Part shown: piece after piece, positions 1-64,000 of the stretch | Layout of the letters: the number at the start of each line of letters is the position of its first letter | Numbering within the stretch: the stretch's first letter is position 1 | The notes under the pieces: generated by a model | Told to the model about the DNA's origin: nothing | The model's database searches: none | What the model saw: only the letters and a program-made list of their open reading frames with translations | Position numbers and translations under genes: made by a program | Assembly (NCBI GenBank): GCA_944350085.1 | Contig: CALVNY010000001.1 | Span: 1-64,000 of the forward strand | Length of the DNA stretch: 64,000 nucleotides | Reading direction: 5' to 3' | Source: an uncultured Clostridia bacterium | GTDB taxonomy: Bacteria > Bacillota > Clostridia > Christensenellales > UBA1242

Positions 1-27
1 AACACTTTATTAAATTAAAGTGTTTTT
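1..27. terminator. Hairpin with T-run at window edge
   Basis: A 9-bp inverted repeat (AACACTTTA at 1-9 and TAAAGTGTT at 16-24) is followed by a T-run on the plus strand. It lies just past the stop of the minus-strand ABC-ATPase remnant and could end transcription from either side. The left flank is outside the window. Confidence 0.55.
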
Positions 28-30
28 ATT

Positions 31-137
31 TTATAATTCTACTTTTGTGTCGGCAATATTTAAGCATCTTTTATCGTGAGAAATTATAATAACAATTTTA
101 TTATCTTTTGCTAATACTTTTATTTGATTTTTAAAAT
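31..137 (-). pseudogene. C-terminal remnant of an ABC transporter ATPase
   Basis: Translating the minus strand gives an open stretch of about 35 codons ending in TAA at 31-33. It reads like the last part of an ABC exporter nucleotide-binding domain: a short helix, a hydrophobic beta strand, then IISHD, the H-loop switch histidine, then an 'IADTKVEL' tail typical of such proteins. There is no start codon. Upstream the frame runs straight into the rubrerythrin terminator and a stop codon near 151-153. Walker A, signature and Walker B are all absent. I read it as the surviving 3' end of a deleted transporter gene. The assignment rests on a short motif and could be coincidence. Confidence 0.45.
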
Positions 138-166
138 AAAAAAGCACATATCATATGTGCTTTTTT
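138..166 (-). terminator. Rubrerythrin terminator
   Basis: GCACATAT and ATATGTGC (144-160) form a near-perfect palindrome flanked by A-run and T-run. It lies 9 bp after the rubrerythrin stop and fits a Rho-independent terminator usable in both directions. Confidence 0.75.
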
Positions 167-174
167 AAATAATT

Positions 175-714
175 TTAGTAATTTTTCTTTTCAATTTCAA
201 AATAACTTTGTGGATGTTTACATACAGGGCAAACTTCTGGTGCTTCTAAACCTTTGTGAATATGTCCACAATTTCTGCAAATCCAAACAACTTCCTTTTC
301 TCTTTTGAAAACTATTTTGTCTTGCATATTTTTTAAGAAAGAATTATATCTTTTTTGATGTTCTTTTTCGATTGCAGCAACTCCTTCAAATGCAAGTGCA
401 ATTTCTTCAAAACCTTCTTCTCTTGCAACTTTTGCAAAGCGTTTGTACATACTTGTCCATTCATATCTTTCGCCTTCTGCTGCGTCAACTAAATTTTCTT
501 CTGTTTTTGGAACTGCTCCCCCATGAAGATATTTAAACCACATTTTTGCATGTTCTTTTTCGTTGTCAGCAGTTTTTGTAAAGATTTCTGCTATTTGTTC
601 GTATCCTTCTTTTTTTGCTTGGCTTGCGTAATATGTGTATTTGTTTCTTGCTTGACTTTCACCGGCAAATGCTGTCATTAAATTTTTTTCGGTTTTACTA
701 CCCTTTAATTCCAT
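175..714 (-). CDS. rbr: Rubrerythrin
   Basis: Cytoplasmic non-haem diiron peroxidase that reduces hydrogen peroxide in anaerobes, taking electrons through its own rubredoxin-like centre. The 179-residue length is usual. Residues 1-135 form the ferritin-like four-helix domain with ligand motifs: Glu19, an ExxH at 52-55 and a second ExxH at 116-119. Residues about 143-179 form the rubredoxin-like domain with two Cys pairs (Cys146/149 and Cys162/165). The start has a good AGGAG site 6-7 bases upstream. It appears monocistronic, with its own terminator downstream and about 250 bp of AT-rich leader before rarA. I could not find a convincing PerR box in that leader. Confidence 0.95.
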   Translation of the reverse strand: MELKGSKTEKNLMTAFAGESQARNKYTYYASQAKKEGYEQIAEIFTKTADNEKEHAKMWFKYLHGGAVPKTEENLVDAAEGERYEWTSMYKRFAKVAREEGFEEIALAFEGVAAIEKEHQKRYNSFLKNMQDKIVFKREKEVVWICRNCGHIHKGLEAPEVCPVCKHPQSYFEIEKKNY

Positions 715-971
715 TTTTTATCTCCTAAAAGTTTTTTTATAAGTTTATACAATATTCTTTTTTTAGTAAACTATTTTAAACCATTTTTAATTTATTTGTT
801 TTAAATTATTTTTATTGTATTTTAAATTAATTATTTAACTTTTAAAATTTATTTAAACTATAACTTTATATATTCAAATTTTTTTTATTTTAATTTTTTA
901 TTATTTCCCCATTACAAATAAATAGTAAAATAAAATTTATTTGTTTTTTATTTTACAAAGTAACAATATTT

Positions 972-2261
972 TTATTTATTGTATTTATCTTTCTTTTTAA
1001 TTAAATTGGCTTCTTTTCCATTTTTGCTTGGAACATAATAAACCCTATCTTTAATATTATCTGGCAAATATTGTTGTTTAACATATCCACCAAAATCGTG
1101 TGGATATTTGTAACTTCCGTGTCCATCATTATATCCTGTTGGATGATTTTTTAAATGATTTGGCACATCAGTTTGCTTTTCGTGTTCTGCATCATACATT
1201 GCTTTATTCATTGCAACCACAACACTATTGCTCTTTTCGGCTTCGCATATATAAATTATTGCATGACATATTGACAAATTACATTCTGGCATACCTAAAT
1301 TTTGAACTGAATTTAGTGCTGCATTTGCTAAAAGCAACGCATTACTATCAGCCATGCCAATATCTTCACTTGCATGTGCAATCATACGCCTAACTATAAT
1401 TAATGGATCAACACCATTTAACAATAATTTTTGTGCATAAAATAATGCTGCGTCTGTGTCACTTCCCCTTAAACTTTTGCAAAATGCACTAAGTGTGTCG
1501 TAATATGTGTTTTCGTCCAAACTTACAAACTTTTTTTGTATACATTCCTCGGCAATTTCTTTTGTTATAACTTTTATTCCATCTTTATTTTCAGATGTTG
1601 TTTTAAATGCCATTTCTAATGCATTTAATGCACACCTTATATCACCATCACTTGCCCAAGCCAAAAGTTCAAGTGCATCGGGTTTTAAATCAACCTTGTA
1701 ATTGCCATAACCTCTTTCTTTGTTTGTTAGCGCATGATTTATTGCCAACTTAACATCATCTTTACTTAATTTTTTAAATTCAAAAACACGACACCTTGAA
1801 ACTATTGCTCTTGTCATATTTATATAAGGATTTTCAGTTGTTGAACCAATAAAAATTATGCTACCTTCTTCAATGGCTTGCAACACAGAATCGCTTTGTG
1901 CTTTGTTCCATCTATGACACTCATCTAACAACAAATATGTTTTTGTGCCATATAGTTCTAAGTTTGTCCTTGCTTCATCTATTATTTTTTTTGCATCTGC
2001 CACACCAGAACTTATAGCATTTAACTTTTTAAAATTTCCATTGCAAGTGTTTGCAATAATACTTGCAAGAGTTGTTTTGCCAACTCCCGGTGGTCCATAA
2101 AATATACAACTGCCAATAGCACCTGTTTTTATTGCCTTAACCAAAAAACTATTTTCATAAATTAAATGCTTTTGCCCAACAAATTCTTCTAACGACTGTG
2201 GACGCATTCTATCAGCAAGTGGTGCAAACCTTTTTAAATTTTCCTCAAATAAGTTGTTCAT
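972..2261 (-). CDS. rarA: Replication-associated recombination protein RarA (MgsA), AAA+ ATPase
   Basis: AAA+ ATPase of the RarA/MgsA/WRNIP1 family that acts at stalled replication forks. The 429-residue length fits. Walker A (GPPGVGKT) is at about residues 56-63 and Walker B (LLLDECH) at about 110-115. Family members usually have DEIHRFNK here; this one reads DECHRWNK. Sensor motifs such as 'GSTTENP' and the C-terminal tetramerisation region ('HPTGYNDGHGSYKYPHDF') are recognisable. The start is preceded by GAGGG. It is probably transcribed alone. A LexA-like palindrome lies about 63 bp upstream of the start, hinting at damage control. Confidence 0.93.
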   Translation of the reverse strand: MNNLFEENLKRFAPLADRMRPQSLEEFVGQKHLIYENSFLVKAIKTGAIGSCIFYGPPGVGKTTLASIIANTCNGNFKKLNAISSGVADAKKIIDEARTNLELYGTKTYLLLDECHRWNKAQSDSVLQAIEEGSIIFIGSTTENPYINMTRAIVSRCRVFEFKKLSKDDVKLAINHALTNKERGYGNYKVDLKPDALELLAWASDGDIRCALNALEMAFKTTSENKDGIKVITKEIAEECIQKKFVSLDENTYYDTLSAFCKSLRGSDTDAALFYAQKLLLNGVDPLIIVRRMIAHASEDIGMADSNALLLANAALNSVQNLGMPECNLSICHAIIYICEAEKSNSVVVAMNKAMYDAEHEKQTDVPNHLKNHPTGYNDGHGSYKYPHDFGGYVKQQYLPDNIKDRVYYVPSKNGKEANLIKKKDKYNK

Positions 2262-2323
2262 AATACCCTCTTAAAACTAATAATATTTTAACATAATAAA
2301 CCAACTTTAACAATCAAATAAAG

Positions 2324-2337
2324 CAAACAAATGTTCT
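2324..2337. promoter_or_regulatory. Candidate LexA box upstream of rarA
   Basis: The minus strand reads AGAACATTTGTTTG, matching the Firmicutes LexA consensus CGAACRNRYGTTYG at 12 of 14 positions. It is intergenic, about 63 bp upstream of the rarA start. It is weaker than the two other sites in this window. Confidence 0.4.
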
Positions 2338-2507
2338 AACAATAACAATATGTAATTTTAATTTTAAAAAATTATTTTGTTAATCTTTTTAAAAAGCATA
2401 TTATTAAATTTTTGTAAAATCTATGTAAATAAATTTTATTGAAATTATTTTTGCATAGCATTTAAAAACTCTATTTTAAAGGCAAAATTTAAGTTTTGCA
2501 TAGGTTT

Positions 2508-2533
2508 AAAAAAAATACCACAAAAAGTGGTAT
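2508..2533 (-). terminator. rnpB terminator
   Basis: ATACCAC (2515-2521) pairs with GTGGTAT (2527-2533) around an A5 loop. On the minus strand it is followed by eight T. It sits directly after the rnpB 3' end. Confidence 0.85.
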
Positions 2534-2536
2534 TAA

Positions 2537-2870
2537 TTAGATACACATAAGCCGAGTTCTGTGTTATATGGTTATCTATCTAGGCACATTGTTACCAATA
2601 TGCTCATGCGTTGTATTGGGACTTACGAGTAGTTTTATAACGCCCCTTAACTTGCACCGAGTGGGGTTTACATAAAAACATAGTTACCTATATTTTTGGC
2701 ACGCTCTTATCTGTGCCTTTCCACCCTTACATAAGTTTTCACTTATGCGGTATATCTCTGTTGCACTTTCCCTAGGATTGCTCCCGGCGGCCGTTAGCCG
2801 TCACTCTTACTCTGTGGTGCTCGGACTTTCCTCATAAAATTTCTTTTACGCAACCATAAGTATATCTAAC
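2537..2870 (-). ncRNA. rnpB: RNase P RNA
   Basis: Catalytic RNA of ribonuclease P, which matures tRNA 5' ends. The minus strand carries the universal block GAGGAAAGTCCGAGC near the 5' end, then GTGCAACAGAGA in the core, and a 3' end with ACAGAACTCGGCTTATG. The terminal P1 helix is visible: TTAGATATAC at 2860-2869 can pair over ten positions (with G-U pairs) with GTGTATCTAA at 2537-2546. The length of about 334 nt and the order of conserved blocks look like the ancestral class A layout rather than the Bacillus class B. It has its own promoter and terminator. Ends are estimated from P1. Confidence 0.93.
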
Positions 2871-2876
2871 TATAAT

Positions 2877-2904
2877 ATTATATCACAATCACAAAAAAAT
2901 TCAA
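2877..2904 (-). promoter_or_regulatory. rnpB sigma-A promoter
   Basis: Minus strand: -35 TTGAAT (2899-2904), 16-bp spacer, extended -10 TGA-TATAAT (2877-2882), placing the start of transcription at the P1 helix of rnpB near 2870. Confidence 0.65.
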
Positions 2905-2917
2905 TATCTTTTTGCTA

Positions 2918-3742
2918 TTACATTGTGCTATCGTAATTTGTGTTTAACTTAGCATTATCATCTTTTTCATTAATTTCTTTACAATCATCTTGTTGGTCAA
3001 TAACACTACTTTCAGGTTTTATTTCAAGAATATTTTTTGAAGTTATTGGCTCTGAAACATGGTTGTATTTCATAGTTTTGTCATTATAAAATTTATCTCT
3101 ATTGCTTTTGTAAAACACAACACCTTTTTCACTTTCTGTTTTTAAAACAGCACCAAAACTTGTTGAAGACAAAATTGTTTGATTGTTATAATCAAGAAGT
3201 TGTGATGAAATGTTTGATTCAATTTGCATATATTTGCCATTAGTATTTTCATCTTTTACAACATAATAGCAATCAAAATTGTTTAAAAAGTCAGTTTTGT
3301 TTCTAATAATAACAACCTTATTTTCAAGCGATTTTGTTGCTCTATTATATTTTTTTGCCAAATAAAAAGATGCATGATGATATTTCTTTACAGGATTTGC
3401 AACTGTTTTTGTGTAAAGCCCATTTTCATAATTTCTTGTTTCTCTCATTATTAAATACGATGTTTGTGTTAAAGAATATGTATCAAAATAAACAATTTTT
3501 TTGCTATCTTTTTCTAAAATTTTTACATCAATAGTTTTATCTTTTAAATCAAAGTAAGAAATTATTGAATAATTTTTAGACATATTTTTATATGTTTTTA
3601 ACATATTAAACATTTCTTCATACATTTCAAACTCTACTATTACGCTTGAAAACCTTTTTAGATAAAATGCAAATGTTCCATACCCTGCCACTAAATAATT
3701 GTTTGACAATTTTTTTCTTCTATAACTTCTATAATCAGCCAT
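2918..3742 (-). CDS. Hypothetical protein, 274 aa
   Basis: I do not recognise a family. The protein is predicted soluble: no signal peptide or membrane segment. The N terminus is basic (DYRSYRRKK) and the last 50 residues are acidic and Asn/Asp-rich, probably disordered. The middle (about 40-215) alternates charged and beta-prone stretches such as 'IISYFDLKDKTIDVKILE' and 'YYVVKDENTNGKYMQIES'. It lies between rnpB and sigK, on the same strand as both, 62 bp after sigK, so read-through from sigK is possible. The start follows an AAGGTGG-type site. Confidence 0.7.
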   Translation of the reverse strand: MADYRSYRRKKLSNNYLVAGYGTFAFYLKRFSSVIVEFEMYEEMFNMLKTYKNMSKNYSIISYFDLKDKTIDVKILEKDSKKIVYFDTYSLTQTSYLIMRETRNYENGLYTKTVANPVKKYHHASFYLAKKYNRATKSLENKVVIIRNKTDFLNNFDCYYVVKDENTNGKYMQIESNISSQLLDYNNQTILSSTSFGAVLKTESEKGVVFYKSNRDKFYNDKTMKYNHVSEPITSKNILEIKPESSVIDQQDDCKEINEKDDNAKLNTNYDSTM

Positions 3743-3804
3743 AATTCCACCTTTAAAACAAGGTATATTTTAATATATAAACCTTTGCTAGTCAATACTA
3801 TTTT

Positions 3805-4500
3805 TTAAAAATTTTCATTTTTTACAATATCTTTTAAAACATATATCGCTTTTTTTTCAAGTCTGCTTATGTAACTTCTACTAATATTTAATTTTTTTGC
3901 AACTTCCCTTTGTGTTAGCATTGGCAAATTTTTAAGTCCATATCTCAAACAAATTATTTCGTATTCTCTTTTTGTTAAGTGTGTTTTTAAAATTTTGTCT
4001 AATTTTTGCGAAAGTATTGTGTTGTTAACATTTTTTTCAACATCTTCATCTTCATCATACATAATATCAAGCAGTGTTATTTCATTGTTTTCGCTGTCCA
4101 CTCCCAAACTTTCTTCAATACTTGTGGTGCTTTTATGTTTTTTTTGAACTCGAAGTAACATTAAAATTTCGTTTTCAATGCATTTTGCTGCATAAGTTGA
4201 AAGTTGAGTTCCCATTCCAATCTTATATGTATTAATTGCTTTAATAAGCCCCAAACTTCCTACACTTATTAAATCATCTGCTTCTTCGCAACCATTGTAT
4301 TTTTTAACAATATGTGCAACAAGCCTTAAATTGTGATTTATTAAAATTTCTTTTGCTTTCATATCGCCATTATGAAATTTTTCTAAGTATTCTAGTTCTT
4401 GTTTGGCAGTTAGTGGTTTTGGGAATGACGAATTGTTGTTTATAAAGCCAGAAAAAAACATTATCTTTTGCATAAAGGCAACAAAACTTTCTACAATCAT
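3805..4500 (-). CDS. sigK: RNA polymerase sporulation sigma factor, SigK/SigE type
   Basis: Sigma-70 family factor that directs late (mother-cell) sporulation transcription in endospore formers. Region 2 is clear (NHNLRLVAHIVKKY, then the region 2.2/2.3 block around 'DLISVGSLGLIKAI' and 'TQLSTYAAKCIENEILM'). Region 4 ends with a helix-turn-helix (TQREVAKKLNISRSYISRLEKKA). The N-terminal 20 or so residues are hydrophobic and resemble the pro-sequence of SigK (FVAFMQKIMFFSGFI) followed by FPKPL, as in Bacillus SigK (FPQPL). At 231 aa it is full length and not split by a skin-type element. SigE is the main alternative; the N terminus favours SigK. Confidence 0.85.
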   Translation of the reverse strand: MIVESFVAFMQKIMFFSGFINNNSSFPKPLTAKQELEYLEKFHNGDMKAKEILINHNLRLVAHIVKKYNGCEEADDLISVGSLGLIKAINTYKIGMGTQLSTYAAKCIENEILMLLRVQKKHKSTTSIEESLGVDSENNEITLLDIMYDEDEDVEKNVNNTILSQKLDKILKTHLTKREYEIICLRYGLKNLPMLTQREVAKKLNISRSYISRLEKKAIYVLKDIVKNENF

Positions 4501-4716
4501 ATAAACTCCTTAACAATAAATAAATTATTAGTTTTATATATATATGTAGAAATTTGTCAAAAATTGCTTGTACAACCCAAATTAAAACTTTAACTTTCAA
4601 CTTAGTTAATTAAAAAACACAAATTGTTATTTTTTTAATAGTTTGTTTTAATTGTTATAATTAAAATTAAAATCATTTAATCATAGTAAAACATTCCATT
4701 ATTTGTGTTTATAAAC

Positions 4717-4748
4717 AAAAAAAACACCATTTAAACTATGGTGTTTTT
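4717..4748 (-). terminator. Terminator after trhP
   Basis: AAAACACCAT (4721-4730) pairs with ATGGTGTTTT (4738-4747), with T-runs on both strands. It lies immediately after the trhP stop. Confidence 0.8.
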
Positions 4749-4752
4749 TTAT

Positions 4753-5970
4753 TTATTTTCTTAAAATATCCCCTTCGCTAAGTTGTAAATCTGTGTATAG
4801 ATATAGTTTTTCTTGAACAGCTTTTGCGTCAATCACATCTTCGCCTTTTTCATTTTCCATTTTTGTAATAACTATCTTTTTATTAAAATTATTTGTTGGG
4901 CTTAGAACTTCCAAAGTGTCGCCAACTTTAAAACGATTACGCTGTTCAATTAGCACTTTACCATTACTGCTATCTTTCAAAACCTTTGCCATAAACTCAC
5001 TATTTTGAATTGGCATACTATCTTTAATATATTCTTTATCATTTGCACCAAAATAAAATCCTGTTGTGTATCTTCTATGAGATGTGTTTTCGAGTTCAGT
5101 TACTAGTTCTTTTGGGCAAACATAAGGAATATTATTTTCTTTTGCCTTTTTTAAAACTTCAAATGCTCGCCTATAAGCATTTACAACAGTTGCAACATAA
5201 AATGGGCTTTTCATTCTGCCTTCAATTTTAAAACTTGTAATTCCTGCATCAACCAATTTATCTAAATGCTCAATTAAACACAAGTCTTTGCTATTTAAAA
5301 TATATGTTCCCCTTTCATCTTCAGTTATGTCAAAGTATTCACCTTCTCTATTTTTTTCACAAAGTGAATAATTCCAACGGCAAGCCTGAACACACTCGCC
5401 ATGATTGCTATCTCTGCCTGTAAAATAGTTTGAAAGCAAACATCTTCCACTATAACTTATGCACATTGCACCATGAACAAATGTTTCGATTTCTATTTCT
5501 TTTGGAATAAAATCTCTAATTTCTTTAATTTCTTTTAAACTTAGTTCTCTGGCCAAAATAAGCCTTGTTACATCTAAATCTGCAAAAAATTTAGCACTAT
5601 ATTTATTAGTAATATTTGCTTGTGTTGAAACATGTATTGCCATAGTAGGACAAACTTCTTTAATAAATTTTATAATCCCAACATCTGCCACAATTAGTGC
5701 ATCTGCACCAATTTCTTTTAAGTATAAAATGTATTCTTTTAAATTTTCAAAGTCAGGATTATGTGCAATTACATTTATTGTTATATAGCATTTTTTATTT
5801 AGGCTGTGTGCATATTCTATTGAAGATTTTAACTCATCATCATTAAAATTTCCTGCATAGGCTCTTAGTCCAAGTTTTGTTCCAGCAAAATAACACGCAT
5901 CTGCACCAAAATAAAATGCTGTTTTTAATTTTTCCATATTCCCTGCTGGGGCTAAAATTTCTATATTCAT
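4753..5970 (-). CDS. trhP: U32 peptidase-family protein, tRNA uridine-34 hydroxylation (TrhP/YrrO type)
   Basis: The U32 family includes Bacillus YrrN/YrrO and E. coli YegQ (TrhP), which act in prephenate-dependent hydroxylation of wobble uridine to ho5U34. The N terminus (EILAPAGNMEKLKTAFYFGADACYFAG) is the family hallmark. A Cys cluster (VHGAMCISYSGRCLLSNY, then GECVQACRW) lies around residues 165-200. The C-terminal 80 residues form the beta-barrel extension. It starts 3 bp after the O-methyltransferase gene, matching the Bacillus yrrM-yrrN-yrrO arrangement, with one U32 gene here instead of two. The old label 'collagenase-like protease' should not be trusted. The hydroxylation role is inferred from the partner gene. 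Confidence 0.85.
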   Translation of the reverse strand: MNIEILAPAGNMEKLKTAFYFGADACYFAGTKLGLRAYAGNFNDDELKSSIEYAHSLNKKCYITINVIAHNPDFENLKEYILYLKEIGADALIVADVGIIKFIKEVCPTMAIHVSTQANITNKYSAKFFADLDVTRLILARELSLKEIKEIRDFIPKEIEIETFVHGAMCISYSGRCLLSNYFTGRDSNHGECVQACRWNYSLCEKNREGEYFDITEDERGTYILNSKDLCLIEHLDKLVDAGITSFKIEGRMKSPFYVATVVNAYRRAFEVLKKAKENNIPYVCPKELVTELENTSHRRYTTGFYFGANDKEYIKDSMPIQNSEFMAKVLKDSSNGKVLIEQRNRFKVGDTLEVLSPTNNFNKKIVITKMENEKGEDVIDAKAVQEKLYLYTDLQLSEGDILRK

Positions 5971-5973
5971 AAA

Positions 5974-6558
5974 TTATTCCTTTAATTTTATCTTTTTTGA
6001 AATTGCAACACCATCGCCAATATGATAAATTTTGCTTTCAAGTTCAAAATCATTACAAATTGCATTAATATACTTTCTTAAATTAACAACAATGGTGCGT
6101 TTTTTGTGTGGTATAAATTCAGCACTTTCAACCATTCCTTTGTACAAAACATTGTCAGCAAATAGCGTTCCGCCATCATTTAATAATTTTTTTAGATAAG
6201 GCAAATAATTTATATACTGACCTTTTGGACCATCTAAAAATATAAAATCAAATTTTTGGTTTAAGTTTTTAATAACTTCCTTGGCATCACCTTGTATTTG
6301 ATTTACTCTATCAATTACATTGTTGCTTTCAAATGTTTGTTTTGCAATTGCAATGTTTTGTTCCTCTAATTCAATGGTTGTTAAAATTGCATTGCTATAT
6401 TTTAACATAACTGTGCCTGAATAACCAACAGCAGTTCCAATTTCCAAAATTGTTTTTGGATTAACTTCCTTAATTTTTTCTATTAACAAGTTTTTTGTTT
6501 CATTAAGCAAAACAGGAATATAGTTTTGTCTTGCGTATCTTTCTAATTCTTCTAACAT
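5974..6558 (-). CDS. trmR: tRNA 5-hydroxyuridine O-methyltransferase (TrmR/YrrM type)
   Basis: SAM-dependent class I O-methyltransferase of the YrrM family, which converts ho5U34 to mo5U34 in tRNA. The glycine-rich SAM motif (ILEIGTAVGYSG) is at about residues 38-50. The acidic ribose-binding residue follows in 'TTIELEEQN', and 'DFIFLDGPKG' supplies the metal-binding Asp typical of COMT-like enzymes. The 194-aa length is slightly short of the usual 215. It sits 11 bp after rnj and 3 bp before trhP, so the three are probably co-transcribed. Substrate is inferred from the trhP neighbour. Confidence 0.85.
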   Translation of the reverse strand: MLEELERYARQNYIPVLLNETKNLLIEKIKEVNPKTILEIGTAVGYSGTVMLKYSNAILTTIELEEQNIAIAKQTFESNNVIDRVNQIQGDAKEVIKNLNQKFDFIFLDGPKGQYINYLPYLKKLLNDGGTLFADNVLYKGMVESAEFIPHKKRTIVVNLRKYINAICNDFELESKIYHIGDGVAISKKIKLKE

Positions 6559-6569
6559 TTTATTTCCTT

Positions 6570-8516
6570 TTAAACTTCAATAATAACAGGCAAAATTAAT
6601 GGACGGCGTTTAAGTTTTTTATAAAAATAGTTTCCAAGTAATTTTTTGATATTTATTTTAACTTGTGACCAATCTTGTGATTTAAAGTTAAAACTACTAA
6701 TTGCATTTATAACAACATCTTTGCCTTCTTCAAGCATTGGGTCGTTGTCGTTAAGATACACAAAACCACGAGTTATAAGTTCTGGTTTTGAAGTTAATGC
6801 ACCTGTCATATTGTTAATTGTTATTGTAACAACACACAAACCTTCTTCGCTAAGTTGAATTCTATCTTTTAAAACAGTTGAACCAACATCGCCAACACCA
6901 AGACCATCAACTAACCTTATTCCACTTGGAACATTGTCTGATAATTTAATTGCTTGCTTATTAATTAAAATTTGGTTTCCTAGGTCTGGAATAATGATAT
7001 TTTGTTTTGGAATTCCAACGCTTTCTGCAATATTTGCATGTGCTTTAAGTTGCCTATATTCTCCATGAACAGGCACAAAGAATTTTGGACGAACTAATGA
7101 CAACATCAATTTTAATTCTTCACTATATGCGTGCCCTGAAACATGCACATCAGCAATTTGTTCATATATTACAGAAGCACCTTTACGATAAAGCAAATTT
7201 ATAACTCTATTTATTGTAACTTCATTTCCAGGGATTACTGAACTTGACAAAATAATTAAATCGTTTTCGCCAATTTCAACCTTGTTAAATTCCCCTGCAG
7301 CCATACGAGTTAATGCACTTGCTGGCTCCCCTTGTGTTCCTGTTGAAATAATACAAATTTCGCTATCGGCATATTTGTCAATAGTTGAAATGTCAATAAT
7401 TTGCCCTTTATCTAATTGCAATTCGCCTAGTTTGCTTGCTGTTTCGCAAACATTAACCATACTTCTGCCACTAAACGCAACTTTACGGCCATATTTTTTA
7501 CTAATATTTAAAATTTGTTGAACACGATGAATATTGCTTGCAAATGTTGCAACAAAAATTCTTTTTTGTTTGTTTCCATTAAATATATTATCCAAAGTTT
7601 CGCCAACTTTAATTTCTGGCATACTATATCCTGGGCGTTCAGCGTTTGTGCTATCACTTGTTAAAAGCAAAACCCCATTGTTGCCTAGTTCAGCAAAGTG
7701 TCCTAAATCCATTTTGTCTTTGTCAAGTGGAGTTAAGTCTATTTTAAAATCTCCTGTGTGAACATACATTCCAACAGGTGTTTTAATTGCAAAAGCAACT
7801 GAGCCACTAATACTATGAGTCACTTTTAAAAATTCAATTTCAAAACAACCAAGTTTAATTTTTTGATTTGATTTTATTGTGTTTAATTTAACCTTTTTTA
7901 AGTTTCTATGTTCTTTTAATTTGTTTTCAATTAAAGCATTAGTTAATCTTGTTCCAAATATTGGTGCTTCAATATCTGTTAAAACATAAGGTATTGAACC
8001 AATATGGTCCTCGTGTCCGTGTGTAATAATAATGCCTTTTATTTTGCTTTTATTTTGTATTAAATAAGTTATGTCTGGAACAACCAAGTCAACTCCCGGC
8101 ATATCGTCGCCCGGAAATGTTAGCCCACAGTCCATTACAATCATATCGTTGCCATATTCCAAAGTTGTCATATTTTTGCCAACTTCGCCAACACCACCTA
8201 AAAAACTAATTTTTAAGTTTTGCATACTGTGTCTAACTGGTTTGCTTCTTGTAACTTTTGTTTTTGTTTTACTGTTTGCTTTTGCATTTTCATCTTCCCA
8301 AACAATTTTATTGTTTGAAACAAACCTACTATTTAAGTTGCTTGCTAAAACGTTTGAATCGTTAATTGTTAGATTGCTTGATGCTTCACTTACATCAACA
8401 TTTGCTTCATTATTTAATTCATTTGTTTTAAGATTTTTACTTGTAGATTTTTTACGGTTATATCTAAAACCTTTTTTATTTGTGTTTTCTTTTGTAATAT
8501 TATTATTTGTTTCCAT
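6570..8516 (-). CDS. rnj: Ribonuclease J
   Basis: Metallo-beta-lactamase/beta-CASP ribonuclease with endo- and 5'-3' exonuclease activity, central to mRNA decay and rRNA maturation. The zinc-binding motif HGHEDH is at about residues 166-171, and the later conserved motifs 'HVSGHAYSEELKL' and 'PVHGEYR' are present. I start at 8516 because AGGAGG lies 5 bases upstream; a longer reading frame from 8579 lacks such a site. The catalytic core begins only near residue 100 ('LKISFLGGVGEVGKNM'). It is preceded by a basic, Asn/Lys/Ser-rich, probably disordered extension that makes the protein 648 aa rather than the usual 555 or so. First gene of the rnj-trmR-trhP unit. Confidence 0.93.
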   Translation of the reverse strand: METNNNITKENTNKKGFRYNRKKSTSKNLKTNELNNEANVDVSEASSNLTINDSNVLASNLNSRFVSNNKIVWEDENAKANSKTKTKVTRSKPVRHSMQNLKISFLGGVGEVGKNMTTLEYGNDMIVMDCGLTFPGDDMPGVDLVVPDITYLIQNKSKIKGIIITHGHEDHIGSIPYVLTDIEAPIFGTRLTNALIENKLKEHRNLKKVKLNTIKSNQKIKLGCFEIEFLKVTHSISGSVAFAIKTPVGMYVHTGDFKIDLTPLDKDKMDLGHFAELGNNGVLLLTSDSTNAERPGYSMPEIKVGETLDNIFNGNKQKRIFVATFASNIHRVQQILNISKKYGRKVAFSGRSMVNVCETASKLGELQLDKGQIIDISTIDKYADSEICIISTGTQGEPASALTRMAAGEFNKVEIGENDLIILSSSVIPGNEVTINRVINLLYRKGASVIYEQIADVHVSGHAYSEELKLMLSLVRPKFFVPVHGEYRQLKAHANIAESVGIPKQNIIIPDLGNQILINKQAIKLSDNVPSGIRLVDGLGVGDVGSTVLKDRIQLSEEGLCVVTITINNMTGALTSKPELITRGFVYLNDNDPMLEEGKDVVINAISSFNFKSQDWSQVKINIKKLLGNYFYKKLKRRPLILPVIIEV

Positions 8517-8921
8517 ATTCCTCCTAAATTTTGCAATTATTCCTAAATTAAAATGATTAAATAATATTATAAAAACCAATTATAATGTTTTATAAAAATT
8601 TGTTGACAAACTTTCCTTTTTGCAACAAAAAATCATAGTAGACAAACTACAAATTAATAACATTTTTAATAAATTTAAAATCATTTTTTATTAAAATAAA
8701 ACTTTTAAATTTATTGACAATCAAATTAATTTAAAGAATTTTTGTTTTTTATTTTATTTTAAGTTAATTAAAAAATTAACATAATTGACTTTATTAAATT
8801 AAAATATTAAAAATATTTAACAAAAATATTTAACGCTTTTTATATTATACACTAAAATTAAAAAACTTTAAACATATTTTACATTTTTTTCTTTTAATAT
8901 AAATTTTTATGACAAATTAAA
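8517..8921. other. AT-rich intergenic region, no gene seen
   Basis: About 400 bp of extremely AT-rich sequence between rnj and the membrane-protein gene. It should hold the rnj promoter on the minus strand. I see no open frame with a ribosome binding site and no structured RNA. Confidence 0.6.
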
Positions 8922-8960
8922 TTAAAAAACTTCCTAAATTGCTTTAAATTAAGGAAGTTT
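8922..8960 (-). terminator. Terminator after membrane-protein gene
   Basis: AAACTTCCT (8927-8935) pairs with AGGAAGTTT (8952-8960), extended by AATT/AATT, and is followed by T-rich sequence on the minus strand. Confidence 0.75.
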
Positions 8961-8965
8961 AATAA

Positions 8966-9916
8966 TTATATAAAATATTTTGTTCTTTTTAACTTTTCAG
9001 TTGCTTCCATTTTTTTAGGTTCAACAATTGTGTTATTGTCAACATAATAACGCATACCATAACTACCATAATATGCAGACATTTGAAAAGTTGTTTCAAG
9101 CACCATACTTAATGGGATTGTAATAATTAATCCTGCACCCAAAGTGAATATTAATGCAAAACCATTTATCATAATGATTGTTAAAACAATCCCTATGCTA
9201 TTAGCAAATATTTTAAAAAATCTACGATTAATAAGTTTAAAATTGTTTTTTAAACATTTAAATATACCATCGTTTTTAACAGAAATCATTGGCATCCAAC
9301 AACTAAATAAACTAATTTTTAGTGACATTAAAATCACAATTACCAACACTATAATAAAAGGTGTTAAAATTGCCATTGCCGTGCCTAATGAAAATAATTT
9401 AAAGCATTGTATTATAACATATCCAATAAATATGTCAATAGGAAAAGTTGTTATAAACTTAACAAGTTCAAATAAAACAACCTTTGAAAAGTTAGAAAAA
9501 TAACTTGAAAAAATGCCAATTTTCATATTGTTGCTCATACTTGCATATAAACAATAAGCACTAGAAAGTTTTGTTTGACCAATTAAAAAGCGTCCTAAAA
9601 AAACAACAATAAAAATAAATAAAACAATAGAAACCCAAATGTTAGAAAAGTTATTTATAATAATTTCAAAAAATGAAGTTGATATTTCGCCCAATCCCTT
9701 TATGAATTCTAACAAGTTTAAGTTTGTAACAAAACCTTCAAAAACATCTTTAATTAAATTAAAAAAACCATTATTTGCCAAAACATTAAAAACAGGAACT
9801 GCTGAAACATATGCTAATCCACCAATTACTGCAAGTGTAATTAGTGTGTATAACATAACTTTCCAAACCAAATTAAAATTAGAAAATAATATCCTTATTG
9901 AATTTTTGTACATCAT
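8966..9916 (-). CDS. Hypothetical multi-pass membrane protein, 316 aa
   Basis: No family recognised with confidence. About six hydrophobic segments are visible: residues about 18-40, 95-115, 145-170, 178-200, 235-258 and 262-285. A cytoplasmic basic C-terminal tail follows. The arrangement of helices around a 'FKCLKNNFKLINRRFFK' amphipathic region recalls uncharacterised membrane proteins of the DUF975/YIP1 kind, but I cannot place it. The gene is monocistronic with its own terminator and lies just downstream of the phage-like block. Two adjacent ATG codons are possible starts; AGGGTGA lies 7 bases before the first. Confidence 0.75.
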   Translation of the reverse strand: MMYKNSIRILFSNFNLVWKVMLYTLITLAVIGGLAYVSAVPVFNVLANNGFFNLIKDVFEGFVTNLNLLEFIKGLGEISTSFFEIIINNFSNIWVSIVLFIFIVVFLGRFLIGQTKLSSAYCLYASMSNNMKIGIFSSYFSNFSKVVLFELVKFITTFPIDIFIGYVIIQCFKLFSLGTAMAILTPFIIVLVIVILMSLKISLFSCWMPMISVKNDGIFKCLKNNFKLINRRFFKIFANSIGIVLTIIMINGFALIFTLGAGLIITIPLSMVLETTFQMSAYYGSYGMRYYVDNNTIVEPKKMEATEKLKRTKYFI

Positions 9917-10110
9917 AATAAAATCACCCTAAATATACTATTAGTATATATTATATGTTTTTACAAATCAAATAAATTTTAATGTAGTTTTTGTTTTTGA
10001 TAATTAAAGTAAAATTTAAACACACATAGTAAATAGTAAAATAATTTAAAATTTTTTAATACTTTTTAATACAATAAATTTTACTTTAATTTTTCAATTT
10101 ACAATTCAAC

Positions 10111-10142
10111 AAAAAAACACCAACAAAAGTTGGTGTTTTTTA
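10111..10142 (-). terminator. Terminator of the phage-like operon
   Basis: AACACCAAC (10116-10124) pairs perfectly with GTTGGTGTT (10129-10137) around an A4 loop, extended by A5/T5 and followed by T-run on the minus strand. It lies 16 bp after the last holin gene and marks the downstream end of the block. Confidence 0.9.
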
Positions 10143-10157
10143 TTTAATCACTATTAT

Positions 10158-10391
10158 TTAATCACTATTTTCTTCATTATGTGTATCTTCATTTAAATTT
10201 TCTTCTTCATTTTTAGTTGGGCTATTTATTACACCCAAAATAGTTAAAATTCCTAAAATGGAATTTATTATGTTATTTACTAAATTTTCATCAATTTTAA
10301 AACCAAAATTTTCTGCCACAAACTTAACAACTAACATTATTGATGCTGTAAGCCCTACCCAAAAGGAATAATTTTTTAACTTTTCTTTCAT
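10158..10391 (-). CDS. Phage holin, phi LC3 type
   Basis: Small membrane protein (77 aa) expected to form holes in the cytoplasmic membrane at lysis. One hydrophobic segment at about residues 9-26 (FWVGLTASIMLVVKFVAE) and a second at about 39-56 (IINSILGILTILGVIN), followed by 'SPT' and a highly acidic tail. The 'ILGVINSPT' ending of the second helix is typical of the phi LC3 holin family. The start overlaps the previous gene's end as TAA-T-ATG, suggesting translational coupling. Last gene of the block. Confidence 0.75.
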   Translation of the reverse strand: MKEKLKNYSFWVGLTASIMLVVKFVAENFGFKIDENLVNNIINSILGILTILGVINSPTKNEEENLNEDTHNEENSD

Positions 10392-10392
10392 A

Positions 10393-10656
10393 TTAACCTG
10401 CCTTTTTTCTGCTAGAAATTACTTTTTGTTTAATTTTTGTAACATCTTGCCTTATTTCTAAAACATCTTGCTTTATTTCAACAACATTTTCTTCAACCTT
10501 TTCAACAACACCCAAAGATTTGTTTAAACTTGAAATTGTGCTTTGATATTTACTTTCTCTTACCCTACTATCTTTTAGTAAATAAATAAGCAATCCTAAA
10601 AACATTACAGCCCAAAGTCCATTTGTTATTGCTAGGTCAACAATTTTGTCCCACAT
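10393..10656 (-). CDS. BhlA/UviB-type holin-like protein
   Basis: One N-terminal membrane helix (about residues 10-28, ITNGLWAVMFLGLLIYLL), then a charged segment and a coiled coil with regular EIKQDV/EIRQDV/KIKQKV heptads and a basic C terminus (SSRKKAG). This architecture is that of the BhlA/UviB family found beside holins and bacteriocin release genes. I start at 10656, giving 87 aa, because this ATG follows the upstream stop as TAA-T-ATG. A TTG seven codons earlier lies inside the preceding gene. No amidase or lysozyme gene accompanies the two holins. Confidence 0.75.
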   Translation of the reverse strand: MWDKIVDLAITNGLWAVMFLGLLIYLLKDSRVRESKYQSTISSLNKSLGVVEKVEENVVEIKQDVLEIRQDVTKIKQKVISSRKKAG

Positions 10657-10657
10657 A

Positions 10658-11602
10658 TTATTTTTTAAAATTTTCAATTAATTTGTTGTAGTTTGTTTCA
10701 CCAAGCAATGTTTTAAACTCTGAATTGTTTTCCAAAACATCAAGTGCTTCTTCTTTCGAATAACCTGAAAAATAGTTTAGCGCTGTGTCATACATTTTAT
10801 TGCTTTTGTATTTATCTACAACCAATGCCCCGTACTTGCCGTAAAGTTCCAAAGCATCTACTTCTTTGTCCCAATTACTATCAGCAATATCTTTTTCAAG
10901 TTCAGCTAAATTTTTATTAAACTCTGCTTCCTTTTCTGCAATTTCATTGTTGTACTGTATTACCTTTTCTTGTTCTTCTTTTAATTTTTCAGTAACACTA
11001 CTTATTTTTTCAGATAATTTTGACGCATATTCAATATCAAAATCATTCAATGCTTCTTGATAACTAGAATTTAGAGCACTTAGTTCAAAATTTATTGCAT
11101 TAATATTATCTGATAATTCTTTATCAATTTGATTGTAAGTTTCAATTTCTTTGTTATTAAAAGCATCAAGAGTGTTGATTACAATACTGCTTCGAGCAAG
11201 CCCACGCTTTAATGCGTCATTGCTTGCATTTTCCCTTAGAGTATTAAAATCTTCTTTTGCACTTTCTTTTTGGTCACTTGCTGTATTTTTTAATGTTTCA
11301 ATATTGCTATTTAATTCGTTTTTGCTAGTTTCGTAATTTTTGTTTATGTTGTTTATTGAAGTGTTTTTGTAATCTTCTAATTGAGTTATTGCATCTTCTT
11401 TTATTTTTTCATTATTAATTTCCACATTGTCTAAATATGTAAAATTAGGACTTTCTGGCAATTTAATACTATCTTTTGTCGAAAATGTGTCATTTATTTC
11501 CTTTAACTTAGATATTAAATCATCAGTACTGTTTTTTGAATTTGTAGATAAAACCTTGTTTGCTTGATTTTCTATTTCATTTGTAACTTTATATTGATAC
11601 AT
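10658..11602 (-). CDS. Phage-type coiled-coil protein (possible ejection or internal protein)
   Basis: No family recognised by name. Of 314 residues, about 70-255 are predicted alpha-helical coiled coil, rich in Glu, Asn, Lys and Ser. It contains a short 'ALKRGLARSSIV' segment I associate with proteins at this place in clostridial podovirus-like genomes. It has no signal peptide or membrane segment. In P22-like viruses the genes after the tail hub encode needle and DNA-ejection proteins, so an internal or ejection role is possible but inferred only from position. AGGAG lies upstream of the start. Confidence 0.6.
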   Translation of the reverse strand: MYQYKVTNEIENQANKVLSTNSKNSTDDLISKLKEINDTFSTKDSIKLPESPNFTYLDNVEINNEKIKEDAITQLEDYKNTSINNINKNYETSKNELNSNIETLKNTASDQKESAKEDFNTLRENASNDALKRGLARSSIVINTLDAFNNKEIETYNQIDKELSDNINAINFELSALNSSYQEALNDFDIEYASKLSEKISSVTEKLKEEQEKVIQYNNEIAEKEAEFNKNLAELEKDIADSNWDKEVDALELYGKYGALVVDKYKSNKMYDTALNYFSGYSKEEALDVLENNSEFKTLLGETNYNKLIENFKK

Positions 11603-11612
11603 TTTTTCTCCT

Positions 11613-12791
11613 TTATGTTGTTATGACTGATAGACCATTATAATTTAAACCAAGAAGTGTTCCACTAACATTGTAAATTGCCAAATAATTATAATAGTTT
11701 GAAACATTTGTAACACATGTTAAAAGCCTATCGCTAAATGTTTTTATTGTTGCAACACCATTTTTATATAAAACAATCGACACCGACGACTTTGTGTAAT
11801 ATCCAGAAGCATAATCGCATTTGCCTATGTACTTTTTGCTGTCAAAAGTTTTGTTTGTACTATTGTATCTTATAACATAAGCACCATCTTCACATATTAC
11901 ACCAAAAGAATAAAAATTGCTTGTGTTGCCGTTAACAAGTTTTATTGGAAATAATCTTTTAATTTTAGAATTGATTGGAACTTGAACTTTTGTTTCGGAA
12001 CTAATATTTGTTCCTGTAAGCGATGTTGTAAAATAATAAATTTCATTGTTTAACAAATAAAATACTCTAATTTGTGATGACGACACAGGAGTAAAAATTG
12101 CATGGTCGGGTTTTACATTTTTTAATGCAAATTTACCACCACTAATTAAATATTTTAAAGTTAGTTTTGATGTTTCTTCATTGTAAAACAAACCATACAT
12201 TGCAGCTTTTCTAGTTCCATTTATTGTACTATTAAAAGAATATAAATTATTAACTGGATTTTCAAACCTATATTCATCAAATAATTTGTTCAATGATGTG
12301 TATCTAGTGTAAACATCATTAAAATAAACAACATAGTATGTCATATTGTCGTCAAAATATAATGGTTCGTAGTTTATGTCTTCTTTTAAAACTCCGCAAT
12401 AATTAAAATTTATATAGTTAATTATTGGATAAACTGTGTCATCTTGAAGTGTGCTTGATGTTGTAAATTTTAAACAAACACTGTCCTGCCCCGAACTTAC
12501 AAAAGGAAAACTTAAATTTTGCAATTTACCAATAAAAACTACTGCATTGTTAATTACTAAACAATATTCAACATCTATTGTTAATTCTTGTGCGTATTCA
12601 AAACACATATTTAATTGAATAACTGTTCCACTTTTTGCTTTAATTGAGTGTTCAAAAAAATTATTTGAAAAATCAATGGTTTGATTTCTAAAAACTTTTG
12701 TAACACACTTTATTTCATCTTCAACAACTTTTATTTGTTTTAAAATATCTTCTGTTTTTTGATAGGCAATTTTACCATAATCTGTTTTCAT
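11613..12791 (-). CDS. Phage-type appendage or tail protein, 392 aa
   Basis: Not recognised by family. The first 45 or so residues look helical (an anchor or trimerisation segment). The rest is beta-rich with many Tyr, Thr, Asn and Ser and repeated short strands, including 'MYGLFYNEETSKLTLKYL' and 'IYYFTTSLTGTNISS', reminiscent of a propeller or beta-sandwich receptor-binding domain. It starts by a one-base TAATG overlap with the hub gene, so the two are translationally coupled. Position immediately after the hub suggests a tail appendage or receptor-binding role (inference). Confidence 0.6.
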   Translation of the reverse strand: MKTDYGKIAYQKTEDILKQIKVVEDEIKCVTKVFRNQTIDFSNNFFEHSIKAKSGTVIQLNMCFEYAQELTIDVEYCLVINNAVVFIGKLQNLSFPFVSSGQDSVCLKFTTSSTLQDDTVYPIINYINFNYCGVLKEDINYEPLYFDDNMTYYVVYFNDVYTRYTSLNKLFDEYRFENPVNNLYSFNSTINGTRKAAMYGLFYNEETSKLTLKYLISGGKFALKNVKPDHAIFTPVSSSQIRVFYLLNNEIYYFTTSLTGTNISSETKVQVPINSKIKRLFPIKLVNGNTSNFYSFGVICEDGAYVIRYNSTNKTFDSKKYIGKCDYASGYYTKSSVSIVLYKNGVATIKTFSDRLLTCVTNVSNYYNYLAIYNVSGTLLGLNYNGLSVITT

Positions 12792-14284
12792 TAGTAAAAC
12801 CCCACCACAATTTGTGGATTTGAAATATATGCTTCTTTTGTTGTTACTCTAAAATGAATTGCAAATTCTTTCCCAACCATATTTGCATTAATTTTAATTA
12901 AGTTGTTTACGGGGTTTACCACAAAGCTTTTTGTTTCTTTTTCACTTTCAACAATAACTTCAGTTTCTTGTTTTGCATTAAAATAAATTTCCTTTAAAAT
13001 TTTGTCTTTATTTGGATACCCAAAATCGTTTTTTGGCGAACGCCAAAATTTTATTGTTGGACTATCTAACACTCCACCCGATTCATCAATAAAACCCAAA
13101 ACACTTGCTCCATTATTTTTGTAGCAACAAAACAACTTTGAAAATGAAACATCTTGCGAACTATAAATATATGTTATGTCAATTCCACGAGTAATATTAA
13201 AAGTGCCATTTAAGTAGTCCAATTCAATTAAAGCATTGTTTGTAAAATTTTCGCTTTCACAACCTACAACTTCATCATCAGGAAAAGTTATGTTGCAAGC
13301 AAGATAGTATTTTCCATTATGATAGCAAGCAACGGCATTTTTTGTTGGATTTATTATGTTTTCAATGTTTAAAGTTAATTTTTGAGTGTTAATTCCATCA
13401 AAAGCATAAATTCCATCTTTTAACAACATTAAAATAACATCACCACAAACACAAACTGTGTTTTCATAAATTTTTGTACTGCCTAAAAATAAATGTGTAA
13501 CATTAAATTCTGCTTGGTCGCCATAAGCAGTTAATTTTGAAATTCCATATTCTCTAAAAACAAAAACATAATCTTTAAAATTAACAACCTTGTTTAATGG
13601 CCCCCTTGCATCAATCATATTAATAAATCCTGCTTCAACACTTGAAATATTCCAGTTTGTTGGGTCTAGGTCATCACTAAACCATAATGATATTTTTTCG
13701 CCGTTAACTGTGGCAAACAGTCTTTCATAATGCAAACACATACTTGTTATTGGTGGACAATCACTTGTTTGTTTATAATAACTTGTACCTGTAAAAACAT
13801 ACATCCCATCTTCTGGTGTTGAAAATATCATACAATCGTAGCCATCAAGTTTATATTTAATTGCCGTTGGAACACTTTCAAAAGTTAAAGTGCTATCAAT
13901 AGTACTAAAAAATGTAGTACCATCAATTAATGATGCATAATACAATTTTTTGTCCGAGCAATAAATTATAATATAAGTTTCAAAAGAATCTAGTTGTTCA
14001 ACATATCTATCAAATGACCAAACAGCAATAGCATCTAAACCATCGGGCGTAACCAAAGTTTTAAAGTATCTTCCACCATCTCGTTCCACATCAACTTCTA
14101 ACGGACCTATGCCTATTCCTGTTTTTAACGCTCCATTTTTAAAGTTAAAATTATAAGTGTTTTTACTATATGTTATCGGTGTTGAATATTCGTCATAACT
14201 TGTGTTTATTCCATTACCAAAGTTTGCATAATCAATTTTTTTATATGTTATGCTTTTGTATGGATTAAGCCTTAATTTATACAT
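12791..14284 (-). CDS. Phage tail hub/DNA stabilisation-like beta-propeller protein
   Basis: About 497 aa of beta-rich sequence. The segment 'ERLFATVNGEKISLWFSDD' followed by 'DPTNWN' is a pattern seen in podovirus tail hub and packaged-DNA-stabilising proteins (P22 gp10-like or T7 gp12-like). I place the start at 14284, not 14293. The AGGAG site touches the 14293 ATG with no spacer, but lies 9 bases before the 14284 ATG, which also overlaps the upstream stop as TAATG. Neighbours are the connector-like protein upstream and the appendage-like protein downstream. Confidence 0.7.
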   Translation of the reverse strand: MYKLRLNPYKSITYKKIDYANFGNGINTSYDEYSTPITYSKNTYNFNFKNGALKTGIGIGPLEVDVERDGGRYFKTLVTPDGLDAIAVWSFDRYVEQLDSFETYIIIYCSDKKLYYASLIDGTTFFSTIDSTLTFESVPTAIKYKLDGYDCMIFSTPEDGMYVFTGTSYYKQTSDCPPITSMCLHYERLFATVNGEKISLWFSDDLDPTNWNISSVEAGFINMIDARGPLNKVVNFKDYVFVFREYGISKLTAYGDQAEFNVTHLFLGSTKIYENTVCVCGDVILMLLKDGIYAFDGINTQKLTLNIENIINPTKNAVACYHNGKYYLACNITFPDDEVVGCESENFTNNALIELDYLNGTFNITRGIDITYIYSSQDVSFSKLFCCYKNNGASVLGFIDESGGVLDSPTIKFWRSPKNDFGYPNKDKILKEIYFNAKQETEVIVESEKETKSFVVNPVNNLIKINANMVGKEFAIHFRVTTKEAYISNPQIVVGFY

Positions 14285-14877
14285 TAAAACCATCTCCTAG
14301 GCTTAATATATAGTTGTTTTTTTGTGGACAATAAATTTAATAATGAATTTTTAAATCTAGTGTCCCACACACTAGCATCATCAAACAATTTTGTAATATA
14401 CAAATATTCACTAGCAACACCATACGCAAAAGTTTTTTCTGGTATTGTTACAACATTTACTTCGTCAGTAATTTCTAAGTCGTTTAACATATAAGTGTAA
14501 TTTACTTTAATTTTGCCAGTTTGATTAATTACAATTTCGCCACCAAAATCAGCAAATTGAATTTTTTTGCCTGATTCGTTTTCACAACTTATTACACTTA
14601 CTATCTCGTTAGATGAAATTTCATCATAACTAATTTTGCCAGTAGTTGTGTGAACCCAAACACTATCTTTTAGTTTTACATATTCACTACAAACAGTGTT
14701 TAAAACAAGATTAAAACACTTAACAAGCAAGTTTAAATTTTTAACTAAACTTGTGTTATTTACAACACTTTCACCATTAAAAGTTTTGGTTTCTTCATCA
14801 TAAGTATTTAAATATTCTAATTCATTTTCTAATTGTAAATATGTGCAGGTGTCCTTAATAACATTTATAACTTTCAT
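14284..14877 (-). CDS. Phage head-tail connector-like protein, 197 aa
   Basis: The C-terminal third has the pattern 'FAYGVASEYLYITKLFDDAS' ending in Trp, Asp and a basic 'KPRRWF' tail. I associate this with small adaptor proteins located between capsid and tail hub in clostridial podovirus-like genomes. A beta-rich middle (about 60-135) may be an Ig-like insertion. An excellent AGGAGG site precedes the start. The connector role (T7 gp11/P22 gp4 position) is inferred from gene order. Confidence 0.65.
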   Translation of the reverse strand: MKVINVIKDTCTYLQLENELEYLNTYDEETKTFNGESVVNNTSLVKNLNLLVKCFNLVLNTVCSEYVKLKDSVWVHTTTGKISYDEISSNEIVSVISCENESGKKIQFADFGGEIVINQTGKIKVNYTYMLNDLEITDEVNVVTIPEKTFAYGVASEYLYITKLFDDASVWDTRFKNSLLNLLSTKKQLYIKPRRWF

Positions 14878-14892
14878 TTTTACCTCCTACAC

Positions 14893-15231
14893 CTAGTTTT
14901 TTTGCAAATACTTTAACATAGAAGTTAAATCATATTTTGCTTTGTACTTTAATTCTTCATTTTCTTTTTGTTCCAATCGTTTATTTGAAATATCCATTTC
15001 TTTTATTAATTTATCAAAATTTTCTTTTCTTGTTTTTAACACATAATCAACGGCTCTTTTGTCCAAATTTTTATATGGAAGTGTTAGGCAATATGTTCCA
15101 AATGGTTGGTTTTTGTTGTGAATTTCAAACACTTGCTTGTTTTTAACATATAATACAAAATAATTTTCATCTATTTTTTTTAATCTACTAACAACATTAT
15201 ATAAATCATTTTTGATTTCAATTTTACACAT
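14893..15231 (-). CDS. Small phage-block protein, 112 aa, unknown
   Basis: Not recognised. The N-terminal half looks beta-rich ('YFVLYVKNKQVFEIHNK', 'GTYCLTLPYKN'), and the C-terminal half is a charged helix/coiled coil ending in 'MLKYLQKN'. It is the first gene after the internal hairpin that follows the capsid gene, and has its own AGGTAA site. Its position between capsid and connector is conserved in podovirus-like layouts, but no function can be given. Confidence 0.6.
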   Translation of the reverse strand: MCKIEIKNDLYNVVSRLKKIDENYFVLYVKNKQVFEIHNKNQPFGTYCLTLPYKNLDKRAVDYVLKTRKENFDKLIKEMDISNKRLEQKENEELKYKAKYDLTSMLKYLQKN

Positions 15232-15245
15232 AATTTTACCTATTA

Positions 15246-15282
15246 AAAAATTTATACAGTTGCTTAAAATTTAAGCAACTGT
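15246..15282 (-). terminator. Internal hairpin after capsid gene
   Basis: A perfect 12-bp stem (ACAGTTGCTTAA at 15256-15267 with TTAAGCAACTGT at 15271-15282) lies between the capsid gene and the next gene. It is followed on the minus strand by T-rich sequence. It may act as a partial terminator that lowers expression of downstream genes relative to capsid. Confidence 0.6.
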
Positions 15283-15317
15283 ACAATTCCAAATATTAAT
15301 TTAACATTAAAAGTTTA

Positions 15318-16502
15318 TTATTTAATGCCTTTTAGTCTTGCTTGTGCACATGGTCTGTCACAAATTAATTCTGCATATTTAACAAGAGTTGCAGAGTATG
15401 TAGCATAATTTGCGTTTTGTTTTAAAATTTTGCCATTATCTCCTTGCAACCATTCCCAATCACAAAGTTGATGCAAAGTAAAATCTTTTGTGTTTAAGAA
15501 ATACATTTCTTCGTCATCAACAAATCTGTCAGCAACAACAGGAATTCCATTGTATGAAATTGCTTTGTAACCACCATTTAGTTCCATAATATCAATATTG
15601 CGTTTATAACTATTTAAGTATGCTTGATATAATCTTCTAACCCCTGCAGAACAAGCAATAAAGTCAACTTCTGTTCCGTAAGTTTCTTCTTGCAAGTCTA
15701 AAACTTCTTGCATAGAAATTTCACTAAATTCTCCACTTAAAGTAATATCGTATGGATTTAACCATTTGTATGCTGTCCTATCAATTCCATAAAGTGTGCT
15801 ATCTGCACTAAAAATTTTTCCAAGTCCTGTAATTTCTTTACCAAAAGAATCTTGAATAACAAGCCCTTCAACACCAGTTAATGTAATTGTTGATTGTTGG
15901 TCTAAAACAACTTTTTTGTTTATTCTATCAACATAAACAATTTTACAGTTAGGTTTTGCACCTGAAATGCTTGCGCCATTTGTTGTATTTACAAAATTAA
16001 CAATCATTCCTTCCATTAATTTATTTGTTGAATCTACTTTATATGTTTTTGCTGTTTGTTCTTCGGAACTAGTTGTTTGGTCAATTTTTGCTAAAATTCC
16101 ACTACCATCACCATATAACATACGACCCAAATTAAAAGAACTAGATTTGATTAAATTTTCCATTTCGTTATTTAACAAGTTAACAAAAGCACCAGTATTG
16201 CTTGAACTTGACCTAATTGCTTTGTCACTTATTTCAATTTTACCAAACAAGTTTTTTAATTCTGCTTGGAAATTTAAGTAACTTGTTCCACTTGCATTTG
16301 GCAATGCACCATCTTCACTGCCTGCTCCAATGCCACCATTTATTCCAAAACTAATTGCTTTAATAATTTTTTTACCCCAAACATCACCTGTGCTTTGTTT
16401 AATTTTGCCAAGTAATGGGTTTGAATTCATATTAAGTTGGTTTGCAACCACATCTAAATACACATCTTTTAACGCTTTCTCAGCACTTTCTAATGTAATC
16501 AT
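15318..16502 (-). CDS. Major capsid protein (HK97-fold type)
   Basis: 394-residue shell protein. The N terminus 'LESAEKALKDVYLDVVANQL' and the segment 'KIEISDKAIRSSS' followed by a helix-rich spine-like region, then 'ISMQEVLDLQEETYG' and 'GIPVVADRFVDDEEMYFLN', fit the HK97-fold capsid proteins of podovirus-like phages, where the last of these belongs to the P/A-domain. It follows directly on the scaffold gene with AGGAG and is separated from later genes by a hairpin. No protease gene is present, in keeping with a scaffold-assisted head. The full-length frame has no frameshift. Confidence 0.8.
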   Translation of the reverse strand: MITLESAEKALKDVYLDVVANQLNMNSNPLLGKIKQSTGDVWGKKIIKAISFGINGGIGAGSEDGALPNASGTSYLNFQAELKNLFGKIEISDKAIRSSSSNTGAFVNLLNNEMENLIKSSSFNLGRMLYGDGSGILAKIDQTTSSEEQTAKTYKVDSTNKLMEGMIVNFVNTTNGASISGAKPNCKIVYVDRINKKVVLDQQSTITLTGVEGLVIQDSFGKEITGLGKIFSADSTLYGIDRTAYKWLNPYDITLSGEFSEISMQEVLDLQEETYGTEVDFIACSAGVRRLYQAYLNSYKRNIDIMELNGGYKAISYNGIPVVADRFVDDEEMYFLNTKDFTLHQLCDWEWLQGDNGKILKQNANYATYSATLVKYAELICDRPCAQARLKGIK

Positions 16503-16513
16503 AATTTTCTCCT

Positions 16514-17137
16514 TTATTTAAATAACTCCTGAACCATTTTGTAAGCATCGCTCATATTTGAAGGTTTGTTTTTAGGAGTTAAATTTAATGATGCACCCTT
16601 GTTTGAAGTCATAACAAAAGGTGCTTTTTCTTTTTTTGAAATGTATTCTTTTATAATAACATCTTTAATTTTGTCATTATTGTAAATATAATTATTTAGA
16701 AAGTCAGAATTTTCTACCAAGTCTTTTTCGTTTAAATTTTTCTTGCTTAAAATGTTTGCCCAAGCAAGAGTTAAACAATCAGATTTTTTGGCTAAATTTT
16801 CATCATCTAAAATTTGTTTTGCAATTTCTTTTGAATATTCTTTTGCCCCGGGATTTTCATTAAAGAAATTGTTTAATTTTTCTGGCCAATTATTAAGTTT
16901 ATATTTAGGAATATTATTTTCTTCTGCTTGTTTTTCTAACTCACTTAACCTTTGGCATTTTTTTGTAAATTCTGCCTGCAAACTGTTATAGGCAGAATTA
17001 AGTGCTTCAACACTTTTAAATTTATCTGAAATATTAGAGCCACAATTTAAGTTATTTTCACTCTGCCCCACATTTAAATCATTTTGGCTGTTTAATTCGT
17101 TAACTTGTGGTTGTTCTAAAATATTATTTTCTTCCAT
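16514..17137 (-). CDS. Phage scaffolding protein
   Basis: 207-residue acidic, helix-rich protein. A Gln/Asn-rich N-terminal tail is followed by 'KFKSVEALNSAYNSLQAEF' and a coiled coil (KKCQRLSELEKQAEE). This is the common N-terminal pattern of scaffold proteins in portal-scaffold-capsid cassettes. The C-terminal part is basic ('LTPKNKPSNMSDAYKMVQEL'), as expected for the capsid-binding end. It lies between portal and capsid, 9-11 bp from each. Confidence 0.75.
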   Translation of the reverse strand: MEENNILEQPQVNELNSQNDLNVGQSENNLNCGSNISDKFKSVEALNSAYNSLQAEFTKKCQRLSELEKQAEENNIPKYKLNNWPEKLNNFFNENPGAKEYSKEIAKQILDDENLAKKSDCLTLAWANILSKKNLNEKDLVENSDFLNNYIYNNDKIKDVIIKEYISKKEKAPFVMTSNKGASLNLTPKNKPSNMSDAYKMVQELFK

Positions 17138-17146
17138 AATTTACTC

Positions 17147-19054
17147 CTAATTATTTTCTATATTTTGATTTTGTAAACTATTTGCAATATTATTGCTTAA
17201 TATGTCTTTATGTAATTTAATATGTTCTAAAATTATATTTTCAACTTGTGGATATTTTTCAACCAATTTTTCATATTCTTCACTAAGCATATAACATGTG
17301 TGAGTGTTTATGTGAATTTCATTGTCATCAATCATTTTTGGATATGGCATTTCTTTATTTTTGAAAAGCAAAAAGTTTTCCTTATTTGCTCTTTTTACTT
17401 GCAAAGTTTTTAAATCTTGACTATTTTCCCAAATACCAAAACCAAACTGTTCCAAAATTTTATATCTAACCGAATTACTAATTTTTCCATTTTCATCATG
17501 CAGTAGTCCAGAATTATATAATTCCAAAATTGTGCTTCTTTTTTGTGCCAATGTTTCATTTAACTCATTTTCAGTTTCAAAAACAATTTCATCGGACCTA
17601 ATATTGCTATTTTTAAAATAGAACATCTCAACGCTACCATCGTTTTCAACCAACTTACATGAGTGCGGATAAATTGCATATTGCTTATATAATCTTAAAA
17701 TAAATTTTGCAATATTTTTAACAGCATCTCGAATTTGTTCGGCAGAATTTACAAGTTTAGTTTCATCTTGTTCTATTAATAATTGCAACGCAACACCACT
17801 AATATTTCCACCGCTTAAAACATCGTTTCTAAGCAAATCACTAACACCACTAACCGACAAAAATTCGTTAAGCAATCTTTCTTCTTCCAATGTAAAATCA
17901 GTTGGCACAGATTCAGAACTTATCATTTTGGGCAAATTGCTACCTTGCCTATAAACCAAAATTTTTCCGGGTGACAAACCTTCTTCTTCTAAATTGTCGG
18001 TGTCAACACTTCCATCTTCAACAGCCATAACTCCCATGCTTAGTCTATTTAAAAATTCGTGTTTTCTATTCTTAATTGCATTGTATGCTCTTTGAATAGG
18101 AATACATCTTGTAATGATGCTACTACCCCAAAAACAAGATGGAGTTGAAATTGAAGTTTGTTTTATAAAAGGAAAACCTCTTTTGCCATCAGCAAGGTTA
18201 ATAAATGGCAATTCGCCAATATAAAGCAATTTGTCATCAGCAACAATTATAAGTCTACCAAAAGGATACTCAACACTTGGGCTTTCATATTTTTCAATTA
18301 CAACACATTGATTGCTAATTTTTGTTGAAGTTGCCTTTACTGCACTTGAAGAATATCCAAGCCCACCATTATTTGAAATTGTGTCCAAAGTAAAAACATC
18401 AATATCCTGTCCTTTAACATCAACTCCCCAAATGTTTTTAATTTCATCAACATGATAACTTTTTGCGTGGATTATGCTTTTGCAATCTTCAATATTTTCA
18501 TAAGCATTGCTATCAGGATAAATTTCAAATGGACTAACAGCATTAATTTCAACATCCCCTTCAAAAATGTCAGTTCCATTTTCATCTTGTCCAATTTTTA
18601 ATCCAGCATTGTTGTTCCAAACAACTTTATAAAAAGATGTTCCACAAATTTCACTCCACATTGTTGCTGTTTGTAAAATTTTAGTAAGATTGGTTTTGTA
18701 ATTTACTGCTTTTAAAATTTTTTTGCTAATTTCTGCACAAGCAATATCTTCTTCTTCATCACTAAATGGAACAACACTCATACTTGGCCTTACACGGCTC
18801 AACTTACTCATTCTTAAATCAACTATTGGTGTAATATGATTAAAAACTTCCTTCTCTTGCCAAAAATATTGTTTGTTATAATCTTCAAGTTCCCCACTAG
18901 AATTTATTGTTGAGTACTGATTACCAACATAAAAATTTATGTTAAGCAACCACTCATTTTCAAAACTTTTTCTTGCATTTTGCCTTCTTTTAAAATCTTC
19001 CTTAGTTTCCGTAACTATGTCTTCAACATACATTTCTTTATTTTTTGTTTTCAA
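17147..19054 (-). CDS. Phage portal protein (P22-like)
   Basis: 635-residue dodecameric portal that seats the packaging motor at one capsid vertex. The N-terminal region 'FENEWLLNINFYVGNQ' and 'FNHITPIVDLRMSKLSR' plus 'RPSMSVVPFSDEEEDIACAE' is typical of podovirus portal proteins of the P22 type. The middle carries 'GSSIITRCIPIQRAYNAIKN', 'LSPGKILVYR' and 'GGNISGVALQLLIEQDE', also family features. The start is TTG, with AGGAG seven bases upstream; the first ATG is seven codons later and too far from it. The first codons overlap the preceding small gene by 17 bp. Confidence 0.85.
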   Translation of the reverse strand: MKTKNKEMYVEDIVTETKEDFKRRQNARKSFENEWLLNINFYVGNQYSTINSSGELEDYNKQYFWQEKEVFNHITPIVDLRMSKLSRVRPSMSVVPFSDEEEDIACAEISKKILKAVNYKTNLTKILQTATMWSEICGTSFYKVVWNNNAGLKIGQDENGTDIFEGDVEINAVSPFEIYPDSNAYENIEDCKSIIHAKSYHVDEIKNIWGVDVKGQDIDVFTLDTISNNGGLGYSSSAVKATSTKISNQCVVIEKYESPSVEYPFGRLIIVADDKLLYIGELPFINLADGKRGFPFIKQTSISTPSCFWGSSIITRCIPIQRAYNAIKNRKHEFLNRLSMGVMAVEDGSVDTDNLEEEGLSPGKILVYRQGSNLPKMISSESVPTDFTLEEERLLNEFLSVSGVSDLLRNDVLSGGNISGVALQLLIEQDETKLVNSAEQIRDAVKNIAKFILRLYKQYAIYPHSCKLVENDGSVEMFYFKNSNIRSDEIVFETENELNETLAQKRSTILELYNSGLLHDENGKISNSVRYKILEQFGFGIWENSQDLKTLQVKRANKENFLLFKNKEMPYPKMIDDNEIHINTHTCYMLSEEYEKLVEKYPQVENIILEHIKLHKDILSNNIANSLQNQNIENN

Positions 19055-19274
19055 TTTTTTTCTCCTTTCTTTTTTCAGTATTTAGCATATTTATAGGACT
19101 TTTTGGCACTATTTCTTTACCTATTGTCATATACATATCATTTACGCATTTTTTACATAAATTTAAACCATTACTAAAAAACCCTTTTTTGTACTCAAAA
19201 TTGTAATCAGCATAATTATTACAGCCAGCAATATCACATCTAATTTTATGTTTTACTTTTGACATTTTCATCAT
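19038..19274 (-). CDS. Small Cys-rich (probably zinc-binding) protein
   Basis: About 78 residues with four Cys (C-x4-C ... C-x2-C), suggesting a single zinc ribbon or treble-clef fold; the tail is Lys-rich. Several ATG codons lie close together (19274, 19271, 19265). GAGGTG just upstream favours 19274 or 19271; the frame also extends to 19289 without such a site. It overlaps the genes on both sides and lies between terminase and portal. Function unknown; a packaging-site or DNA-binding accessory is possible. Confidence 0.6.
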   Translation of the reverse strand: MMKMSKVKHKIRCDIAGCNNYADYNFEYKKGFFSNGLNLCKKCVNDMYMTIGKEIVPKSPINMLNTEKRKEKKIENKK

Positions 19275-19557
19275 TTGACACCTCATCATAAGTTTCTAAA
19301 ATTTGTTTTAATTTTTCTTTTTCTTGCATAAGTTCTTGAATGCTCATGTTTTCAATTTCTTTTTCATTAATGTTAAAATACTCTATTAAAAGTTTTAATG
19401 CCGTTATATCTGGAGCAACATCTTTTTGAGTAATCTTTTTTTTGTTTAACACAATATCATCTTCACCTTTAACAAACTCTTCACATGTTTCAGTTAGTGT
19501 GTAGCCAAGTGCTTTTTTAATTAAAGCATCTTCAATTTTTTTATTAATTTTTTTCAT
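19246..19557 (-). CDS. Small helical phage-block protein (possible terminase small subunit)
   Basis: 103 residues, mostly helical. 'KIEDALIKKALGYTLTETCEEFV' followed by 'KKKITQKDVAPDITALKLLIEYFN' is a pattern I associate with small proteins beside terminase in clostridial phage genomes; the C terminus is a Glu/Lys coiled coil. It starts one base after the terminase stop (TAA-T-ATG). A terminase small subunit would normally precede the large one, so this assignment is tentative. No other candidate small subunit is visible in the block. Confidence 0.6.
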   Translation of the reverse strand: MKKINKKIEDALIKKALGYTLTETCEEFVKGEDDIVLNKKKITQKDVAPDITALKLLIEYFNINEKEIENMSIQELMQEKEKLKQILETYDEVSNDENVKSKT

Positions 19558-19558
19558 A

Positions 19559-20998
19559 TTACATTAACCTAAATCTTTCATTTTTTAGTTTTAAAAATCT
19601 TTTCTCCTTGTCTTTTTGAATTTCACTTTTTTCAAATTTAACACTTTTTGCTTGCGGTTTTGACATTATATAATATCTAAGTTCGTCCATAGCGTGGTCA
19701 TCTTTTTTTATTGGAACATCTGCATTTCCCCAAAAGTAACCTTTGATTTCCCTTATCATATTTACACAAGTTTTAAAAATAAAAAGTTTGCTTATCCCGT
19801 TTGCATTTTTTAAATAACTTTTTACCCTTTGAATTCCTGAAAATAAATCTTTGTTAACTCTTGTATTAACATTAATTCCATAATCAAAAAATAATTCGCT
19901 AACGCTTTTTGTTGATGCCAATGTTTTTTGATTTGCTGCACTATCGATTAATGCACATATTTTTCCATTAACAGTAAACCAATTTAGTTTGTCACAAATG
20001 CTTTTTATTGAATTTGCATGATACTCAATATCCTTTCCTGCTTCATAGTGTTCGGCAATAACATATATGTTTCCATCATAGTCCACTGCATACCAATGAC
20101 AACTAAGTGGATTGTTAAGCCCTGGGTCAATAGAAATATTGTCATACCAATCAAAAGGCACATTAAAAGGTTCAATTACATTAACTTGTTCATTAAACTC
20201 AGGATAAACAAGCCCACTAGAATTAGTAAATAAACCAAATCTTCTTGCATCTAGTTCCTCCTTACTTAAAGTGTTTGAAAGTAAGTTGATTTCCTTTTTA
20301 CTCAAAAATGGATTGTCGTTCCACTCTATGTGTTCATGCCAAACTTCTGGATTGTTGTATTTGTTTAAATAAATTTCATCATACACCCAAGTTAAACCTT
20401 TTAAAGGAGTCATTGTTCCAAAAATTATTCCTTCTTTGTCAATGATTCTCATTAAACACTCTTTGTAAATGTCGTAAGGTGGTTCTTCATCAAACCAAAC
20501 ATAATCAAGGCTTGTGCCTTGAAATTTTTCTCTACCTTGATCACAACTTTTAAATCCAATTTTGCTTGTTCCACCAAACACATTTTTTATAACAATTGTG
20601 TCAATTATTCCAAGTTCTGGGCTGTCTTTTCTGCCCTGCAACATAATAATATCAACTATCCAATCTTTGTTTAAATAATGTAATATTTTGTTTTGTGCAA
20701 CATCTCTTTGCACTTGTGTGCTAAGTGACACAACCCAACCCACTGTGTCTTTTTTATTTTCTCTATATGGGTGACAACCTCTTGCAATCCAAATTGTTTC
20801 AACAGCCCCGCATTCTGTTTTGCCACTTCTGTTTCCACCAAACACCCATCTGTTCTTTTTTAAACACTTATGAAATTCTATTTGTTTTTTATGTTTTATT
20901 TTTCCGGCATTGTAATTAATTAAATTATTATTTGATTGTCTTTTTAAAATTTCTAAATTAATTTTTTCTAACCTGCTTTTTATTTGATTAATCTCCAT
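19559..20998 (-). CDS. terL: Phage terminase large subunit
   Basis: DNA-packaging motor with N-terminal ATPase and C-terminal RNase H-like nuclease. Walker A (GGNRSGKT) is at residues 54-61 and Walker B with the catalytic Glu (VWFDEE) at about 167-172. The motif-III-like 'GTMTPLKGLTW' follows at about 194-204. The nuclease acidic residues are all present: Asp291 (SIDPG), Asp352 (LIDSAAN) and the Asp433/434 and Asp438 cluster (KKDDHAMDEL). Full length at 479 aa. First gene of the block, with GGTGAT before the start. The upstream 150 bp shows no clear sigma-A -35 element. Confidence 0.93.
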   Translation of the reverse strand: MEINQIKSRLEKINLEILKRQSNNNLINYNAGKIKHKKQIEFHKCLKKNRWVFGGNRSGKTECGAVETIWIARGCHPYRENKKDTVGWVVSLSTQVQRDVAQNKILHYLNKDWIVDIIMLQGRKDSPELGIIDTIVIKNVFGGTSKIGFKSCDQGREKFQGTSLDYVWFDEEPPYDIYKECLMRIIDKEGIIFGTMTPLKGLTWVYDEIYLNKYNNPEVWHEHIEWNDNPFLSKKEINLLSNTLSKEELDARRFGLFTNSSGLVYPEFNEQVNVIEPFNVPFDWYDNISIDPGLNNPLSCHWYAVDYDGNIYVIAEHYEAGKDIEYHANSIKSICDKLNWFTVNGKICALIDSAANQKTLASTKSVSELFFDYGINVNTRVNKDLFSGIQRVKSYLKNANGISKLFIFKTCVNMIREIKGYFWGNADVPIKKDDHAMDELRYYIMSKPQAKSVKFEKSEIQKDKEKRFLKLKNERFRLM

Positions 20999-21149
20999 AT
21001 TATCACCAAAAGAATTATTTTTCGATTAAATCATCGCATTTTAATACTTTATAAAAAATTACATATAAATATAATAATAATGTGGATTTTAGTTAATCAT
21101 CATTACTAAGTTGTTTAATTAAAATCTTTTAAAATAATAGGAATATATT

Positions 21150-21947
21150 ATGAAAAAAATTTTTTTATTTAGTATATTTATAGTAATAGCATTATTTCAA
21201 TTTTTATTACCAAACGACATTGTTGTAAATGCAAATAGCATAAAATTTGCAAGAGTAAATAGTAGTGGTTGCTACCTATATAGAACTGCAACACTAAATC
21301 CACAAATTGGCAATATTTGGTGCGAACTTGAAAATTCCTACTTTGTTGAAATTGTTTCAGATTACAACGACGATTTTTACAAAGTTAATTACAATTCAAT
21401 AATTGGATTTGCTTACAAAAAGAACATAAATGAAGTTGTAAGTGTTCCATCTAGCCCATTTCCTAGCGGAATTAATGTTTCAATAAACTCTCAAAGTGGT
21501 TGTTATATGCGTTCATCACCAATTTCAAAAACAACAACCAATAACATTATCAAAACATTAGATAAAGGCACAAAAAACATTTTATTTATTGGATATGTTC
21601 ATGGCGATGAAAGTGTAGATTTAAAAGGAAACTTATGGTATTTAGTAAAATACGGAACAGATATTGGATACATTTATTCAGATTATGTTGAAAGCAAAGT
21701 TACAATATATCCAAATTTGGAAGAAATAAATTTACTTAATAATAATTATTCTTCAACACTAATTAACCCATTAACAAACACAACAACTTTAATTATTGTT
21801 GTTTCAATAATGATTCCTTGCTTAATTATTTTAATATTACTATTTTGTCCAAAGCCAAAAACAAGCAAAATTAGAGATAGCAAAACTGATGTTAAAGTTG
21901 TAGATATTAACGAACTTACAGACATATATAATGATGTTGATATATAA
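21150..21947 (+). CDS. Secreted, membrane-anchored protein with two SH3-like domains
   Basis: 265 residues. Signal peptide at about 1-29 (KKIFLFSIFIVIALFQFLL, cleavage near VNANS). Two bacterial SH3-like repeats follow at about 32-95 and 107-182, each with the 'GCYxR' start and 'GYIYSDYVE'/'GFAYKK' end pattern. A transmembrane helix is at about 210-234 and a short cytoplasmic acidic tail follows. Such domains usually bind peptidoglycan. It is transcribed divergently from the phage-like block, whose first gene starts 150 bp away. It shares its architecture with the 911-aa protein at 23122. A hairpin terminator follows. Confidence 0.75.
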   Translation: MKKIFLFSIFIVIALFQFLLPNDIVVNANSIKFARVNSSGCYLYRTATLNPQIGNIWCELENSYFVEIVSDYNDDFYKVNYNSIIGFAYKKNINEVVSVPSSPFPSGINVSINSQSGCYMRSSPISKTTTNNIIKTLDKGTKNILFIGYVHGDESVDLKGNLWYLVKYGTDIGYIYSDYVESKVTIYPNLEEINLLNNNYSSTLINPLTNTTTLIIVVSIMIPCLIILILLFCPKPKTSKIRDSKTDVKVVDINELTDIYNDVDI

Positions 21948-22059
21948 ATTTATTAACAAAATTAAAAGTAATAACGAGTAATTAAATTTAAAAATTACAC
22001 ACCTTAATTTAACCCAACTAAATCCAAATTTTGAAAATAACAACAAAAATTATAATAAA

Positions 22060-22098
22060 ATAACATAGTTATGAAATAATAACTATGCTATTTTTTTA
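22060..22098. terminator. Bidirectional terminator
   Basis: CATAGTTAT (22064-22072) pairs with ATAACTATG (22079-22087), followed by a seven-T run on the plus strand and T-rich sequence on the minus strand. It serves the SH3 gene and the sigma-like gene, which converge here. Confidence 0.75.
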
Positions 22099-22146
22099 TT
22101 ATTAAATTATTATGTAATTTTATAAATATTGTTGTATAATTATGCA

Positions 22147-22701
22147 CTAAAAATTGTAAGCATATTTTTGTTTTGAAAAGTTTTTTAATTCACTAAGAGC
22201 CTTTTTTAATATAATATTATAATTTATTTCAGGCTCTTTTTTACAACTTAAAAAATGTAAATTGTTTTGATAAATATTCATAATCCAATTTTCATTTTTT
22301 AAATCATTTTCCAATTTTTCTTTTGAATAACCACATTGTTTAAACATTTCAAAAAGTTTTGATAGAGCCATTGATTTTCTTCTGAAAAATGTTCTAATGT
22401 TTATGTTATACATTGTTGATAAGTTTTTTGCAGTAACACCATCAATATAAAACAAAGTTAATATTTTAATGTCTGCATCATTTAGTTTACTCAAACTATC
22501 TTCAATCAAGATTTTTAAATTAATAAGTGTTTGTTTTTTATATGTTAATTCTATAATTTTTTCTGCACTATATTTTGTGTTTAAACTAACACCAAACCCA
22601 TTAAGTGAAGTTTTTTTAACTATGTCATCAATAGAATTGGAAATTGTTTCTAAATACCTATAAATTTCCAATAGTGTTTTTGCCCAAGCCTTGTTTTCCA
22701 T
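22147..22701 (-). CDS. Sigma-70 region-4-like protein (Xpf/ArpU-like candidate activator)
   Basis: 184 residues. The centre (about 60-125) resembles sigma region 4: 'LSKLNDADIKILTLFYIDGV' followed by a helix-turn-helix 'TAKNLSTMYNINIRTFFRR'. The region 2 core-binding block of full sigma factors is not evident. Proteins of this size with a region-4-like HTH occur in phages as late-gene activators (ArpU; PBSX Xpf is a sigma-like activator of its late operon). It reads toward the phage-like block on the same strand, 1.15 kb upstream of terL. AGGGGGAT precedes the start. Its own promoter is near consensus, and a LexA-type box lies farther upstream. The role is inferred from position. Confidence 0.65.
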   Translation of the reverse strand: MENKAWAKTLLEIYRYLETISNSIDDIVKKTSLNGFGVSLNTKYSAEKIIELTYKKQTLINLKILIEDSLSKLNDADIKILTLFYIDGVTAKNLSTMYNINIRTFFRRKSMALSKLFEMFKQCGYSKEKLENDLKNENWIMNIYQNNLHFLSCKKEPEINYNIILKKALSELKNFSKQKYAYNF

Positions 22702-22770
22702 TTTATCCCCCTTAAAAATAAAGCAAGTAAATTGCCTTTTTTATAAAATGTTTTATAAAACCTTTCCCCT

Positions 22771-22799
22771 ATTATATTTTTACATTTTTATTAAGTCAA
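22771..22799 (-). promoter_or_regulatory. Sigma-A promoter of the sigma-like gene
   Basis: Minus strand: -35 TTGACT (22794-22799), 17-bp spacer, -10 TATAAT (22771-22776). It lies 70 bp upstream of the start codon at 22701. This is among the best sigma-A promoter matches in the window. Confidence 0.75.
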
Positions 22800-22890
22800 A
22801 GTTTTATGTCACATTTTTGTAAAAAATTAGTTATTTTGTAAAAATTTGTCAATTTTTGTAAAATATAAATTAAGTTTTTTAGCGATTTAT

Positions 22891-22904
22891 CAAACATTTG
22901 TTCT
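22891..22904. promoter_or_regulatory. LexA-type box upstream of the sigma-like gene
   Basis: The minus strand reads AGAACAAATGTTTG, 13 of 14 matches to CGAACRNRYGTTYG. It directly follows a TATAAT (22905-22910, minus), though without a good -35. It lies 18 bp before the -35 of the plus-strand promoter and about 92 bp upstream of the main sigma-like promoter, so which transcript it would control is uncertain. Confidence 0.55.
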
Positions 22905-22921
22905 ATTATAGTGCTATATTA

Positions 22922-22949
22922 TTGACAACTGTTTGTCATTAAATATAAA
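22922..22949 (+). promoter_or_regulatory. Promoter with overlapping palindrome, toward the 911-aa gene
   Basis: Plus strand: -35 TTGACA (22922-22927), 16-bp spacer, -10 TATAAA (22944-22949), about 170 bp before the 23122 start. An interrupted palindrome GACAACTGTTTGTC (22924-22937) overlaps the -35 and could be an operator. The rest of the 420-bp intergenic region is AT-rich, with no gene seen. Confidence 0.6.
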
Positions 22950-23121
22950 TTTTTTTATTTATTTACTTCCCCCACCCTCAAGTTATTAAATAAAAAATAT
23001 CATATTATTTATTTATATATACAAACTAATTATATATATATTGATTAATTAAATTGAAAAATTTTAACTAATTTGTTACAATTAAATATTACAAAATATT
23101 ACAAAATTTTTAAGAGTTTTT

Positions 23122-25857
23122 ATGATTACATTTTTAAGTTTATTTTTTAGTTTAATAATGGTGTTAGTTCCTACAAACCAATTAGTTGTTGAAACAAGTT
23201 TATTTTTTCAAAACAGCATTAATGAAAACATAAGTGTTGAAGAAAATGAAACTTACAACAATCTGTTTTTAAATGGTCATGAGCATTATTTAGGTTTAGA
23301 TGATGCAACCCATTTTGCAATTTGTGATGATTACTTATTTTATTCAACCAACAATGAAATTTATAAATACAACTTAGAAACAAAACAACTTGAATTACTA
23401 ACCAGTTTAGAAAATGTTTTAAGGCTAAGTTTTGGAAACAATTTTTTGTATGCATTTTCAAATAAAGTTTTATATAAGATAGATATTACAGATGGAACAA
23501 AAGATGAACTTATAAACTGTGATATGTATAGTATGTACTTAGAAAATGGCAACTTGTACTTATCATATATCTTAGGAAACAATTTTACACTTTCAACCAT
23601 TATTAATGGAATTAACAATAAAATATTTACTCTTGAATTAAATTCAGCATTTACCCCTATTTATTTGGCAAACAATTCAACTAATTCTTATGTTGTTGTA
23701 AAACAAAACAATATAACAAAAATTTTAGATATTTATCATAATGAAAAAAATATCATAAGCAACAGCCAATATGATATGGAAAATAGTAATTTGCTATATT
23801 TAACACAATCTAACAACCTACCTGTTTTTGTGGATTACACTGAAAGTTTGCTTTGCATAATAAATGGTGATTATATTAGCTACACCACAGAAAGACTAAT
23901 TTCGCAAGGCGAACAAGGTATGGTTGGTGGAAGATATTACAAAATAAAAGATTACTATGTTTTTAACAACAATTTATATATACTAGACAACATTTATAAT
24001 GCAATACAAAAATTTTCATATACTTCTGATATAGAATTTGAAAAAGTTGTTATTTCAAGTTCCGAATACACTCCGGGGAAATTTTTTAACCCATCAAGTT
24101 TTGAAATTGCTAACAAAAACACTATTTTAGTTGCTGATACATATAACAAAGCAATTCAAATTATTACAAACAATGTTTCAACAATGTACACAAAATATAA
24201 CAGTGGTGGAATTGATGTTGAGTTTGAAAACACAATTAAAATTTTGCAAACAAATACAAACTATTATGTTTTACAAGTTACTGATTTAGGCGAATACGAA
24301 ATTTTAATGTTAGATTTTGAATTTAATCTTGTTAAAAAAATTAATCATGGTTTAAACAATATTGACGACATTGAAATTATTAATAATATTTTATATTTAA
24401 TTGATAGCGAAACAAACAAATTGTATTACTATGACAACGATATTTTAAATCCTGTAAGCGATTCATTGGTTAATTTTACAATTTCAAAAAATTCTAAACT
24501 TGATTATATCAAAGAAAATAACACATTGGTTGTTCTTTGTGACAATGTTTTGAATTTAATTAACTTTACCCAAAACACAACCTCTTCAATTACTCTTGAA
24601 TCAAATTGCACTGCTATTTCTCATGATTATTATAAAAACATTTATACTCTATCAGAAAACAAAATTTATAAATCTTCTAATTTAGAACAAATTGAAACAA
24701 TTAACCTAAACACAAATTATTTTTATTTTAAAATTGAAAAAGAAACAGGCTTAGTTTACTTGTTTAACCAAACAAATCAAAATTTTGTAACATATAGCAA
24801 TCCAGAAGCAATTAAATCTTTAACTGAAAATTTTAATCATCCTGTTGATTTAAAAAATTATATCAGTTCATCAACAGTTAAAATTGCAAAAACAAAAAAT
24901 GATGTTTATGTTTTTGAATATCCTTTTGATAATGGCTTAAGTTATTATTTAAATGAAACAAATGTTTACATCTTAAATGAAGATGCATTAAGTGATTATT
25001 ATTACATTTGCTTTAATTACTTAAATGAAAACAACTTTAACATTTTAAAGACTGGCTATATTTTAAAAAGTGATGCTGAACTTGTTTCTTATTCCACACT
25101 TCCACTTAGCGAAAAATTTACAGTTATTAACAAAACAAAACTTTACTCACTTCCTACTTTACTTCAATATAATGGTGAAAATTTGTTTGTTGGCGAACTT
25201 GAAGTTGGAGATGAATTTGAATGTGATTATGTTAAATTGTCTAGTGAAACTTACACAATAGACAACTGTGATTTTTATATAATTTCATACAATGACCAAA
25301 TTGCTTATGTTAAACAAGTTGATGTTATTAGTTCAAAAGTTAATCACACAGAAGAAATTTTAAAAACCAACGCAAAATTAGTTGTAAGTGAAGATAAATA
25401 CAACACCGTTTACATTTATGCTGGAAGTAGTAGTTTTGTTGTGGGAAAATTACTTGTTGGTAAAAGAATATATGTTGAAAACTATGACATAAATTCAAAG
25501 TACACATTAATTAAATATTTGGACGAAAATAATTACGAACACTCAGGTTATGTTTTAACAAAATGTATTCAAATGGACAATGATAAAAATTCAAATATTT
25601 CAGCAATTATATTAATTGTTTTAGCAGTTCTTGCAATTTCCGGAATTACAACATTCTATATAGTTTCTTACAAAAAACAACAAAAAGAAATTGAAGAAAC
25701 AGGTCCAATCAACACAAATGGTTACAATGTTATTCTAAAAAAATCTAAAAACAATGCGCCAAAAAATATTAAAAAGTTCAGCACTAAAAAAGTTGAATTA
25801 AAAAATAAAGATGAAAATATTAATGACGACAATATCAACGAAAATAATGAAGAATAA
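23122..25857 (+). CDS. Large secreted beta-propeller protein with SH3-like domains and C-terminal anchor
   Basis: 911 residues. Signal peptide at about 1-25 (ITFLSLFFSLIMVLVPTN). About 60-620 is a long beta-rich region with propeller/NHL-like strand patterns ('GNLYLSYILGNNFTLSTI', 'NTILVADTYNKAIQII', 'NNLYILDNIYNAIQKFSY'). About 665-735 and 745-820 are two SH3-like repeats ('KLYSLPTLLQYNGENLFVGE'; 'YNTVYIYAGSSSFVVGKLL'). A transmembrane helix is at about 828-850 and a Lys/Asn/Asp-rich cytoplasmic tail follows. Same overall plan as the 265-aa protein at 21150. No catalytic motif seen. Function unknown; a cell-surface sensor or wall-binding protein is likely. The ribosome binding site is weak (AAGAG). 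Confidence 0.75.
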   Translation: MITFLSLFFSLIMVLVPTNQLVVETSLFFQNSINENISVEENETYNNLFLNGHEHYLGLDDATHFAICDDYLFYSTNNEIYKYNLETKQLELLTSLENVLRLSFGNNFLYAFSNKVLYKIDITDGTKDELINCDMYSMYLENGNLYLSYILGNNFTLSTIINGINNKIFTLELNSAFTPIYLANNSTNSYVVVKQNNITKILDIYHNEKNIISNSQYDMENSNLLYLTQSNNLPVFVDYTESLLCIINGDYISYTTERLISQGEQGMVGGRYYKIKDYYVFNNNLYILDNIYNAIQKFSYTSDIEFEKVVISSSEYTPGKFFNPSSFEIANKNTILVADTYNKAIQIITNNVSTMYTKYNSGGIDVEFENTIKILQTNTNYYVLQVTDLGEYEILMLDFEFNLVKKINHGLNNIDDIEIINNILYLIDSETNKLYYYDNDILNPVSDSLVNFTISKNSKLDYIKENNTLVVLCDNVLNLINFTQNTTSSITLESNCTAISHDYYKNIYTLSENKIYKSSNLEQIETINLNTNYFYFKIEKETGLVYLFNQTNQNFVTYSNPEAIKSLTENFNHPVDLKNYISSSTVKIAKTKNDVYVFEYPFDNGLSYYLNETNVYILNEDALSDYYYICFNYLNENNFNILKTGYILKSDAELVSYSTLPLSEKFTVINKTKLYSLPTLLQYNGENLFVGELEVGDEFECDYVKLSSETYTIDNCDFYIISYNDQIAYVKQVDVISSKVNHTEEILKTNAKLVVSEDKYNTVYIYAGSSSFVVGKLLVGKRIYVENYDINSKYTLIKYLDENNYEHSGYVLTKCIQMDNDKNSNISAIILIVLAVLAISGITTFYIVSYKKQQKEIEETGPINTNGYNVILKKSKNNAPKNIKKFSTKKVELKNKDENINDDNINENNEE

Positions 25858-25872
25858 CAACAATTTTTAAAA

Positions 25873-25907
25873 TAAAAAACTCTTAAAAATTTTTTAAGAG
25901 TTTTTTT
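25873..25907 (+). terminator. Terminator of the 911-aa gene
   Basis: AAAAACTCTTAAAAA pairs with TTTTTTAAGAGTTTTT, followed by T-run on the plus strand, 18 bp after the stop codon. Confidence 0.85.
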
Positions 25908-25958
25908 AAATTTTGGCTATATAAAATGAAAATTTATATATTGCATAGCACTTATTTT

Positions 25959-26633
25959 TTAGTTTGCATAGTAGTTGTCAACTAAGCCTATTTGCATACG
26001 ATTTTTTTGTATTTCAACCTCATCAATCAATTTTTCAATTTTATTTAAACTAACTTCATACGCAGTTTTAGTTACACTTTCTTCATCACTAATCTTTTTA
26101 ACATAATCTCTGCTTTGAATTCTTCCAACAATTTTTATTCTATCTCCCACTTTAAAATTTTTGCTATACCTTGCGTTTCTTCCCCAAGCAATAAGTGGCA
26201 AATAATCGCTCTTGTTATAAGACCTATTAACTGCAATTAATATATCACAAATTTCTCTATTAAAAGGCGTTGTTCTATATGTTGGTTCTTTGCAAACATA
26301 TCCAATAACTTCAATATAGTTTGGATTTGTTAGCTCATTGTAATCTACAAGATTTCTAACAAACACCGTAAGCATTAATTTACTTTTGTTGTCAACTTGT
26401 TTGTTGTAACTTCTAAATTGACCTTCAATTCCTATTTTTTTGCCAATTTTAAAGTCGTTAATTAATCTATTACTAATTGTTACGGGAACTAAATCATAAC
26501 TATCGCTTAACCTATTTACTTTTAAAATAAATTCGTAAAATTCCTCCCCATATACTTCGTGTGAATATTCTGGCATTGTGTAAATTTCGCCATAAATATT
26601 TACAATGTTATTTTTCAAATTATTGTAATTCAT
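25959..26633 (-). CDS. Single-stranded DNA-binding protein-like, tandem OB folds
   Basis: 224 residues with two OB-fold units. The first (about 8-95) contains 'VNIYGEIYTMPEYS' and 'KIGKKIGIEGQFRSYNKQ'. The second (about 103-185) contains 'IEVIGYVCKEPTYRTTPFNR', 'YLPLIAWGRNARYSKNFKVG' and 'RIKIVGRIQSRDYVKK', the typical SSB pattern. Many clostridia carry such a two-OB SSB in addition to the replication SSB. The acidic C-terminal tail that recruits partners in SsbA is missing, so it is probably not the main replication SSB. It follows 18 bp after the deacetylase gene's start side, on the same strand. Confidence 0.8.
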   Translation of the reverse strand: MNYNNLKNNIVNIYGEIYTMPEYSHEVYGEEFYEFILKVNRLSDSYDLVPVTISNRLINDFKIGKKIGIEGQFRSYNKQVDNKSKLMLTVFVRNLVDYNELTNPNYIEVIGYVCKEPTYRTTPFNREICDILIAVNRSYNKSDYLPLIAWGRNARYSKNFKVGDRIKIVGRIQSRDYVKKISDEESVTKTAYEVSLNKIEKLIDEVEIQKNRMQIGLVDNYYAN

Positions 26634-26651
26634 TAAATTTTCTCCTTATAA

Positions 26652-27413
26652 TTAATTTTTATGTTGAATTCCCAAGTTATCAACTACATAATCTTCTTGA
26701 TAAATTAATTCACCAACACTGCAAACGGTGTAGCCTTTTAGTTTTAATCTTTCAAGAATTAATGGAAGTGCATCTAAAATATGGTCTGAATTATTATGAC
26801 ATAAAATTATTGAACCTTCCTTAACATTATTTAACACCCTATTACAAATTTCAACGCCACTAAGTCCTTTCCAATCTAAAGTGTCAACATCCCATTGAAT
26901 TGTTTTCAAATTTAGTTCTGTTGCTGTTTTTATTACTGTGTTGTTGTAACTACCATATGGTGCTCTAAATAGTGTTGGATTTTCATTTGTTATGTTTTTA
27001 ATAAGTTGACAAGATGTTTCAAGTTCCTTTTTCATTTGGTCTTCACTTAACTTAACAAAGTCTGGATGAGTGTTACTATGAGTTCCAATTTCTAGGCCAG
27101 CCTCTTTTATTGCTGTAACCATTTCAGGATATTTTTCAACCCAAAAACCTACTAAGAAAAATGTTGCTTTAACATCATATTCTTTTAAGATTTCTATAAT
27201 TTTTAATGTTTTGTCAGCTCCCCAAGCCGAATCAAAGGAAATTGCAACTTTTTTCTCATCTGTGTCAACAGAATATATTGGAACTAGCCTTGGGGCAACT
27301 CCAAAATAAACTTGTGCACTACTTCCATTAAAATTTAGTGCAAGCAACACTGCGGTTAATAAAATCACTAAAACATATTTTATATGTTTTTTCTTCATAC
27401 AAAAAAATTTCAT
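26652..27413 (-). CDS. pdaB: Polysaccharide deacetylase, PdaB-like
   Basis: NodB-fold deacetylase, 253 aa, with an N-terminal signal anchor (about 10-30, YVLVILLTAVLLALNF), so it acts outside the membrane. Family motifs: 'ISFDSAWG' (motif 1, in the variant form found in PdaB-like sporulation proteins), 'HSNTHPDF' (metal His pair) and 'FRAPYGSYN' (motif 3), with 'IILCHNN' near the end. PdaB-type proteins maintain the spore cortex, fitting sigK in this window. The substrate is inferred as N-acetyl sugars of cortex peptidoglycan. AGGAAGGG precedes the start at 27413. Confidence 0.82.
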   Translation of the reverse strand: MKFFCMKKKHIKYVLVILLTAVLLALNFNGSSAQVYFGVAPRLVPIYSVDTDEKKVAISFDSAWGADKTLKIIEILKEYDVKATFFLVGFWVEKYPEMVTAIKEAGLEIGTHSNTHPDFVKLSEDQMKKELETSCQLIKNITNENPTLFRAPYGSYNNTVIKTATELNLKTIQWDVDTLDWKGLSGVEICNRVLNNVKEGSIILCHNNSDHILDALPLILERLKLKGYTVCSVGELIYQEDYVVDNLGIQHKN

Positions 27414-27645
27414 TTAACCCTTCCTTATAATAAAATATTTCAATATAAAAGTTAAATTTAAAACAAGTCTACTTTTGTTAAAATTAAGCCTTTTTTGTAG
27501 TTTTTTGAAATAATATTAATTGTTCATATTTTAGTTAAAATTTTAGTTTTAACAACTTAAAAAACAAAAAAGGATTTAATATATTGATATAAAATTTTAT
27601 GATTATGCTTAGTAAATTATGCAACAAAAAATTAAAATAATAAAA
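27414..27645. other. AT-rich intergenic region
   Basis: Lies between pdaB and the parC terminator. It should contain the pdaB promoter on the minus strand. A 13-codon plus-strand frame near 27600 has no properly spaced ribosome binding site, and I do not call it. Confidence 0.5.
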
Positions 27646-27690
27646 AGAAAAAAGAACTTAAAAATTGAATTTTAAGTTCTTAATTTTTTA
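27646..27690 (-). terminator. Terminator of the topoisomerase operon
   Basis: AAGAACTTAAAA (27652-27663) pairs with TTTTAAGTTCTT (27670-27681), followed by T-run on the minus strand, about 70 bp after the parC stop. Confidence 0.8.
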
Positions 27691-27752
27691 TTGTTAAATT
27701 TTAATAAAATTCTATAATATTTTATAAATTAAAATAGCAAAAGATTATTTAA

Positions 27753-30155
27753 TTAAATTAATGTATATCTATAAACATTTTTAATTTTTGTGCCTGTTTT
27801 GCTTGTTGTTAGTGTTAAACCAGCATTTGTTCTATTTGCCAATTTTAATGATTTATTTTGAACATAAATTAATTTTTCGCCTTCTAACACATAATTTAGT
27901 TTGTCATTAGCAACAAACGCACCAAGGCATTCAGCCATGCCCTTATAGGACATGCACTTCAAACCTTTCCTATTTCTTTGCGAAATTTCAAATTCATTTA
28001 TTTTAACAAGTTTTCCAAAACTGTTGCTTGAAATAATTGAAATCAAATCATTGCTTTCAACTAAAATACTTGACACTACAACATCTTTTCCAGTTAAGTT
28101 TATTCCCTTAACTCCACTAGTTAATCTTCCACTAACAGCAATATCATTAACTTCAATATTAACAGCCATAAAGTCCCTAGTTGTAATAAACATAGTTTTG
28201 TTTGGATTTAAAATTTCAACTGAAACTACTTTATCACCTTCTTTAAGTTTTATTGCACTTATTGATTGTTTTGAAGTGTTATATTCGCTTGCATTTGAAA
28301 CTTTTACTAAACCTTGCTCTGTTGTAAATATTAACTTGTCGTCATCATTTAGTTCTAGCATACTTACAACTTGTTCTTCTTTTAAATAAGCCTTAACAAA
28401 ATTAGAAATTAAAAATCCTTTGTCTTTGTATTTTCCAATTTCAATATCGCAAACATTAATTCTATGGCAATTTCCTAAATTTGTAAATAAATACAAAATT
28501 CCATTAGTATTTGTTTGTGAAATAAATTTAGGAACTTCATTTAATGTTGCGTTTGCGCCAAGTTCTTTTGTTGCAAGATTGTAATTTTTAGGCAAAATTG
28601 CTTTTAGTGTGTTGTTAGCACTAAGTATTACATATTCATCTTGCACAATTTCTTCAATTTCTGGATTAACTTCAACAGCCAAATCTTCATCTTCCAAAAA
28701 ATGTGTTCTTCTTGGATTGGCATAGTCATCTCTAATTTTTAAAATTTCTTCCTTAACTGTTTGCATTTGCAAAATTGGACTTTTAATGATTGCAGTATAT
28801 TTTTTTATTAACAACTTTAATCTTTCAAGTTCATAAACCAATTTATTAACTTCAAGGCTTGTTAACCTTGCTAAACGCATATCTAATATTGCTTGTGCTT
28901 GAACATCACTTAAAGCAAACGCTTTAATTAATGCAAGTTTTGCATCATTGGTGCTTTTTGATTGTTTTATAATTTTTACAACTTCATCAATATTTTTTAT
29001 TGCAATTAACAAACCTTCCAAAATATGTTCTTTCTTTAAACATGCTTCTAAATCAAATTTAGTTCTATTCAAAATTACGCTTTGTTGGTAATTAACATAA
29101 TATTCTAAAATTTGAAGCAAATTAAGTTGTCTAGGCTTACCATCAGCAATTGCAACAATATTTGCATTAAAATTACATTGTAATTCAGTTTGTTTGTACA
29201 AAATTCCTAAAATAGCATTAACATTTGCATCTTTTTTAAGTTTAATAACTGCCCTAATTCCGTTTCTGTCCGATTCGTCAATAATGTCTTGAATATAACT
29301 TAAATGTCCGTTTTTATCATCTTCTTTCAATTTGGCAATTTTCATTAAAAGTGCAGATTTATTTACTTGATAAGGAAGTTCTGTTATAACAATATTTTTC
29401 TTGCCATTATCCCCACTTTCAATATGAAGTTTTGCTCTTATAATAATTTTGCCTTTGCCTGTTCTATATATTTCACCAATGTCTGTGCTTTTTAAAATAT
29501 AACCACCACTTGGAAAATCTGGACCCGGCATAATTTTTAAAAGTTCATCAACTGAGATGTTTTTATTGTCAATATAAGCAACTACTGCATTAATTGTTTC
29601 GGCTAGATTGTGTGGAGGAATATTTGTTGCAAGTCCAACTGCAATTCCCGTTGCACCATTTACAAGCAAGTTTGGAAATCTTCCTGGAAGTGTTACAGGT
29701 TCATAGCAAGTGTCATCAAAGTTTAAATCCCATTTAACAGTGTTTTTTTCAATATCTCTTAGCATTTCAAGAGCAATTGGTGCCAACTTTGCTTCAGTAT
29801 AACGCATTGCTGCAGCCCCATCTCCATCAATACTACCATAGTTTCCATGTCCGTCAACCAACACTTCACGCATATTGAAATTTTGTGCCATTCTAACCAT
29901 TGTGTCGTAAATACTAGTGTCACCATGTGGGTGGTACTTACCCATACAATCACCAACGATTCTTGCACTTTTTCTATATGGCTTGTCTGGTGTAACGCCA
30001 ACTTCAAGCATAGAATATAAAACTCTTCTTTGAACAGGTTTTAATCCATCTTCAACCCTTGGCAATGCCCTATCCAAAATAACAAACTCTGAATATGGCA
30101 TCATACTATCGTGCATAACTTGTTCTAAGGATTTTGTAATTACATTATTTGCCAT
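27753..30155 (-). CDS. parC: Type IIA topoisomerase subunit A (ParC/GyrA)
   Basis: 800-residue DNA-cleaving subunit. The active-site Tyr is Tyr119 ('AAMRYTEAKL'). The quinolone-resistance segment 'HPHGDTSIYDTMVRMAQ' has Thr80 and Asp84 at the positions of E. coli GyrA Ser83 and Asp87. The C-terminal domain lacks a canonical GyrA box (QRRGGKG): the corresponding place reads QRNRKGL. Together with 'DGLKPVQRR' this favours topoisomerase IV ParC over gyrase, but a divergent GyrA is possible. It overlaps the subunit B gene by 11 bp, and no dnaA or recF is nearby, which also fits topoisomerase IV. Confidence 0.82.
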   Translation of the reverse strand: MANNVITKSLEQVMHDSMMPYSEFVILDRALPRVEDGLKPVQRRVLYSMLEVGVTPDKPYRKSARIVGDCMGKYHPHGDTSIYDTMVRMAQNFNMREVLVDGHGNYGSIDGDGAAAMRYTEAKLAPIALEMLRDIEKNTVKWDLNFDDTCYEPVTLPGRFPNLLVNGATGIAVGLATNIPPHNLAETINAVVAYIDNKNISVDELLKIMPGPDFPSGGYILKSTDIGEIYRTGKGKIIIRAKLHIESGDNGKKNIVITELPYQVNKSALLMKIAKLKEDDKNGHLSYIQDIIDESDRNGIRAVIKLKKDANVNAILGILYKQTELQCNFNANIVAIADGKPRQLNLLQILEYYVNYQQSVILNRTKFDLEACLKKEHILEGLLIAIKNIDEVVKIIKQSKSTNDAKLALIKAFALSDVQAQAILDMRLARLTSLEVNKLVYELERLKLLIKKYTAIIKSPILQMQTVKEEILKIRDDYANPRRTHFLEDEDLAVEVNPEIEEIVQDEYVILSANNTLKAILPKNYNLATKELGANATLNEVPKFISQTNTNGILYLFTNLGNCHRINVCDIEIGKYKDKGFLISNFVKAYLKEEQVVSMLELNDDDKLIFTTEQGLVKVSNASEYNTSKQSISAIKLKEGDKVVSVEILNPNKTMFITTRDFMAVNIEVNDIAVSGRLTSGVKGINLTGKDVVVSSILVESNDLISIISSNSFGKLVKINEFEISQRNRKGLKCMSYKGMAECLGAFVANDKLNYVLEGEKLIYVQNKSLKLANRTNAGLTLTTSKTGTKIKNVYRYTLI

Positions 30156-32145
30156 CTACTTTTCCCTCCTTAATTTCCATAAACGATTGTTTGTTAAAGT
30201 TTGCATTATCAATAATATATTTTTTTCTAGCATCTATGTTGTCACCCATAAGTGTTGTAACCATAAGTTCTGCTTCGGCTAAATCTTCTAATGTTACTTG
30301 AATAATATATCTTTTTTCTGGGTCCATGGTTGTTTCCCAAAGTTGTTCGGCACTCATTTCACCAAGACCTTTATATCTTTGTATTTGATAGCCAGCACCA
30401 CAACGCTTTATTGCGTCTTGCAATGTTGAATCATCATAAACATATTCAGTAAATCCTTTTTTGTAAACCTTGTAAAGTGGCGCAACACCAACATAAACAT
30501 GTCCATCAGAAACCAAATCACGCATATATCTATAAAAGAAAGTAAGCAAGATTGCTCTAATATGAGCACCATCTTGGTCTGCATCGGCAAGTATAATAAC
30601 TTTGTTATATTTAATGTTTTCCACATTAAAATCATTGCCAATGCCTGCTCCAAGAGCACTAATTATTGTTCTAATTTCTTCATTATCTAAAACTTGATTT
30701 ATTCTTTTCTTTTCACAATTTAATGGTTTTCCACGAAGTGGCAATATTGCTTGAAAACTTCTGTCCCTTGCTTGCTTTGCATTTCCACCAGCACTATCAC
30801 CTTCAACAATAAACAATTCATTTAACTGACTGTTTTTGCCAGAACAACTTGCTAGTTTTCCAACTAGGCTGTAACTATCCACGCTATTTTTTTGTCTAGT
30901 TAAATCTTTTGCTCTTTTTGCCGCTTCCCTTGCTTTTTGTGCACCTTTTGCTTTGTTGATAATTTCTGTTATTGCATTTTTTGTGCCTTTTTGTTTTGAA
31001 TAAGCAATAAGCGCATCATAAACAATATTTTCAACTTCAATTCTTGCTTCAGGATTACCTAATTTTGCTTTTGTTTGACCTTCAAATTGAACATTTTTCA
31101 TTTTAATTGAAAGAATTGCAGTTAAACCTTCTCTAAAATCATCGCCCAACAAATTTTGTTCTTTTTCCTTAATAAGTCCAAGTCCCCTTGCAATTTCATT
31201 AAATGCACGAGTAATTGCACTTCTTAAACCAGTTTCGTGAGTTCCACCTTCACTTGTTGGAATGTTATTTACATAACTAAACATATTTTCGCTATAATCG
31301 TTAGTATGTTGAATAGCACACGACAAAGTAACAAGTTCACTTTTGCCCTCAATATAAATTGGGTCTTTATACAAAACAGTTTTACCTTCATTAACATACA
31401 AAATAAAATCTTTTAATCCATTGTCATATTTGTAACAAACTGTTTTATAACCTGTTTCAGTTTCAACATTTTCATCAATAAAAAATATTTCAATACCTTT
31501 GTTTAAAAACGCAATTTCTTTTAATCTTTTACTAATTGTTGAATGGTCAAATTTTAAATCTCCAAACATCCTTTTGTCTGGTAAAAATGTAACTTTTGTT
31601 CCTGTTTTTTTGCTTTTGCCAACTATTGTCAATGGCCCTTGTGGAACACCACTACTTATTTTGCCCTTTGCTTTTTCAATGGATTTAAAACTCATTGCAT
31701 ATTCGTTACCATCACGATAAACACTAACTTTTAACCACTCACTTAGTGCATTAGTAACACTTGCACCAACACCATGCAAGCCACCTGAGTAACTATAATT
31801 TTCATTATTAAATTTGCCACCTGCATGCAACTGAGTAAATACAACTTCAACGCCACTAACTTTTAAAGTTGGATGTTTGTCAGTTGGAATTCCTCTACCA
31901 TTATCTTCAACAGTTGCTGAATTATCTTTATGAATTGTTACAGTAATATTAGAGCCAAATCCATTTGCAACTTCATCAACAGAATTGTCAACAATTTCCC
32001 ATAATAAATGATGCATACCTTTGCTTCCTGTTGTTCCAATGTACATACCAGGGCGCAACCTAACTGCATCAAGACCTTGTAAAACTACAATTTTATCACT
32101 ACTATAATTTGAATTACCCACAATGCCTCCAAATATTTTTTCCAA
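30145..32145 (-). CDS. parE: Type IIA topoisomerase subunit B (ParE/GyrB)
   Basis: 666-residue ATPase subunit. GHKL motifs: 'EIVDNSVDEVANG' (N-box), 'VEDNGRGIPTDKH' (G1) and 'GGLHGVGASVTNALS' (G2). The TOPRIM motifs are 'VEGDSAGGNAKQARD' and 'ILADADQDGAHI', and the C terminus has 'QRYKGLGEMSAEQLWETTMD'. No large insertion. It is co-transcribed with the A subunit (11-bp overlap). Distinguishing ParE from GyrB by eye is unreliable; I follow the A-subunit argument. The gene's upstream 400 bp would contain the operon promoter. Confidence 0.82.
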   Translation of the reverse strand: MEKIFGGIVGNSNYSSDKIVVLQGLDAVRLRPGMYIGTTGSKGMHHLLWEIVDNSVDEVANGFGSNITVTIHKDNSATVEDNGRGIPTDKHPTLKVSGVEVVFTQLHAGGKFNNENYSYSGGLHGVGASVTNALSEWLKVSVYRDGNEYAMSFKSIEKAKGKISSGVPQGPLTIVGKSKKTGTKVTFLPDKRMFGDLKFDHSTISKRLKEIAFLNKGIEIFFIDENVETETGYKTVCYKYDNGLKDFILYVNEGKTVLYKDPIYIEGKSELVTLSCAIQHTNDYSENMFSYVNNIPTSEGGTHETGLRSAITRAFNEIARGLGLIKEKEQNLLGDDFREGLTAILSIKMKNVQFEGQTKAKLGNPEARIEVENIVYDALIAYSKQKGTKNAITEIINKAKGAQKAREAAKRAKDLTRQKNSVDSYSLVGKLASCSGKNSQLNELFIVEGDSAGGNAKQARDRSFQAILPLRGKPLNCEKKRINQVLDNEEIRTIISALGAGIGNDFNVENIKYNKVIILADADQDGAHIRAILLTFFYRYMRDLVSDGHVYVGVAPLYKVYKKGFTEYVYDDSTLQDAIKRCGAGYQIQRYKGLGEMSAEQLWETTMDPEKRYIIQVTLEDLAEAELMVTTLMGDNIDARKKYIIDNANFNKQSFMEIKEGKVDGK

Positions 32146-32558
32146 GATATTTTACCATACAAGCACAAAAAAATAAATTAAATTTATGATTTAAACAATT
32201 ATTTTACTTATATATAACTAAAATTATTATATCACAATTTTATTAATTTCCAAAGTTGACTTAACAAAATAAAAATTTAACTACTTTAATTTTTGCATAT
32301 CCTTGTTTATTATTCTTTTTAATAGTTAAAATTTTTAACATATAATTTTTATTTTTATAAACAAATTTGTATATTTATACAATAAATAGATTGAAAAATA
32401 AATATAAATAATAATATTAAATATTAATAAAAAGCAATGTTAAAGCATAAAATATTTTTAAGAATTAAAACAAATTTGCAAAATATTAAAATTTATTTAA
32501 TTACTATGCAAAGTTTGTTTTATGGCTTTAATAAAGAAATATTTGGAGTTATGCAAAA
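32146..32558. other. Divergent intergenic region between parE and murG
   Basis: 413 bp of AT-rich sequence carrying promoters for both genes. A 41-codon open frame (32437-32562, plus strand) ends with TGA overlapping the murG TTG start, but its start has no convincing ribosome binding site. I see no structured RNA or operator. Confidence 0.5.
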
Positions 32559-33614
32559 TTGAAAAAAATTATATTTACTGGTGGTGGCAGTGCTGGACAT
32601 GTTACCCCAAACTTAAGTTTAATAGAAAAATTAAAAAATGATTATGAAATTCACTACATAGGAAGTGTTTCTGGAATAGAAAAAGAAATAATTTCTAAAT
32701 ATTCATTTGTAACATATCACCCTATAACCACTGTTAAATGGATTAGAAAACTAACACTAAAAAATTTACTTATTCCTTTTAAATTATTTAAAGGAATAAA
32801 TGAAAGTAAAAAAATAATTAAAAATTTAAACCCAAGTATAATATTTTCAAAAGGTGGGTTTGTTTCTGTTCCAGTGGCTTTTGCTGGTCATAAATTAAAA
32901 GTTCCAATTATTGCACACGAAAGCGACTATTCTATGGGATTGGCAAATAAATTGATTTACAAAAAATGTAATGTAATGTGTTTTACATTTAAAGACACAT
33001 TTTTAAATTACAAACAAAAAGGTGTTTTTACTGGAACTCCTTTAAGACAAAATATTTTTACAGGAAATAAAAATAATATTTTAAAAAACTTTAAAATAAA
33101 CTTAAATCTTCCTACCCTTTTAATTTTTGGTGGAAGCCTTGGAGCACAAGCAATAAACAAAGTTGTATTTGAAACTATTGATGTTGTTTGCAAATCATTT
33201 AATGTTTTTCACATTGTTGGTAAAAACAATATAAATAAAGAAATTAACATTTCAAATTACCATCAAATTGAGTTTGTTAACAACATTGAAGATTACTTTG
33301 ACATTGCAGATATTGTTGTTTGCCGTGCAGGGTCAAATTCAATTTTCGAACTTTGTGCTTTAAACAAACCAATGCTTCTTATTCCCCTTCCTAAAACATC
33401 TTCAAGAGGCGACCAAATTTTAAATGCCAAGTACTTAACTAACAAAAATTTGAGTATGACACTATATCAAGAAGATTTAACCAAAAAATCTTTTGTTAAT
33501 TCAATTAACACATTATATTCAAACAGAAATAAATACAAGTTAAATTTACAAAAAGAACCTAATTTTAACGGAACCAATAAAATTGTGGAACTAATAAAAA
33601 AGTACAGCAAATAA
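32559..33614 (+). CDS. murG: Undecaprenyl-PP-MurNAc-pentapeptide GlcNAc transferase MurG
   Basis: Membrane-associated GT28 glycosyltransferase that converts lipid I to lipid II. N-terminal glycine-rich 'FTGGGSAGHVTPNLSL', the family motif 'FSKGGFVSVPVAFAG', then 'HESDYSMGLANK' (E. coli: HEQNGIAGLTNK), 'LLIFGGSLGAQAINK' and the UDP-GlcNAc site 'VVCRAGSNSIFELCALNKP', ending in 'SRGDQILNAKYL'. 351 aa is the usual length. The start is TTG at 32559 with GGAG about 10 bases upstream. A nearer ATG at 32551 is out of frame and stops after three codons. It stands apart from a dcw cluster; other precursor genes (ddl, murF) lie downstream on the opposite strand. Confidence 0.92.
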   Translation: MKKIIFTGGGSAGHVTPNLSLIEKLKNDYEIHYIGSVSGIEKEIISKYSFVTYHPITTVKWIRKLTLKNLLIPFKLFKGINESKKIIKNLNPSIIFSKGGFVSVPVAFAGHKLKVPIIAHESDYSMGLANKLIYKKCNVMCFTFKDTFLNYKQKGVFTGTPLRQNIFTGNKNNILKNFKINLNLPTLLIFGGSLGAQAINKVVFETIDVVCKSFNVFHIVGKNNINKEINISNYHQIEFVNNIEDYFDIADIVVCRAGSNSIFELCALNKPMLLIPLPKTSSRGDQILNAKYLTNKNLSMTLYQEDLTKKSFVNSINTLYSNRNKYKLNLQKEPNFNGTNKIVELIKKYSK

Positions 33615-33628
33615 ACTGTACTTTTTTG
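33595..33628 (+). terminator. murG terminator
   Basis: A stem AAAAAAGTACAG/CTGTACTTTTTT overlaps the murG stop codon and is followed by T-run. Confidence 0.85.
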
Positions 33629-33679
33629 TATTTTTTTAAATCAATTATTTTTCAAATAATTTATGTTATTAAAAAAACT

Positions 33680-33991
33680 TTACAACAATGCTAATTTTTC
33701 TTTTAAACTATTTCTAATCTTATCATTTGGAATTAAATGAACTAAAGCCATTAATTGAACTTTTTCTGGTGCTGTAAAATATAGATTATTTAATTTAAAA
33801 CTATTTAATATGTAAATACCACCATTTTTTCCTGTTTTTGTAACGATTGGTATTCCATTTAAGTTTAAAACATCTAAATACCTATAAACCGTTCTAGTGC
33901 TAATTAAATATTTGTCTGCCAAATATTTTGCAGTGGTTTTTTCTTTATTAAGTATTGTCAATAGCATACCAAAAATAACATCTTGTTGCAT
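33680..33991 (-). CDS. Small HTH protein (YafY/WYL-type DNA-binding domain without WYL)
   Basis: 103 residues. The winged HTH at about 14-60 ('TAKYLADKYLISTRTVYRYLDVLNLNGIPI') followed by 'GKNGGIYILNSFKLNNLYFT' is the N-terminal half of WYL-family (YafY/DeoR-like) regulators. Those are about 300 aa and bind a ligand through the WYL domain, which is absent here. The protein ends soon after the linker, with a clean stop and no visible continuing frame. It may be a standalone HTH protein or a truncation. Its promoter overlaps a perfect LexA-type box, so it may be part of the SOS response. Target unknown. Confidence 0.7.
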   Translation of the reverse strand: MQQDVIFGMLLTILNKEKTTAKYLADKYLISTRTVYRYLDVLNLNGIPIVTKTGKNGGIYILNSFKLNNLYFTAPEKVQLMALVHLIPNDKIRNSLKEKLALL

Positions 33992-34017
33992 TTTTATTCC
34001 CTTTTAAAATTTTTATT

Positions 34018-34057
34018 AGTTTAACATGCTAAAATTATTTTGTCAAACATTTGTTCG
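34018..34057 (-). promoter_or_regulatory. Promoter with LexA box for the small HTH gene
   Basis: Minus strand: LexA-type box CGAACAAATGTTTG (34044-34057), matching CGAACRNRYGTTYG at every position. It overlaps the -35 TTGACA (34041-34046), with a 17-bp spacer and -10 TAAACT (34018-34023). This is a textbook repressor position, and the strongest LexA site in the window. Confidence 0.72.
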
Positions 34058-34065
34058 ATATTGTT

Positions 34066-35229
34066 CTATTTTTTTATTCCATTTAATGTTGAATTTGATT
34101 TTAAAACCGAACTATTAAAAGTGTGAATATAATTTTGTTTTTTGCTGTTATTAACAATGGCAGAATTAATTAATTCATCTAAAAGTTTTGTATAATTTAG
34201 CCCTTTATTCTTAAACAAATAATTAGCCAAACTGCCCGGAATTGTATTAATTTCATTAAGGTAAATGTTAGAATTGGTTACAATATAATCAAACCTAACA
34301 ACCCCTTTTAAATTTAAAATATCATAAATTTTTTTTGTGTACATTTTAATTTTAAAATTTTGACTTCTTGTTAATTTTGCTTTTAAATTACCATTTAAGT
34401 ATGTCTGGGTTGGAACAATTTTTTTATCTGCATTTTTAGTTTTGGAACCACTAATATATTTGTTTTCAAAAGTTAAAATTTTGTCGTTTTTGATTGCTTC
34501 TTCCAAATCGCTAAATATATATTTACTTCCGTCAAACAAGGTTGCAATATTAATTTCTTTAAAATCTGAAACAAACTTTTCAATTAAAACCCTTTCGTCC
34601 AATTCAAAAGCCAATGATAATGCATTGCTTAATTCATACTCATTATTTGCAACCGTAATTCCTATTGAACTGCCCAATGTGTTTGGTTTTACAATAACTG
34701 GCAAATTTAATTTTTTTATGATATATTTTAGTAGTTTTTCTTTTCTTAAATAAAACTCGCTGTCTCTAACCCAAATTGATGGAACTTGTGGCACATCAAT
34801 TCCTTTTAAAATTTCTTTAAAAATAATTTTATTTGAACCACAAGCACTACCAATTATGTCTGTTGAAGTGTAAGGAATGTCATTTAATTCAAACAATCCT
34901 TGCATTGCCCCATCTTCACCCAAATGTCCATGAAAACAAAATAATGCAACATCAATTTGTTTGTATTTTTTTAATCCAAACATATTTTTTTTGTAAAGAT
35001 ATTTACTATTTGGCAAAAAACAAACTTCTGTGCCTTTTATATTGTTAGGATAGTTTGAAATTAATAAAAGTGTTTCGTCTGTTATATATTTATTATCTTT
35101 TGTTATGTAAATTGGAATTATGTTGTATTTGTTTTTATCCAAATTTCTCATAGCCTGACACGCCGTTATTATTGAAATGTCATGTTCGCAACTTAAATGA
35201 CCAAAAAGTACTGCAATATTTAATTTCAT
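34066..35229 (-). CDS. ddl: D-alanine--D-alanine ligase
   Basis: ATP-grasp ligase making the D-Ala-D-Ala dipeptide of peptidoglycan. Motifs: N-terminal 'VLFGHLSCEHDISIITA' (the family has GGxSxEHxVS), 'CFHGHLGEDGAMQGLFEL', 'PVIVKPNTLGSSIGIT' (ATP binding) and 'YLNEINTIPGSL' (Mg and product binding). At 387 aa it is slightly long because of a C-terminal Asn/Lys-rich tail. It lies downstream of the MurF-like ligase gene, same strand, separated by about 110 bp containing a hairpin that includes its ribosome binding site. Confidence 0.92.
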   Translation of the reverse strand: MKLNIAVLFGHLSCEHDISIITACQAMRNLDKNKYNIIPIYITKDNKYITDETLLLISNYPNNIKGTEVCFLPNSKYLYKKNMFGLKKYKQIDVALFCFHGHLGEDGAMQGLFELNDIPYTSTDIIGSACGSNKIIFKEILKGIDVPQVPSIWVRDSEFYLRKEKLLKYIIKKLNLPVIVKPNTLGSSIGITVANNEYELSNALSLAFELDERVLIEKFVSDFKEINIATLFDGSKYIFSDLEEAIKNDKILTFENKYISGSKTKNADKKIVPTQTYLNGNLKAKLTRSQNFKIKMYTKKIYDILNLKGVVRFDYIVTNSNIYLNEINTIPGSLANYLFKNKGLNYTKLLDELINSAIVNNSKKQNYIHTFNSSVLKSNSTLNGIKK

Positions 35230-35258
35230 AAAAAAATACTCCTTTTCAAGAGTATTTT
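35230..35258 (-). promoter_or_regulatory. Terminator-like hairpin enclosing the ddl ribosome binding site
   Basis: AAAATACTC (35233-35241) pairs over 9 bp with GAGTATTTT (35250-35258). On the minus strand the stem is followed by a T-run and then the ddl ATG. The AAGGAG site lies partly in the loop and partly in the 3' arm. The structure could both end transcription and hide the ribosome binding site, so it may set ddl expression after murF. Confidence 0.55.
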
Positions 35259-35338
35259 ATTATAATTATTAAATTTTTGTTAATTTCTAATTTATTAGAA
35301 TATATAAAAATTTAAAAATCACAAATTTATTTAAAGGC

Positions 35339-36979
35339 TTAAACATAGTTGTCTGGCAAATCATTTTCTATTAAAATAACATCATCTTTAGAAAGATTTT
35401 TAGAAACCATATTCCATGCTGTTTTAAAATTGCTTACATAAACAATGTCGTCCCTATTAAAGCCATTGTTAAGCAATCCTTTGGTTATTATGTCTTTATG
35501 AACATCATTAACAATATAAACCTTAGTTGCTACTTTGGAAATGTTTTTGCCATATTTTAAATTTTCAATCATTTCCCTATTTCCAAGTTCAACAAGCCCA
35601 GGGGTTATAACAATTTTATTTTTTTGCTTAAACTTTGCTAAAACATCAAGTGCGCTTTTTGTTCCTACAATGTTTGAGTTAAAACTATCGTCAAGTAAAA
35701 CTGCACCATTATCTAGTTGCACAAGTTCCAATCTATGTTTAACAGGTTTTAATTTTGACAAACCAATTTTAATTTGTTCAACACTCAAACCCAATTTATA
35801 AGCAAGCGCAACTGCTTCAAGAACATTTTGAATGTTGTGTTCGCCAAGCAATTTCATATTAACTTTAAATTCTTTTTTGCCTTGTATTTTACAAGTAAAT
35901 GTTGTTCCATTTTTGTCCACAACAATATCTTTTGCTGTAACAAACGCATTATCATCATTAATTTTTGTGTAAATTTTATTACATTTAGCATTTGTGTATA
36001 AATCTTCACTTTCAATATTACTTAAATTGAAAACACAAAATCCACTTTCAGGAATTGCCTCTGCTAATTCTGCTTTGGTTTTTTTGATATTTCCCAAAGT
36101 TTTGAAAGTTTCCAAATGCTGATTCCCAACATTAGTAATTATTCCATACCTTGGTTTTACAAAGTTACACATATATTTAATGTCGCCAACATAAGTTGCT
36201 CCCATTTCCGCAATAAAGATTTGATGATTTGGTTGCAACATATTTCTTAACACCTTAACAATTCCCATTGGAGTGTTAAAACTGTGCGGAGTAATTAAAA
36301 CATTATATTTTTCACTTAAAATTGTTCTTAAAATATATTTTGTGCTAGTTTTACCATAACTGCCTGTTATACCAATTTTAATTAAATGGTTATATTTTTT
36401 AAGTTTATTTTTAACTATTAAAATATAAACTTCTTTAATTATTAGTTCTATAGGATACATTATCCAATTCGAAACAACAGTAATTATAGGCAACAACATT
36501 GGAGTTAAAGTTACTAGTAAAAACCTTAATATATTGTTGTTTGGCAAAAACAAAAATAATCCAAAGGTTATAAAGAACGAAACAAACCACATAAATATGC
36601 AAAGTCTGTACATTCTCTTAGTATATTTTAGAGGCTTTTTTAAAGGAGTTCTTTTGTTATTTACAATAAAATAAACTAAAAACCCAAAATAAATTACAAT
36701 AGATATGTAAGCAATGTACACCCCAAAACTAAAAAACATTAAAACTATGTTTAATATCAATGCAATACAAAAAGAAAACAAACTGCATAAAGTTAAATTA
36801 ACATAATATTTGTTTTTACTTTCCTTCATCCACGAAAAAACTCCACGAGCGTGGTACATGGATAGTTGCAAAACTTGCAAATATTTGTAAGAACACATAA
36901 TAAGCAAAGTTGCATTTGCAAGAGAAAAAATAATTAATAAATAAAGATGTGCAAAGTTTGGATCTAAAAATTCTTTCAT
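35339..36979 (-). CDS. murF: MurF-like Mur ligase with N-terminal membrane domain
   Basis: 546 residues. The first 180 or so contain five to six transmembrane helices in place of the usual MurF N-terminal Rossmann-like domain. The Mur ligase core follows: P-loop 'GITGSYGKTSTKYIL' at about 203-217, 'IAEMGATYVGDIKYM' and 'ITNVGNQHLETFKTLGN' in the central domain, and 'VLLDDSFNSN' in the C-terminal domain. Such membrane-anchored MurF-like ligases occur in clostridia and presumably add D-Ala-D-Ala to the UDP-MurNAc tripeptide. The neighbouring ddl supports this. I cannot exclude a second, conventional MurF elsewhere. Confidence 0.82.
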   Translation of the reverse strand: MKEFLDPNFAHLYLLIIFSLANATLLIMCSYKYLQVLQLSMYHARGVFSWMKESKNKYYVNLTLCSLFSFCIALILNIVLMFFSFGVYIAYISIVIYFGFLVYFIVNNKRTPLKKPLKYTKRMYRLCIFMWFVSFFITFGLFLFLPNNNILRFLLVTLTPMLLPIITVVSNWIMYPIELIIKEVYILIVKNKLKKYNHLIKIGITGSYGKTSTKYILRTILSEKYNVLITPHSFNTPMGIVKVLRNMLQPNHQIFIAEMGATYVGDIKYMCNFVKPRYGIITNVGNQHLETFKTLGNIKKTKAELAEAIPESGFCVFNLSNIESEDLYTNAKCNKIYTKINDDNAFVTAKDIVVDKNGTTFTCKIQGKKEFKVNMKLLGEHNIQNVLEAVALAYKLGLSVEQIKIGLSKLKPVKHRLELVQLDNGAVLLDDSFNSNIVGTKSALDVLAKFKQKNKIVITPGLVELGNREMIENLKYGKNISKVATKVYIVNDVHKDIITKGLLNNGFNRDDIVYVSNFKTAWNMVSKNLSKDDVILIENDLPDNYV

Positions 36980-37100
36980 ATCTATTCCTTATTAACAATC
37001 ATATTTTATCATAAAAATTTACTTAAATAAACAAATTATTAGTGTTTTAAATAATTTATAACAAAATTTAGATTTTTTAAAAATTATATTAATATATACT

Positions 37101-37826
37101 CTAAACCAAATTAAAATGTGATAAAACATCAAAGGAAAAATCAAATGGACAATCAATATAACTAAAATGTCCAGCGTTGTAAATTTTAAGAACACTATTT
37201 TTAATGTTTTTATGTAAAAATTTTGCCACTTTTAATTTTGTAATGTTATCTTTTTTCCCCCAAATAATTGTTGTTTTAGATTTAATATCAAAAACATAAT
37301 TTTTTAAATTATAATTTACAATATTTTTGAAAGTTTTCTTTAAATTATCATTTAAATCTTTATAATCATCACTACCAAATTTTTTTAAATAACTTTGTTT
37401 TTTTAATTTAATTTTTACTAAAAACTTTGCAAATTTAAATCGTAAAATTTTAAGATTTTTAATAAATGAAAAAAAGTTCACCCCTGCACCATCAATAACA
37501 ACAAAGCTATTTATTTTTAATTTAAAAAGTCTATTTAAAATTAATGCCACCCTAAAACCAAAACTATGGCAAACAATATGTACACTATCAATTTTAAGCA
37601 TATTTAAAATTAAATAAACACATATAGCGTAATCATACATAGTTAACGGCTTATTTAAATAATTAGTATTTATGTCAGTTAAATTTATTGCAAGAATTGA
37701 ATAATCATTTTTTAATAATTCAATAGTATTATAAAAACTATTTTCGTTTCCACCCCAACCATGCAAAAAAAGCACACATTGTTTGTTTTTATTTTTTATA
37801 TATTTATACCTTATATTTTCCAACAA
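37101..37826 (-). CDS. Alpha/beta hydrolase
   Basis: 241 residues, cytoplasmic. 'VLFLHGWGGNENSFY' gives the oxyanion HG motif and 'VHIVCHSFGFRVALIL' the nucleophile elbow, where Cys replaces the first Gly of GxSxG. The catalytic acid is probably Asp in 'WGKKDNIT' and the His in 'NAGHFSYID'. A Lys-rich insertion (about 125-165) covers the cap region. The start is TTG at 37826 with AAGGAG five bases upstream. It precedes the MurF-like gene on the same strand, a neighbourhood seen in other clostridia, but the substrate is unknown. Confidence 0.78.
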   Translation of the reverse strand: MLENIRYKYIKNKNKQCVLFLHGWGGNENSFYNTIELLKNDYSILAINLTDINTNYLNKPLTMYDYAICVYLILNMLKIDSVHIVCHSFGFRVALILNRLFKLKINSFVVIDGAGVNFFSFIKNLKILRFKFAKFLVKIKLKKQSYLKKFGSDDYKDLNDNLKKTFKNIVNYNLKNYVFDIKSKTTIIWGKKDNITKLKVAKFLHKNIKNSVLKIYNAGHFSYIDCPFDFSFDVLSHFNLV

Positions 37827-37911
37827 AAAAACTCCTTAAAATAGTATATTGAAAACACCTTTAAGAAGTTAATTTTTAAACTTTTAAATTTGTTAAATTT
37901 GTAAAAATTGA

Positions 37912-38343
37912 TTATAATTCCAACTCAAATATTAGTGCATTTGACATATCTTCGTAATACTTTTCTCTTAAAAAAATTTGTTTAAATCCAACACTTTTAT
38001 ATAAATTTATTGCATTGTTGTTTATGTCGCTAACTTCAAGCATAATTTTAAAAACATTATTTTGTTTTAAAAAATTTATAACTTGATTTAACAAATATTT
38101 TGCAACACCTTTATGTTGTTCTTCTTTTAAAACAGCAATTCGTATTATGTCACATTCATCAAACACAACATTAAGTCCAATGTACGCAATTAATTTTTTG
38201 TTTTCTTTAACTCCAAAATAAATTCTATTTTGCGTGTTTAATTCAACAAAAAACTCATCAGCCGTCCAACAATTTTTAAACGCTGATTTATCAATTAAAA
38301 ATAATTCATTTGCATAATCTTTATTTAATTTAACTATTTCCAT
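37912..38343 (-). CDS. rimI: Ribosomal protein alanine N-acetyltransferase RimI
   Basis: 143-residue GNAT acetyltransferase. The acetyl-CoA motif is 'RIAVLKEEQHKGVAKYLLNQ' (Q/RxxGxA form) and the C-terminal 'NNNAINLYKSVGFKQIFLREKYY' is typical of RimI. It starts two bases after the tsaB stop (TAG-TT-ATG). The tsaE-tsaB-rimI order is common in Firmicutes, supporting the assignment over a generic GNAT. Confidence 0.85.
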   Translation of the reverse strand: MEIVKLNKDYANELFLIDKSAFKNCWTADEFFVELNTQNRIYFGVKENKKLIAYIGLNVVFDECDIIRIAVLKEEQHKGVAKYLLNQVINFLKQNNVFKIMLEVSDINNNAINLYKSVGFKQIFLREKYYEDMSNALIFELEL

Positions 38344-38345
38344 AA

Positions 38346-38978
38346 CTAATTGTTTTTATTTTTTAATTGTTCTTCTGCTTGCGATAATTGAACATATAAT
38401 GGTTCAAATTCAACATCAAGAGTAAATTCTTGTTTTTTACACTTTGCACAAACAACATTTTTTAATAGTTCATTATAATTTTCAACATAGCAAACATCAT
38501 AATCTTTAAGTTCTTCATATCTTTCATAATCAAGCATATAAACTTTTTGATTTTTAATAAAACTTAATAGTTCCTCAGTTGAAACAGTTCCCATATCTTC
38601 AATTTTACTATTTTTTACACGAGCATAGTAAAATGTTGTGTGAGTGCTATTCAACAAAATAATTCCGTTTTTAGCAATAGCTAAAAATGGCTCAAAAGAA
38701 TTAACTGCAACAAGTTTTTTATTAAAAACAAAATTAAATGCTTTAATAGTGCTAAGTCCAACTCTAATTCCTGTAAATGAGCCGGGGCCTACAACTGCTG
38801 AAAAAACATCAATGTCTTCAATGTCTAAGTCAGCCCTGTTTATTGCTTCTTCAATTCTTTTTAACAAGTTTTCACTATGCTTTTCATTTTCATCAAGAGT
38901 ATAACCAAAAGATTTGTCATTTGTTACAACATCAACAAATGCTCTTTTCTTTGACGAATCTACAATTAAAATATTCAT
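38346..38978 (-). CDS. tsaB: tRNA threonylcarbamoyladenosine biosynthesis protein TsaB
   Basis: ASKHA-fold protein that forms a complex with TsaD and TsaE to make t6A37 in tRNA. The N terminus 'MNILIVDSSKKRAFVDVV' and the motif 'VGPGSFTGIRVGLSTIKAFNF' are diagnostic. I start at 38978 (210 aa): the frame runs 16 codons further upstream, but those overlap tsaE and do not align with TsaB. The ATG follows the tsaE stop by four bases, suggesting coupling. tsaD is not in this window. Confidence 0.9.
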   Translation of the reverse strand: MNILIVDSSKKRAFVDVVTNDKSFGYTLDENEKHSENLLKRIEEAINRADLDIEDIDVFSAVVGPGSFTGIRVGLSTIKAFNFVFNKKLVAVNSFEPFLAIAKNGIILLNSTHTTFYYARVKNSKIEDMGTVSTEELLSFIKNQKVYMLDYERYEELKDYDVCYVENYNELLKNVVCAKCKKQEFTLDVEFEPLYVQLSQAEEQLKNKNN

Positions 38979-38982
38979 ATCT

Positions 38983-39405
38983 TTAAAAAGTAGTAAAAAT
39001 CCTACTTTCCCCTTCTCCTTTTTCAATTTTTATATGCTTTACTTTTACATTTTTTAAAATATTTGGAATTTTTTCTGGCCACTCAATAATTATTATAGTG
39101 TTTTGGTTATGGTTGTACAAAATATCTTCTAGCCCCATTTCAATTAGTTCGTTTTCATCTTCAATTCTGTACATATCACAATGCACCAAATTCAATTTTT
39201 TGCCTTTGTACTCTTGAATTAAAGTAAATGTTGGGCTTGTTATTGGAGTTTTTATTCCCATATAATGTGCTAAATATTTTGTAAAAGTTGTTTTGCCAGC
39301 ACCCAAATCACCATCTAGACAAATAATTTCTCCACCAGATAAGGTTTTAAAAAACAATTTTGCATATTTTTTTGTTTCTTTTAAGTTATTAATTTTTACT
39401 TTCAT
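38983..39405 (-). CDS. tsaE: tRNA threonylcarbamoyladenosine biosynthesis ATPase TsaE
   Basis: 140-residue ATPase that drives t6A formation with TsaB and TsaD. Walker A is 'LDGDLGAGKTTFTKYLA' and the family motif 'SPTFTLIQEYKGKKLNLVHCDMYR' follows (Thr/Ser switch and Asp ligand), with 'IIIIEWPEKIP' near the end. The usual length is 140-155. First gene of the tsaE-tsaB-rimI operon, with GAGGA before the start. Confidence 0.92.
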   Translation of the reverse strand: MKVKINNLKETKKYAKLFFKTLSGGEIICLDGDLGAGKTTFTKYLAHYMGIKTPITSPTFTLIQEYKGKKLNLVHCDMYRIEDENELIEMGLEDILYNHNQNTIIIIEWPEKIPNILKNVKVKHIKIEKGEGESRIFTTF

Positions 39406-39463
39406 TAAGTCCTCGTTGAGTTAATTTAATTTAAAATATTATTGCTTATATTAACATTATTTT

Positions 39464-40483
39464 TTAATTATTTTCTTTTTCAAATTCAACTTCAACTATG
39501 TCAGTTGAATCTTCTTGATTAATATTTTCTTTATCTTTTTTATTCTTTTTATTTTTAACAACTTTAACTTTTTCTTGCTTTAAATATTTGTCTTTAAAAA
39601 TTAGTTTAAATAATAATGGCAAAACCAAAGTAACATACAAAGTTGATGTTAAGTAAAAATAAAAATTTCTTACAACTTGGTTACTTACCCAATCAAATGC
39701 AAACGAAAGAGTAACAATTCCCAAAACTGCAATAACAATTTTACATAGTTGAACATACCAAACTGCATCTTCTTTGTAATTAATATATGCTTTATCAACA
39801 CTATAACCAACAACTAATCCAACATATATTGCAAGGTATGTGTAAAACATATCAAGCATACTTTCGCTTCCTAAATTTAAATATTCAATTATAACAATTA
39901 AAATCATTGCAATAGGAATTAATCCTAACAACACAGATTGAGTTGTAACAATTTTTTTAAATTTTTGTGGAATTAAGTTAAACAAAGTTTCAAAACCAAA
40001 TGCTAAAATTGTTCCAAGACACAATCCAACTAAAACATCTGTTAAAAAGTGTTGACCTAAATAAATTCGGCTAATTGCCACAAGCAAGCCAACAACAATT
40101 AATGAAGAATACAAAATCCATCTTTTTGAATTTCTTTTTTCGTACTTTGAATATTCAATACCAATTAAAGTTGCTTGCAAAGCGTAATTTTGTGAGTGTC
40201 CACTAGGAAAACTATATCCCGTTGTGTGCCTTACATCTAAAACGCCATCATAGGTGTATGGCCTTGGCCTTGCAACAGCACTTTTTATTGCACCATTTAT
40301 TAAACCACTTAACATAAAAAAGAAAAGGTACTTTACTGCAAATTCCTTTCTATAACACAAATAAATTGCAACAAAAAGCATAAAAAGCATAGATGTTTCA
40401 CCAATAACAGTAATTACAGAATTTACGCCATCTAAAAATGAACAACTTGCTTTTTGAAAAAATTTAACAATATTAACTTCCAT
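39464..40483 (-). CDS. PAP2-family membrane phosphatase
   Basis: Integral membrane lipid phosphatase, 339 aa with about eight hydrophobic segments. The three PAP2 motifs are complete: 'KSAVARPRP' (KxxxxxxRP), 'SFPSGHSQN' (PSGH) and 'SRIYLGQHFLTDV' (SRxxxxxHxxxD). Possible substrates are undecaprenyl pyrophosphate or phosphatidic/diacylglycerol phosphates. The last 60 residues are a highly charged Lys/Asp/Glu tail, probably cytoplasmic. Monocistronic, with AGGAG before the start. Confidence 0.88.
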   Translation of the reverse strand: MEVNIVKFFQKASCSFLDGVNSVITVIGETSMLFMLFVAIYLCYRKEFAVKYLFFFMLSGLINGAIKSAVARPRPYTYDGVLDVRHTTGYSFPSGHSQNYALQATLIGIEYSKYEKRNSKRWILYSSLIVVGLLVAISRIYLGQHFLTDVLVGLCLGTILAFGFETLFNLIPQKFKKIVTTQSVLLGLIPIAMILIVIIEYLNLGSESMLDMFYTYLAIYVGLVVGYSVDKAYINYKEDAVWYVQLCKIVIAVLGIVTLSFAFDWVSNQVVRNFYFYLTSTLYVTLVLPLLFKLIFKDKYLKQEKVKVVKNKKNKKDKENINQEDSTDIVEVEFEKENN

Positions 40484-40639
40484 ATGTTCTCCTTACTTGG
40501 ATAGTTACTTAAAATTTATTTATAATTAAAACATAACTCCTACTAATTGATATTTTAACACAATGTTTATTTCATAGCAATTATTAAAGAATAAACTAAT
40601 CAAAAAGTGTAAATAATTAATAATCAAAGGAGTAAAACA

Positions 40640-41431
40640 ATGTACAAAATTTCTAAAATTTTAAATGTTATTTTTAAATATGTGCTATATGTTAGTATGT
40701 TTTTTATTTGGATTTATTATTACAATCGTCAACTTGTTTTTTCGTTTGTTTTATCAATAATTTTAAGTGTTATTTGTGATTTTATTATCAGCATTTTTGT
40801 AAAGAAAAGAAACACAAATGCAATAATAAAAAATGAAGAAAAGAAAAAGATTTTAGATTTTAGCAATCAATTTTTATTTTCAACCACATTTCAAAACATA
40901 AATTTTTTTTGCGACTTATTTAAAAATCCAAACACCAAAAAATTTAAAAATTATTTTATTATAAACAACACAACTTTTTTGCCATATTACACTAAAATTG
41001 AATTAGATGAAAATGACATCACAAATATTTACAAAAGCATAAATGTAAAAACAAAAAATTTGGTTGTAATGTGTAAAAATTGCACTAACGCAGGAATTAA
41101 TTTAAGCAAAAGTGTGGACAACTTTAATTTTGTTGTGCTAAATGAAAATGATGTTTATTTTAAATTTTTAAAGCCATTAAATGCCACTATCCCCCAAAAC
41201 ATCAATTTTAAAAAGAACAAAAAATTAAAATTTAAAGAATTACTATGTATTGCATTAAACAAACACACTGCAAAAGGATATTTTTTTAGTGCTTTTATTA
41301 TTCTAATTTCTAGCCTATTTATTAAATATAAAATTTATTATATTGTTTTTGCGTTTATGCTATTTATTCTTTGTTATTTTAGTTATTTTAATGTTTGGTT
41401 TAACAAAGAATCGAGCAATGATTTTATTTGA
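40640..41431 (+). CDS. Hypothetical membrane protein, 263 aa
   Basis: Not recognised. Two N-terminal membrane helices (about 10-27 and 33-54) and two C-terminal ones (about 208-225 and 229-250) bracket a cytoplasmic, Lys/Asn-rich domain of about 150 residues. That domain has alternating hydrophobic strands ('NLVVMCKNCTNAGIN', 'FNFVVLNENDVYFKFL'). The pattern is loosely like membrane-anchored nuclease-fold domains, but I see no catalytic motif, so I make no functional claim. AAAGGAG precedes the start; a terminator follows. Confidence 0.68.
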   Translation: MYKISKILNVIFKYVLYVSMFFIWIYYYNRQLVFSFVLSIILSVICDFIISIFVKKRNTNAIIKNEEKKKILDFSNQFLFSTTFQNINFFCDLFKNPNTKKFKNYFIINNTTFLPYYTKIELDENDITNIYKSINVKTKNLVVMCKNCTNAGINLSKSVDNFNFVVLNENDVYFKFLKPLNATIPQNINFKKNKKLKFKELLCIALNKHTAKGYFFSAFIILISSLFIKYKIYYIVFAFMLFILCYFSYFNVWFNKESSNDFI

Positions 41432-41436
41432 TTACA

Positions 41437-41470
41437 AAATATAAAAACTTCAAGTTTTTATATTTTTTTA
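41437..41470 (+). terminator. Terminator after the 263-aa membrane protein
   Basis: AAATATAAAAA and TTTTTATATTT form an 11-bp stem with loop CTTCAAG, followed by T-run, six bases after the stop. Confidence 0.7.
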
Positions 41471-41618
41471 AAATTTTATAAAATTGAAACTTATTTTAAA
41501 AATAATTTTATTATTTAAACTCAAAATTAAGAATGATTATTAATTTTGAATATAATAAAATAAATTATTTGCTAATTATAATGATTTATGCTATAAAATT
41601 TTTAAAGGAGGAAAGTTA

Positions 41619-42311
41619 ATGAAATATAGATGTAAAATTTGTGGATTTGTTTATGATGACACAAAAGAAAAAACTCCGTTTGAAGATTTACCAGACAGTT
41701 GGATTTGCCCAATTTGTAATGCACCTAAATCCATGTTCGAACGAATAGAAGATAACATAGACGATAACAACAAAGAAAATTTTAACAAATCCATTACTGA
41801 AAATAATCAAAAAACACAAACAAATAGTAATAACAATTCTTCAAATGAATATTTGAATCTTTCTATATCTGAATTGTCAATTCTTTGCACAAACCTTGCA
41901 CGTGGTTGCGAAAAACAATACAAATATGAAGAAATGGAATTGTTTAAACAACTAGCTGAATATTTTGATAAAATATCACCTGCTGAAAAAAATAATAATG
42001 TGGATGAATTAACAAACTTAATAAGTAATGATATTGAAAAAGGATTTCCAGAAATAAATTATGCAGCAAATAATGTGAATGATCGTGGCGCACTAAGGGT
42101 AAAAACTTGGAGCGAAAAAGTAACAAATATGCTTAATAGTTTATTATTACAATACAAGTCGGTTGGCGAAAAAATGATTGAAAATACCGATGTTTGGGTT
42201 TGCTCAGTTTGTGGATTTGTTTACATAGGCAAAACACCACCTGAAATGTGTCCAGTATGCAAAGTGCCTAGTTGGAAATTTGAAAAAGTTGAGGGAAGAA
42301 AAAATGGATAA
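41619..42311 (+). CDS. Two-rubredoxin protein with a ferritin-like middle lacking metal ligands
   Basis: 230 residues. Residues 1-45 form a classical rubredoxin ([10 protein letters not shown] ... CPICNAP). About 46-85 is an Asn-rich linker. About 86-190 is a helical region resembling rubrerythrin in length and in '[15 protein letters not shown]', but without the ExxH ligand motifs. Residues 192-230 form a short, rubrerythrin-type rubredoxin ([20 protein letters not shown]). It probably passes electrons in peroxide or oxygen reduction rather than reacting itself. It overlaps the downstream ferredoxin gene by 8 bp, so the two are a unit. An excellent AGGAGG precedes the start. Confidence 0.8.
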
Positions 42312-42804
42312 GTTTGTAGCAGTAAGAAATTTAAGATTATGTACAAAAGACTGTCTTTGTCTTTATGTTTGTCCATATGGTGCAACAGATACAGAAAATA
42401 GCATAATTGATGTAACAAAATGTACCGGATGTGGAGCTTGTGCAAAAGCCTGTCCGAGTGGTGCAATTTCAATGGTTCCAATTAATTATCCCCCACAACA
42501 AAAAAAGGATAAAAGAGTTATAAACTCAATTAATTCGGTCATAAAAAATAAAGCAAAAGCTGAAAAAATAGCAAAAAATATAGCCGAAAACACAAATAAA
42601 GATGGTTTATTTAAACTTATGAAAGCTTTCGAACGCTCAAATAGACTTATGGCTGAAGATCTTGTAAGAGAAGCTGGTTATATGCTACCACAAAGTAAAA
42701 ATGCTCACGATTTACTTGAAAATTTGGTTGCGAATCCACCAGATAAAAATTTCCCTATTGAAATTGCAAAAAAATTGTTAGATAAAATACCTTGCAATGA
42801 ATAA
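42304..42804 (+). CDS. 4Fe-4S ferredoxin-like protein with C-terminal helical domain
   Basis: 166 residues. Two Cys clusters are in the first 60: a non-standard '[12 protein letters not shown]' and a classical '[12 protein letters not shown]'. The remaining 100 are helical, with no Cys until the last few residues, and include '[20 protein letters not shown]'. I start at 42304, where GAGGGA lies upstream; the frame extends eight codons further but those overlap the rubredoxin gene. Small ferredoxins next to rubredoxin/rubrerythrin genes are common in clostridia and serve electron supply to peroxide reduction. Such a role here is inferred from the neighbour. Confidence 0.8.
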
Positions 42805-42870
42805 TTTTAGTAAATATTTTGTTTAAATATTAAAACAAAATAAGTTAGTTTAGTAAATGAATTTAAAATC

Positions 42871-42908
42871 AAAAAAAATAATGCAAAATTTTTGTGCATT
42901 ATTTTTTT
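42871..42908. terminator. Bidirectional terminator between ferredoxin and yhbY
   Basis: AAATAATGCA pairs with TGCATTATTT (42895-42904), with A- and T-runs outside the stem, so it can serve both convergent genes. Confidence 0.78.
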
Positions 42909-42936
42909 AATTTGTAATTTTATGCTTAATGTAATT

Positions 42937-43227
42937 TTATATTAAGTGAACAAAATTTGGCTTTGTTGTTTTTTTGTAAAGCAAAATTTTGTTGCCAATT
43001 ACTCCAACGGTTTCACAACCAATTTTTAAACATATTTCGTTGGCAAGTTCTTTTGGTTCCAAACTTGCACCCCTTTGTACTTTAATTTTTATTAATTCGT
43101 GTGCATACAAGTTAAGTTTTATTTGTTCCAAAACATTGTCGGTTAAATTGTTTTGACCAATGTATACTAAGTCTTTTTCTGTTTGGGCAATACTTCTTAG
43201 TTTAGCCCTTTGTTGTGCATTTAACAT
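42937..43227 (-). CDS. yhbY: CRM-domain ribosome assembly RNA-binding protein YhbY
   Basis: 96-residue CRM-domain protein that associates with pre-50S particles. 'QRAKLRSIAQTEKDLVYIGQ' at the N terminus and 'ELIKIKVQRGASLEPKELANEI' are family features. The usual GxxG loop (GKxG) reads 'IGNKILLYKK' near the C terminus, which is the expected final strand region. It follows obg by 11 bp, a common Firmicutes pairing that links it with ribosome assembly. Confidence 0.88.
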   Translation of the reverse strand: MLNAQQRAKLRSIAQTEKDLVYIGQNNLTDNVLEQIKLNLYAHELIKIKVQRGASLEPKELANEICLKIGCETVGVIGNKILLYKKTTKPNFVHLI

Positions 43228-43238
43228 ATTTTCTCCTT

Positions 43239-44501
43239 TTACTCTGTATATTCAAATTCTAAATCACACATTTTTACAGTGTCGCCTTCTTTTAATCCCA
43301 TAGATTTTAATTTGTCAATAATTCCTTCGTCCTTTAATCGTTTTTGGAAATATGCCATTGATGCCACTTCATCTAAAACCACACCAAAAGCAATGCTATC
43401 AATAAGTGGACCAGACACTTCAAAATATCCTTCATCAGTTTGATTAATTGTGTACTCTTTAATGTTTGCAAGGCTTTTTAATTTTTCTTCAACTTGCAAA
43501 CTTTCTGGTTTTGGAATTGTTTTTAATTTATCAACAATTTCCTTTAAAAGTTCATTTATTCCTAAATATGCAACAGCACTAATTACAAAAATTGGAACTC
43601 CTTTAACTTTGTTTTTAAAATCTTGAATTACAGATTCATCAACAACCAAATCACTTTTATTTAGTGCAATAATTTGTGGAATGTTTGCAACTTTTTCACT
43701 ATATTTTTTTAACTCATTGTTAATTGTTTCATAGTCTAAGTAAGGGTCCCTGCCTTCACTTCCACTTATATCAACAACATGAACAAGCAATCTTGTTCTT
43801 TCAATGTGCCTTAAAAAGTAATGTCCAAGCCCTGCTCCTTCACTAGCACCTTCAATCAAACCCGGAATGTCTGCCATAACAAATGTTGTGTCATAAGCCT
43901 TTACAACTCCAACATTTGGTGCAAGCGTTGTAAAATGATAATTTGCAATTTTTGGTTTTGCATTGGAAATTGTTGCAAGCAAACTACTTTTGCCAACATT
44001 TGGATATCCAATCAACCCAACATCAGCAATAGTTTTTAATTCCAAAATTAAATTATATTCTTGTGTTATCCCACCTTTTCCACTAAATCTTGGCGCTTGT
44101 CTTGTTGGTGTTGCATATCTTGTGTTACCTTTTCCACCAACTCCACCATGAAGCAAAACAATTTCCATATTAGGTTCATTTAAGTCGGCAACAACTTTGT
44201 CCGTTTCAGCATTTTTTATTACAGTTCCAACAGGAACCAAAATAACTGTGTCTGGTGCAGATTTACCTGTTTTGTTTTTCTTGCCACCCGGTTCGCCATT
44301 TTTTGCTCTAAAAACGCATGTGTATCTAAAATCAGCAAGGTTTGTTACATTTGGGCTGGTTTTAAAAACAATGTTTCCACCATTTCCACCATCACCGCCA
44401 TCTGGTCCACCATTTGGTGCAAACTTTTCCCTTAAAAAACTTACGCAACCTTCACCACCATTGCCTGCTTTACATTTTATTTTTACTCTATCGTAAAACA
44501 T
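43239..44501 (-). CDS. obg: Obg family GTPase (CgtA)
   Basis: Essential GTPase acting in 50S maturation and stress/sporulation control. The glycine-rich Obg fold (about 1-155) holds 'GGDGGNGGNIVF' and 'LHGGVGGKGNTRYA'. The G domain has G1 'GYPNVGKSSLL' at about 165, G3 'DIPGLIEGA', G4 'NKSDLV' and G5 'ISA'. The C-terminal OCT domain is present ('YTINQTDEGYFEVSGPLID'). 420 aa is the usual length. It heads the obg-yhbY pair. Confidence 0.94.
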   Translation of the reverse strand: MFYDRVKIKCKAGNGGEGCVSFLREKFAPNGGPDGGDGGNGGNIVFKTSPNVTNLADFRYTCVFRAKNGEPGGKKNKTGKSAPDTVILVPVGTVIKNAETDKVVADLNEPNMEIVLLHGGVGGKGNTRYATPTRQAPRFSGKGGITQEYNLILELKTIADVGLIGYPNVGKSSLLATISNAKPKIANYHFTTLAPNVGVVKAYDTTFVMADIPGLIEGASEGAGLGHYFLRHIERTRLLVHVVDISGSEGRDPYLDYETINNELKKYSEKVANIPQIIALNKSDLVVDESVIQDFKNKVKGVPIFVISAVAYLGINELLKEIVDKLKTIPKPESLQVEEKLKSLANIKEYTINQTDEGYFEVSGPLIDSIAFGVVLDEVASMAYFQKRLKDEGIIDKLKSMGLKEGDTVKMCDLEFEYTE

Positions 44502-44580
44502 TGTTTTTACTCCTTATTTTAATTAACATTAATTTGCTTTAAATTTTGCTATTTTATATTTTAAAAATTTTTACTTCTTA

Positions 44581-45213
44581 CTATTTTAGTATTGCCTTTT
44601 TGTACTTACAAAAATCTTTAAATTGGCAATCTTTACATTTTGGATTTTGCGATTTACAATAATATCTTCCAAACAAAAGCAACAAATGATGCAACTCTGC
44701 CCAATCCTCTTTGTTAAATTGCTTCATTAAATCTTTTTCTATTTTAACCACATCATTTGAATTTGACAACCCTAATCTGTTGCTAACCCTATGCACATGA
44801 GTGTCAACTGCAATTGCTGGAACATTAAACCAAATGGCTAAAACCACATTTGCAGTTTTCCTGCCAACCCCGTTTAATTTTACTAAATCATCTAAATTAT
44901 TTGGAACTTCGCCATTAAAGTCTTTAACTAATTTTTTGGATAACTCAATAATATTATTTGCTTTATTATGGTAAAACCCACAAGATTTAATAATATTTTC
45001 AACATCTTCAATTTTTGCATTTGCAAGGTCATTTGGTGTTTTGTATTTTTCAAAAAGTTTGGGTGTAATCAAATTAACACGCTTGTCAGTACATTGAGCA
45101 GAAAGCAAAACAGCAATAATCAACTGAAAAGCATTGTTGTAATTTAGTTCACTTTTAGGCTCTTTTATTAAATTTTTTAAGGTTGAATAAATATATTCAT
45201 TTCTACTAGTCAT
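44581..45213 (-). CDS. nth: Endonuclease III
   Basis: Base-excision DNA glycosylase/AP lyase for oxidised pyrimidines, 210 aa. The HhH motif 'LNGVGRKTANVVL' includes the catalytic Lys and 'AVDTHVHRVSNRLGL' the catalytic Asp. The C-terminal 4Fe-4S loop is intact (C-x6-C-x2-C-x5-C: CKSQNPKCKDCQFKDFC). I start at the ATG at 45213; a TTG four codons earlier (45225) is the alternative. A weak GGGTG lies before the ATG. Confidence 0.92.
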   Translation of the reverse strand: MTSRNEYIYSTLKNLIKEPKSELNYNNAFQLIIAVLLSAQCTDKRVNLITPKLFEKYKTPNDLANAKIEDVENIIKSCGFYHNKANNIIELSKKLVKDFNGEVPNNLDDLVKLNGVGRKTANVVLAIWFNVPAIAVDTHVHRVSNRLGLSNSNDVVKIEKDLMKQFNKEDWAELHHLLLLFGRYYCKSQNPKCKDCQFKDFCKYKKAILK

Positions 45214-45278
45214 ACTAACACCCAAATACTACACATATTATAGCAAACAATTATATTTTTTCAAAGTTGATTTACACA

Positions 45279-45310
45279 AAAAATAAAGGCAAAACACTGC
45301 CTTTATTTTA
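45279..45310 (-). terminator. Terminator of the DUF3343 gene
   Basis: AAATAAAGGCA pairs with TGCCTTTATTT, with T-run on the minus strand just after the stop. Confidence 0.75.
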
Positions 45311-45312
45311 AA

Positions 45313-45573
45313 CTATACTTTAACATAAGCATATTTATTATTGGATAATGGAATTATTTTATAAAAATTTTTAAAACTTGAATAACTTGTGCTATTTAAA
45401 GCAATTTTTGCCTGTTTTAAATTTGATATATTAAACTTAACACTAATTCCACAAGAAATTCCTAATTCTCTTGGAGTTGATATAATTTGATTATTAACAC
45501 CCAATTTTAATAGCATTTTAGAAAACATTTGACTCTGTGCTCTATTTATAAACACAGCAATTACAAAATCCAT
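45313..45573 (-). CDS. DUF3343 family protein (putative Se/S carrier)
   Basis: 86 residues. 'NNQIISTPRELGISCGISVKF' is the family signature: 'TPRELGxxCGxS', with one conserved Cys that could carry persulfide or selenium. DUF3343 proteins are often beside cysteine desulfurase-like genes and selenium-trafficking genes. Here a cysteine desulfurase-family gene is transcribed divergently from 45882. The carrier role is proposed for the family, not proven. AGGAGG precedes the start. Confidence 0.82.
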   Translation of the reverse strand: MDFVIAVFINRAQSQMFSKMLLKLGVNNQIISTPRELGISCGISVKFNISNLKQAKIALNSTSYSSFKNFYKIIPLSNNKYAYVKV

Positions 45574-45593
45574 TTAACACCTCCTAATTTTAA

Positions 45594-45657
45594 GGAAGTA
45601 TAATTTAATTGCAATTAAATTTTTTAAATTATAAATTTAGTTGTTGATAGTACTTCC
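45594..45657. repeat. Inverted repeat in the divergent intergenic region
   Basis: GGAAGTA (45594-45600) and TACTTCC (45651-45657) are flanked by further complementary A/T bases and separated by 50 bp. The surrounding 300-bp region holds promoters of the DUF3343 and desulfurase genes. Operator, RNA stem or chance cannot be told apart. Confidence 0.35.
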
Positions 45658-45881
45658 ATTTTAAAAATTTAAGTTGCTTATATTTTTAACAATCATTTAT
45701 TTAAACCAACTATTATAGGTGTTTAAGACATAATTAACATAAAAAAATTAAAATAAATTTTTAATTAAACTTTTAATAACAACATGCTAATTTAGGCAAA
45801 CATTAAATTAAAAATCACTAAAATTATGTCTATACAATATACTATTATTAGAATTTTAATTTTGTGAAAATAAGGAGTTTT

Positions 45882-47018
45882 ATGATTTATTTTGATAATA
45901 GTAGCACAACATATAAAAAGCCAAAATGCGTAATAAAAGCAGTTAAAAAAGCCTTAACAAAATATAGCGCAAACCCGGGTCGAGGAAGCCATAATTTAAG
46001 TTTAATTGCATCAGACAAAGTGCTGGACACAAGAATAAATTTGGCAAATTACTTTAATTTACCAAATTTTGAAAATGTAATTTTTACTTCTGGTTGCACA
46101 GAAAGTTTAAATTTAGCAATTATGGGAAGCGCCAAAAAAAATGGCCACATAGTTACAACTATGCTAGAACACAATTCTGTTTTAAGAACAATCACTCAAT
46201 TAACAAAAACTCATAACATAACCTACACCCTAGTTAACCCAAATAAAGAAGGAATTATAAATCCTTACGACATTGAAAAAGCCATAACACCAAAAACATA
46301 TTTAATAATTGTAAATCACACAAGCAATGTTATAGGCTCAACACAAGATATTAACAAAATTGGCGAGATTGCAAAAAAACATAAAGTTCTATTTTTAGTT
46401 GACGGAGCACAATCTATTGGTCACGAGCAAATTGATATGCAAAAAGACAACATAAATTTACTATGCGGAACAGCACACAAAGGTTTGTATGGTCCACAAG
46501 GAGTTGGATTTTTACTAATCAACAACACATCAATTTCCCCTATAAAATTTGGTGGAACAGGCACAAATAGCGCAAGCATAATTCAACCAACAGGAAATCC
46601 AGAAAGTTTGGAAAGTGGCACAGGCCCCACACCAAATATAATTGGCTTAAATGCAGGACTTGAATTTGTTTGTAAAAAATTCAATAAAATAAACTTAAAA
46701 ATAAAAAAATTAAGTTTCAAAATATTAAATTACTTGAATAGTGAGTCAAAAATAAAAGTTTATACAACAAACACAAAATCAGGAGTAATTGGTTTTGAAG
46801 TTAAAGATTTAGATAGTAGCGAAGTTGTGAATTTGCTTAATAATGTTTATGGAATATGTGTTCGTGGTGGACTACAATGTGCACCAAAAGTCCACGAATT
46901 TTTAGGCACAACAAAACAAGGTCTTGTTAGAATTAGTGTAAGCTATTTTAACACAATGCACGAAGTTAATTATTTAATAAAAAGTATAAAAAATCTCCTT
47001 AAAATATACCTAAATTAA
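45882..47018 (+). CDS. Cysteine desulfurase-family aminotransferase
   Basis: 378-residue PLP-dependent class V enzyme that releases sulfur (or selenium) from cysteine (or selenocysteine). PLP lysine in 'CGTAHKGLYGPQGVGFLLI', 'LVDGAQSIGHEQID' for the PLP-binding Asp, and 'FTSGCTESLNLAI' for phosphate binding. The active-site Cys is in 'VRGGLQCAPKVHE', the short-loop form of the desulfurase family found with DUF3343. Start at 45882: AGGAG is five bases upstream, whereas a GTG six codons earlier would place that site inside the gene. No iscU or nifU neighbour. Confidence 0.85.
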   Translation: MIYFDNSSTTYKKPKCVIKAVKKALTKYSANPGRGSHNLSLIASDKVLDTRINLANYFNLPNFENVIFTSGCTESLNLAIMGSAKKNGHIVTTMLEHNSVLRTITQLTKTHNITYTLVNPNKEGIINPYDIEKAITPKTYLIIVNHTSNVIGSTQDINKIGEIAKKHKVLFLVDGAQSIGHEQIDMQKDNINLLCGTAHKGLYGPQGVGFLLINNTSISPIKFGGTGTNSASIIQPTGNPESLESGTGPTPNIIGLNAGLEFVCKKFNKINLKIKKLSFKILNYLNSESKIKVYTTNTKSGVIGFEVKDLDSSEVVNLLNNVYGICVRGGLQCAPKVHEFLGTTKQGLVRISVSYFNTMHEVNYLIKSIKNLLKIYLN

Positions 47019-47065
47019 ATATTTGAATAGTACTTTGCATAGTATTAAAAATAATTTATTAATTT

Positions 47066-47098
47066 AAAAAAAATACATCATAATAGATGTATTTTTTA
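47066..47098 (-). terminator. Terminator of the protease gene
   Basis: AAATACATC (47071-47079) pairs with GATGTATTT (47086-47094), with A/T-runs on both sides; it also follows the desulfurase gene on the plus strand. Confidence 0.75.
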
Positions 47099-48235
47099 TT
47101 TTAAAACACTGCCATCAAAATACCCAAACCCTTCAAGATTTCTGTTGTTTGTTATACTTTTGCAATTACTTATTAAAAAGTTCTTTATACCATTTGGAGT
47201 AAATTTGGGATTGATTGATAGCAAATAACAAACAATGCCTGCAATCATTGGAGTGGAAATGCTTGTGCCACTCATTGTTGAATAATGCTTCTTTACAAGG
47301 TTAAAACTGCACCCACCAACAATATCAACTCCGGGAGCCACTAAGTCTGGTTTGTAGTTGTTTAGTATTGGCCCTCTACTACTAAAACTTGCAATGCCAT
47401 ATTCACTTTCAACCCTGTCATCATACATTGCCCCAACAGTTATAATTTTACTACTTGCTCCCGGGCTTTTTATGCTACTTAATTCTGGTCCACTATTTCC
47501 TGCTGCAACAACAACTGTTATGCCAATGTCCCATAATGCTTCTGCACCTAAAATTAAGGGGTCCCTTTCTCCTAAAACTGTACTGCCAAAACTCATACAC
47601 ACAACTTTAATATTAAATTTTTTGTGGTTTTTGTACACCCACTCCATTGCATCTAAAATTGTAAAGGCATCGGTTTCCCCTTTACTATTTAAGGCTTTAA
47701 TTGCAACAATTTTTTGATTTTGAACAATTCCACTATACTTTCCACCACTAACTAAGCCATTTCCACAAAGCACACTAGAAACCATAGTCCCGTGCCCATT
47801 ATCGTCATAAGGCACTGTTTTGTTGTTTATAAAATCTTTAAAATAAACAATTCTATTTTCCGGAACACAAAGGTCTAGCGTTGGCGAAACACCTGTGTCA
47901 ATAACTGCACAAGTAAAATTTCCGTTTGTACTCATTTTGTTTGGCAAATTTAAAGTTTTTTTACTATTGTCAATTAAACAACTAACTTTTGTGCTTGCCG
48001 TAATATATGTAACAATATTTAACTTTGCCACTTTAAATAAATTTTCGTTGTTTGTTTTTATTCCAACTGCTGAAATAAATGGATATGATGCAACAACACT
48101 GCACAAATTATTGTATTTAAAATATTTTCTTAAAAAGTTTATGTTGTTTGTGTAAACCAAACAATCAATTTCTTTTTTATTTGCACTTGCAGTACTTACT
48201 AACTGTTGCAAATATGGATCAATTTTATTAAACAC
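47096..48235 (-). CDS. S8 subtilisin-like serine protease (cytoplasmic, AprX-like)
   Basis: 379 residues. Complete triad: Asp in 'CAVIDTGVSP', His in 'DDNGHGTMVSSVLCG', Ser in 'MSGTSISTPMIAG', with the oxyanion Asn in 'VVAAGNSGP'. No signal peptide is present; the N-terminal 100 residues look like an unusual prodomain, so an intracellular role is likely. The start is GTG at 48235 with AGGTG four bases upstream. It lies 7 bp after the 102-aa gene and is probably co-transcribed with it. Confidence 0.85.
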   Translation of the reverse strand: MFNKIDPYLQQLVSTASANKKEIDCLVYTNNINFLRKYFKYNNLCSVVASYPFISAVGIKTNNENLFKVAKLNIVTYITASTKVSCLIDNSKKTLNLPNKMSTNGNFTCAVIDTGVSPTLDLCVPENRIVYFKDFINNKTVPYDDNGHGTMVSSVLCGNGLVSGGKYSGIVQNQKIVAIKALNSKGETDAFTILDAMEWVYKNHKKFNIKVVCMSFGSTVLGERDPLILGAEALWDIGITVVVAAGNSGPELSSIKSPGASSKIITVGAMYDDRVESEYGIASFSSRGPILNNYKPDLVAPGVDIVGGCSFNLVKKHYSTMSGTSISTPMIAGIVCYLLSINPKFTPNGIKNFLISNCKSITNNRNLEGFGYFDGSVLK

Positions 48236-48242
48236 ATTTCAC

Positions 48243-48551
48243 CTATTTAATTTTATTAAACAAATCGTTCATTTTTGACTTTTGTTCTTCGTTTAAGTAC
48301 GGACTAAGTACATTACTAAAATTGTTTAAGTCTTGATTAAGCGTTCCATTTTGTTTTTTTTCATTTGACAACTTAATTAATTCTTGCATAAGTTCTTTTT
48401 CAGAATATGAACTATATTTATTTATTAAATCTTCAACATTTTTTGTGTCGATATTACTATTGTTTTCAAATTTCTTTTCACTTATTTTTTCATTAATTTT
48501 ATTATTGTCATTTATTTCGGTATTTAAAAAATCACTAAATTTATTTCCCAT
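48243..48551 (-). CDS. Hypothetical acidic protein, 102 aa
   Basis: Start placed at 48551 where AGGAG lies 5 bases upstream; the frame runs 14 codons further without a site. The first half is Asn/Lys/Glu-rich and disordered. The second half is helical, with 'YSEKELMQELIKLSNEKKQN' and 'LSPYLNEEQKSKMNDLFNKI', a pattern found in a conserved but unnamed clostridial family. It is upstream of the protease gene and divergent from the Asn-rich 188-aa gene. Confidence 0.65.
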   Translation of the reverse strand: MGNKFSDFLNTEINDNNKINEKISEKKFENNSNIDTKNVEDLINKYSSYSEKELMQELIKLSNEKKQNGTLNQDLNNFSNVLSPYLNEEQKSKMNDLFNKIK

Positions 48552-48627
48552 TTTATCTCCTAAATTTATCACTACTTTATTATATGTTTTCATATAATAT
48601 AATGTTTAATAATTAAGGGGGAAATTT

Positions 48628-49194
48628 ATGCAATATTCAAATAATATGATGGACTATCCTAATATGGAATTTCCATATAAATACACCAAAAATGGTCAAA
48701 AAGAATTGCTGGATAAGTACTTAGCCGAAACAAACCCAAACAATCAAACAGAAAAAGAACAGAATTTTAGCAACCAAAATTCTTCTAACCACAACACACA
48801 AAATAGTTTTTCAAATCAAAATAATCAAAATTTTTATAACGCAAATAATAACAATAATAATAGCAACAACAATAATAATAATGGCAGTAATCAAAACAAC
48901 GGAAATTTTAATATTTTAAGCGCATTAACAAATATGTTAGGTTATAGCTCAAACTCACAAAATGTGTCAAGTATGGATGCAAACAAAAAAGGCAATTTTG
49001 ATATTACAAAACTATTACCCTTACTTCTTAATAAAAATTTAAAATCAAATGATTTAATAAATTTAATTGCTCCTATGCTTGGAAATCAAAATCTACCACT
49101 AAAAGACTTATTTAATTCAAGTGCAAACAATAAAAATAACGAACTACCAAAAAAAGAACCAGTGCTTAGTGCTGGTTATAAAAAAGTTGAATAA
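48628..49194 (+). CDS. Asn/Gln-rich hypothetical protein, 188 aa
   Basis: The middle (about 40-100) is almost pure Asn/Gln/Ser, with runs of five or more Asn, typical of a disordered or prion-like segment. The N terminus has 'PYKYTKNGQKELLDKYLAE' and the C terminus holds two short helical stretches ('NILSALTNMLGY', 'LINLIAPMLGNQNLPLKDLF') with hydrophobic faces. No signal peptide. AAGGGGG precedes the start. It is divergent from the 102-aa gene across 76 bp. Function unknown. Confidence 0.65.
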   Translation: MQYSNNMMDYPNMEFPYKYTKNGQKELLDKYLAETNPNNQTEKEQNFSNQNSSNHNTQNSFSNQNNQNFYNANNNNNNSNNNNNNGSNQNNGNFNILSALTNMLGYSSNSQNVSSMDANKKGNFDITKLLPLLLNKNLKSNDLINLIAPMLGNQNLPLKDLFNSSANNKNNELPKKEPVLSAGYKKVE

Positions 49195-49335
49195 CACAAT
49201 TAAATTTTTTTCTTATAATTATATTTTATTTAATTTTTTATAGTTATAGTTTAATTAATTACAAACTCTTATTTTAAAGTAATTAAAATATAATATTTTT
49301 AATTATTTTCTTTCTTATGTTTACTAAAAATTAAA

Positions 49336-49358
49336 TAAAAAAGTGGGTTTAGCCACTT
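49336..49358 (-). terminator. Terminator of the HTH/ABC pair
   Basis: AAGTGG (49341-49346) pairs with CCACTT (49353-49358), T-run on the minus strand; overlaps the stop codon of the HTH gene. Confidence 0.6.
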
Positions 49359-49722
49359 AAATATTTTGTATAATATTTCTATAAAATATTATTATATTTT
49401 CAAGCAAAACTGCTTCACTATAAATTCTAATATCCAATCCTACATTTTTTTTGATTTTTTCTATTCTGTAAACAAGCGTATTTCTATGCATAAAAGTTTT
49501 TTTAGATGTTGTGGAAATGTTTAAATTATTATCAAAAAATGATAATGCTGTATTAACCAATTCTTCATCATGCAAAAAATTTAAAATGTCCACATTTGTG
49601 TAAAATTTTTTATACTCATCAAGCATTTGACGAATGTCATTGTTAAAAATGTTTTTTGTTGAAAATAACTTAATTTCTTTTTCAACTAATTTTCCAGTTT
49701 CTTGCTTTTTAATCACTCCCAT
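49357..49722 (-). CDS. PucR/CdaR-type HTH protein, 121 aa
   Basis: The C-terminal 60 residues ('ALSFFDNNLNISTTSKKTFM' then 'HRNTLVYRIEKIKKNVGLDI') are the helix-turn-helix domain of PucR/CdaR-family activators. Those regulators are usually above 350 aa with an N-terminal sensory part; here only 55 helical residues precede the HTH. It starts six bases after the ABC ATPase-like gene's stop, so the two are co-expressed. No DNA target is known. Confidence 0.72.
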   Translation of the reverse strand: MGVIKKQETGKLVEKEIKLFSTKNIFNNDIRQMLDEYKKFYTNVDILNFLHDEELVNTALSFFDNNLNISTTSKKTFMHRNTLVYRIEKIKKNVGLDIRIYSEAVLLENIIIFYRNIIQNI

Positions 49723-49728
49723 AAATTA

Positions 49729-50370
49729 CTACTCAATACTCCCAAACTTAATTTTAACTTGCCTTCCACCCAACTTTTCAGCAATTTTTTTATCGCTTAC
49801 AGCAATTATGCTAGTAACATTTTCAAAATTTATTAATTCATTAATGTAATAAATTAATTCTTCAGTTTCTTTTTTTGTTAAGTTTTCAAAAATATCATCA
49901 ATTAAAAACAAATCAACCTTTCTTAAACTTAACCTAGCAATGCTTAATTTAAGTTTTTCAAAACGACCTAAATTTTTAACTTTAGTGTCGGCGATATTTT
50001 CCATATTATACTTAATAAGTGCATTTGCAACACGGCTTGTAATAACTTCCTTTTGCTCTTTTCTTATTTTTAAAACATATTCTAAGTTCTTTTTTAAAGA
50101 TTTATTGTTTAAAAAAACCCCTGTTGAACCAATATAGCCCAAACTTAAACCATTTTTAAAATCAACTTTTGATATGTCAGTATTGTCTAAATAAACATTG
50201 CCTTTTGTTGGTTTTTCAAGACCAGCAATAACCCTAATTAAACTGCTTTTGCCACTTTCTTTTTCGCCAAACAACACAACTTTTTCGCCCTTATTTACTT
50301 CTAAGTTTATGTTGTTTAAAGTGTAATATTCCTTAGTATAACTTAAATAAACATTTTTAACTAATATCAT
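49729..50370 (-). CDS. Degenerate ABC-type ATPase
   Basis: 213 residues with an ABC fold but altered motifs. Walker A is intact (GEKESGKS, residues 35-42). The Q-loop position (about 79-86) has no clear Gln. The signature LSGGQ is replaced by 'LGRFEKLKLSIARL'. Walker B is 'LFLIDD' (about 154-159), with Asp in place of the catalytic Glu. The switch His near residue 192 is missing ('IAVSDKK'). It likely binds ATP with weak or no hydrolysis. No permease gene is near. Coupling to the PucR-type HTH gene suggests a regulatory rather than transport role (inference). Confidence 0.75.
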   Translation of the reverse strand: MILVKNVYLSYTKEYYTLNNINLEVNKGEKVVLFGEKESGKSSLIRVIAGLEKPTKGNVYLDNTDISKVDFKNGLSLGYIGSTGVFLNNKSLKKNLEYVLKIRKEQKEVITSRVANALIKYNMENIADTKVKNLGRFEKLKLSIARLSLRKVDLFLIDDIFENLTKKETEELIYYINELINFENVTSIIAVSDKKIAEKLGGRQVKIKFGSIE

Positions 50371-50510
50371 TTATTACTCCACCAAAATAACTATATAATA
50401 TATGATACTATTTTTTATGTTTTTTTTCAATAAAATTTATTGCTTAAACACAAATTATTATTTGCAAGTTTTTCTTGTTTTAAAAAAAATTTTTAGCAAA
50501 TAAACAAACA

Positions 50511-50540
50511 AAAAAAGTTACTATGTTTCCATAGTAACTA
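50511..50540 (-). terminator. hpf terminator
   Basis: AGTTACTATG (50516-50525) pairs perfectly with CATAGTAACT (50530-50539) around a four-base loop, followed by T-run on the minus strand. Confidence 0.88.
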
Positions 50541-50546
50541 AATTTT

Positions 50547-51077
50547 TTAATAAACAACTTCAATTAGTCCAAGATTTCCATCTTGTCTTTCATACATAAC
50601 ATTAAGTTTTCCTGTGTCTTTATTAATAAATACATAAAAATTATGTCCTAATGCTTCCATATTATCTTGTGCATCTTTTACACTAATTGGATAAACTTCA
50701 AAACTCTTTTTCTTAACAACTTTTAGTTTTTCAATTTCTGGTGTTTCTTCTAAGAATTGTAAATCTTCGCGTTTGATTCCACCCTTTTTGTATTTACTTT
50801 TATATTTAGAAGAATTTTTAATAATTTGTTTTTCAAGTTTTGGAAGTGCTTGGTCAATGTTGTTGTACATATTGTCAGATTTTACTTCACTTCTAAAATA
50901 AAAGTTGTCTGCATTAACATTTAATTCTAATTTTTGAACTTTATTTTGTTCTTCACAATTTACTTTTACAGTAACTTCATTTGCAAAATATCTTTCAAGT
51001 TTTGATAATTTTTTTTCTAAAATATCTTTAAATTTGTCTGATACTTTATAATTTTTTTGAACATAACTTATTTTCAT
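50547..51077 (-). CDS. hpf: Ribosome hibernation promoting factor, long form
   Basis: 176-residue long HPF that dimerises 70S into inactive 100S ribosomes in stationary phase. The N-terminal RaiA-like domain (about 1-95) contains 'VSDKFKDILEKKLSKLERYF' and 'ADNFYFRSEVKSDNMYNNID'. A linker follows, and the C-terminal dimerisation domain (about 125-176) has 'SVKDAQDNMEALGHNFYVFI' and 'GNLGLIEVVY'. Long-form HPF is typical of Gram-positives. Own terminator. Confidence 0.93.
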   Translation of the reverse strand: MKISYVQKNYKVSDKFKDILEKKLSKLERYFANEVTVKVNCEEQNKVQKLELNVNADNFYFRSEVKSDNMYNNIDQALPKLEKQIIKNSSKYKSKYKKGGIKREDLQFLEETPEIEKLKVVKKKSFEVYPISVKDAQDNMEALGHNFYVFINKDTGKLNVMYERQDGNLGLIEVVY

Positions 51078-51240
51078 AACTTAGCCTCCATCTTATTAAT
51101 ATCATATTAACAAAAATATTAGATTTTAGCAAACTAAAAGACACATATTATATCATTTTTATATGTTAAAATAATTAAATTTTTGTACTTGCAATGATTT
51201 AAAAACATTTAAAACAATTTTTTTATTATTATTTTTTGTA

Positions 51241-53745
51241 TTAATTGTTTTCGGTTTTTAGTTTAAGTTCGCCATTGTCGTTTGTAACAATTACTGTGCC
51301 ACTTCTTAATTTATTAGAAATTAAAAGTTCTGCAATTCTATCTTCAATTTCTTGTTCTATTAATCTTCTAAGAGGTCTTGCACCATATTCACTATCATAA
51401 CCTTTTTCAATTAAATATTTTAGGGCACTTTCTGTAACTTTTAAGTTAACACCTTTTGCACCTAATCGTTTGTTTAAATTGCTTATAAATATTTTTGCAA
51501 TGTTTGCTAATTGTTCAAATGTAAGTGGGTGGAACACAGTTATAACATCAATTCTGTTAATAAATTCTGGTTTAAATTTGCGTTTCATTGCATTTATTAA
51601 CGCTTCTTTCATTTCATCATAACTTTTTTCATTGGCTTCATTATCAACTGCAAAACCAAGTTTTGTATTGTTTTTGGGTAGTTCACTTACACCAACATTA
51701 CTTGTTAAAATAATTATTGTGTTTTTAAATGTAACAGTTCTTCCTTTTGTGTCAGTTAATCTACCATCGTCTAGAATTTGCAATAATATATTAAACACAT
51801 CTGGGTGTGCTTTTTCAATTTCATCAAACAAAATTACACTATATGGTTTGCGTCTAACTTGCTCAGTTAATTGCCCGCCTTCATCGTAGCCAACATATCC
51901 AGGAGGAGAACCTATAAGTTTACTTACAGAATGCTTTTCCATATATTCACTCATATCAAGCCTAATTATTGCATTTTCATTGTCAAACATAGCCTCTGCA
52001 AGTGCTTTGCTTAATTCAGTTTTACCTGTTCCGGTTTGCCCTAAGAATAAGAATGAACCTATTGGCCTGTCATTTGTTTTAAGCCCAACTCTGCTTCTTC
52101 TTATTGCTTTACATACTGCATTTATTGCTTCATCTTGCCCTATAACTCGTTTATGCAAAATTTCTTCTAAATGCATTAGTCTATCTTTTTCGTTTTCAGT
52201 AAGTTTAGTTACAGGAATTCCTGTCCATTTGTTAATAATTTCACAAATATCATCGCTTGTTATAACAATGTTGCCTTCATTTATTGAAAACTTATTTTCA
52301 AGTTCCTTTTTTCTATCGTAAAGTTCTTTAAGTTTATCTCTGCATTTTCCTGCTTTTTCAAAGTTTTCACTAAATAGTGCATCTTTCTTTTCAGTTTCAA
52401 CAATTTCAATTTCATCTTCAAGTTGTGTTAATTCAATAGGTTTTTTTGTTCCTTTAACTTTTGCCTTACTACTTGCCTCATCAATTAAATCAATTGCTTT
52501 GTCTGGCAAATTACGGTCTGTTATATATCTATCACTTAATGTTGCTGCTGCAACTATTGCCTCATGTGAAATTACAACTTTATGAAATGCTTCAAAACTA
52601 TCTTTAATTCCATTTAAAATTTCAATTGTGTCTGTAACGCTTGGAGGATTTACTGTAACTGGTTGAAACCTACGCTCCAATGCTTTGTCCTTTTCAATAT
52701 ATTTTCTATATTCATCAGTTGTTGTAGCACCAATAGTTTGAAATTCCCCTCTTGCCAAATATGGTTTTAACATATCAGCAGGGCTAACTTCTCCCTTTTC
52801 ACTACTAATTTGCATTAAAGTGTGTATTTCATCAATAAACACAATTATATCTTTGTTTCCAGCAATAAAGTTGATTAAATTTTTTAATCTTTCTTCAAGT
52901 TCACCCCTAAACTTTGTTCCTGCCATAAGACCACCAAGTTCAAGGCTAAAAATTACTTTGTTTTTTAAAATTTCTGGAACTTCACCATTAACAATAGCAC
53001 GAGCAAGTCCATCAACAATAGCACTCTTTCCAACCCCTGCCTCACCAATTAAAACAGGGTTGTTTTTTGTTTTTCTGCCTAAAATTTCAATAACACGAGC
53101 AATTTCTTCTTTTCTGCCAATAACGGGGTCAATTTTGCCTTGTCTTGCTTTCAAAGTTAAATCAGTTCCCATTTCCAAAATTTCTTTTGGTAAACTGCTT
53201 TGGGCTTGCGAATCATAAACAGCGTTATTTTCTTTAACATTTTTGTTTTGAGCAAAGGAACTTTTTTCAAACTTGCTACTTGTTGGACTTTTTTGACTTT
53301 CACTTTTTAAAACTTTTAAAACTGTTTGTTTTAAACTTTCAATGTCAACATTAAAACCTTGTTCCAAAAGATTAACTGCAAAACTGCCATCACTTAATGT
53401 AAGTGCAACTAGCAAATGTTCGGTTCCAATAAAATTGTGCCCTATTTGATTTGCAAACTGGTTTGCTATTAAAAAAATTTCTTTTGTTCGTGGAGTTAAT
53501 TCTACATCATATGAAAATAATGCCATACTATTAAGTATACCGTTATTTCTAAGTATATTTTCAACTGCTATGGAATTAACGCCATATTCATTAAGTATCT
53601 TGCTGGCAACACAATCTGTAACACTTGTTAAACCATAAAGCAAGTGCTCGGTTCCAACTTGATAACTTCCATATTTAAGTGCAATTCTTCCAGCATTTTT
53701 TAATGCCTTTGAAACACTTTCTGTTACTCTAATTCCATTATACAT
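51241..53745 (-). CDS. clpC: AAA+ chaperone ClpC
   Basis: 834-residue Hsp100 unfoldase that works with ClpP and, through McsA/McsB, degrades arginine-phosphorylated proteins. Two N-terminal Clp repeats (about 1-145), first AAA+ module with Walker A 'GEAGVGKSAI', a middle UVR-like coiled coil ('FEKAGKCRDKLKELYDRKK'), second AAA+ module with 'GQTGTGKTEL', and 'LLQILDDGRLTDTKGR', then the C-terminal D2-small domain. It lies 309 bp downstream of mcsB. No CtsR operator was seen in that gap, so it may have its own promoter or read-through. Confidence 0.94.
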   Translation of the reverse strand: MYNGIRVTESVSKALKNAGRIALKYGSYQVGTEHLLYGLTSVTDCVASKILNEYGVNSIAVENILRNNGILNSMALFSYDVELTPRTKEIFLIANQFANQIGHNFIGTEHLLVALTLSDGSFAVNLLEQGFNVDIESLKQTVLKVLKSESQKSPTSSKFEKSSFAQNKNVKENNAVYDSQAQSSLPKEILEMGTDLTLKARQGKIDPVIGRKEEIARVIEILGRKTKNNPVLIGEAGVGKSAIVDGLARAIVNGEVPEILKNKVIFSLELGGLMAGTKFRGELEERLKNLINFIAGNKDIIVFIDEIHTLMQISSEKGEVSPADMLKPYLARGEFQTIGATTTDEYRKYIEKDKALERRFQPVTVNPPSVTDTIEILNGIKDSFEAFHKVVISHEAIVAAATLSDRYITDRNLPDKAIDLIDEASSKAKVKGTKKPIELTQLEDEIEIVETEKKDALFSENFEKAGKCRDKLKELYDRKKELENKFSINEGNIVITSDDICEIINKWTGIPVTKLTENEKDRLMHLEEILHKRVIGQDEAINAVCKAIRRSRVGLKTNDRPIGSFLFLGQTGTGKTELSKALAEAMFDNENAIIRLDMSEYMEKHSVSKLIGSPPGYVGYDEGGQLTEQVRRKPYSVILFDEIEKAHPDVFNILLQILDDGRLTDTKGRTVTFKNTIIILTSNVGVSELPKNNTKLGFAVDNEANEKSYDEMKEALINAMKRKFKPEFINRIDVITVFHPLTFEQLANIAKIFISNLNKRLGAKGVNLKVTESALKYLIEKGYDSEYGARPLRRLIEQEIEDRIAELLISNKLRSGTVIVTNDNGELKLKTENN

Positions 53746-54054
53746 TTTTTTCTCCTTTTATTTTTTATCTTTTTTGTTTTAAAGTTATTCATCAAATTTA
53801 ATTACTAATTTTAAATTAAAACCTAAAATTAATAATTAAACTAAATTATATATTTTTAATCTTAATTTTGTTATTAAATTATAACTTATATTTATTTTGT
53901 TCGTTATATTTTAATAACTTGTGTTTATTTGTAAAGTGTGTTATCACTTCTAATATTTATTTATATAGTTATGTTTTAATAACATATTTTTTGTAAATGT
54001 TTTAAAATATTATGTTTTGTTTTTTTATTAAATAATTAAATAAAATTAACAAAA
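53746..54054. other. Intergenic gap between mcsB and clpC
   Basis: 309 bp, AT-rich. Contains a weak palindrome (ATGTTATTAAAACATAAC on the minus strand) without a T-run, which I do not call a terminator. No gene and no CtsR-like repeat seen. Confidence 0.5.
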
Positions 54055-55056
54055 TTATTCATCTTCAAGTATTTCAGATTTTAGCATTTTTTTAACATAA
54101 TTTGCACGGAAAATATCTCTTTCTAATTCGTTTAAATATTTTCCACTCAACTTTATTAAATTTGCAGGTTTTATTGCATAATTTAATTCGTCAAAAATAT
54201 CATTGTGTTTAAGTTTTATAAGCCCTAGTTCCGAACCTAATTTTGTTAGTGAACTAAGTTCAAAATATTCGGAGCTTGATAGTTTGTAACAATTAGTTAA
54301 TGTTCCAAAAGCACGAAGAATTGTATCAAACAAATTAACATCATTGCTTTCTTTAATTTTATCAATAGTTTCGGCTTCAAGTGTGTAAATTTTAATTACT
54401 GCACTTTCAACTTCTTGAATAATTTGTTTTTCGCTTTTGCCCAAAGTTGTTTCATTGCTTATTTGGTAAATATAGCCTTTGCTTTCACTTCCTTCGCCAC
54501 TCATACCTCTAATTGTTATGCCTAAATTTTTTAAAGTGCTAGATAATTCTTCCAACCCTCCACTAATAGTTAATGCTGGCAAAAACATCATAACACTAGC
54601 CCTAATTCCAGTTCCCACATTACTTGGACAAGCAGTTAAAAATCCAAGTTCACTGTCATAAGCATAATCTAAATTTTGCATAAGCACAGTGTCAATGTCA
54701 TTAATAATATCATAAACTTTTTTTAAATTTAAACCTGTAATTATACATTGCATTCTAATATGGTCTTCTTCATTAACCATAATGCTAACTGTTTCATCAC
54801 TACTTATTGCATATCCACCATAATTTAAATCAATATCCTTGCTTATTATGTTATTTTCCATACAAGTTGCAATTTCTTCTTCACTTAAATTTGACATTTT
54901 AAAAGTTTCAAAATCCAAATTTTCTTTTGCAACATTTAAAACTAAATCCAACAAATAATTTGCACTGGACTTAGTTTGTCTGTTTGGAAATGGCATATCT
55001 TTTATATTTCTTGCCAATCTTATTCGTGATGATAAAACAACATTATTTATATCCAT
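54055..55056 (-). CDS. mcsB: Protein arginine kinase McsB
   Basis: 333-residue phosphagen-kinase-fold enzyme that phosphorylates arginine on proteins, marking them for ClpCP. 'SSRIRLARNIKDMPFP' opens the catalytic domain; 'ISSDETVSIMVNEEDHIRMQ' and 'LTACPSNVGTGIRASVMM' (CPTNLGTG form, with Ser in place of Thr) are family motifs. 'RGMSGEGSESKGYIYQISN' follows. It overlaps mcsA by 14 bp. Standard length 340-365, so this is slightly short. Confidence 0.93.
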   Translation of the reverse strand: MDINNVVLSSRIRLARNIKDMPFPNRQTKSSANYLLDLVLNVAKENLDFETFKMSNLSEEEIATCMENNIISKDIDLNYGGYAISSDETVSIMVNEEDHIRMQCIITGLNLKKVYDIINDIDTVLMQNLDYAYDSELGFLTACPSNVGTGIRASVMMFLPALTISGGLEELSSTLKNLGITIRGMSGEGSESKGYIYQISNETTLGKSEKQIIQEVESAVIKIYTLEAETIDKIKESNDVNLFDTILRAFGTLTNCYKLSSSEYFELSSLTKLGSELGLIKLKHNDIFDELNYAIKPANLIKLSGKYLNELERDIFRANYVKKMLKSEILEDE

Positions 55057-55501
55057 TAATATCCTTCAATTTTAAAATTTGTTCTTTTAATGAACTTGCT
55101 AGTTCGTAGTCTTCTAAATAAACTGCTTCTTTTAGTTGCTTGTTTAGTTCCATAAACTCTTTTTCGTATTCAGTTATCCCCTTAAAATTTTCTTTACCAT
55201 AATGAATAGTGCTACCTTGAAGTTTCCCTATTACACTTTTTAACTTATCCCTAAAAAAATCATAACAATTAGGACAACCAAGCAACCCTGTTTTACTAAA
55301 TTCTTCAAATGTACAACCACAAAATTTGCACGAGTCATTACTAATTATAGGATTAAAAAAATTGTTATTGCTATTGCTATTTTCAATAGAAAATTGTTTA
55401 ACCATACAATCATTACATAAATGAACTTCAATTTTTTTTCCGTCTAAATCTTTGGTTGTGTGATATACTGCTAAATTATTACCACAATTAGTGCACAACA
55501 T
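55043..55501 (-). CDS. mcsA: McsA, activator of McsB
   Basis: 152-residue zinc protein that activates McsB and links it with CtsR and ClpC. Four CxxC motifs (positions about 3-6, 29-32, 57-60 and 75-78) give two zinc sites. The C-terminal UVR domain (about 112-148: 'FMELNKQLKEAVYLEDYELA') matches the UVR-like segment of ClpC. Start overlaps the ctsR stop as TAATG. Confidence 0.92.
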   Translation of the reverse strand: MLCTNCGNNLAVYHTTKDLDGKKIEVHLCNDCMVKQFSIENSNSNNNFFNPIISNDSCKFCGCTFEEFSKTGLLGCPNCYDFFRDKLKSVIGKLQGSTIHYGKENFKGITEYEKEFMELNKQLKEAVYLEDYELASSLKEQILKLKDINGYK

Positions 55502-55956
55502 TATTTTTCTCCTTTAAGCAAACTAATTAAAAATTGCTTAAAAATATTTGCTCTTATAGTATTTTCAATATTAATTGGGCTTTTTAATGACTTGTTAGAC
55601 AAAATAACTTTCAATAAATTATATTCATCTTCATTAATAAATAGTCGAGATTGCATATTTGATAATAATTGATTTGCAGTAAACTCATCTAAACTTTTTG
55701 TGTAATCACTTTTTAAAAGTTCTGCAATATATTCATTTTTATTTTCGTCAAGTCTGTAAATCTTAATATAGCCATCTCCACCACGCTTTGATTCAATGTC
55801 ATACCCCTTTGAAGCAGTAAATCTTGTTGAAATTACATAGTTTATTTGACTAGGAGATACATCAAAATATTTAGCCATTTCGTTTCTGGATAATTGAACA
55901 AAATCATCTTCAAAACTATTTAAAATAAATTCTTCAATTAAATCGCTTAAATTCAT
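55501..55956 (-). CDS. ctsR: Heat-shock repressor CtsR
   Basis: 151-residue winged-HTH repressor of clp genes. 'VQLSRNEMAKYFDVSPSQIN' is the HTH and 'IESKRGGDGYIKIYRL' the Gly-rich wing that senses temperature. The C-terminal half is the helical dimerisation region. It opens the ctsR-mcsA-mcsB operon, with a matching operator about 50-70 bp upstream, indicating autoregulation. Confidence 0.93.
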   Translation of the reverse strand: MNLSDLIEEFILNSFEDDFVQLSRNEMAKYFDVSPSQINYVISTRFTASKGYDIESKRGGDGYIKIYRLDENKNEYIAELLKSDYTKSLDEFTANQLLSNMQSRLFINEDEYNLLKVILSNKSLKSPINIENTIRANIFKQFLISLLKGEK

Positions 55957-56007
55957 TAATACCTCCTAAAAAATTTATTTAAAGGTGAAAATAATTAAAA
56001 ATAAAAG

Positions 56008-56024
56008 TTTGACTATCTTTGACC
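56008..56024 (-). promoter_or_regulatory. CtsR operator
   Basis: Minus strand GGTCAAA-GAT-AGTCAAA, a perfect match to the CtsR heptad direct repeat (R-GTCAAA-N3-R-GTCAAA). It lies 52-68 bp before the ctsR start, supporting autoregulation. Confidence 0.9.
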
Positions 56025-56107
56025 TTTAACATTTACATTATACATATCTCAATTTTATTTGTCAATAAAAATTTTTATTTAAACACCTAAATTAAGAGTT
56101 TAAAAAA

Positions 56108-56140
56108 CAAAAAAACCACATTAAAAAATGTGGTTTTTTA
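56108..56140 (-). terminator. Terminator after the amidohydrolase and small-ORF unit
   Basis: AAAAACCACATT (56111-56122) pairs with AATGTGGTTTTT (56127-56138), T-run on the minus strand. It also lies upstream of ctsR, so it separates the two units. Confidence 0.82.
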
Positions 56141-56225
56141 AATACATCAAAAAATTATATTAATATTTTTTACAATTTTAATTTATTTTAATATAAAATC
56201 ATTTAAAATTTATATATTTTTGTAA

Positions 56226-56288
56226 TTAAAATGAAGATGCAAAACAAAATAATAAGAAAAACGCAACTAAAAAGACTTCTACTCCCAT
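56226..56288 (-). CDS. Possible 20-residue hydrophobic membrane peptide
   Basis: Starts with ATG at 56288 and stops at 56226-56228. The sequence is hydrophobic nearly throughout (M-G-V-E-V-F-L-V-A-F-F-L-L-F-C-F-A-S-S-F), long enough to be one membrane helix. The AGGTGAT ribosome binding site overlaps the stop of the preceding amidohydrolase gene, with a five-base spacer to the ATG, so the peptide may be translated by coupling. Too short for automatic gene finders. No homologue recognised; not shown to be made. Confidence 0.45.
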   Translation of the reverse strand: MGVEVFLVAFFLLFCFASSF

Positions 56289-56296
56289 AACATCAC

Positions 56297-57559
56297 CTAT
56301 TTACTAATTGAATTTATAATGTTTTGTGCGTCGCTAACAATTTTTTCAATATTTAAGTTTGTAAATTTGCCATTTTCGTACAAAATTTCGCCATTAACCA
56401 TAGTCAATTTTACATTGCTTGGATTTGCAGAATAAACTATATTTGCACAAACATTATTTAATGGTTTTAAATTAATTCCATCTAGCAATATTATATCAGC
56501 AAAATAACCTTTTTGCAATACACCAATTTTATTTAATCCAAATGCTTTTGCACCATTTATTGTTGCACTCTTTATTGCGTCAGTTGCACTAACTGCCATT
56601 GCATTGTGCATAACACCTTTTTGCAAAGTTGAAAGCAAATACATTTCCCTAAACATATCAAACGCATTGTTGCTTGCACTACCATCAGTTCCAAGGCAAA
56701 CATTAATTCCATTTTTTAAATAGGAGTAAATTGGAGCAATTCCACTTCCAAGTTTTAAATTACTACATGGATTACTTGCAATGCTTACATCATAATTTTT
56801 TAAAATTTCCATTTCTTCTTTTTCAACATGAACGCCATGTGCCAAAACGCATTTTATGTCAAACATTCCATAACTTTCAAGCAATTCAATAGGTGTTTTT
56901 TCATTTTGTTTTACACACTCACCCACTTCATACAATGTTTCACTTGCGTGTGTAGTAAAAGGCAAATTGTGTTTTTTGCAAACTTTTAAAAGTTCAGCAA
57001 ATTGGTTTTCATCACAAGAATAAGTGCTGTGTCCATAAACCACAAACCCACAATCTGGATTTTCTTTTTTAACACTTTCCATTTGTGCTTCAATTTCTTT
57101 TTCATCTGCTGGCATATCATTTCTAATTGCACCAACTCCAACTAATCCTCTAAGCCCAGCATCTTTAAGTGCCTTTGCTGTTTCGTTTGGATGCATATAC
57201 AAATCAACAACTGTGGTTACACCGTTTTTAATCATTTCGGCAAAAGCAAGCATACATGCTTTATAATATTCACCATCTTTAAATTGATTTTCAAGTGGCT
57301 TCATATGTTTTACCCACCAATCTTCAAACAAACAATCTTCGCCAAGCCCTTTAAATATGGTCATAGCACTATGACAATGAGCATTAACAAACCCTGCCAT
57401 AAGAACTCCACCTTTTGCATCAATTACTTTGTCGCATTTATTTGTATATTTAGGTCCAACATATTCAATTTCTTTTCCATTTGTAACTAGTTCACCATAA
57501 ACAATATCAAAATTTTCATTGCCTGTAACAATTACTGCGTTTGTAAACTTAATTTTCAT
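56297..57559 (-). CDS. Amidohydrolase, MTA/SAH deaminase-like
   Basis: 420-residue TIM-barrel metal-dependent deaminase. Motifs: metal His pair 'NAHCHSAM', 'THASETLYEVGEC' with the catalytic Glu partner, 'LAHGVH', and the metal-binding Asp in 'GTDGSASNNAFD'. This pattern is that of S-adenosylhomocysteine/5'-methylthioadenosine deaminases (TrzN/MtaD type). Exact substrate uncertain. It lies downstream of the DegV-family gene, 14 bp apart. Confidence 0.85.
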   Translation of the reverse strand: MKIKFTNAVIVTGNENFDIVYGELVTNGKEIEYVGPKYTNKCDKVIDAKGGVLMAGFVNAHCHSAMTIFKGLGEDCLFEDWWVKHMKPLENQFKDGEYYKACMLAFAEMIKNGVTTVVDLYMHPNETAKALKDAGLRGLVGVGAIRNDMPADEKEIEAQMESVKKENPDCGFVVYGHSTYSCDENQFAELLKVCKKHNLPFTTHASETLYEVGECVKQNEKTPIELLESYGMFDIKCVLAHGVHVEKEEMEILKNYDVSIASNPCSNLKLGSGIAPIYSYLKNGINVCLGTDGSASNNAFDMFREMYLLSTLQKGVMHNAMAVSATDAIKSATINGAKAFGLNKIGVLQKGYFADIILLDGINLKPLNNVCANIVYSANPSNVKLTMVNGEILYENGKFTNLNIEKIVSDAQNIINSISK

Positions 57560-57573
57560 AACAAATTTCCTTA

Positions 57574-58344
57574 TTAAATTTTTTTGTGGAATGCAACACT
57601 TAATGTTTTTCCACTTGTGTAGTAAGTGTCGTATGGATTTAAAGCATTTACCATAACTTTTGCATCTTTACCAAGAATTTTAGTAATTTCTTCACTTAAC
57701 TCAACAGCATCTTTTTCATTTCCAGAATAAGAAATAAATATAGGATAATCTGCAACATTTTCACCAAATTTAGAAAACCCATTAATAAATAAACTAAATA
57801 TTTTTTTCCTATTTGTTGCTTTGTCAACAACCTCAAAATTGTTATTTTCTAGTTTAATTATAGGTTTTATTAAAGCATTATCAATATTTACATTTATTTT
57901 ATGTTTGTTTAATTGTGTAGCATCATTTAAAGTAAACAACACAACAACTTCTTTTTTTATTTTGTTAATGTAATTTACAAGGTCAATTTCATTACAGCCA
58001 GTTTTGTATTTTAACATACTAAGATATAGAACAAACGCATATCCAGAAGAAGTTGACCCACTATCTACTAAATAAATTGTGTTGTCTGGAAATTCGGTTT
58101 TTAATCTTCTTACAGCCTTTTTTAAGTTTGCGTAAGATTTAAAATAAAATTCTCCTTGATGAACATACACAATATTATTTCCTTGTTCCAAATATGGTTT
58201 AAAAGTGTTATCATAAAAATCAACACTTAGTGGTTTTGTGCCTTCTTCATCATAAGAAAAAGGCATATTAATATACTCAATACCAAAAAGATTTATTTGT
58301 TCTTGTTTTAAATCACTATTGCTATCGGCAAATAATATGCTCAT
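57574..58344 (-). CDS. DegV family protein
   Basis: 256-residue fatty-acid-binding (FakB-like) protein. The family's hydrophobic N-terminal 'LFADSNSDLKQEQINLFGI', then 'INMPFSYDEEG' and 'NTIYLVDSGSTSSGYAFVLY', matches the SxxxTSG lipid-binding motif in altered form. Some DegV proteins (FakB) deliver exogenous fatty acids to FakA kinase; no FakA gene lies nearby. It is 9 bp after lysS. Confidence 0.8.
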   Translation of the reverse strand: MSILFADSNSDLKQEQINLFGIEYINMPFSYDEEGTKPLSVDFYDNTFKPYLEQGNNIVYVHQGEFYFKSYANLKKAVRRLKTEFPDNTIYLVDSGSTSSGYAFVLYLSMLKYKTGCNEIDLVNYINKIKKEVVVLFTLNDATQLNKHKINVNIDNALIKPIIKLENNNFEVVDKATNRKKIFSLFINGFSKFGENVADYPIFISYSGNEKDAVELSEEITKILGKDAKVMVNALNPYDTYYTSGKTLSVAFHKKI

Positions 58345-58353
58345 ATTTTCTCC

Positions 58354-59835
58354 TTATTTCATTAATGGGAATAAAACTGTGTCTCTAATGTTTGGCAAAT
58401 CATAGATTAACATAACAAATCTATCAATTCCAAATCCTAATCCACTCATAGGTGGCATTCCGTGTTCCATTGCTTTTAAGAAATCTTCATCAACGTCCAT
58501 TGTTTCTTCATCGCCATTTGCTTTTTCAACTAATTGTTCTTCCAAAGTTTGTCTTTGAATAATTGGGTCAACCAATTCAGAGTAAGCATTACAAATTTCT
58601 GCACCACAAACAACAACTTGGAAAACATCAGTTACTCTACTATCATTGTCATTTCTTCTTGCCAATGTTTTTAAAACTGCTGGATAATTATATAAAATTG
58701 TAGGTCCAATCATACCTTCTCTAATTTTTCTTTTGTAAATAAAGTCAATTAAAGTTCTAACAGATTTACATTCTTCTAAATCAGCGTAAGTAAACAATCC
58801 TTTTTCAACAACTTTTGATTTAAATTCATCTAAGTCTGTAATATCTAAAAAGTCAAATCCCAAAACTTTGGTCATTTCTTCAACATAGTTTACTCTATCC
58901 CACTTTTCCTTACCAAAATCAATTTCGTGACCTTGGTAATTTACAACCATTGTTCCTAAAGTTTCCTTTAACAACTTTTGAACCAAATTTTTAAACACAA
59001 CAATATTTTTTTCAAAATCCCAAAAACTTGCGTACCACTCAACTTGTGTAAATTCTTGCAAGTGTGTTGCGTCCATACCTTCATTTCTAAAATCTTTACC
59101 AAGTTCAAACACTCTTGGAATTCCACCAGCAACTGCTTGTTTTAACCAAGTTTCTTTTGCAATTCTTAAATTACATTCCAAATCTAATGCGTTGTGATGT
59201 GTAAAGAATGGTCTTGCTGATGCTCCTGAAACAGCAGTTTGAAGCACTGGTGTTTCAATTTCAATAAAATCTAAATCTTCTAAATATCTTCTAATTATAG
59301 ATTCAATCTTGCTTCTACCAAGAAAAACTTTTCTTGAATTTTCGTTGGTAATTAAATCCAAATATCTTTGTCTATATCTAGATTCAATATCTGTTAAACC
59401 ATGGAACTTTTCAGGAAGTGGCAACATTGCTTTGCTAAGCAAGGTAAATTCAAAAGTTTTTACAGTAATTTCACCTGTTTGAGTTGTGTAAAGTTCACCT
59501 GTAATTCCAACAAAGTCTGCAATATCAACATTGTCTTTAAACCATTTATAATTTTCCATTGGAATTTCGTTAACACTAAGCGACACTTGAATTCTAGCAT
59601 AAATGTCACTTAATTGTATAAACATAAATTTACCAAATGCTCTTCTAAAAGTCATTCTACCAGCAATAGAAACTTTTGTTCCCATAGGTAGTTTTCTTGC
59701 TTCTTTTATTTCATGTGTGGTTTCGAATTTACTTGCATAAGGAATAAAACCTTCATTTTTTAAATTTTTAATTTTTTCAAGCCTAATATCACTTTCTTTT
59801 GATGATATTTGTACATTATTGTTATCTTCTGCCAT
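58354..59835 (-). CDS. lysS: Lysyl-tRNA synthetase, class II
   Basis: 493-residue class II synthetase. N-terminal OB-fold anticodon domain (about 50-150). Motif 2 is 'FRNEGMDATHLQEFTQVEWY' and motif 3 'GLGFGIDRFVMLIYDLPNIR'. Motif 1 lies around 'SRKVFLGRSKIESIIRRYLE'. Standard length. First gene of an apparent lysS-degV-amidohydrolase-small ORF operon. No T-box leader seen. Confidence 0.94.
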   Translation of the reverse strand: MAEDNNNVQISSKESDIRLEKIKNLKNEGFIPYASKFETTHEIKEARKLPMGTKVSIAGRMTFRRAFGKFMFIQLSDIYARIQVSLSVNEIPMENYKWFKDNVDIADFVGITGELYTTQTGEITVKTFEFTLLSKAMLPLPEKFHGLTDIESRYRQRYLDLITNENSRKVFLGRSKIESIIRRYLEDLDFIEIETPVLQTAVSGASARPFFTHHNALDLECNLRIAKETWLKQAVAGGIPRVFELGKDFRNEGMDATHLQEFTQVEWYASFWDFEKNIVVFKNLVQKLLKETLGTMVVNYQGHEIDFGKEKWDRVNYVEEMTKVLGFDFLDITDLDEFKSKVVEKGLFTYADLEECKSVRTLIDFIYKRKIREGMIGPTILYNYPAVLKTLARRNDNDSRVTDVFQVVVCGAEICNAYSELVDPIIQRQTLEEQLVEKANGDEETMDVDEDFLKAMEHGMPPMSGLGFGIDRFVMLIYDLPNIRDTVLFPLMK

Positions 59836-60043
59836 AATTTACTCCTAATATATAATAAACTAAATATTATATTAACAAATAAACCCTAAATAGTCAATTA
59901 GTTACAAACCAAACTTATAGTTTTATATCAAATAATTTAAAAGAATTTAAAAATTTCAATTTAAAATCATTAATTTAAAGTGAAGAATAAAAATAAAAAT
60001 TAATAACAAGTATAATTAAAAGAAAAAATAATAAAATAAAAAT

Positions 60044-60571
60044 ATGAAAAAGTTTTTAATAATTTCAGTTAGTTTCATTTTTTTTATTACACTTATTATG
60101 TTTTTAATTAGTGTTTTTTTGTTTCCAATAAAGTACAAAACTGAAATTAACACTTACTCTAAAAAATACAACTTACAACCAGAACTTGTTGCAAGCATCA
60201 TTAATGTTGAAAGTGGTTACAACAAAAACGCCATATCAAACGCAGGTGCCCTAGGGCTTATGCAACTTATGCCAAGCACAGCAGAAGAAATTGCAACAAA
60301 ACTGCAAATAAAAGATTTTAATATTAACAATGTTGAAACCAACATAGAATTTGGTTGCTATTACCTAAATTATTTGTTAAATAGATACAACAACAATTTA
60401 ACCCTTGCCTTAGCAGCATATAACGCAGGCTTAAATAATGTAGACAAATGGATTAATAATGATGAATATTTTGCTAACAACAAACTAAAAAACATACCTT
60501 TTAAAGAAACAGAAAATTATATTAAAAAAGTTAATTTTAATTTAAAAATTTATGCTTCAAAATATAATTGA
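60044..60571 (+). CDS. Lytic transglycosylase (SLT domain)
   Basis: 175-residue secreted or membrane-tethered wall enzyme. N-terminal hydrophobic helix (about 5-30). SLT motifs: catalytic Glu in 'SIINVESGYNKNAISNAGAL', 'GLMQLMPSTA', and 'ALAAYNAGLNNVDKWI'. It resembles small clostridial transglycosylases (YjbJ type), not the phage lysins. It is divergent from lysS and convergent with polA. Confidence 0.88.
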   Translation: MKKFLIISVSFIFFITLIMFLISVFLFPIKYKTEINTYSKKYNLQPELVASIINVESGYNKNAISNAGALGLMQLMPSTAEEIATKLQIKDFNINNVETNIEFGCYYLNYLLNRYNNNLTLALAAYNAGLNNVDKWINNDEYFANNKLKNIPFKETENYIKKVNFNLKIYASKYN

Positions 60572-60667
60572 TTAGTCAAATTAATTTTATAAAAATAACC
60601 TTTTAAAAAACATAAAAATTAGCATAATAAAGCAAATATTTAATACTATGCATAGTACTATGCCAAA

Positions 60668-60702
60668 AAAATAAAAACACAATGTTATGTGTTTTTATTT
60701 TA
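60668..60702. terminator. Bidirectional terminator between transglycosylase and polA
   Basis: ATAAAAACACA (60671-60681) pairs with TGTGTTTTTAT (60688-60698) with A- and T-runs outside. Serves convergent genes. Confidence 0.78.
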
Positions 60703-60714
60703 TATTTTTAAAAA

Positions 60715-63306
60715 CTATTTTGCATCTTTCCAATTTTTCCCTACACCAACATTAACCACCAAAGGAACTTTTAACTCAGCCACACTTTCCATGCAAGTTT
60801 TTAATATAGTTTTAACAATTTCTAGTTCTTCTTTTTTTGTGTCAACAATCAATTCATCATGTACTTGCAAAATTAATTTACTTTCTAAATTATTGTTTTT
60901 CAATTCTTTTTCAACTTTAATCATTGCCAATTTTATAATGTCACTTGCACTTCCTTGCAAAGGCATATTCATTGCTGCCCTTTCGTTAAATGTTCTAATG
61001 TTGTAGTTAGAACTATTAATTTCAGGAAGTGGTCTAATTCTTCCATACATTGATTTTACATAGCCATTTTGTTTTGCAAAAGCAACATTTGATTCCATAT
61101 ATTTTTTAACATTAGGATATTTTTCAAAATATTTTGAAATATATTTATTTGCTGTTTGCACGCTTGTGTTTATGTTTTGACTAAGCCCATAATCACTGAT
61201 TCCATACACAATTCCAAAATTAATTGCTTTTGCTGCCCTACGCATTTCACTTGTAACTTCGTGCAATGGTATATTAAAAATTTCGCTTGCAGTTATTGCA
61301 TGGATATCTTCACCTATTCTATATGCTTTAATTAAATTTTCATCATCACTTAAATGTGCCAAAAGCCTTAATTCAATTTGACTATAATCTGCACTAACTA
61401 TATATCCATCTTCAAAACTTGAAATAAATATACTTCTAATGTTAGCACCTTCTTCACTTCTAACAGGAATATTTTGCAAGTTTGGTTCACTGCTACTTAA
61501 TCTGCCAGTTGTTGTTACAAACTGATTAAACATGGTGTAAATTTTATGATTATTTTTATTTATTAAATCTTTATATGCTTTTATATATGTTGTGTAAAGT
61601 TTATAAACTTGCCTATATTTAATAATTGCAGGAACAATTTCATGCTCATCAATTAGTTCCATTAAAACTTCAACTTTAGTGCTATTTTTTTTGTTGTTAA
61701 ATGCTTTTAATTTTAAATCGCCATACAAAACTTCTGCTAGTTGCTTTGGTGAATTTATATTAAATTTTTTACCTGCCAACGCATAAATTTTATTTGTTAA
61801 TTCATTAATTTCAAACTCATATTTTTTGTCTAGTTTGTCTAATTCGTCAACATCAAGTTTAACTCCTTGAATTTCCATATTAAACAACACATTAACTAAA
61901 GGCAACTCAATATTGTAATATAAATCTAGCAAATTAAGTTCCTTTATTTTTTCAATCATCAATTTGTAAATAATTAAAATATTGCTTGCATATTTCGTTT
62001 CGTCCAACATAAATTCGTTTGAAACATCTTTTAGCCCAACATTTATTTTTGAGTTTGGATTAATTAAATATCTCCCCAACAAAATATCAAAATTAACTTG
62101 ATTAATAGTCTTTTTGTAATTATGCAATTTGTACAACAAGGATTTATAATCAAAAACAACTTTATTTATTTTTTTATCTAAAAGCAAAGGCTCAATAACA
62201 TCTAGCACTTGCACATAATCCAAGTTTGATGTAAACAAATCTTGACCAAAAGAAACATTATATTCAACATTGTTTGCCGACAAACTTAGTATATCCCCAA
62301 TAAAAATAGCAACCTCTGTTTCCTTTAACAAAATATCAACAGTTTCCTTTAATTTTTCAATGCTATCAATATTTTCAACAACAATATTTTGATTTTTGCT
62401 TTGCTCTAAAGTTATTTCATAAGCATTTTCATTAAACAATTCTTTCCTTTTAATTAATGAATTAAATTGATATTTTTTAAAATATTCCATAACATTTTCA
62501 TTAAAAGGAAAATCGTAAGTTAAACTATCTAAATCAACATTTATTTTAACATCACAATCAATAGTGGCAAGTTTTTTGCTTAAATATGCCATATCTTTTT
62601 GCTCTATCAAATATTCTTTCATTTTGCCTTTAATTTCATCAATATTGTTGTAAACGCCATCTAATGTTTTGTACTTTTCAAGCAACGATATTGCACCTTT
62701 TTCACCAATTCCTTTAACTCCGGGAATGTTATCCGATGCGTCCCCCATAATTGATTTTAATTCAACTATTTGATATGGTTCAACCAAAAAATCTTCTTTT
62801 AACAAATCTTTATTGTAAAGTTTTGTTTCACTAATACCTTTTTTTGTTAGCATAACAAGAGTGTTGTCATTAATTAATTGCAAACTATCTCTATCCCCTG
62901 TTAAAATTATGTTTTGCACATCGTAAAGTTTGGTTAACGAGCCAATTATGTCATCTGCCTCAAAACCCTTAATTTCAATAGTTGAAATATTCATACTTTT
63001 TAAAACATCTTTTAAAATAGGAAATTGAAGTTTAAGGTCTGCTGGCGTTTCGTGTCTATTTCCTTTGTAGTCTTCATACAAATCGTTTCTAAATGTTTTT
63101 TTGCCATAATCAAACGCAACAGCAATATATTTTGGTTTAATTTCCGTTATTGCTTTAATAAGCATATTGCAAAAACCAAAAACGGCATTTGACACAACGC
63201 CATCAAAATTTGCAAGAGGTGGCAATGCATAATATGCCCTAAATGCCAAACTATTTCCATCAATAATAAGTAATTTATCTTTATTAATACTATCTAACAA
63301 TTCCAA
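60715..63306 (-). CDS. polA: DNA polymerase I
   Basis: 863-residue family A polymerase. Residues about 10-285 form the 5'-3' exonuclease ('LLIIDGNSLAFRAYYALPP', 'SIMGDASDNIPGVKGIGEKG'). The central 3'-5' exonuclease domain lacks the DxE motif ('EVAIFIGDILSL'), so it is probably inactive, as in Bacillus and Thermus. The polymerase has motif A 'YIVSADYSQIELRLLAHLS', motif B 'RRAAKAINFGIVYGISDYG' and motif C 'LQVHDELIVD'. The start is TTG at 63306 with GGAG eight bases upstream. Confidence 0.95.
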   Translation of the reverse strand: MELLDSINKDKLLIIDGNSLAFRAYYALPPLANFDGVVSNAVFGFCNMLIKAITEIKPKYIAVAFDYGKKTFRNDLYEDYKGNRHETPADLKLQFPILKDVLKSMNISTIEIKGFEADDIIGSLTKLYDVQNIILTGDRDSLQLINDNTLVMLTKKGISETKLYNKDLLKEDFLVEPYQIVELKSIMGDASDNIPGVKGIGEKGAISLLEKYKTLDGVYNNIDEIKGKMKEYLIEQKDMAYLSKKLATIDCDVKINVDLDSLTYDFPFNENVMEYFKKYQFNSLIKRKELFNENAYEITLEQSKNQNIVVENIDSIEKLKETVDILLKETEVAIFIGDILSLSANNVEYNVSFGQDLFTSNLDYVQVLDVIEPLLLDKKINKVVFDYKSLLYKLHNYKKTINQVNFDILLGRYLINPNSKINVGLKDVSNEFMLDETKYASNILIIYKLMIEKIKELNLLDLYYNIELPLVNVLFNMEIQGVKLDVDELDKLDKKYEFEINELTNKIYALAGKKFNINSPKQLAEVLYGDLKLKAFNNKKNSTKVEVLMELIDEHEIVPAIIKYRQVYKLYTTYIKAYKDLINKNNHKIYTMFNQFVTTTGRLSSSEPNLQNIPVRSEEGANIRSIFISSFEDGYIVSADYSQIELRLLAHLSDDENLIKAYRIGEDIHAITASEIFNIPLHEVTSEMRRAAKAINFGIVYGISDYGLSQNINTSVQTANKYISKYFEKYPNVKKYMESNVAFAKQNGYVKSMYGRIRPLPEINSSNYNIRTFNERAAMNMPLQGSASDIIKLAMIKVEKELKNNNLESKLILQVHDELIVDTKKEELEIVKTILKTCMESVAELKVPLVVNVGVGKNWKDAK

Positions 63307-63361
63307 AGCAATTCTCCTTGACTTTATTTTAACCTATTTTACTATATTTAACAAACTAAAA

Positions 63362-63392
63362 AAAACAAAACACATAAAATAATGTGTTTTGT
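63362..63392 (-). terminator. Terminator of the MFS gene
   Basis: ACAAAACACAT (63365-63375) pairs with ATGTGTTTTGT (63382-63392), with T-run on the minus strand. Confidence 0.82.
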
Positions 63393-63396
63393 AAGT

Positions 63397-64000
63397 TTAT
63401 TCAATTTCATTATTTTGCAAAAAGTTAACCATTTTCTTTCGCATAATTTCTTCTGAAATTGGAAAATAAATTGCAAAAACCACCATGGCAATCATCATAA
63501 AGTAAAACACTGGCATAATACTTCCCACACACATAACAAATAGTGAACTTATCATTTGCCCAGCCATTAAACCATCTTGCCTTGCTAATAATGCCCCATT
63601 TGCAACGCCTATTATTCGTGACCTTGTAATTAAAGAATTCATCATATAATAGGACGCAACTTCATAAGTAAAACCAAAAATTATAAACATTAAAGCAACT
63701 AGTATATTACTATTTAAATATGGTGTTGCCAAAACCGATGCCCCTGTTAGTAATACAGAAATGCTTGTTACTTTGTAAATATCAAATTTTTTGCTTAAAT
63801 ATGAAACCATTAGCAAACTTAATGTTTTAGAAAAATTAAATAGTGCTGTAATATATCCAGCCTTAGTAAATGTTGGATTGTCTATAAACAAATACAAGTT
63901 GTACATATTTGTAAAGTTGTCGACTATGCAAAATAGAGTGTAAATAAAGAAAAAACTTAACATTAACTCCCAGCCCAACTTTTTTGCTTTTTTGTGCATA
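63397..64000 (-). CDS. MFS transporter, partial (C-terminal half)
   Basis: About 200 residues with six hydrophobic segments, resembling the second six-helix bundle of a major facilitator ('GYITALFNFSKTLSLLMVSY' and 'IFGFTYEVASYYMMNSL'). The reading frame reaches the window edge, and the ATG at 63997-63999 is probably not the start because MFS proteins have twelve helices. Substrate cannot be inferred. Confidence 0.7.
   Translation of the reverse strand, partial: MHKKAKKLGWELMLSFFFIYTLFCIVDNFTNMYNLYLFIDNPTFTKAGYITALFNFSKTLSLLMVSYLSKKFDIYKVTSISVLLTGASVLATPYLNSNILVALMFIIFGFTYEVASYYMMNSLITRSRIIGVANGALLARQDGLMAGQMISSLFVMCVGSIMPVFYFMMIAMVVFAIYFPISEEIMRKKMVNFLQNNEIE

Follow-up and report, generated by a model that had tools for sequence, protein, structure and literature searches.

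A conserved, phage-derived particle gene cluster in gut Clostridia, most likely a podovirus-form gene transfer agent

We describe a gene cluster in the window (the whole 64-kb stretch of DNA that was analysed) which we regard, with good but not complete confidence, as a domesticated phage-derived particle system and most likely a gene transfer agent (GTA) of podovirus form. The gene content, intactness, selection, vertical inheritance and modular splitting established here, together with a small terminase that lacks an HTH and with podovirus folds in the structure models, speak for this reading; it is inferred that particles form, package DNA at random, leave the cell and transfer their contents.

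Gene content and layout

Positions 10158-20998 hold 13 intact, co-directional genes on the minus strand, encoding head, packaging and short-tail proteins and holins. Two further genes of the system, for a sigma-region-4-like regulator and a membrane-anchored SH3-domain protein, are situated outside this block. The features are as follows.

6570..9916, minus: downstream host flank common to many relatives, with a membrane protein (8966-9916) and RNase J (6570-8579)
10100..10140 (about), minus: intrinsic terminator at the operon end, hairpin AACACCAAC/GTTGGTGTT and T-run (sequence and fold)
10158..10391, minus: Phage_holin_1 holin, 77 aa (PF04531, E 1.9e-8; phrog_297, 3.5e-11)
10393..10677, minus: BhlA-family holin, 94 aa (PF10960, E 4.4e-14)
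10658..11602, minus: DUF7934 coiled-coil protein, 314 aa (PF25588, E 3.5e-36)
11613..12791, minus: appendage or receptor-binding candidate, 392 aa, with a YGKxAY-like N-terminus and a variable body
12791..14293, minus: predicted tail nozzle/hub of podovirus type, 500 aa (AlphaFold pLDDT 88)
14284..14877, minus: predicted portal-to-tail adaptor of podovirus type, 197 aa (AlphaFold pLDDT 91)
14893..15231, minus: conserved 112-aa protein (g112) after the capsid gene (95 loci, alignment)
15252..15286, minus: 16-bp stem-loop and T-run 3′ of the capsid gene (folding)
15318..16502, minus: major capsid protein, 394 aa (phrog_14242, E 7.5e-53)
16514..17137, minus: scaffold-like protein, 207 aa (position between portal and capsid genes; 94 loci)
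17147..19054, minus: P22-like portal, 635 aa (P22_portal, E 2.5e-22; phrog_156, 1.1e-35)
19038..19289, minus: zinc-ribbon-like small protein (CxxxxC...CxxC), 83 aa (g83; clustered in 52 loci)
19246..19557, minus: small terminase (TerS), 103 aa, without N-terminal HTH (profile matches and hhalign)
19559..20998, minus: large terminase (TerL), 479 aa (Terminase_6N, E 4.3e-14; phrog_2, 1.7e-34)
21150..21947, plus: bacterial, secreted SH3-domain protein with C-terminal membrane anchor, 265 aa (SH3_3, E 6.7e-5; alignment)
22147..22701, minus: regulator, 184 aa, sigma-70 region 4/DUF1492-like, of phage late-activator type (weak Pfam matches)
25959..27413, minus: upstream host flank common to many relatives, with an SSB-like protein and a polysaccharide deacetylase

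Module A is composed of the regulator, the SH3 protein and TerL, and module B of TerS, portal, scaffold, capsid, adaptor, nozzle, appendage, DUF7934 protein and the two holins.

All reading frames are open across the block, and genes are spaced by -44 to +15 nt with the exception of 86 nt 3′ of the capsid gene. The order of the genes is shared by about 100 loci, far beyond chance. An earlier note on this DNA had counted twelve intact, tightly spaced genes; the intactness and spacing hold, but the number is 13. Its terminase, portal, capsid and two holins are supported by profile matches, its "connector-like" and "hub-like" proteins agree with our structure models of the adaptor and nozzle, and both its terminator at the block end (hairpin and T-run) and its host-like composition (GC) are borne out.

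No integrase, repressor or replication genes are linked to the block. The earlier note had seen no integrase in the block or its flanks; the contig carries no tyrosine recombinase, and the four in the assembly are all located on other contigs. Flanking att repeats had been named as a sign of a prophage; long att-like repeats were sought around the block and none were found. The block encodes neither a lysin nor a toxin; an endolysin is missing from it and from the searched parts of the 64-kb window, and the genome contains no Phage_Mu_F head protein.

The stem-loop 3′ of the capsid gene is a probable partial terminator that raises capsid output. In relatives, 39 of the 56 foldable gaps between the capsid gene and g112 fold at -7 kcal/mol or lower, with unlike sequences.

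The adaptor model matches a tail chain of KHP30 with an E-value of 3.9e-7 (VIA: Z 12.6, rmsd 4.2 over 170 residues). The nozzle model matches a tail chain of Pa223 (E 8.5e-21, TM 0.71) and also tail chains of VP1, P22 and T7. Judged by these two predicted folds, the tail is of podovirus form. Profile searches with the appendage protein gave no family match; its position and N-terminal motif are constant in about 12 loci, the bodies are unlike, and its gene is the most variable part of the block.

TerL has a mean column identity of 68% (19 sequences), and its ATPase and nuclease motifs are invariant or nearly so. TerS family members match phrog_309 TerS (11 of 19) or phrog_23444 (8 of 19). In hhalign, TerS aligns to residues 66-162 of a phage TerS that has its HTH at residues 23-83; the N-terminal HTH, present in TerS of phage relatives, is missing from that of the block. 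A TerS without HTH is a reported GTA hallmark and is found in RcGTA (PMC6854486), and the TerS of FpGTA likewise has no DNA-binding domain (PMC12946183).

The regulator is kept 5′ of SH3-TerL in 63 loci, and the SH3-domain protein, encoded on the strand opposite to the block, is conserved in 70. Both accompany TerL even where it is unlinked from the capsid genes.

Distribution, inheritance and selection

The cluster is under purifying selection and has been inherited mostly vertically. In the window's family, 57 of 59 genomes carry the major capsid gene, nearly always as a single copy, and it occurs in every one of the 36 genera searched; across the order Christensenellales, 237 of 396 genomes have it. 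One cultured carrier of the cluster is Anaerocaecibacter muris CLA-AA-M11. Flanking host genes are identical in kind across many genera. The capsid/portal and rpoB trees have 14 of 28 splits in common (permutation mean 0.28, maximum 4), and three strongly supported conflicts show some exchange or misbinning. The host tree excludes the window's own genome, since rpoB is missing from its assembly. In close pairs, dN/dS (NG86) is 0.034 for TerL, 0.037 for portal, 0.050 for capsid and 0.092 for scaffold, with an overall range of 0.034-0.12 as against 0.017-0.085 for the host flanks; it should be noted that close pairs are few and dS is high. A fixed chromosomal place combined with purifying selection had been proposed by the earlier note as the check for domestication, and the result is positive on presence in the family, conserved flanks, an rpoB-congruent tree, low dN/dS and the lack of att sites.

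Although modules A and B are linked in the genome of the window, at least nine relatives have module A (TerL, SH3, regulator) separated from the capsid genes by 21-103 kb, with both modules intact. Full-length TerL of GTA type occurs in nearly all tested capsid-positive genomes and is absent or reduced to fragments in 18 of 18 capsid-negative genomes of one comparison set. One genome (G033) has lost capsid, TerL and SH3. Another (G335) has no capsid match yet still carries module A together with the RNase J flank, and its module B is either lost or hidden in an assembly gap. Fragments of broken systems remain in two genomes (G048 and G058); because failing systems are visibly broken, intactness elsewhere does not merely reflect youth.

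The flanks differ by clade, with the RNase J side in many genera and glycosyltransferase/cardiolipin-synthase-like genes in an Onthoplasma-like clade. Clade-specific flanks and split modules indicate that the cluster's place shifts along with the chromosome in the manner of host genes, and on these grounds a single-family integration hotspot was rejected.

The genes are of phage type and related full phages exist (L326, L330 and L334, see below), as would be expected of an ordinary prophage or a recent remnant retained by chance. Nevertheless, this explanation is extremely unlikely given near-universal presence in the family at conserved sites, congruence with rpoB, dN/dS far below 1, the lack of integrase and att, and modules that are separated yet intact. 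Prophage identity was rejected on distribution, synteny, tree and the absence of att or integrase; distribution, synteny, tree and dN/dS equally oppose the plain remnant that the earlier note had kept as its alternative. The GTA-like reading of that note is backed by two further signs, the split-yet-intact modules and the HTH-less TerS.

In the Onthoplasma-like clade the cluster adjoins SpoIIGA- and SigG-like genes, which would fit a capsid that now serves a different cargo or function (a protein compartment, storage or a sporulation-linked role), with DNA packaging secondary. We consider this very unlikely, since the catalytic motifs of TerL are retained everywhere, as are portal, adaptor and nozzle.

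Comparison with known systems

To our knowledge, few GTA gene clusters have been identified, nearly all of them in Alphaproteobacteria. The closest known system is FpGTA of Faecalibacterium (operons I and II), published in January 2026 (PMC12946183). It likewise belongs to gut Clostridia, is podovirus-like and has no replication genes; its operon of about 10.5 kb comprises genes for TerS lacking the DNA-binding domain, TerL, portal, scaffold and capsid, and it is near-ubiquitous in its own genus, with a second locus elsewhere. Unlike in FpGTA, TerS here comes after TerL (the layouts otherwise overlap), holins and appendage lie within the main block, TerL, regulator and SH3 form a separable module, and conservation covers a 36-genus family and much of the order. 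The earlier note had held that a podovirus-like domesticated particle in a Firmicute would be new; the reading is supported, but FpGTA sets a precedent (PMC12946183). GTA-like packaged DNA from Christensenellaceae has been seen, with no genes reported for it (PMC12946183).

RcGTA of Rhodobacter capsulatus resembles the cluster in vertical inheritance, HTH-less TerS and genes distributed over several loci. It is of siphovirus form; the cluster, whose modelled adaptor and nozzle belong to the podovirus type, does not show the siphovirus-like tail genes that mark RcGTA-type elements.

PBSX of Bacillus subtilis is also a defective phage-like element of a Firmicute and is grouped with GTA-like elements. 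It is described as tailocin-like and non-injecting, whereas the cluster has short-tail proteins and order-wide conservation. A domesticated weapon of PBSX or tailocin type would package host DNA or none and kill neighbours by means of the receptor-binding appendage, without gene transfer. The variability of the appendage gene and the linkage of holins, but not of uptake genes, are compatible with such a weapon, and PBSX packages host DNA but reportedly does not inject it (PMC12946183). However, terminase, portal, capsid and scaffold, needless for a tail-only weapon, are all conserved under strong purifying selection, TerS lacks only its recognition domain, and a lysin or toxin gene is missing from the block. 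We therefore regard a weapon as unlikely, without dismissing it.

Three IMG/VR contigs of 48-60 kb (L326, L330, L334) share homologous portal, scaffold, capsid, g83 and g112, and g112 adjoins the capsid gene in related phages too. L326 additionally encodes a nozzle-like protein and a DUF7934 protein, and its gene order is that of the cluster. The capsid proteins of the contigs are just 37-42% identical to that of the cluster; L326 and L334 have a different TerL, and their TerS, encoded upstream of the terminase region, is complete and includes the HTH. Genuine close phages were sought and rejected, since identity to phage records does not exceed 27.5% for the capsid protein and about 30% for TerL. 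Many IMG/VR matches above 45% are fragments of the cluster itself, and several of them include host flank genes.

Proposed mechanism and meaning

If the cluster is a GTA, the sigma-like protein would turn on the operon in a subset of cells. Scaffold and capsid protein would assemble a small head on the portal, and the hairpin 3′ of the capsid gene may secure extra capsid mRNA. With a TerS that lacks the packaging-site recognition domain, the terminase could start on any host DNA and fill the heads, which the putative adaptor and nozzle would close with a short tail. Holins and a lysin encoded elsewhere would then open the cell, and recipients would import the DNA, perhaps via ComEC. ComEC is found in 55 of 59 relatives, including the window's genome; it is common in bacteria and hence does not discriminate.

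Against the GTA reading, neither particles nor packaged DNA nor transfer have yet been observed for the cluster. The block without endolysin, the four tyrosine recombinases elsewhere in the fragmented assembly and the 159 of 396 order genomes without the capsid gene are also counted against it.

With moderate confidence, we extend the GTA reading to an ancient podovirus-type GTA that has passed mainly vertically through a whole order of gut Clostridia, most of them uncultured and all with reduced genomes. In this view its terminase/regulator module can be separated from its particle module, and other Clostridia hold relatives of the system whose capsid genes are scattered further among housekeeping genes. 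If this is true, hosts across the gut Clostridia keep GTAs as a standing function, and GTAs are the likely source of Christensenellaceae DNA in faecal particles; the cluster is a gene-level candidate for the GTA-like DNA already seen there. The HTH-less TerS, the TerL family and the split modules provide searchable markers, and many database contigs labelled "viral", dozens in number, are probably pieces of host chromosome. A selected, order-wide cluster in gut Clostridia with genomes of 0.8-1.4 Mb would show that particle-borne gene transfer is old and widespread in Gram-positive gut bacteria, and that GTA-type transfer has been retained despite genome reduction.

Gene order and particle form

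Twelve intact genes had been counted at 10158-20998. The run is indeed intact and co-directional, with all frames open, but it comprises 13 genes. The block and the elements beside it are:

10158-20998, minus strand: from the TerL end, TerL, TerS, a small zinc-ribbon-like protein, a P22-like portal, a scaffold-like protein, the major capsid protein, a conserved 112-aa protein, a 197-aa adaptor, a 500-aa nozzle, a 392-aa appendage candidate, DUF7934 and two holins
21150-21947, plus strand: SH3-domain protein
22147-22701, minus strand: regulator, a sigma-region-4-like protein
23122-25857: secreted protein (911 aa, family unknown), kept beside the regulator in 19 loci

The terminator at the end of the block is supported by sequence and fold, the composition is that of the host and no long direct repeats flank the block. 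The absence of a nearby integrase also stands, since the four tyrosine-recombinase genes of the assembly (1.14 Mb) all lie on contigs other than that of the window. No lysin for the system was located in the parts of the 64-kb window looked at. Around the block lie housekeeping genes (gyrA, gyrB, SSB, polysaccharide deacetylase, RNase J, O-methyltransferase and U32 peptidase).

The 197-aa protein, modelled with high confidence, has the fold of a podovirus portal-tail adaptor (VIA Z 12.6), and the model of the 500-aa protein is a podovirus nozzle (TM 0.71 to Pa223; VP1, GP4, P22 and T7 tail chains match too). The gene after the nozzle starts with a YGKxAY-like motif, and its body is unlike between lineages; because such variability is expected of a receptor-binding appendage, we infer that it encodes a putative one. 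Directly after the capsid gene stands a strong hairpin with a T-run, and the unlike sequences of relatives fold there too, which we infer would fit extra capsid mRNA.

Conservation, selection and descent

Conservation at one chromosomal place, which the earlier note regarded as a mark of domestication, is borne out by a single gene order across about 110 mapped loci. Upstream lie deacetylase, SSB, (the large secreted protein), regulator and, on the opposite strand, the SH3 protein; the core runs TerL, TerS, zinc-ribbon, portal, scaffold, capsid, 112-aa protein, adaptor, nozzle, variable gene(s), DUF7934 and holins; downstream follow membrane protein, RNase J, methyltransferase and U32 peptidase. 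One clade retains the upstream flank and has different downstream genes. In the Onthoplasma-like clade (L034, L041-L049, L134), sporulation genes resembling SpoIIGA and SigG lie near the cluster.

With one genome sampled per genus, the capsid protein occurs in 34/35 genera of the window's family; both family samplings joined give 57/59 genomes and 36/36 genera (assemblies mostly metagenomic). It is present in 237 of the 396 genomes of the order sample, and outside the order the class sample yields only scattered, more distant matches. Carriers with names include uncultured Christensenella, the isolate Anaerocaecibacter muris, placed by NCBI in Pumilibacteraceae, and Candidatus Onthoplasma (Christensenellaceae); from these names we infer the order to be Christensenellales. 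Family genomes nearly always hold one capsid gene, with two in tandem in some lineages. Tandem pairs of intact, diverged capsid genes are seen at L074, L075, L078-L082, L085, L089, L091-L095, L132 and L139.

Purifying selection, the other proposed mark, was likewise found: median dN/dS is 0.034 for TerL, 0.037 for portal, 0.050 for capsid, 0.050 for nozzle and 0.092 for scaffold (Nei-Gojobori, close pairs of ≥85% protein identity; few pairs, dS often near 1). Medians for close pairs are 0.06 for SH3 and 0.07 for the regulator, and host flank genes range from 0.017 to 0.085. Failing copies are visibly broken: G048 retains 41 residues of the capsid protein and an incomplete TerL, and in G058 TerL is likewise incomplete. 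G033 has lost the whole system.

The capsid and portal tree has 14 of 28 splits in common with rpoB (31 genomes; permuted labels, mean 0.28, maximum 4), with a Mantel r of 0.456 (permutation maximum 0.387). Three block splits with strong support disagree with rpoB, which indicates that the cluster is also exchanged among lineages or that some genomes are misbinned. When G005 (L124) is set against G053 (L126), the capsid/portal of G005 groups with another family but its rpoB with G004, reflecting either lateral transfer of the cluster or faulty binning.

Terminase and its separation from the head genes

TerL retains its Walker A and B, coupling and nuclease residues in alignment. Judged by its sequence, the 103-aa product of the gene that follows TerL is a small terminase reduced to its C-terminal half. 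Of 19 family members, 11 match phrog_309 (TerS) and 8 phrog_23444; the phrog_309 match of the window protein spans model positions 192-240 of 319. In alignment with the TerS of Staphylococcus phage TPWB-09, whose HTH is at 23-83, the family corresponds to residues 66-162. The nearest viral relatives, IMG/VR contigs L326 and L334, encode complete TerS proteins (157 and 165 aa) with an HTH-like region at the start, on which the family profile begins at about residue 62-64. The median of about 106 codons from TerL stop to TerS stop is too few for the missing domain. HTH loss with the remainder kept is as reported for the Rhodobacter capsulatus GTA (RcGTA), whose TerS lost its recognition domain, binds DNA weakly and has no known sequence preference (PMC6854486), and for the Faecalibacterium GTA (FpGTA), where the DNA-binding domain is likewise lost (PMC12946183). 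We infer, without packaging data, that the cluster packages DNA without a specific address.

TerL does not adjoin the capsid genes in several genera, and a profile search locates the full-length gene at another site in these genomes. TerL and the capsid gene share a contig in nine of them (G142, G085, G157, G106, G170, G183, G362, G379, G015), at a distance of 21 to 103 kb. Since a virus would not survive such separation of motor and head, the retention of both argues for a host system. Where visible, unlinked TerL is still accompanied by the regulator and SH3 partner, and both are therefore counted in the system. The SH3-domain protein is secreted, membrane-anchored and always antiparallel to TerL; a role as a receptor, in immunity or in release is possible.

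Three species of class-level family f76 (L171, L172, L173; capsids 93-94% identical) carry homologues of the scaffold, capsid, 112-aa, adaptor and nozzle genes as an isolated set next to a phosphoserine-aminotransferase-like (serC) gene, with TerL elsewhere in both genomes checked (n=2). These loci are a candidate second, more fragmented GTA set. In family f107, L176:9411-11450 holds only a scaffold and capsid pair amid housekeeping genes, near a serC-like gene, and no GTA-type TerL was found beyond a weak partial match.

Relation to known gene transfer agents

FpGTA has been shown in Faecalibacterium, and Christensenellaceae account for 3/25 GTA-like packaging events (PMC12946183). That paper, the sole source we found joining Christensenellales and GTAs, describes no gene cluster for the Christensenellaceae events, for which the window cluster offers a candidate. 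Gene order, the separable terminase module and the greater taxonomic depth set it apart from FpGTA. That it is a GTA rather than a killing particle is by inference only, with no wet evidence.

Among IMG/VR contigs L284-L325, many "viral" entries are pieces of the chromosomal cluster, and several extend into the host flank (for example SSB, deacetylase or membrane protein). Fragments of a chromosomal cluster are scattered through viral databases.
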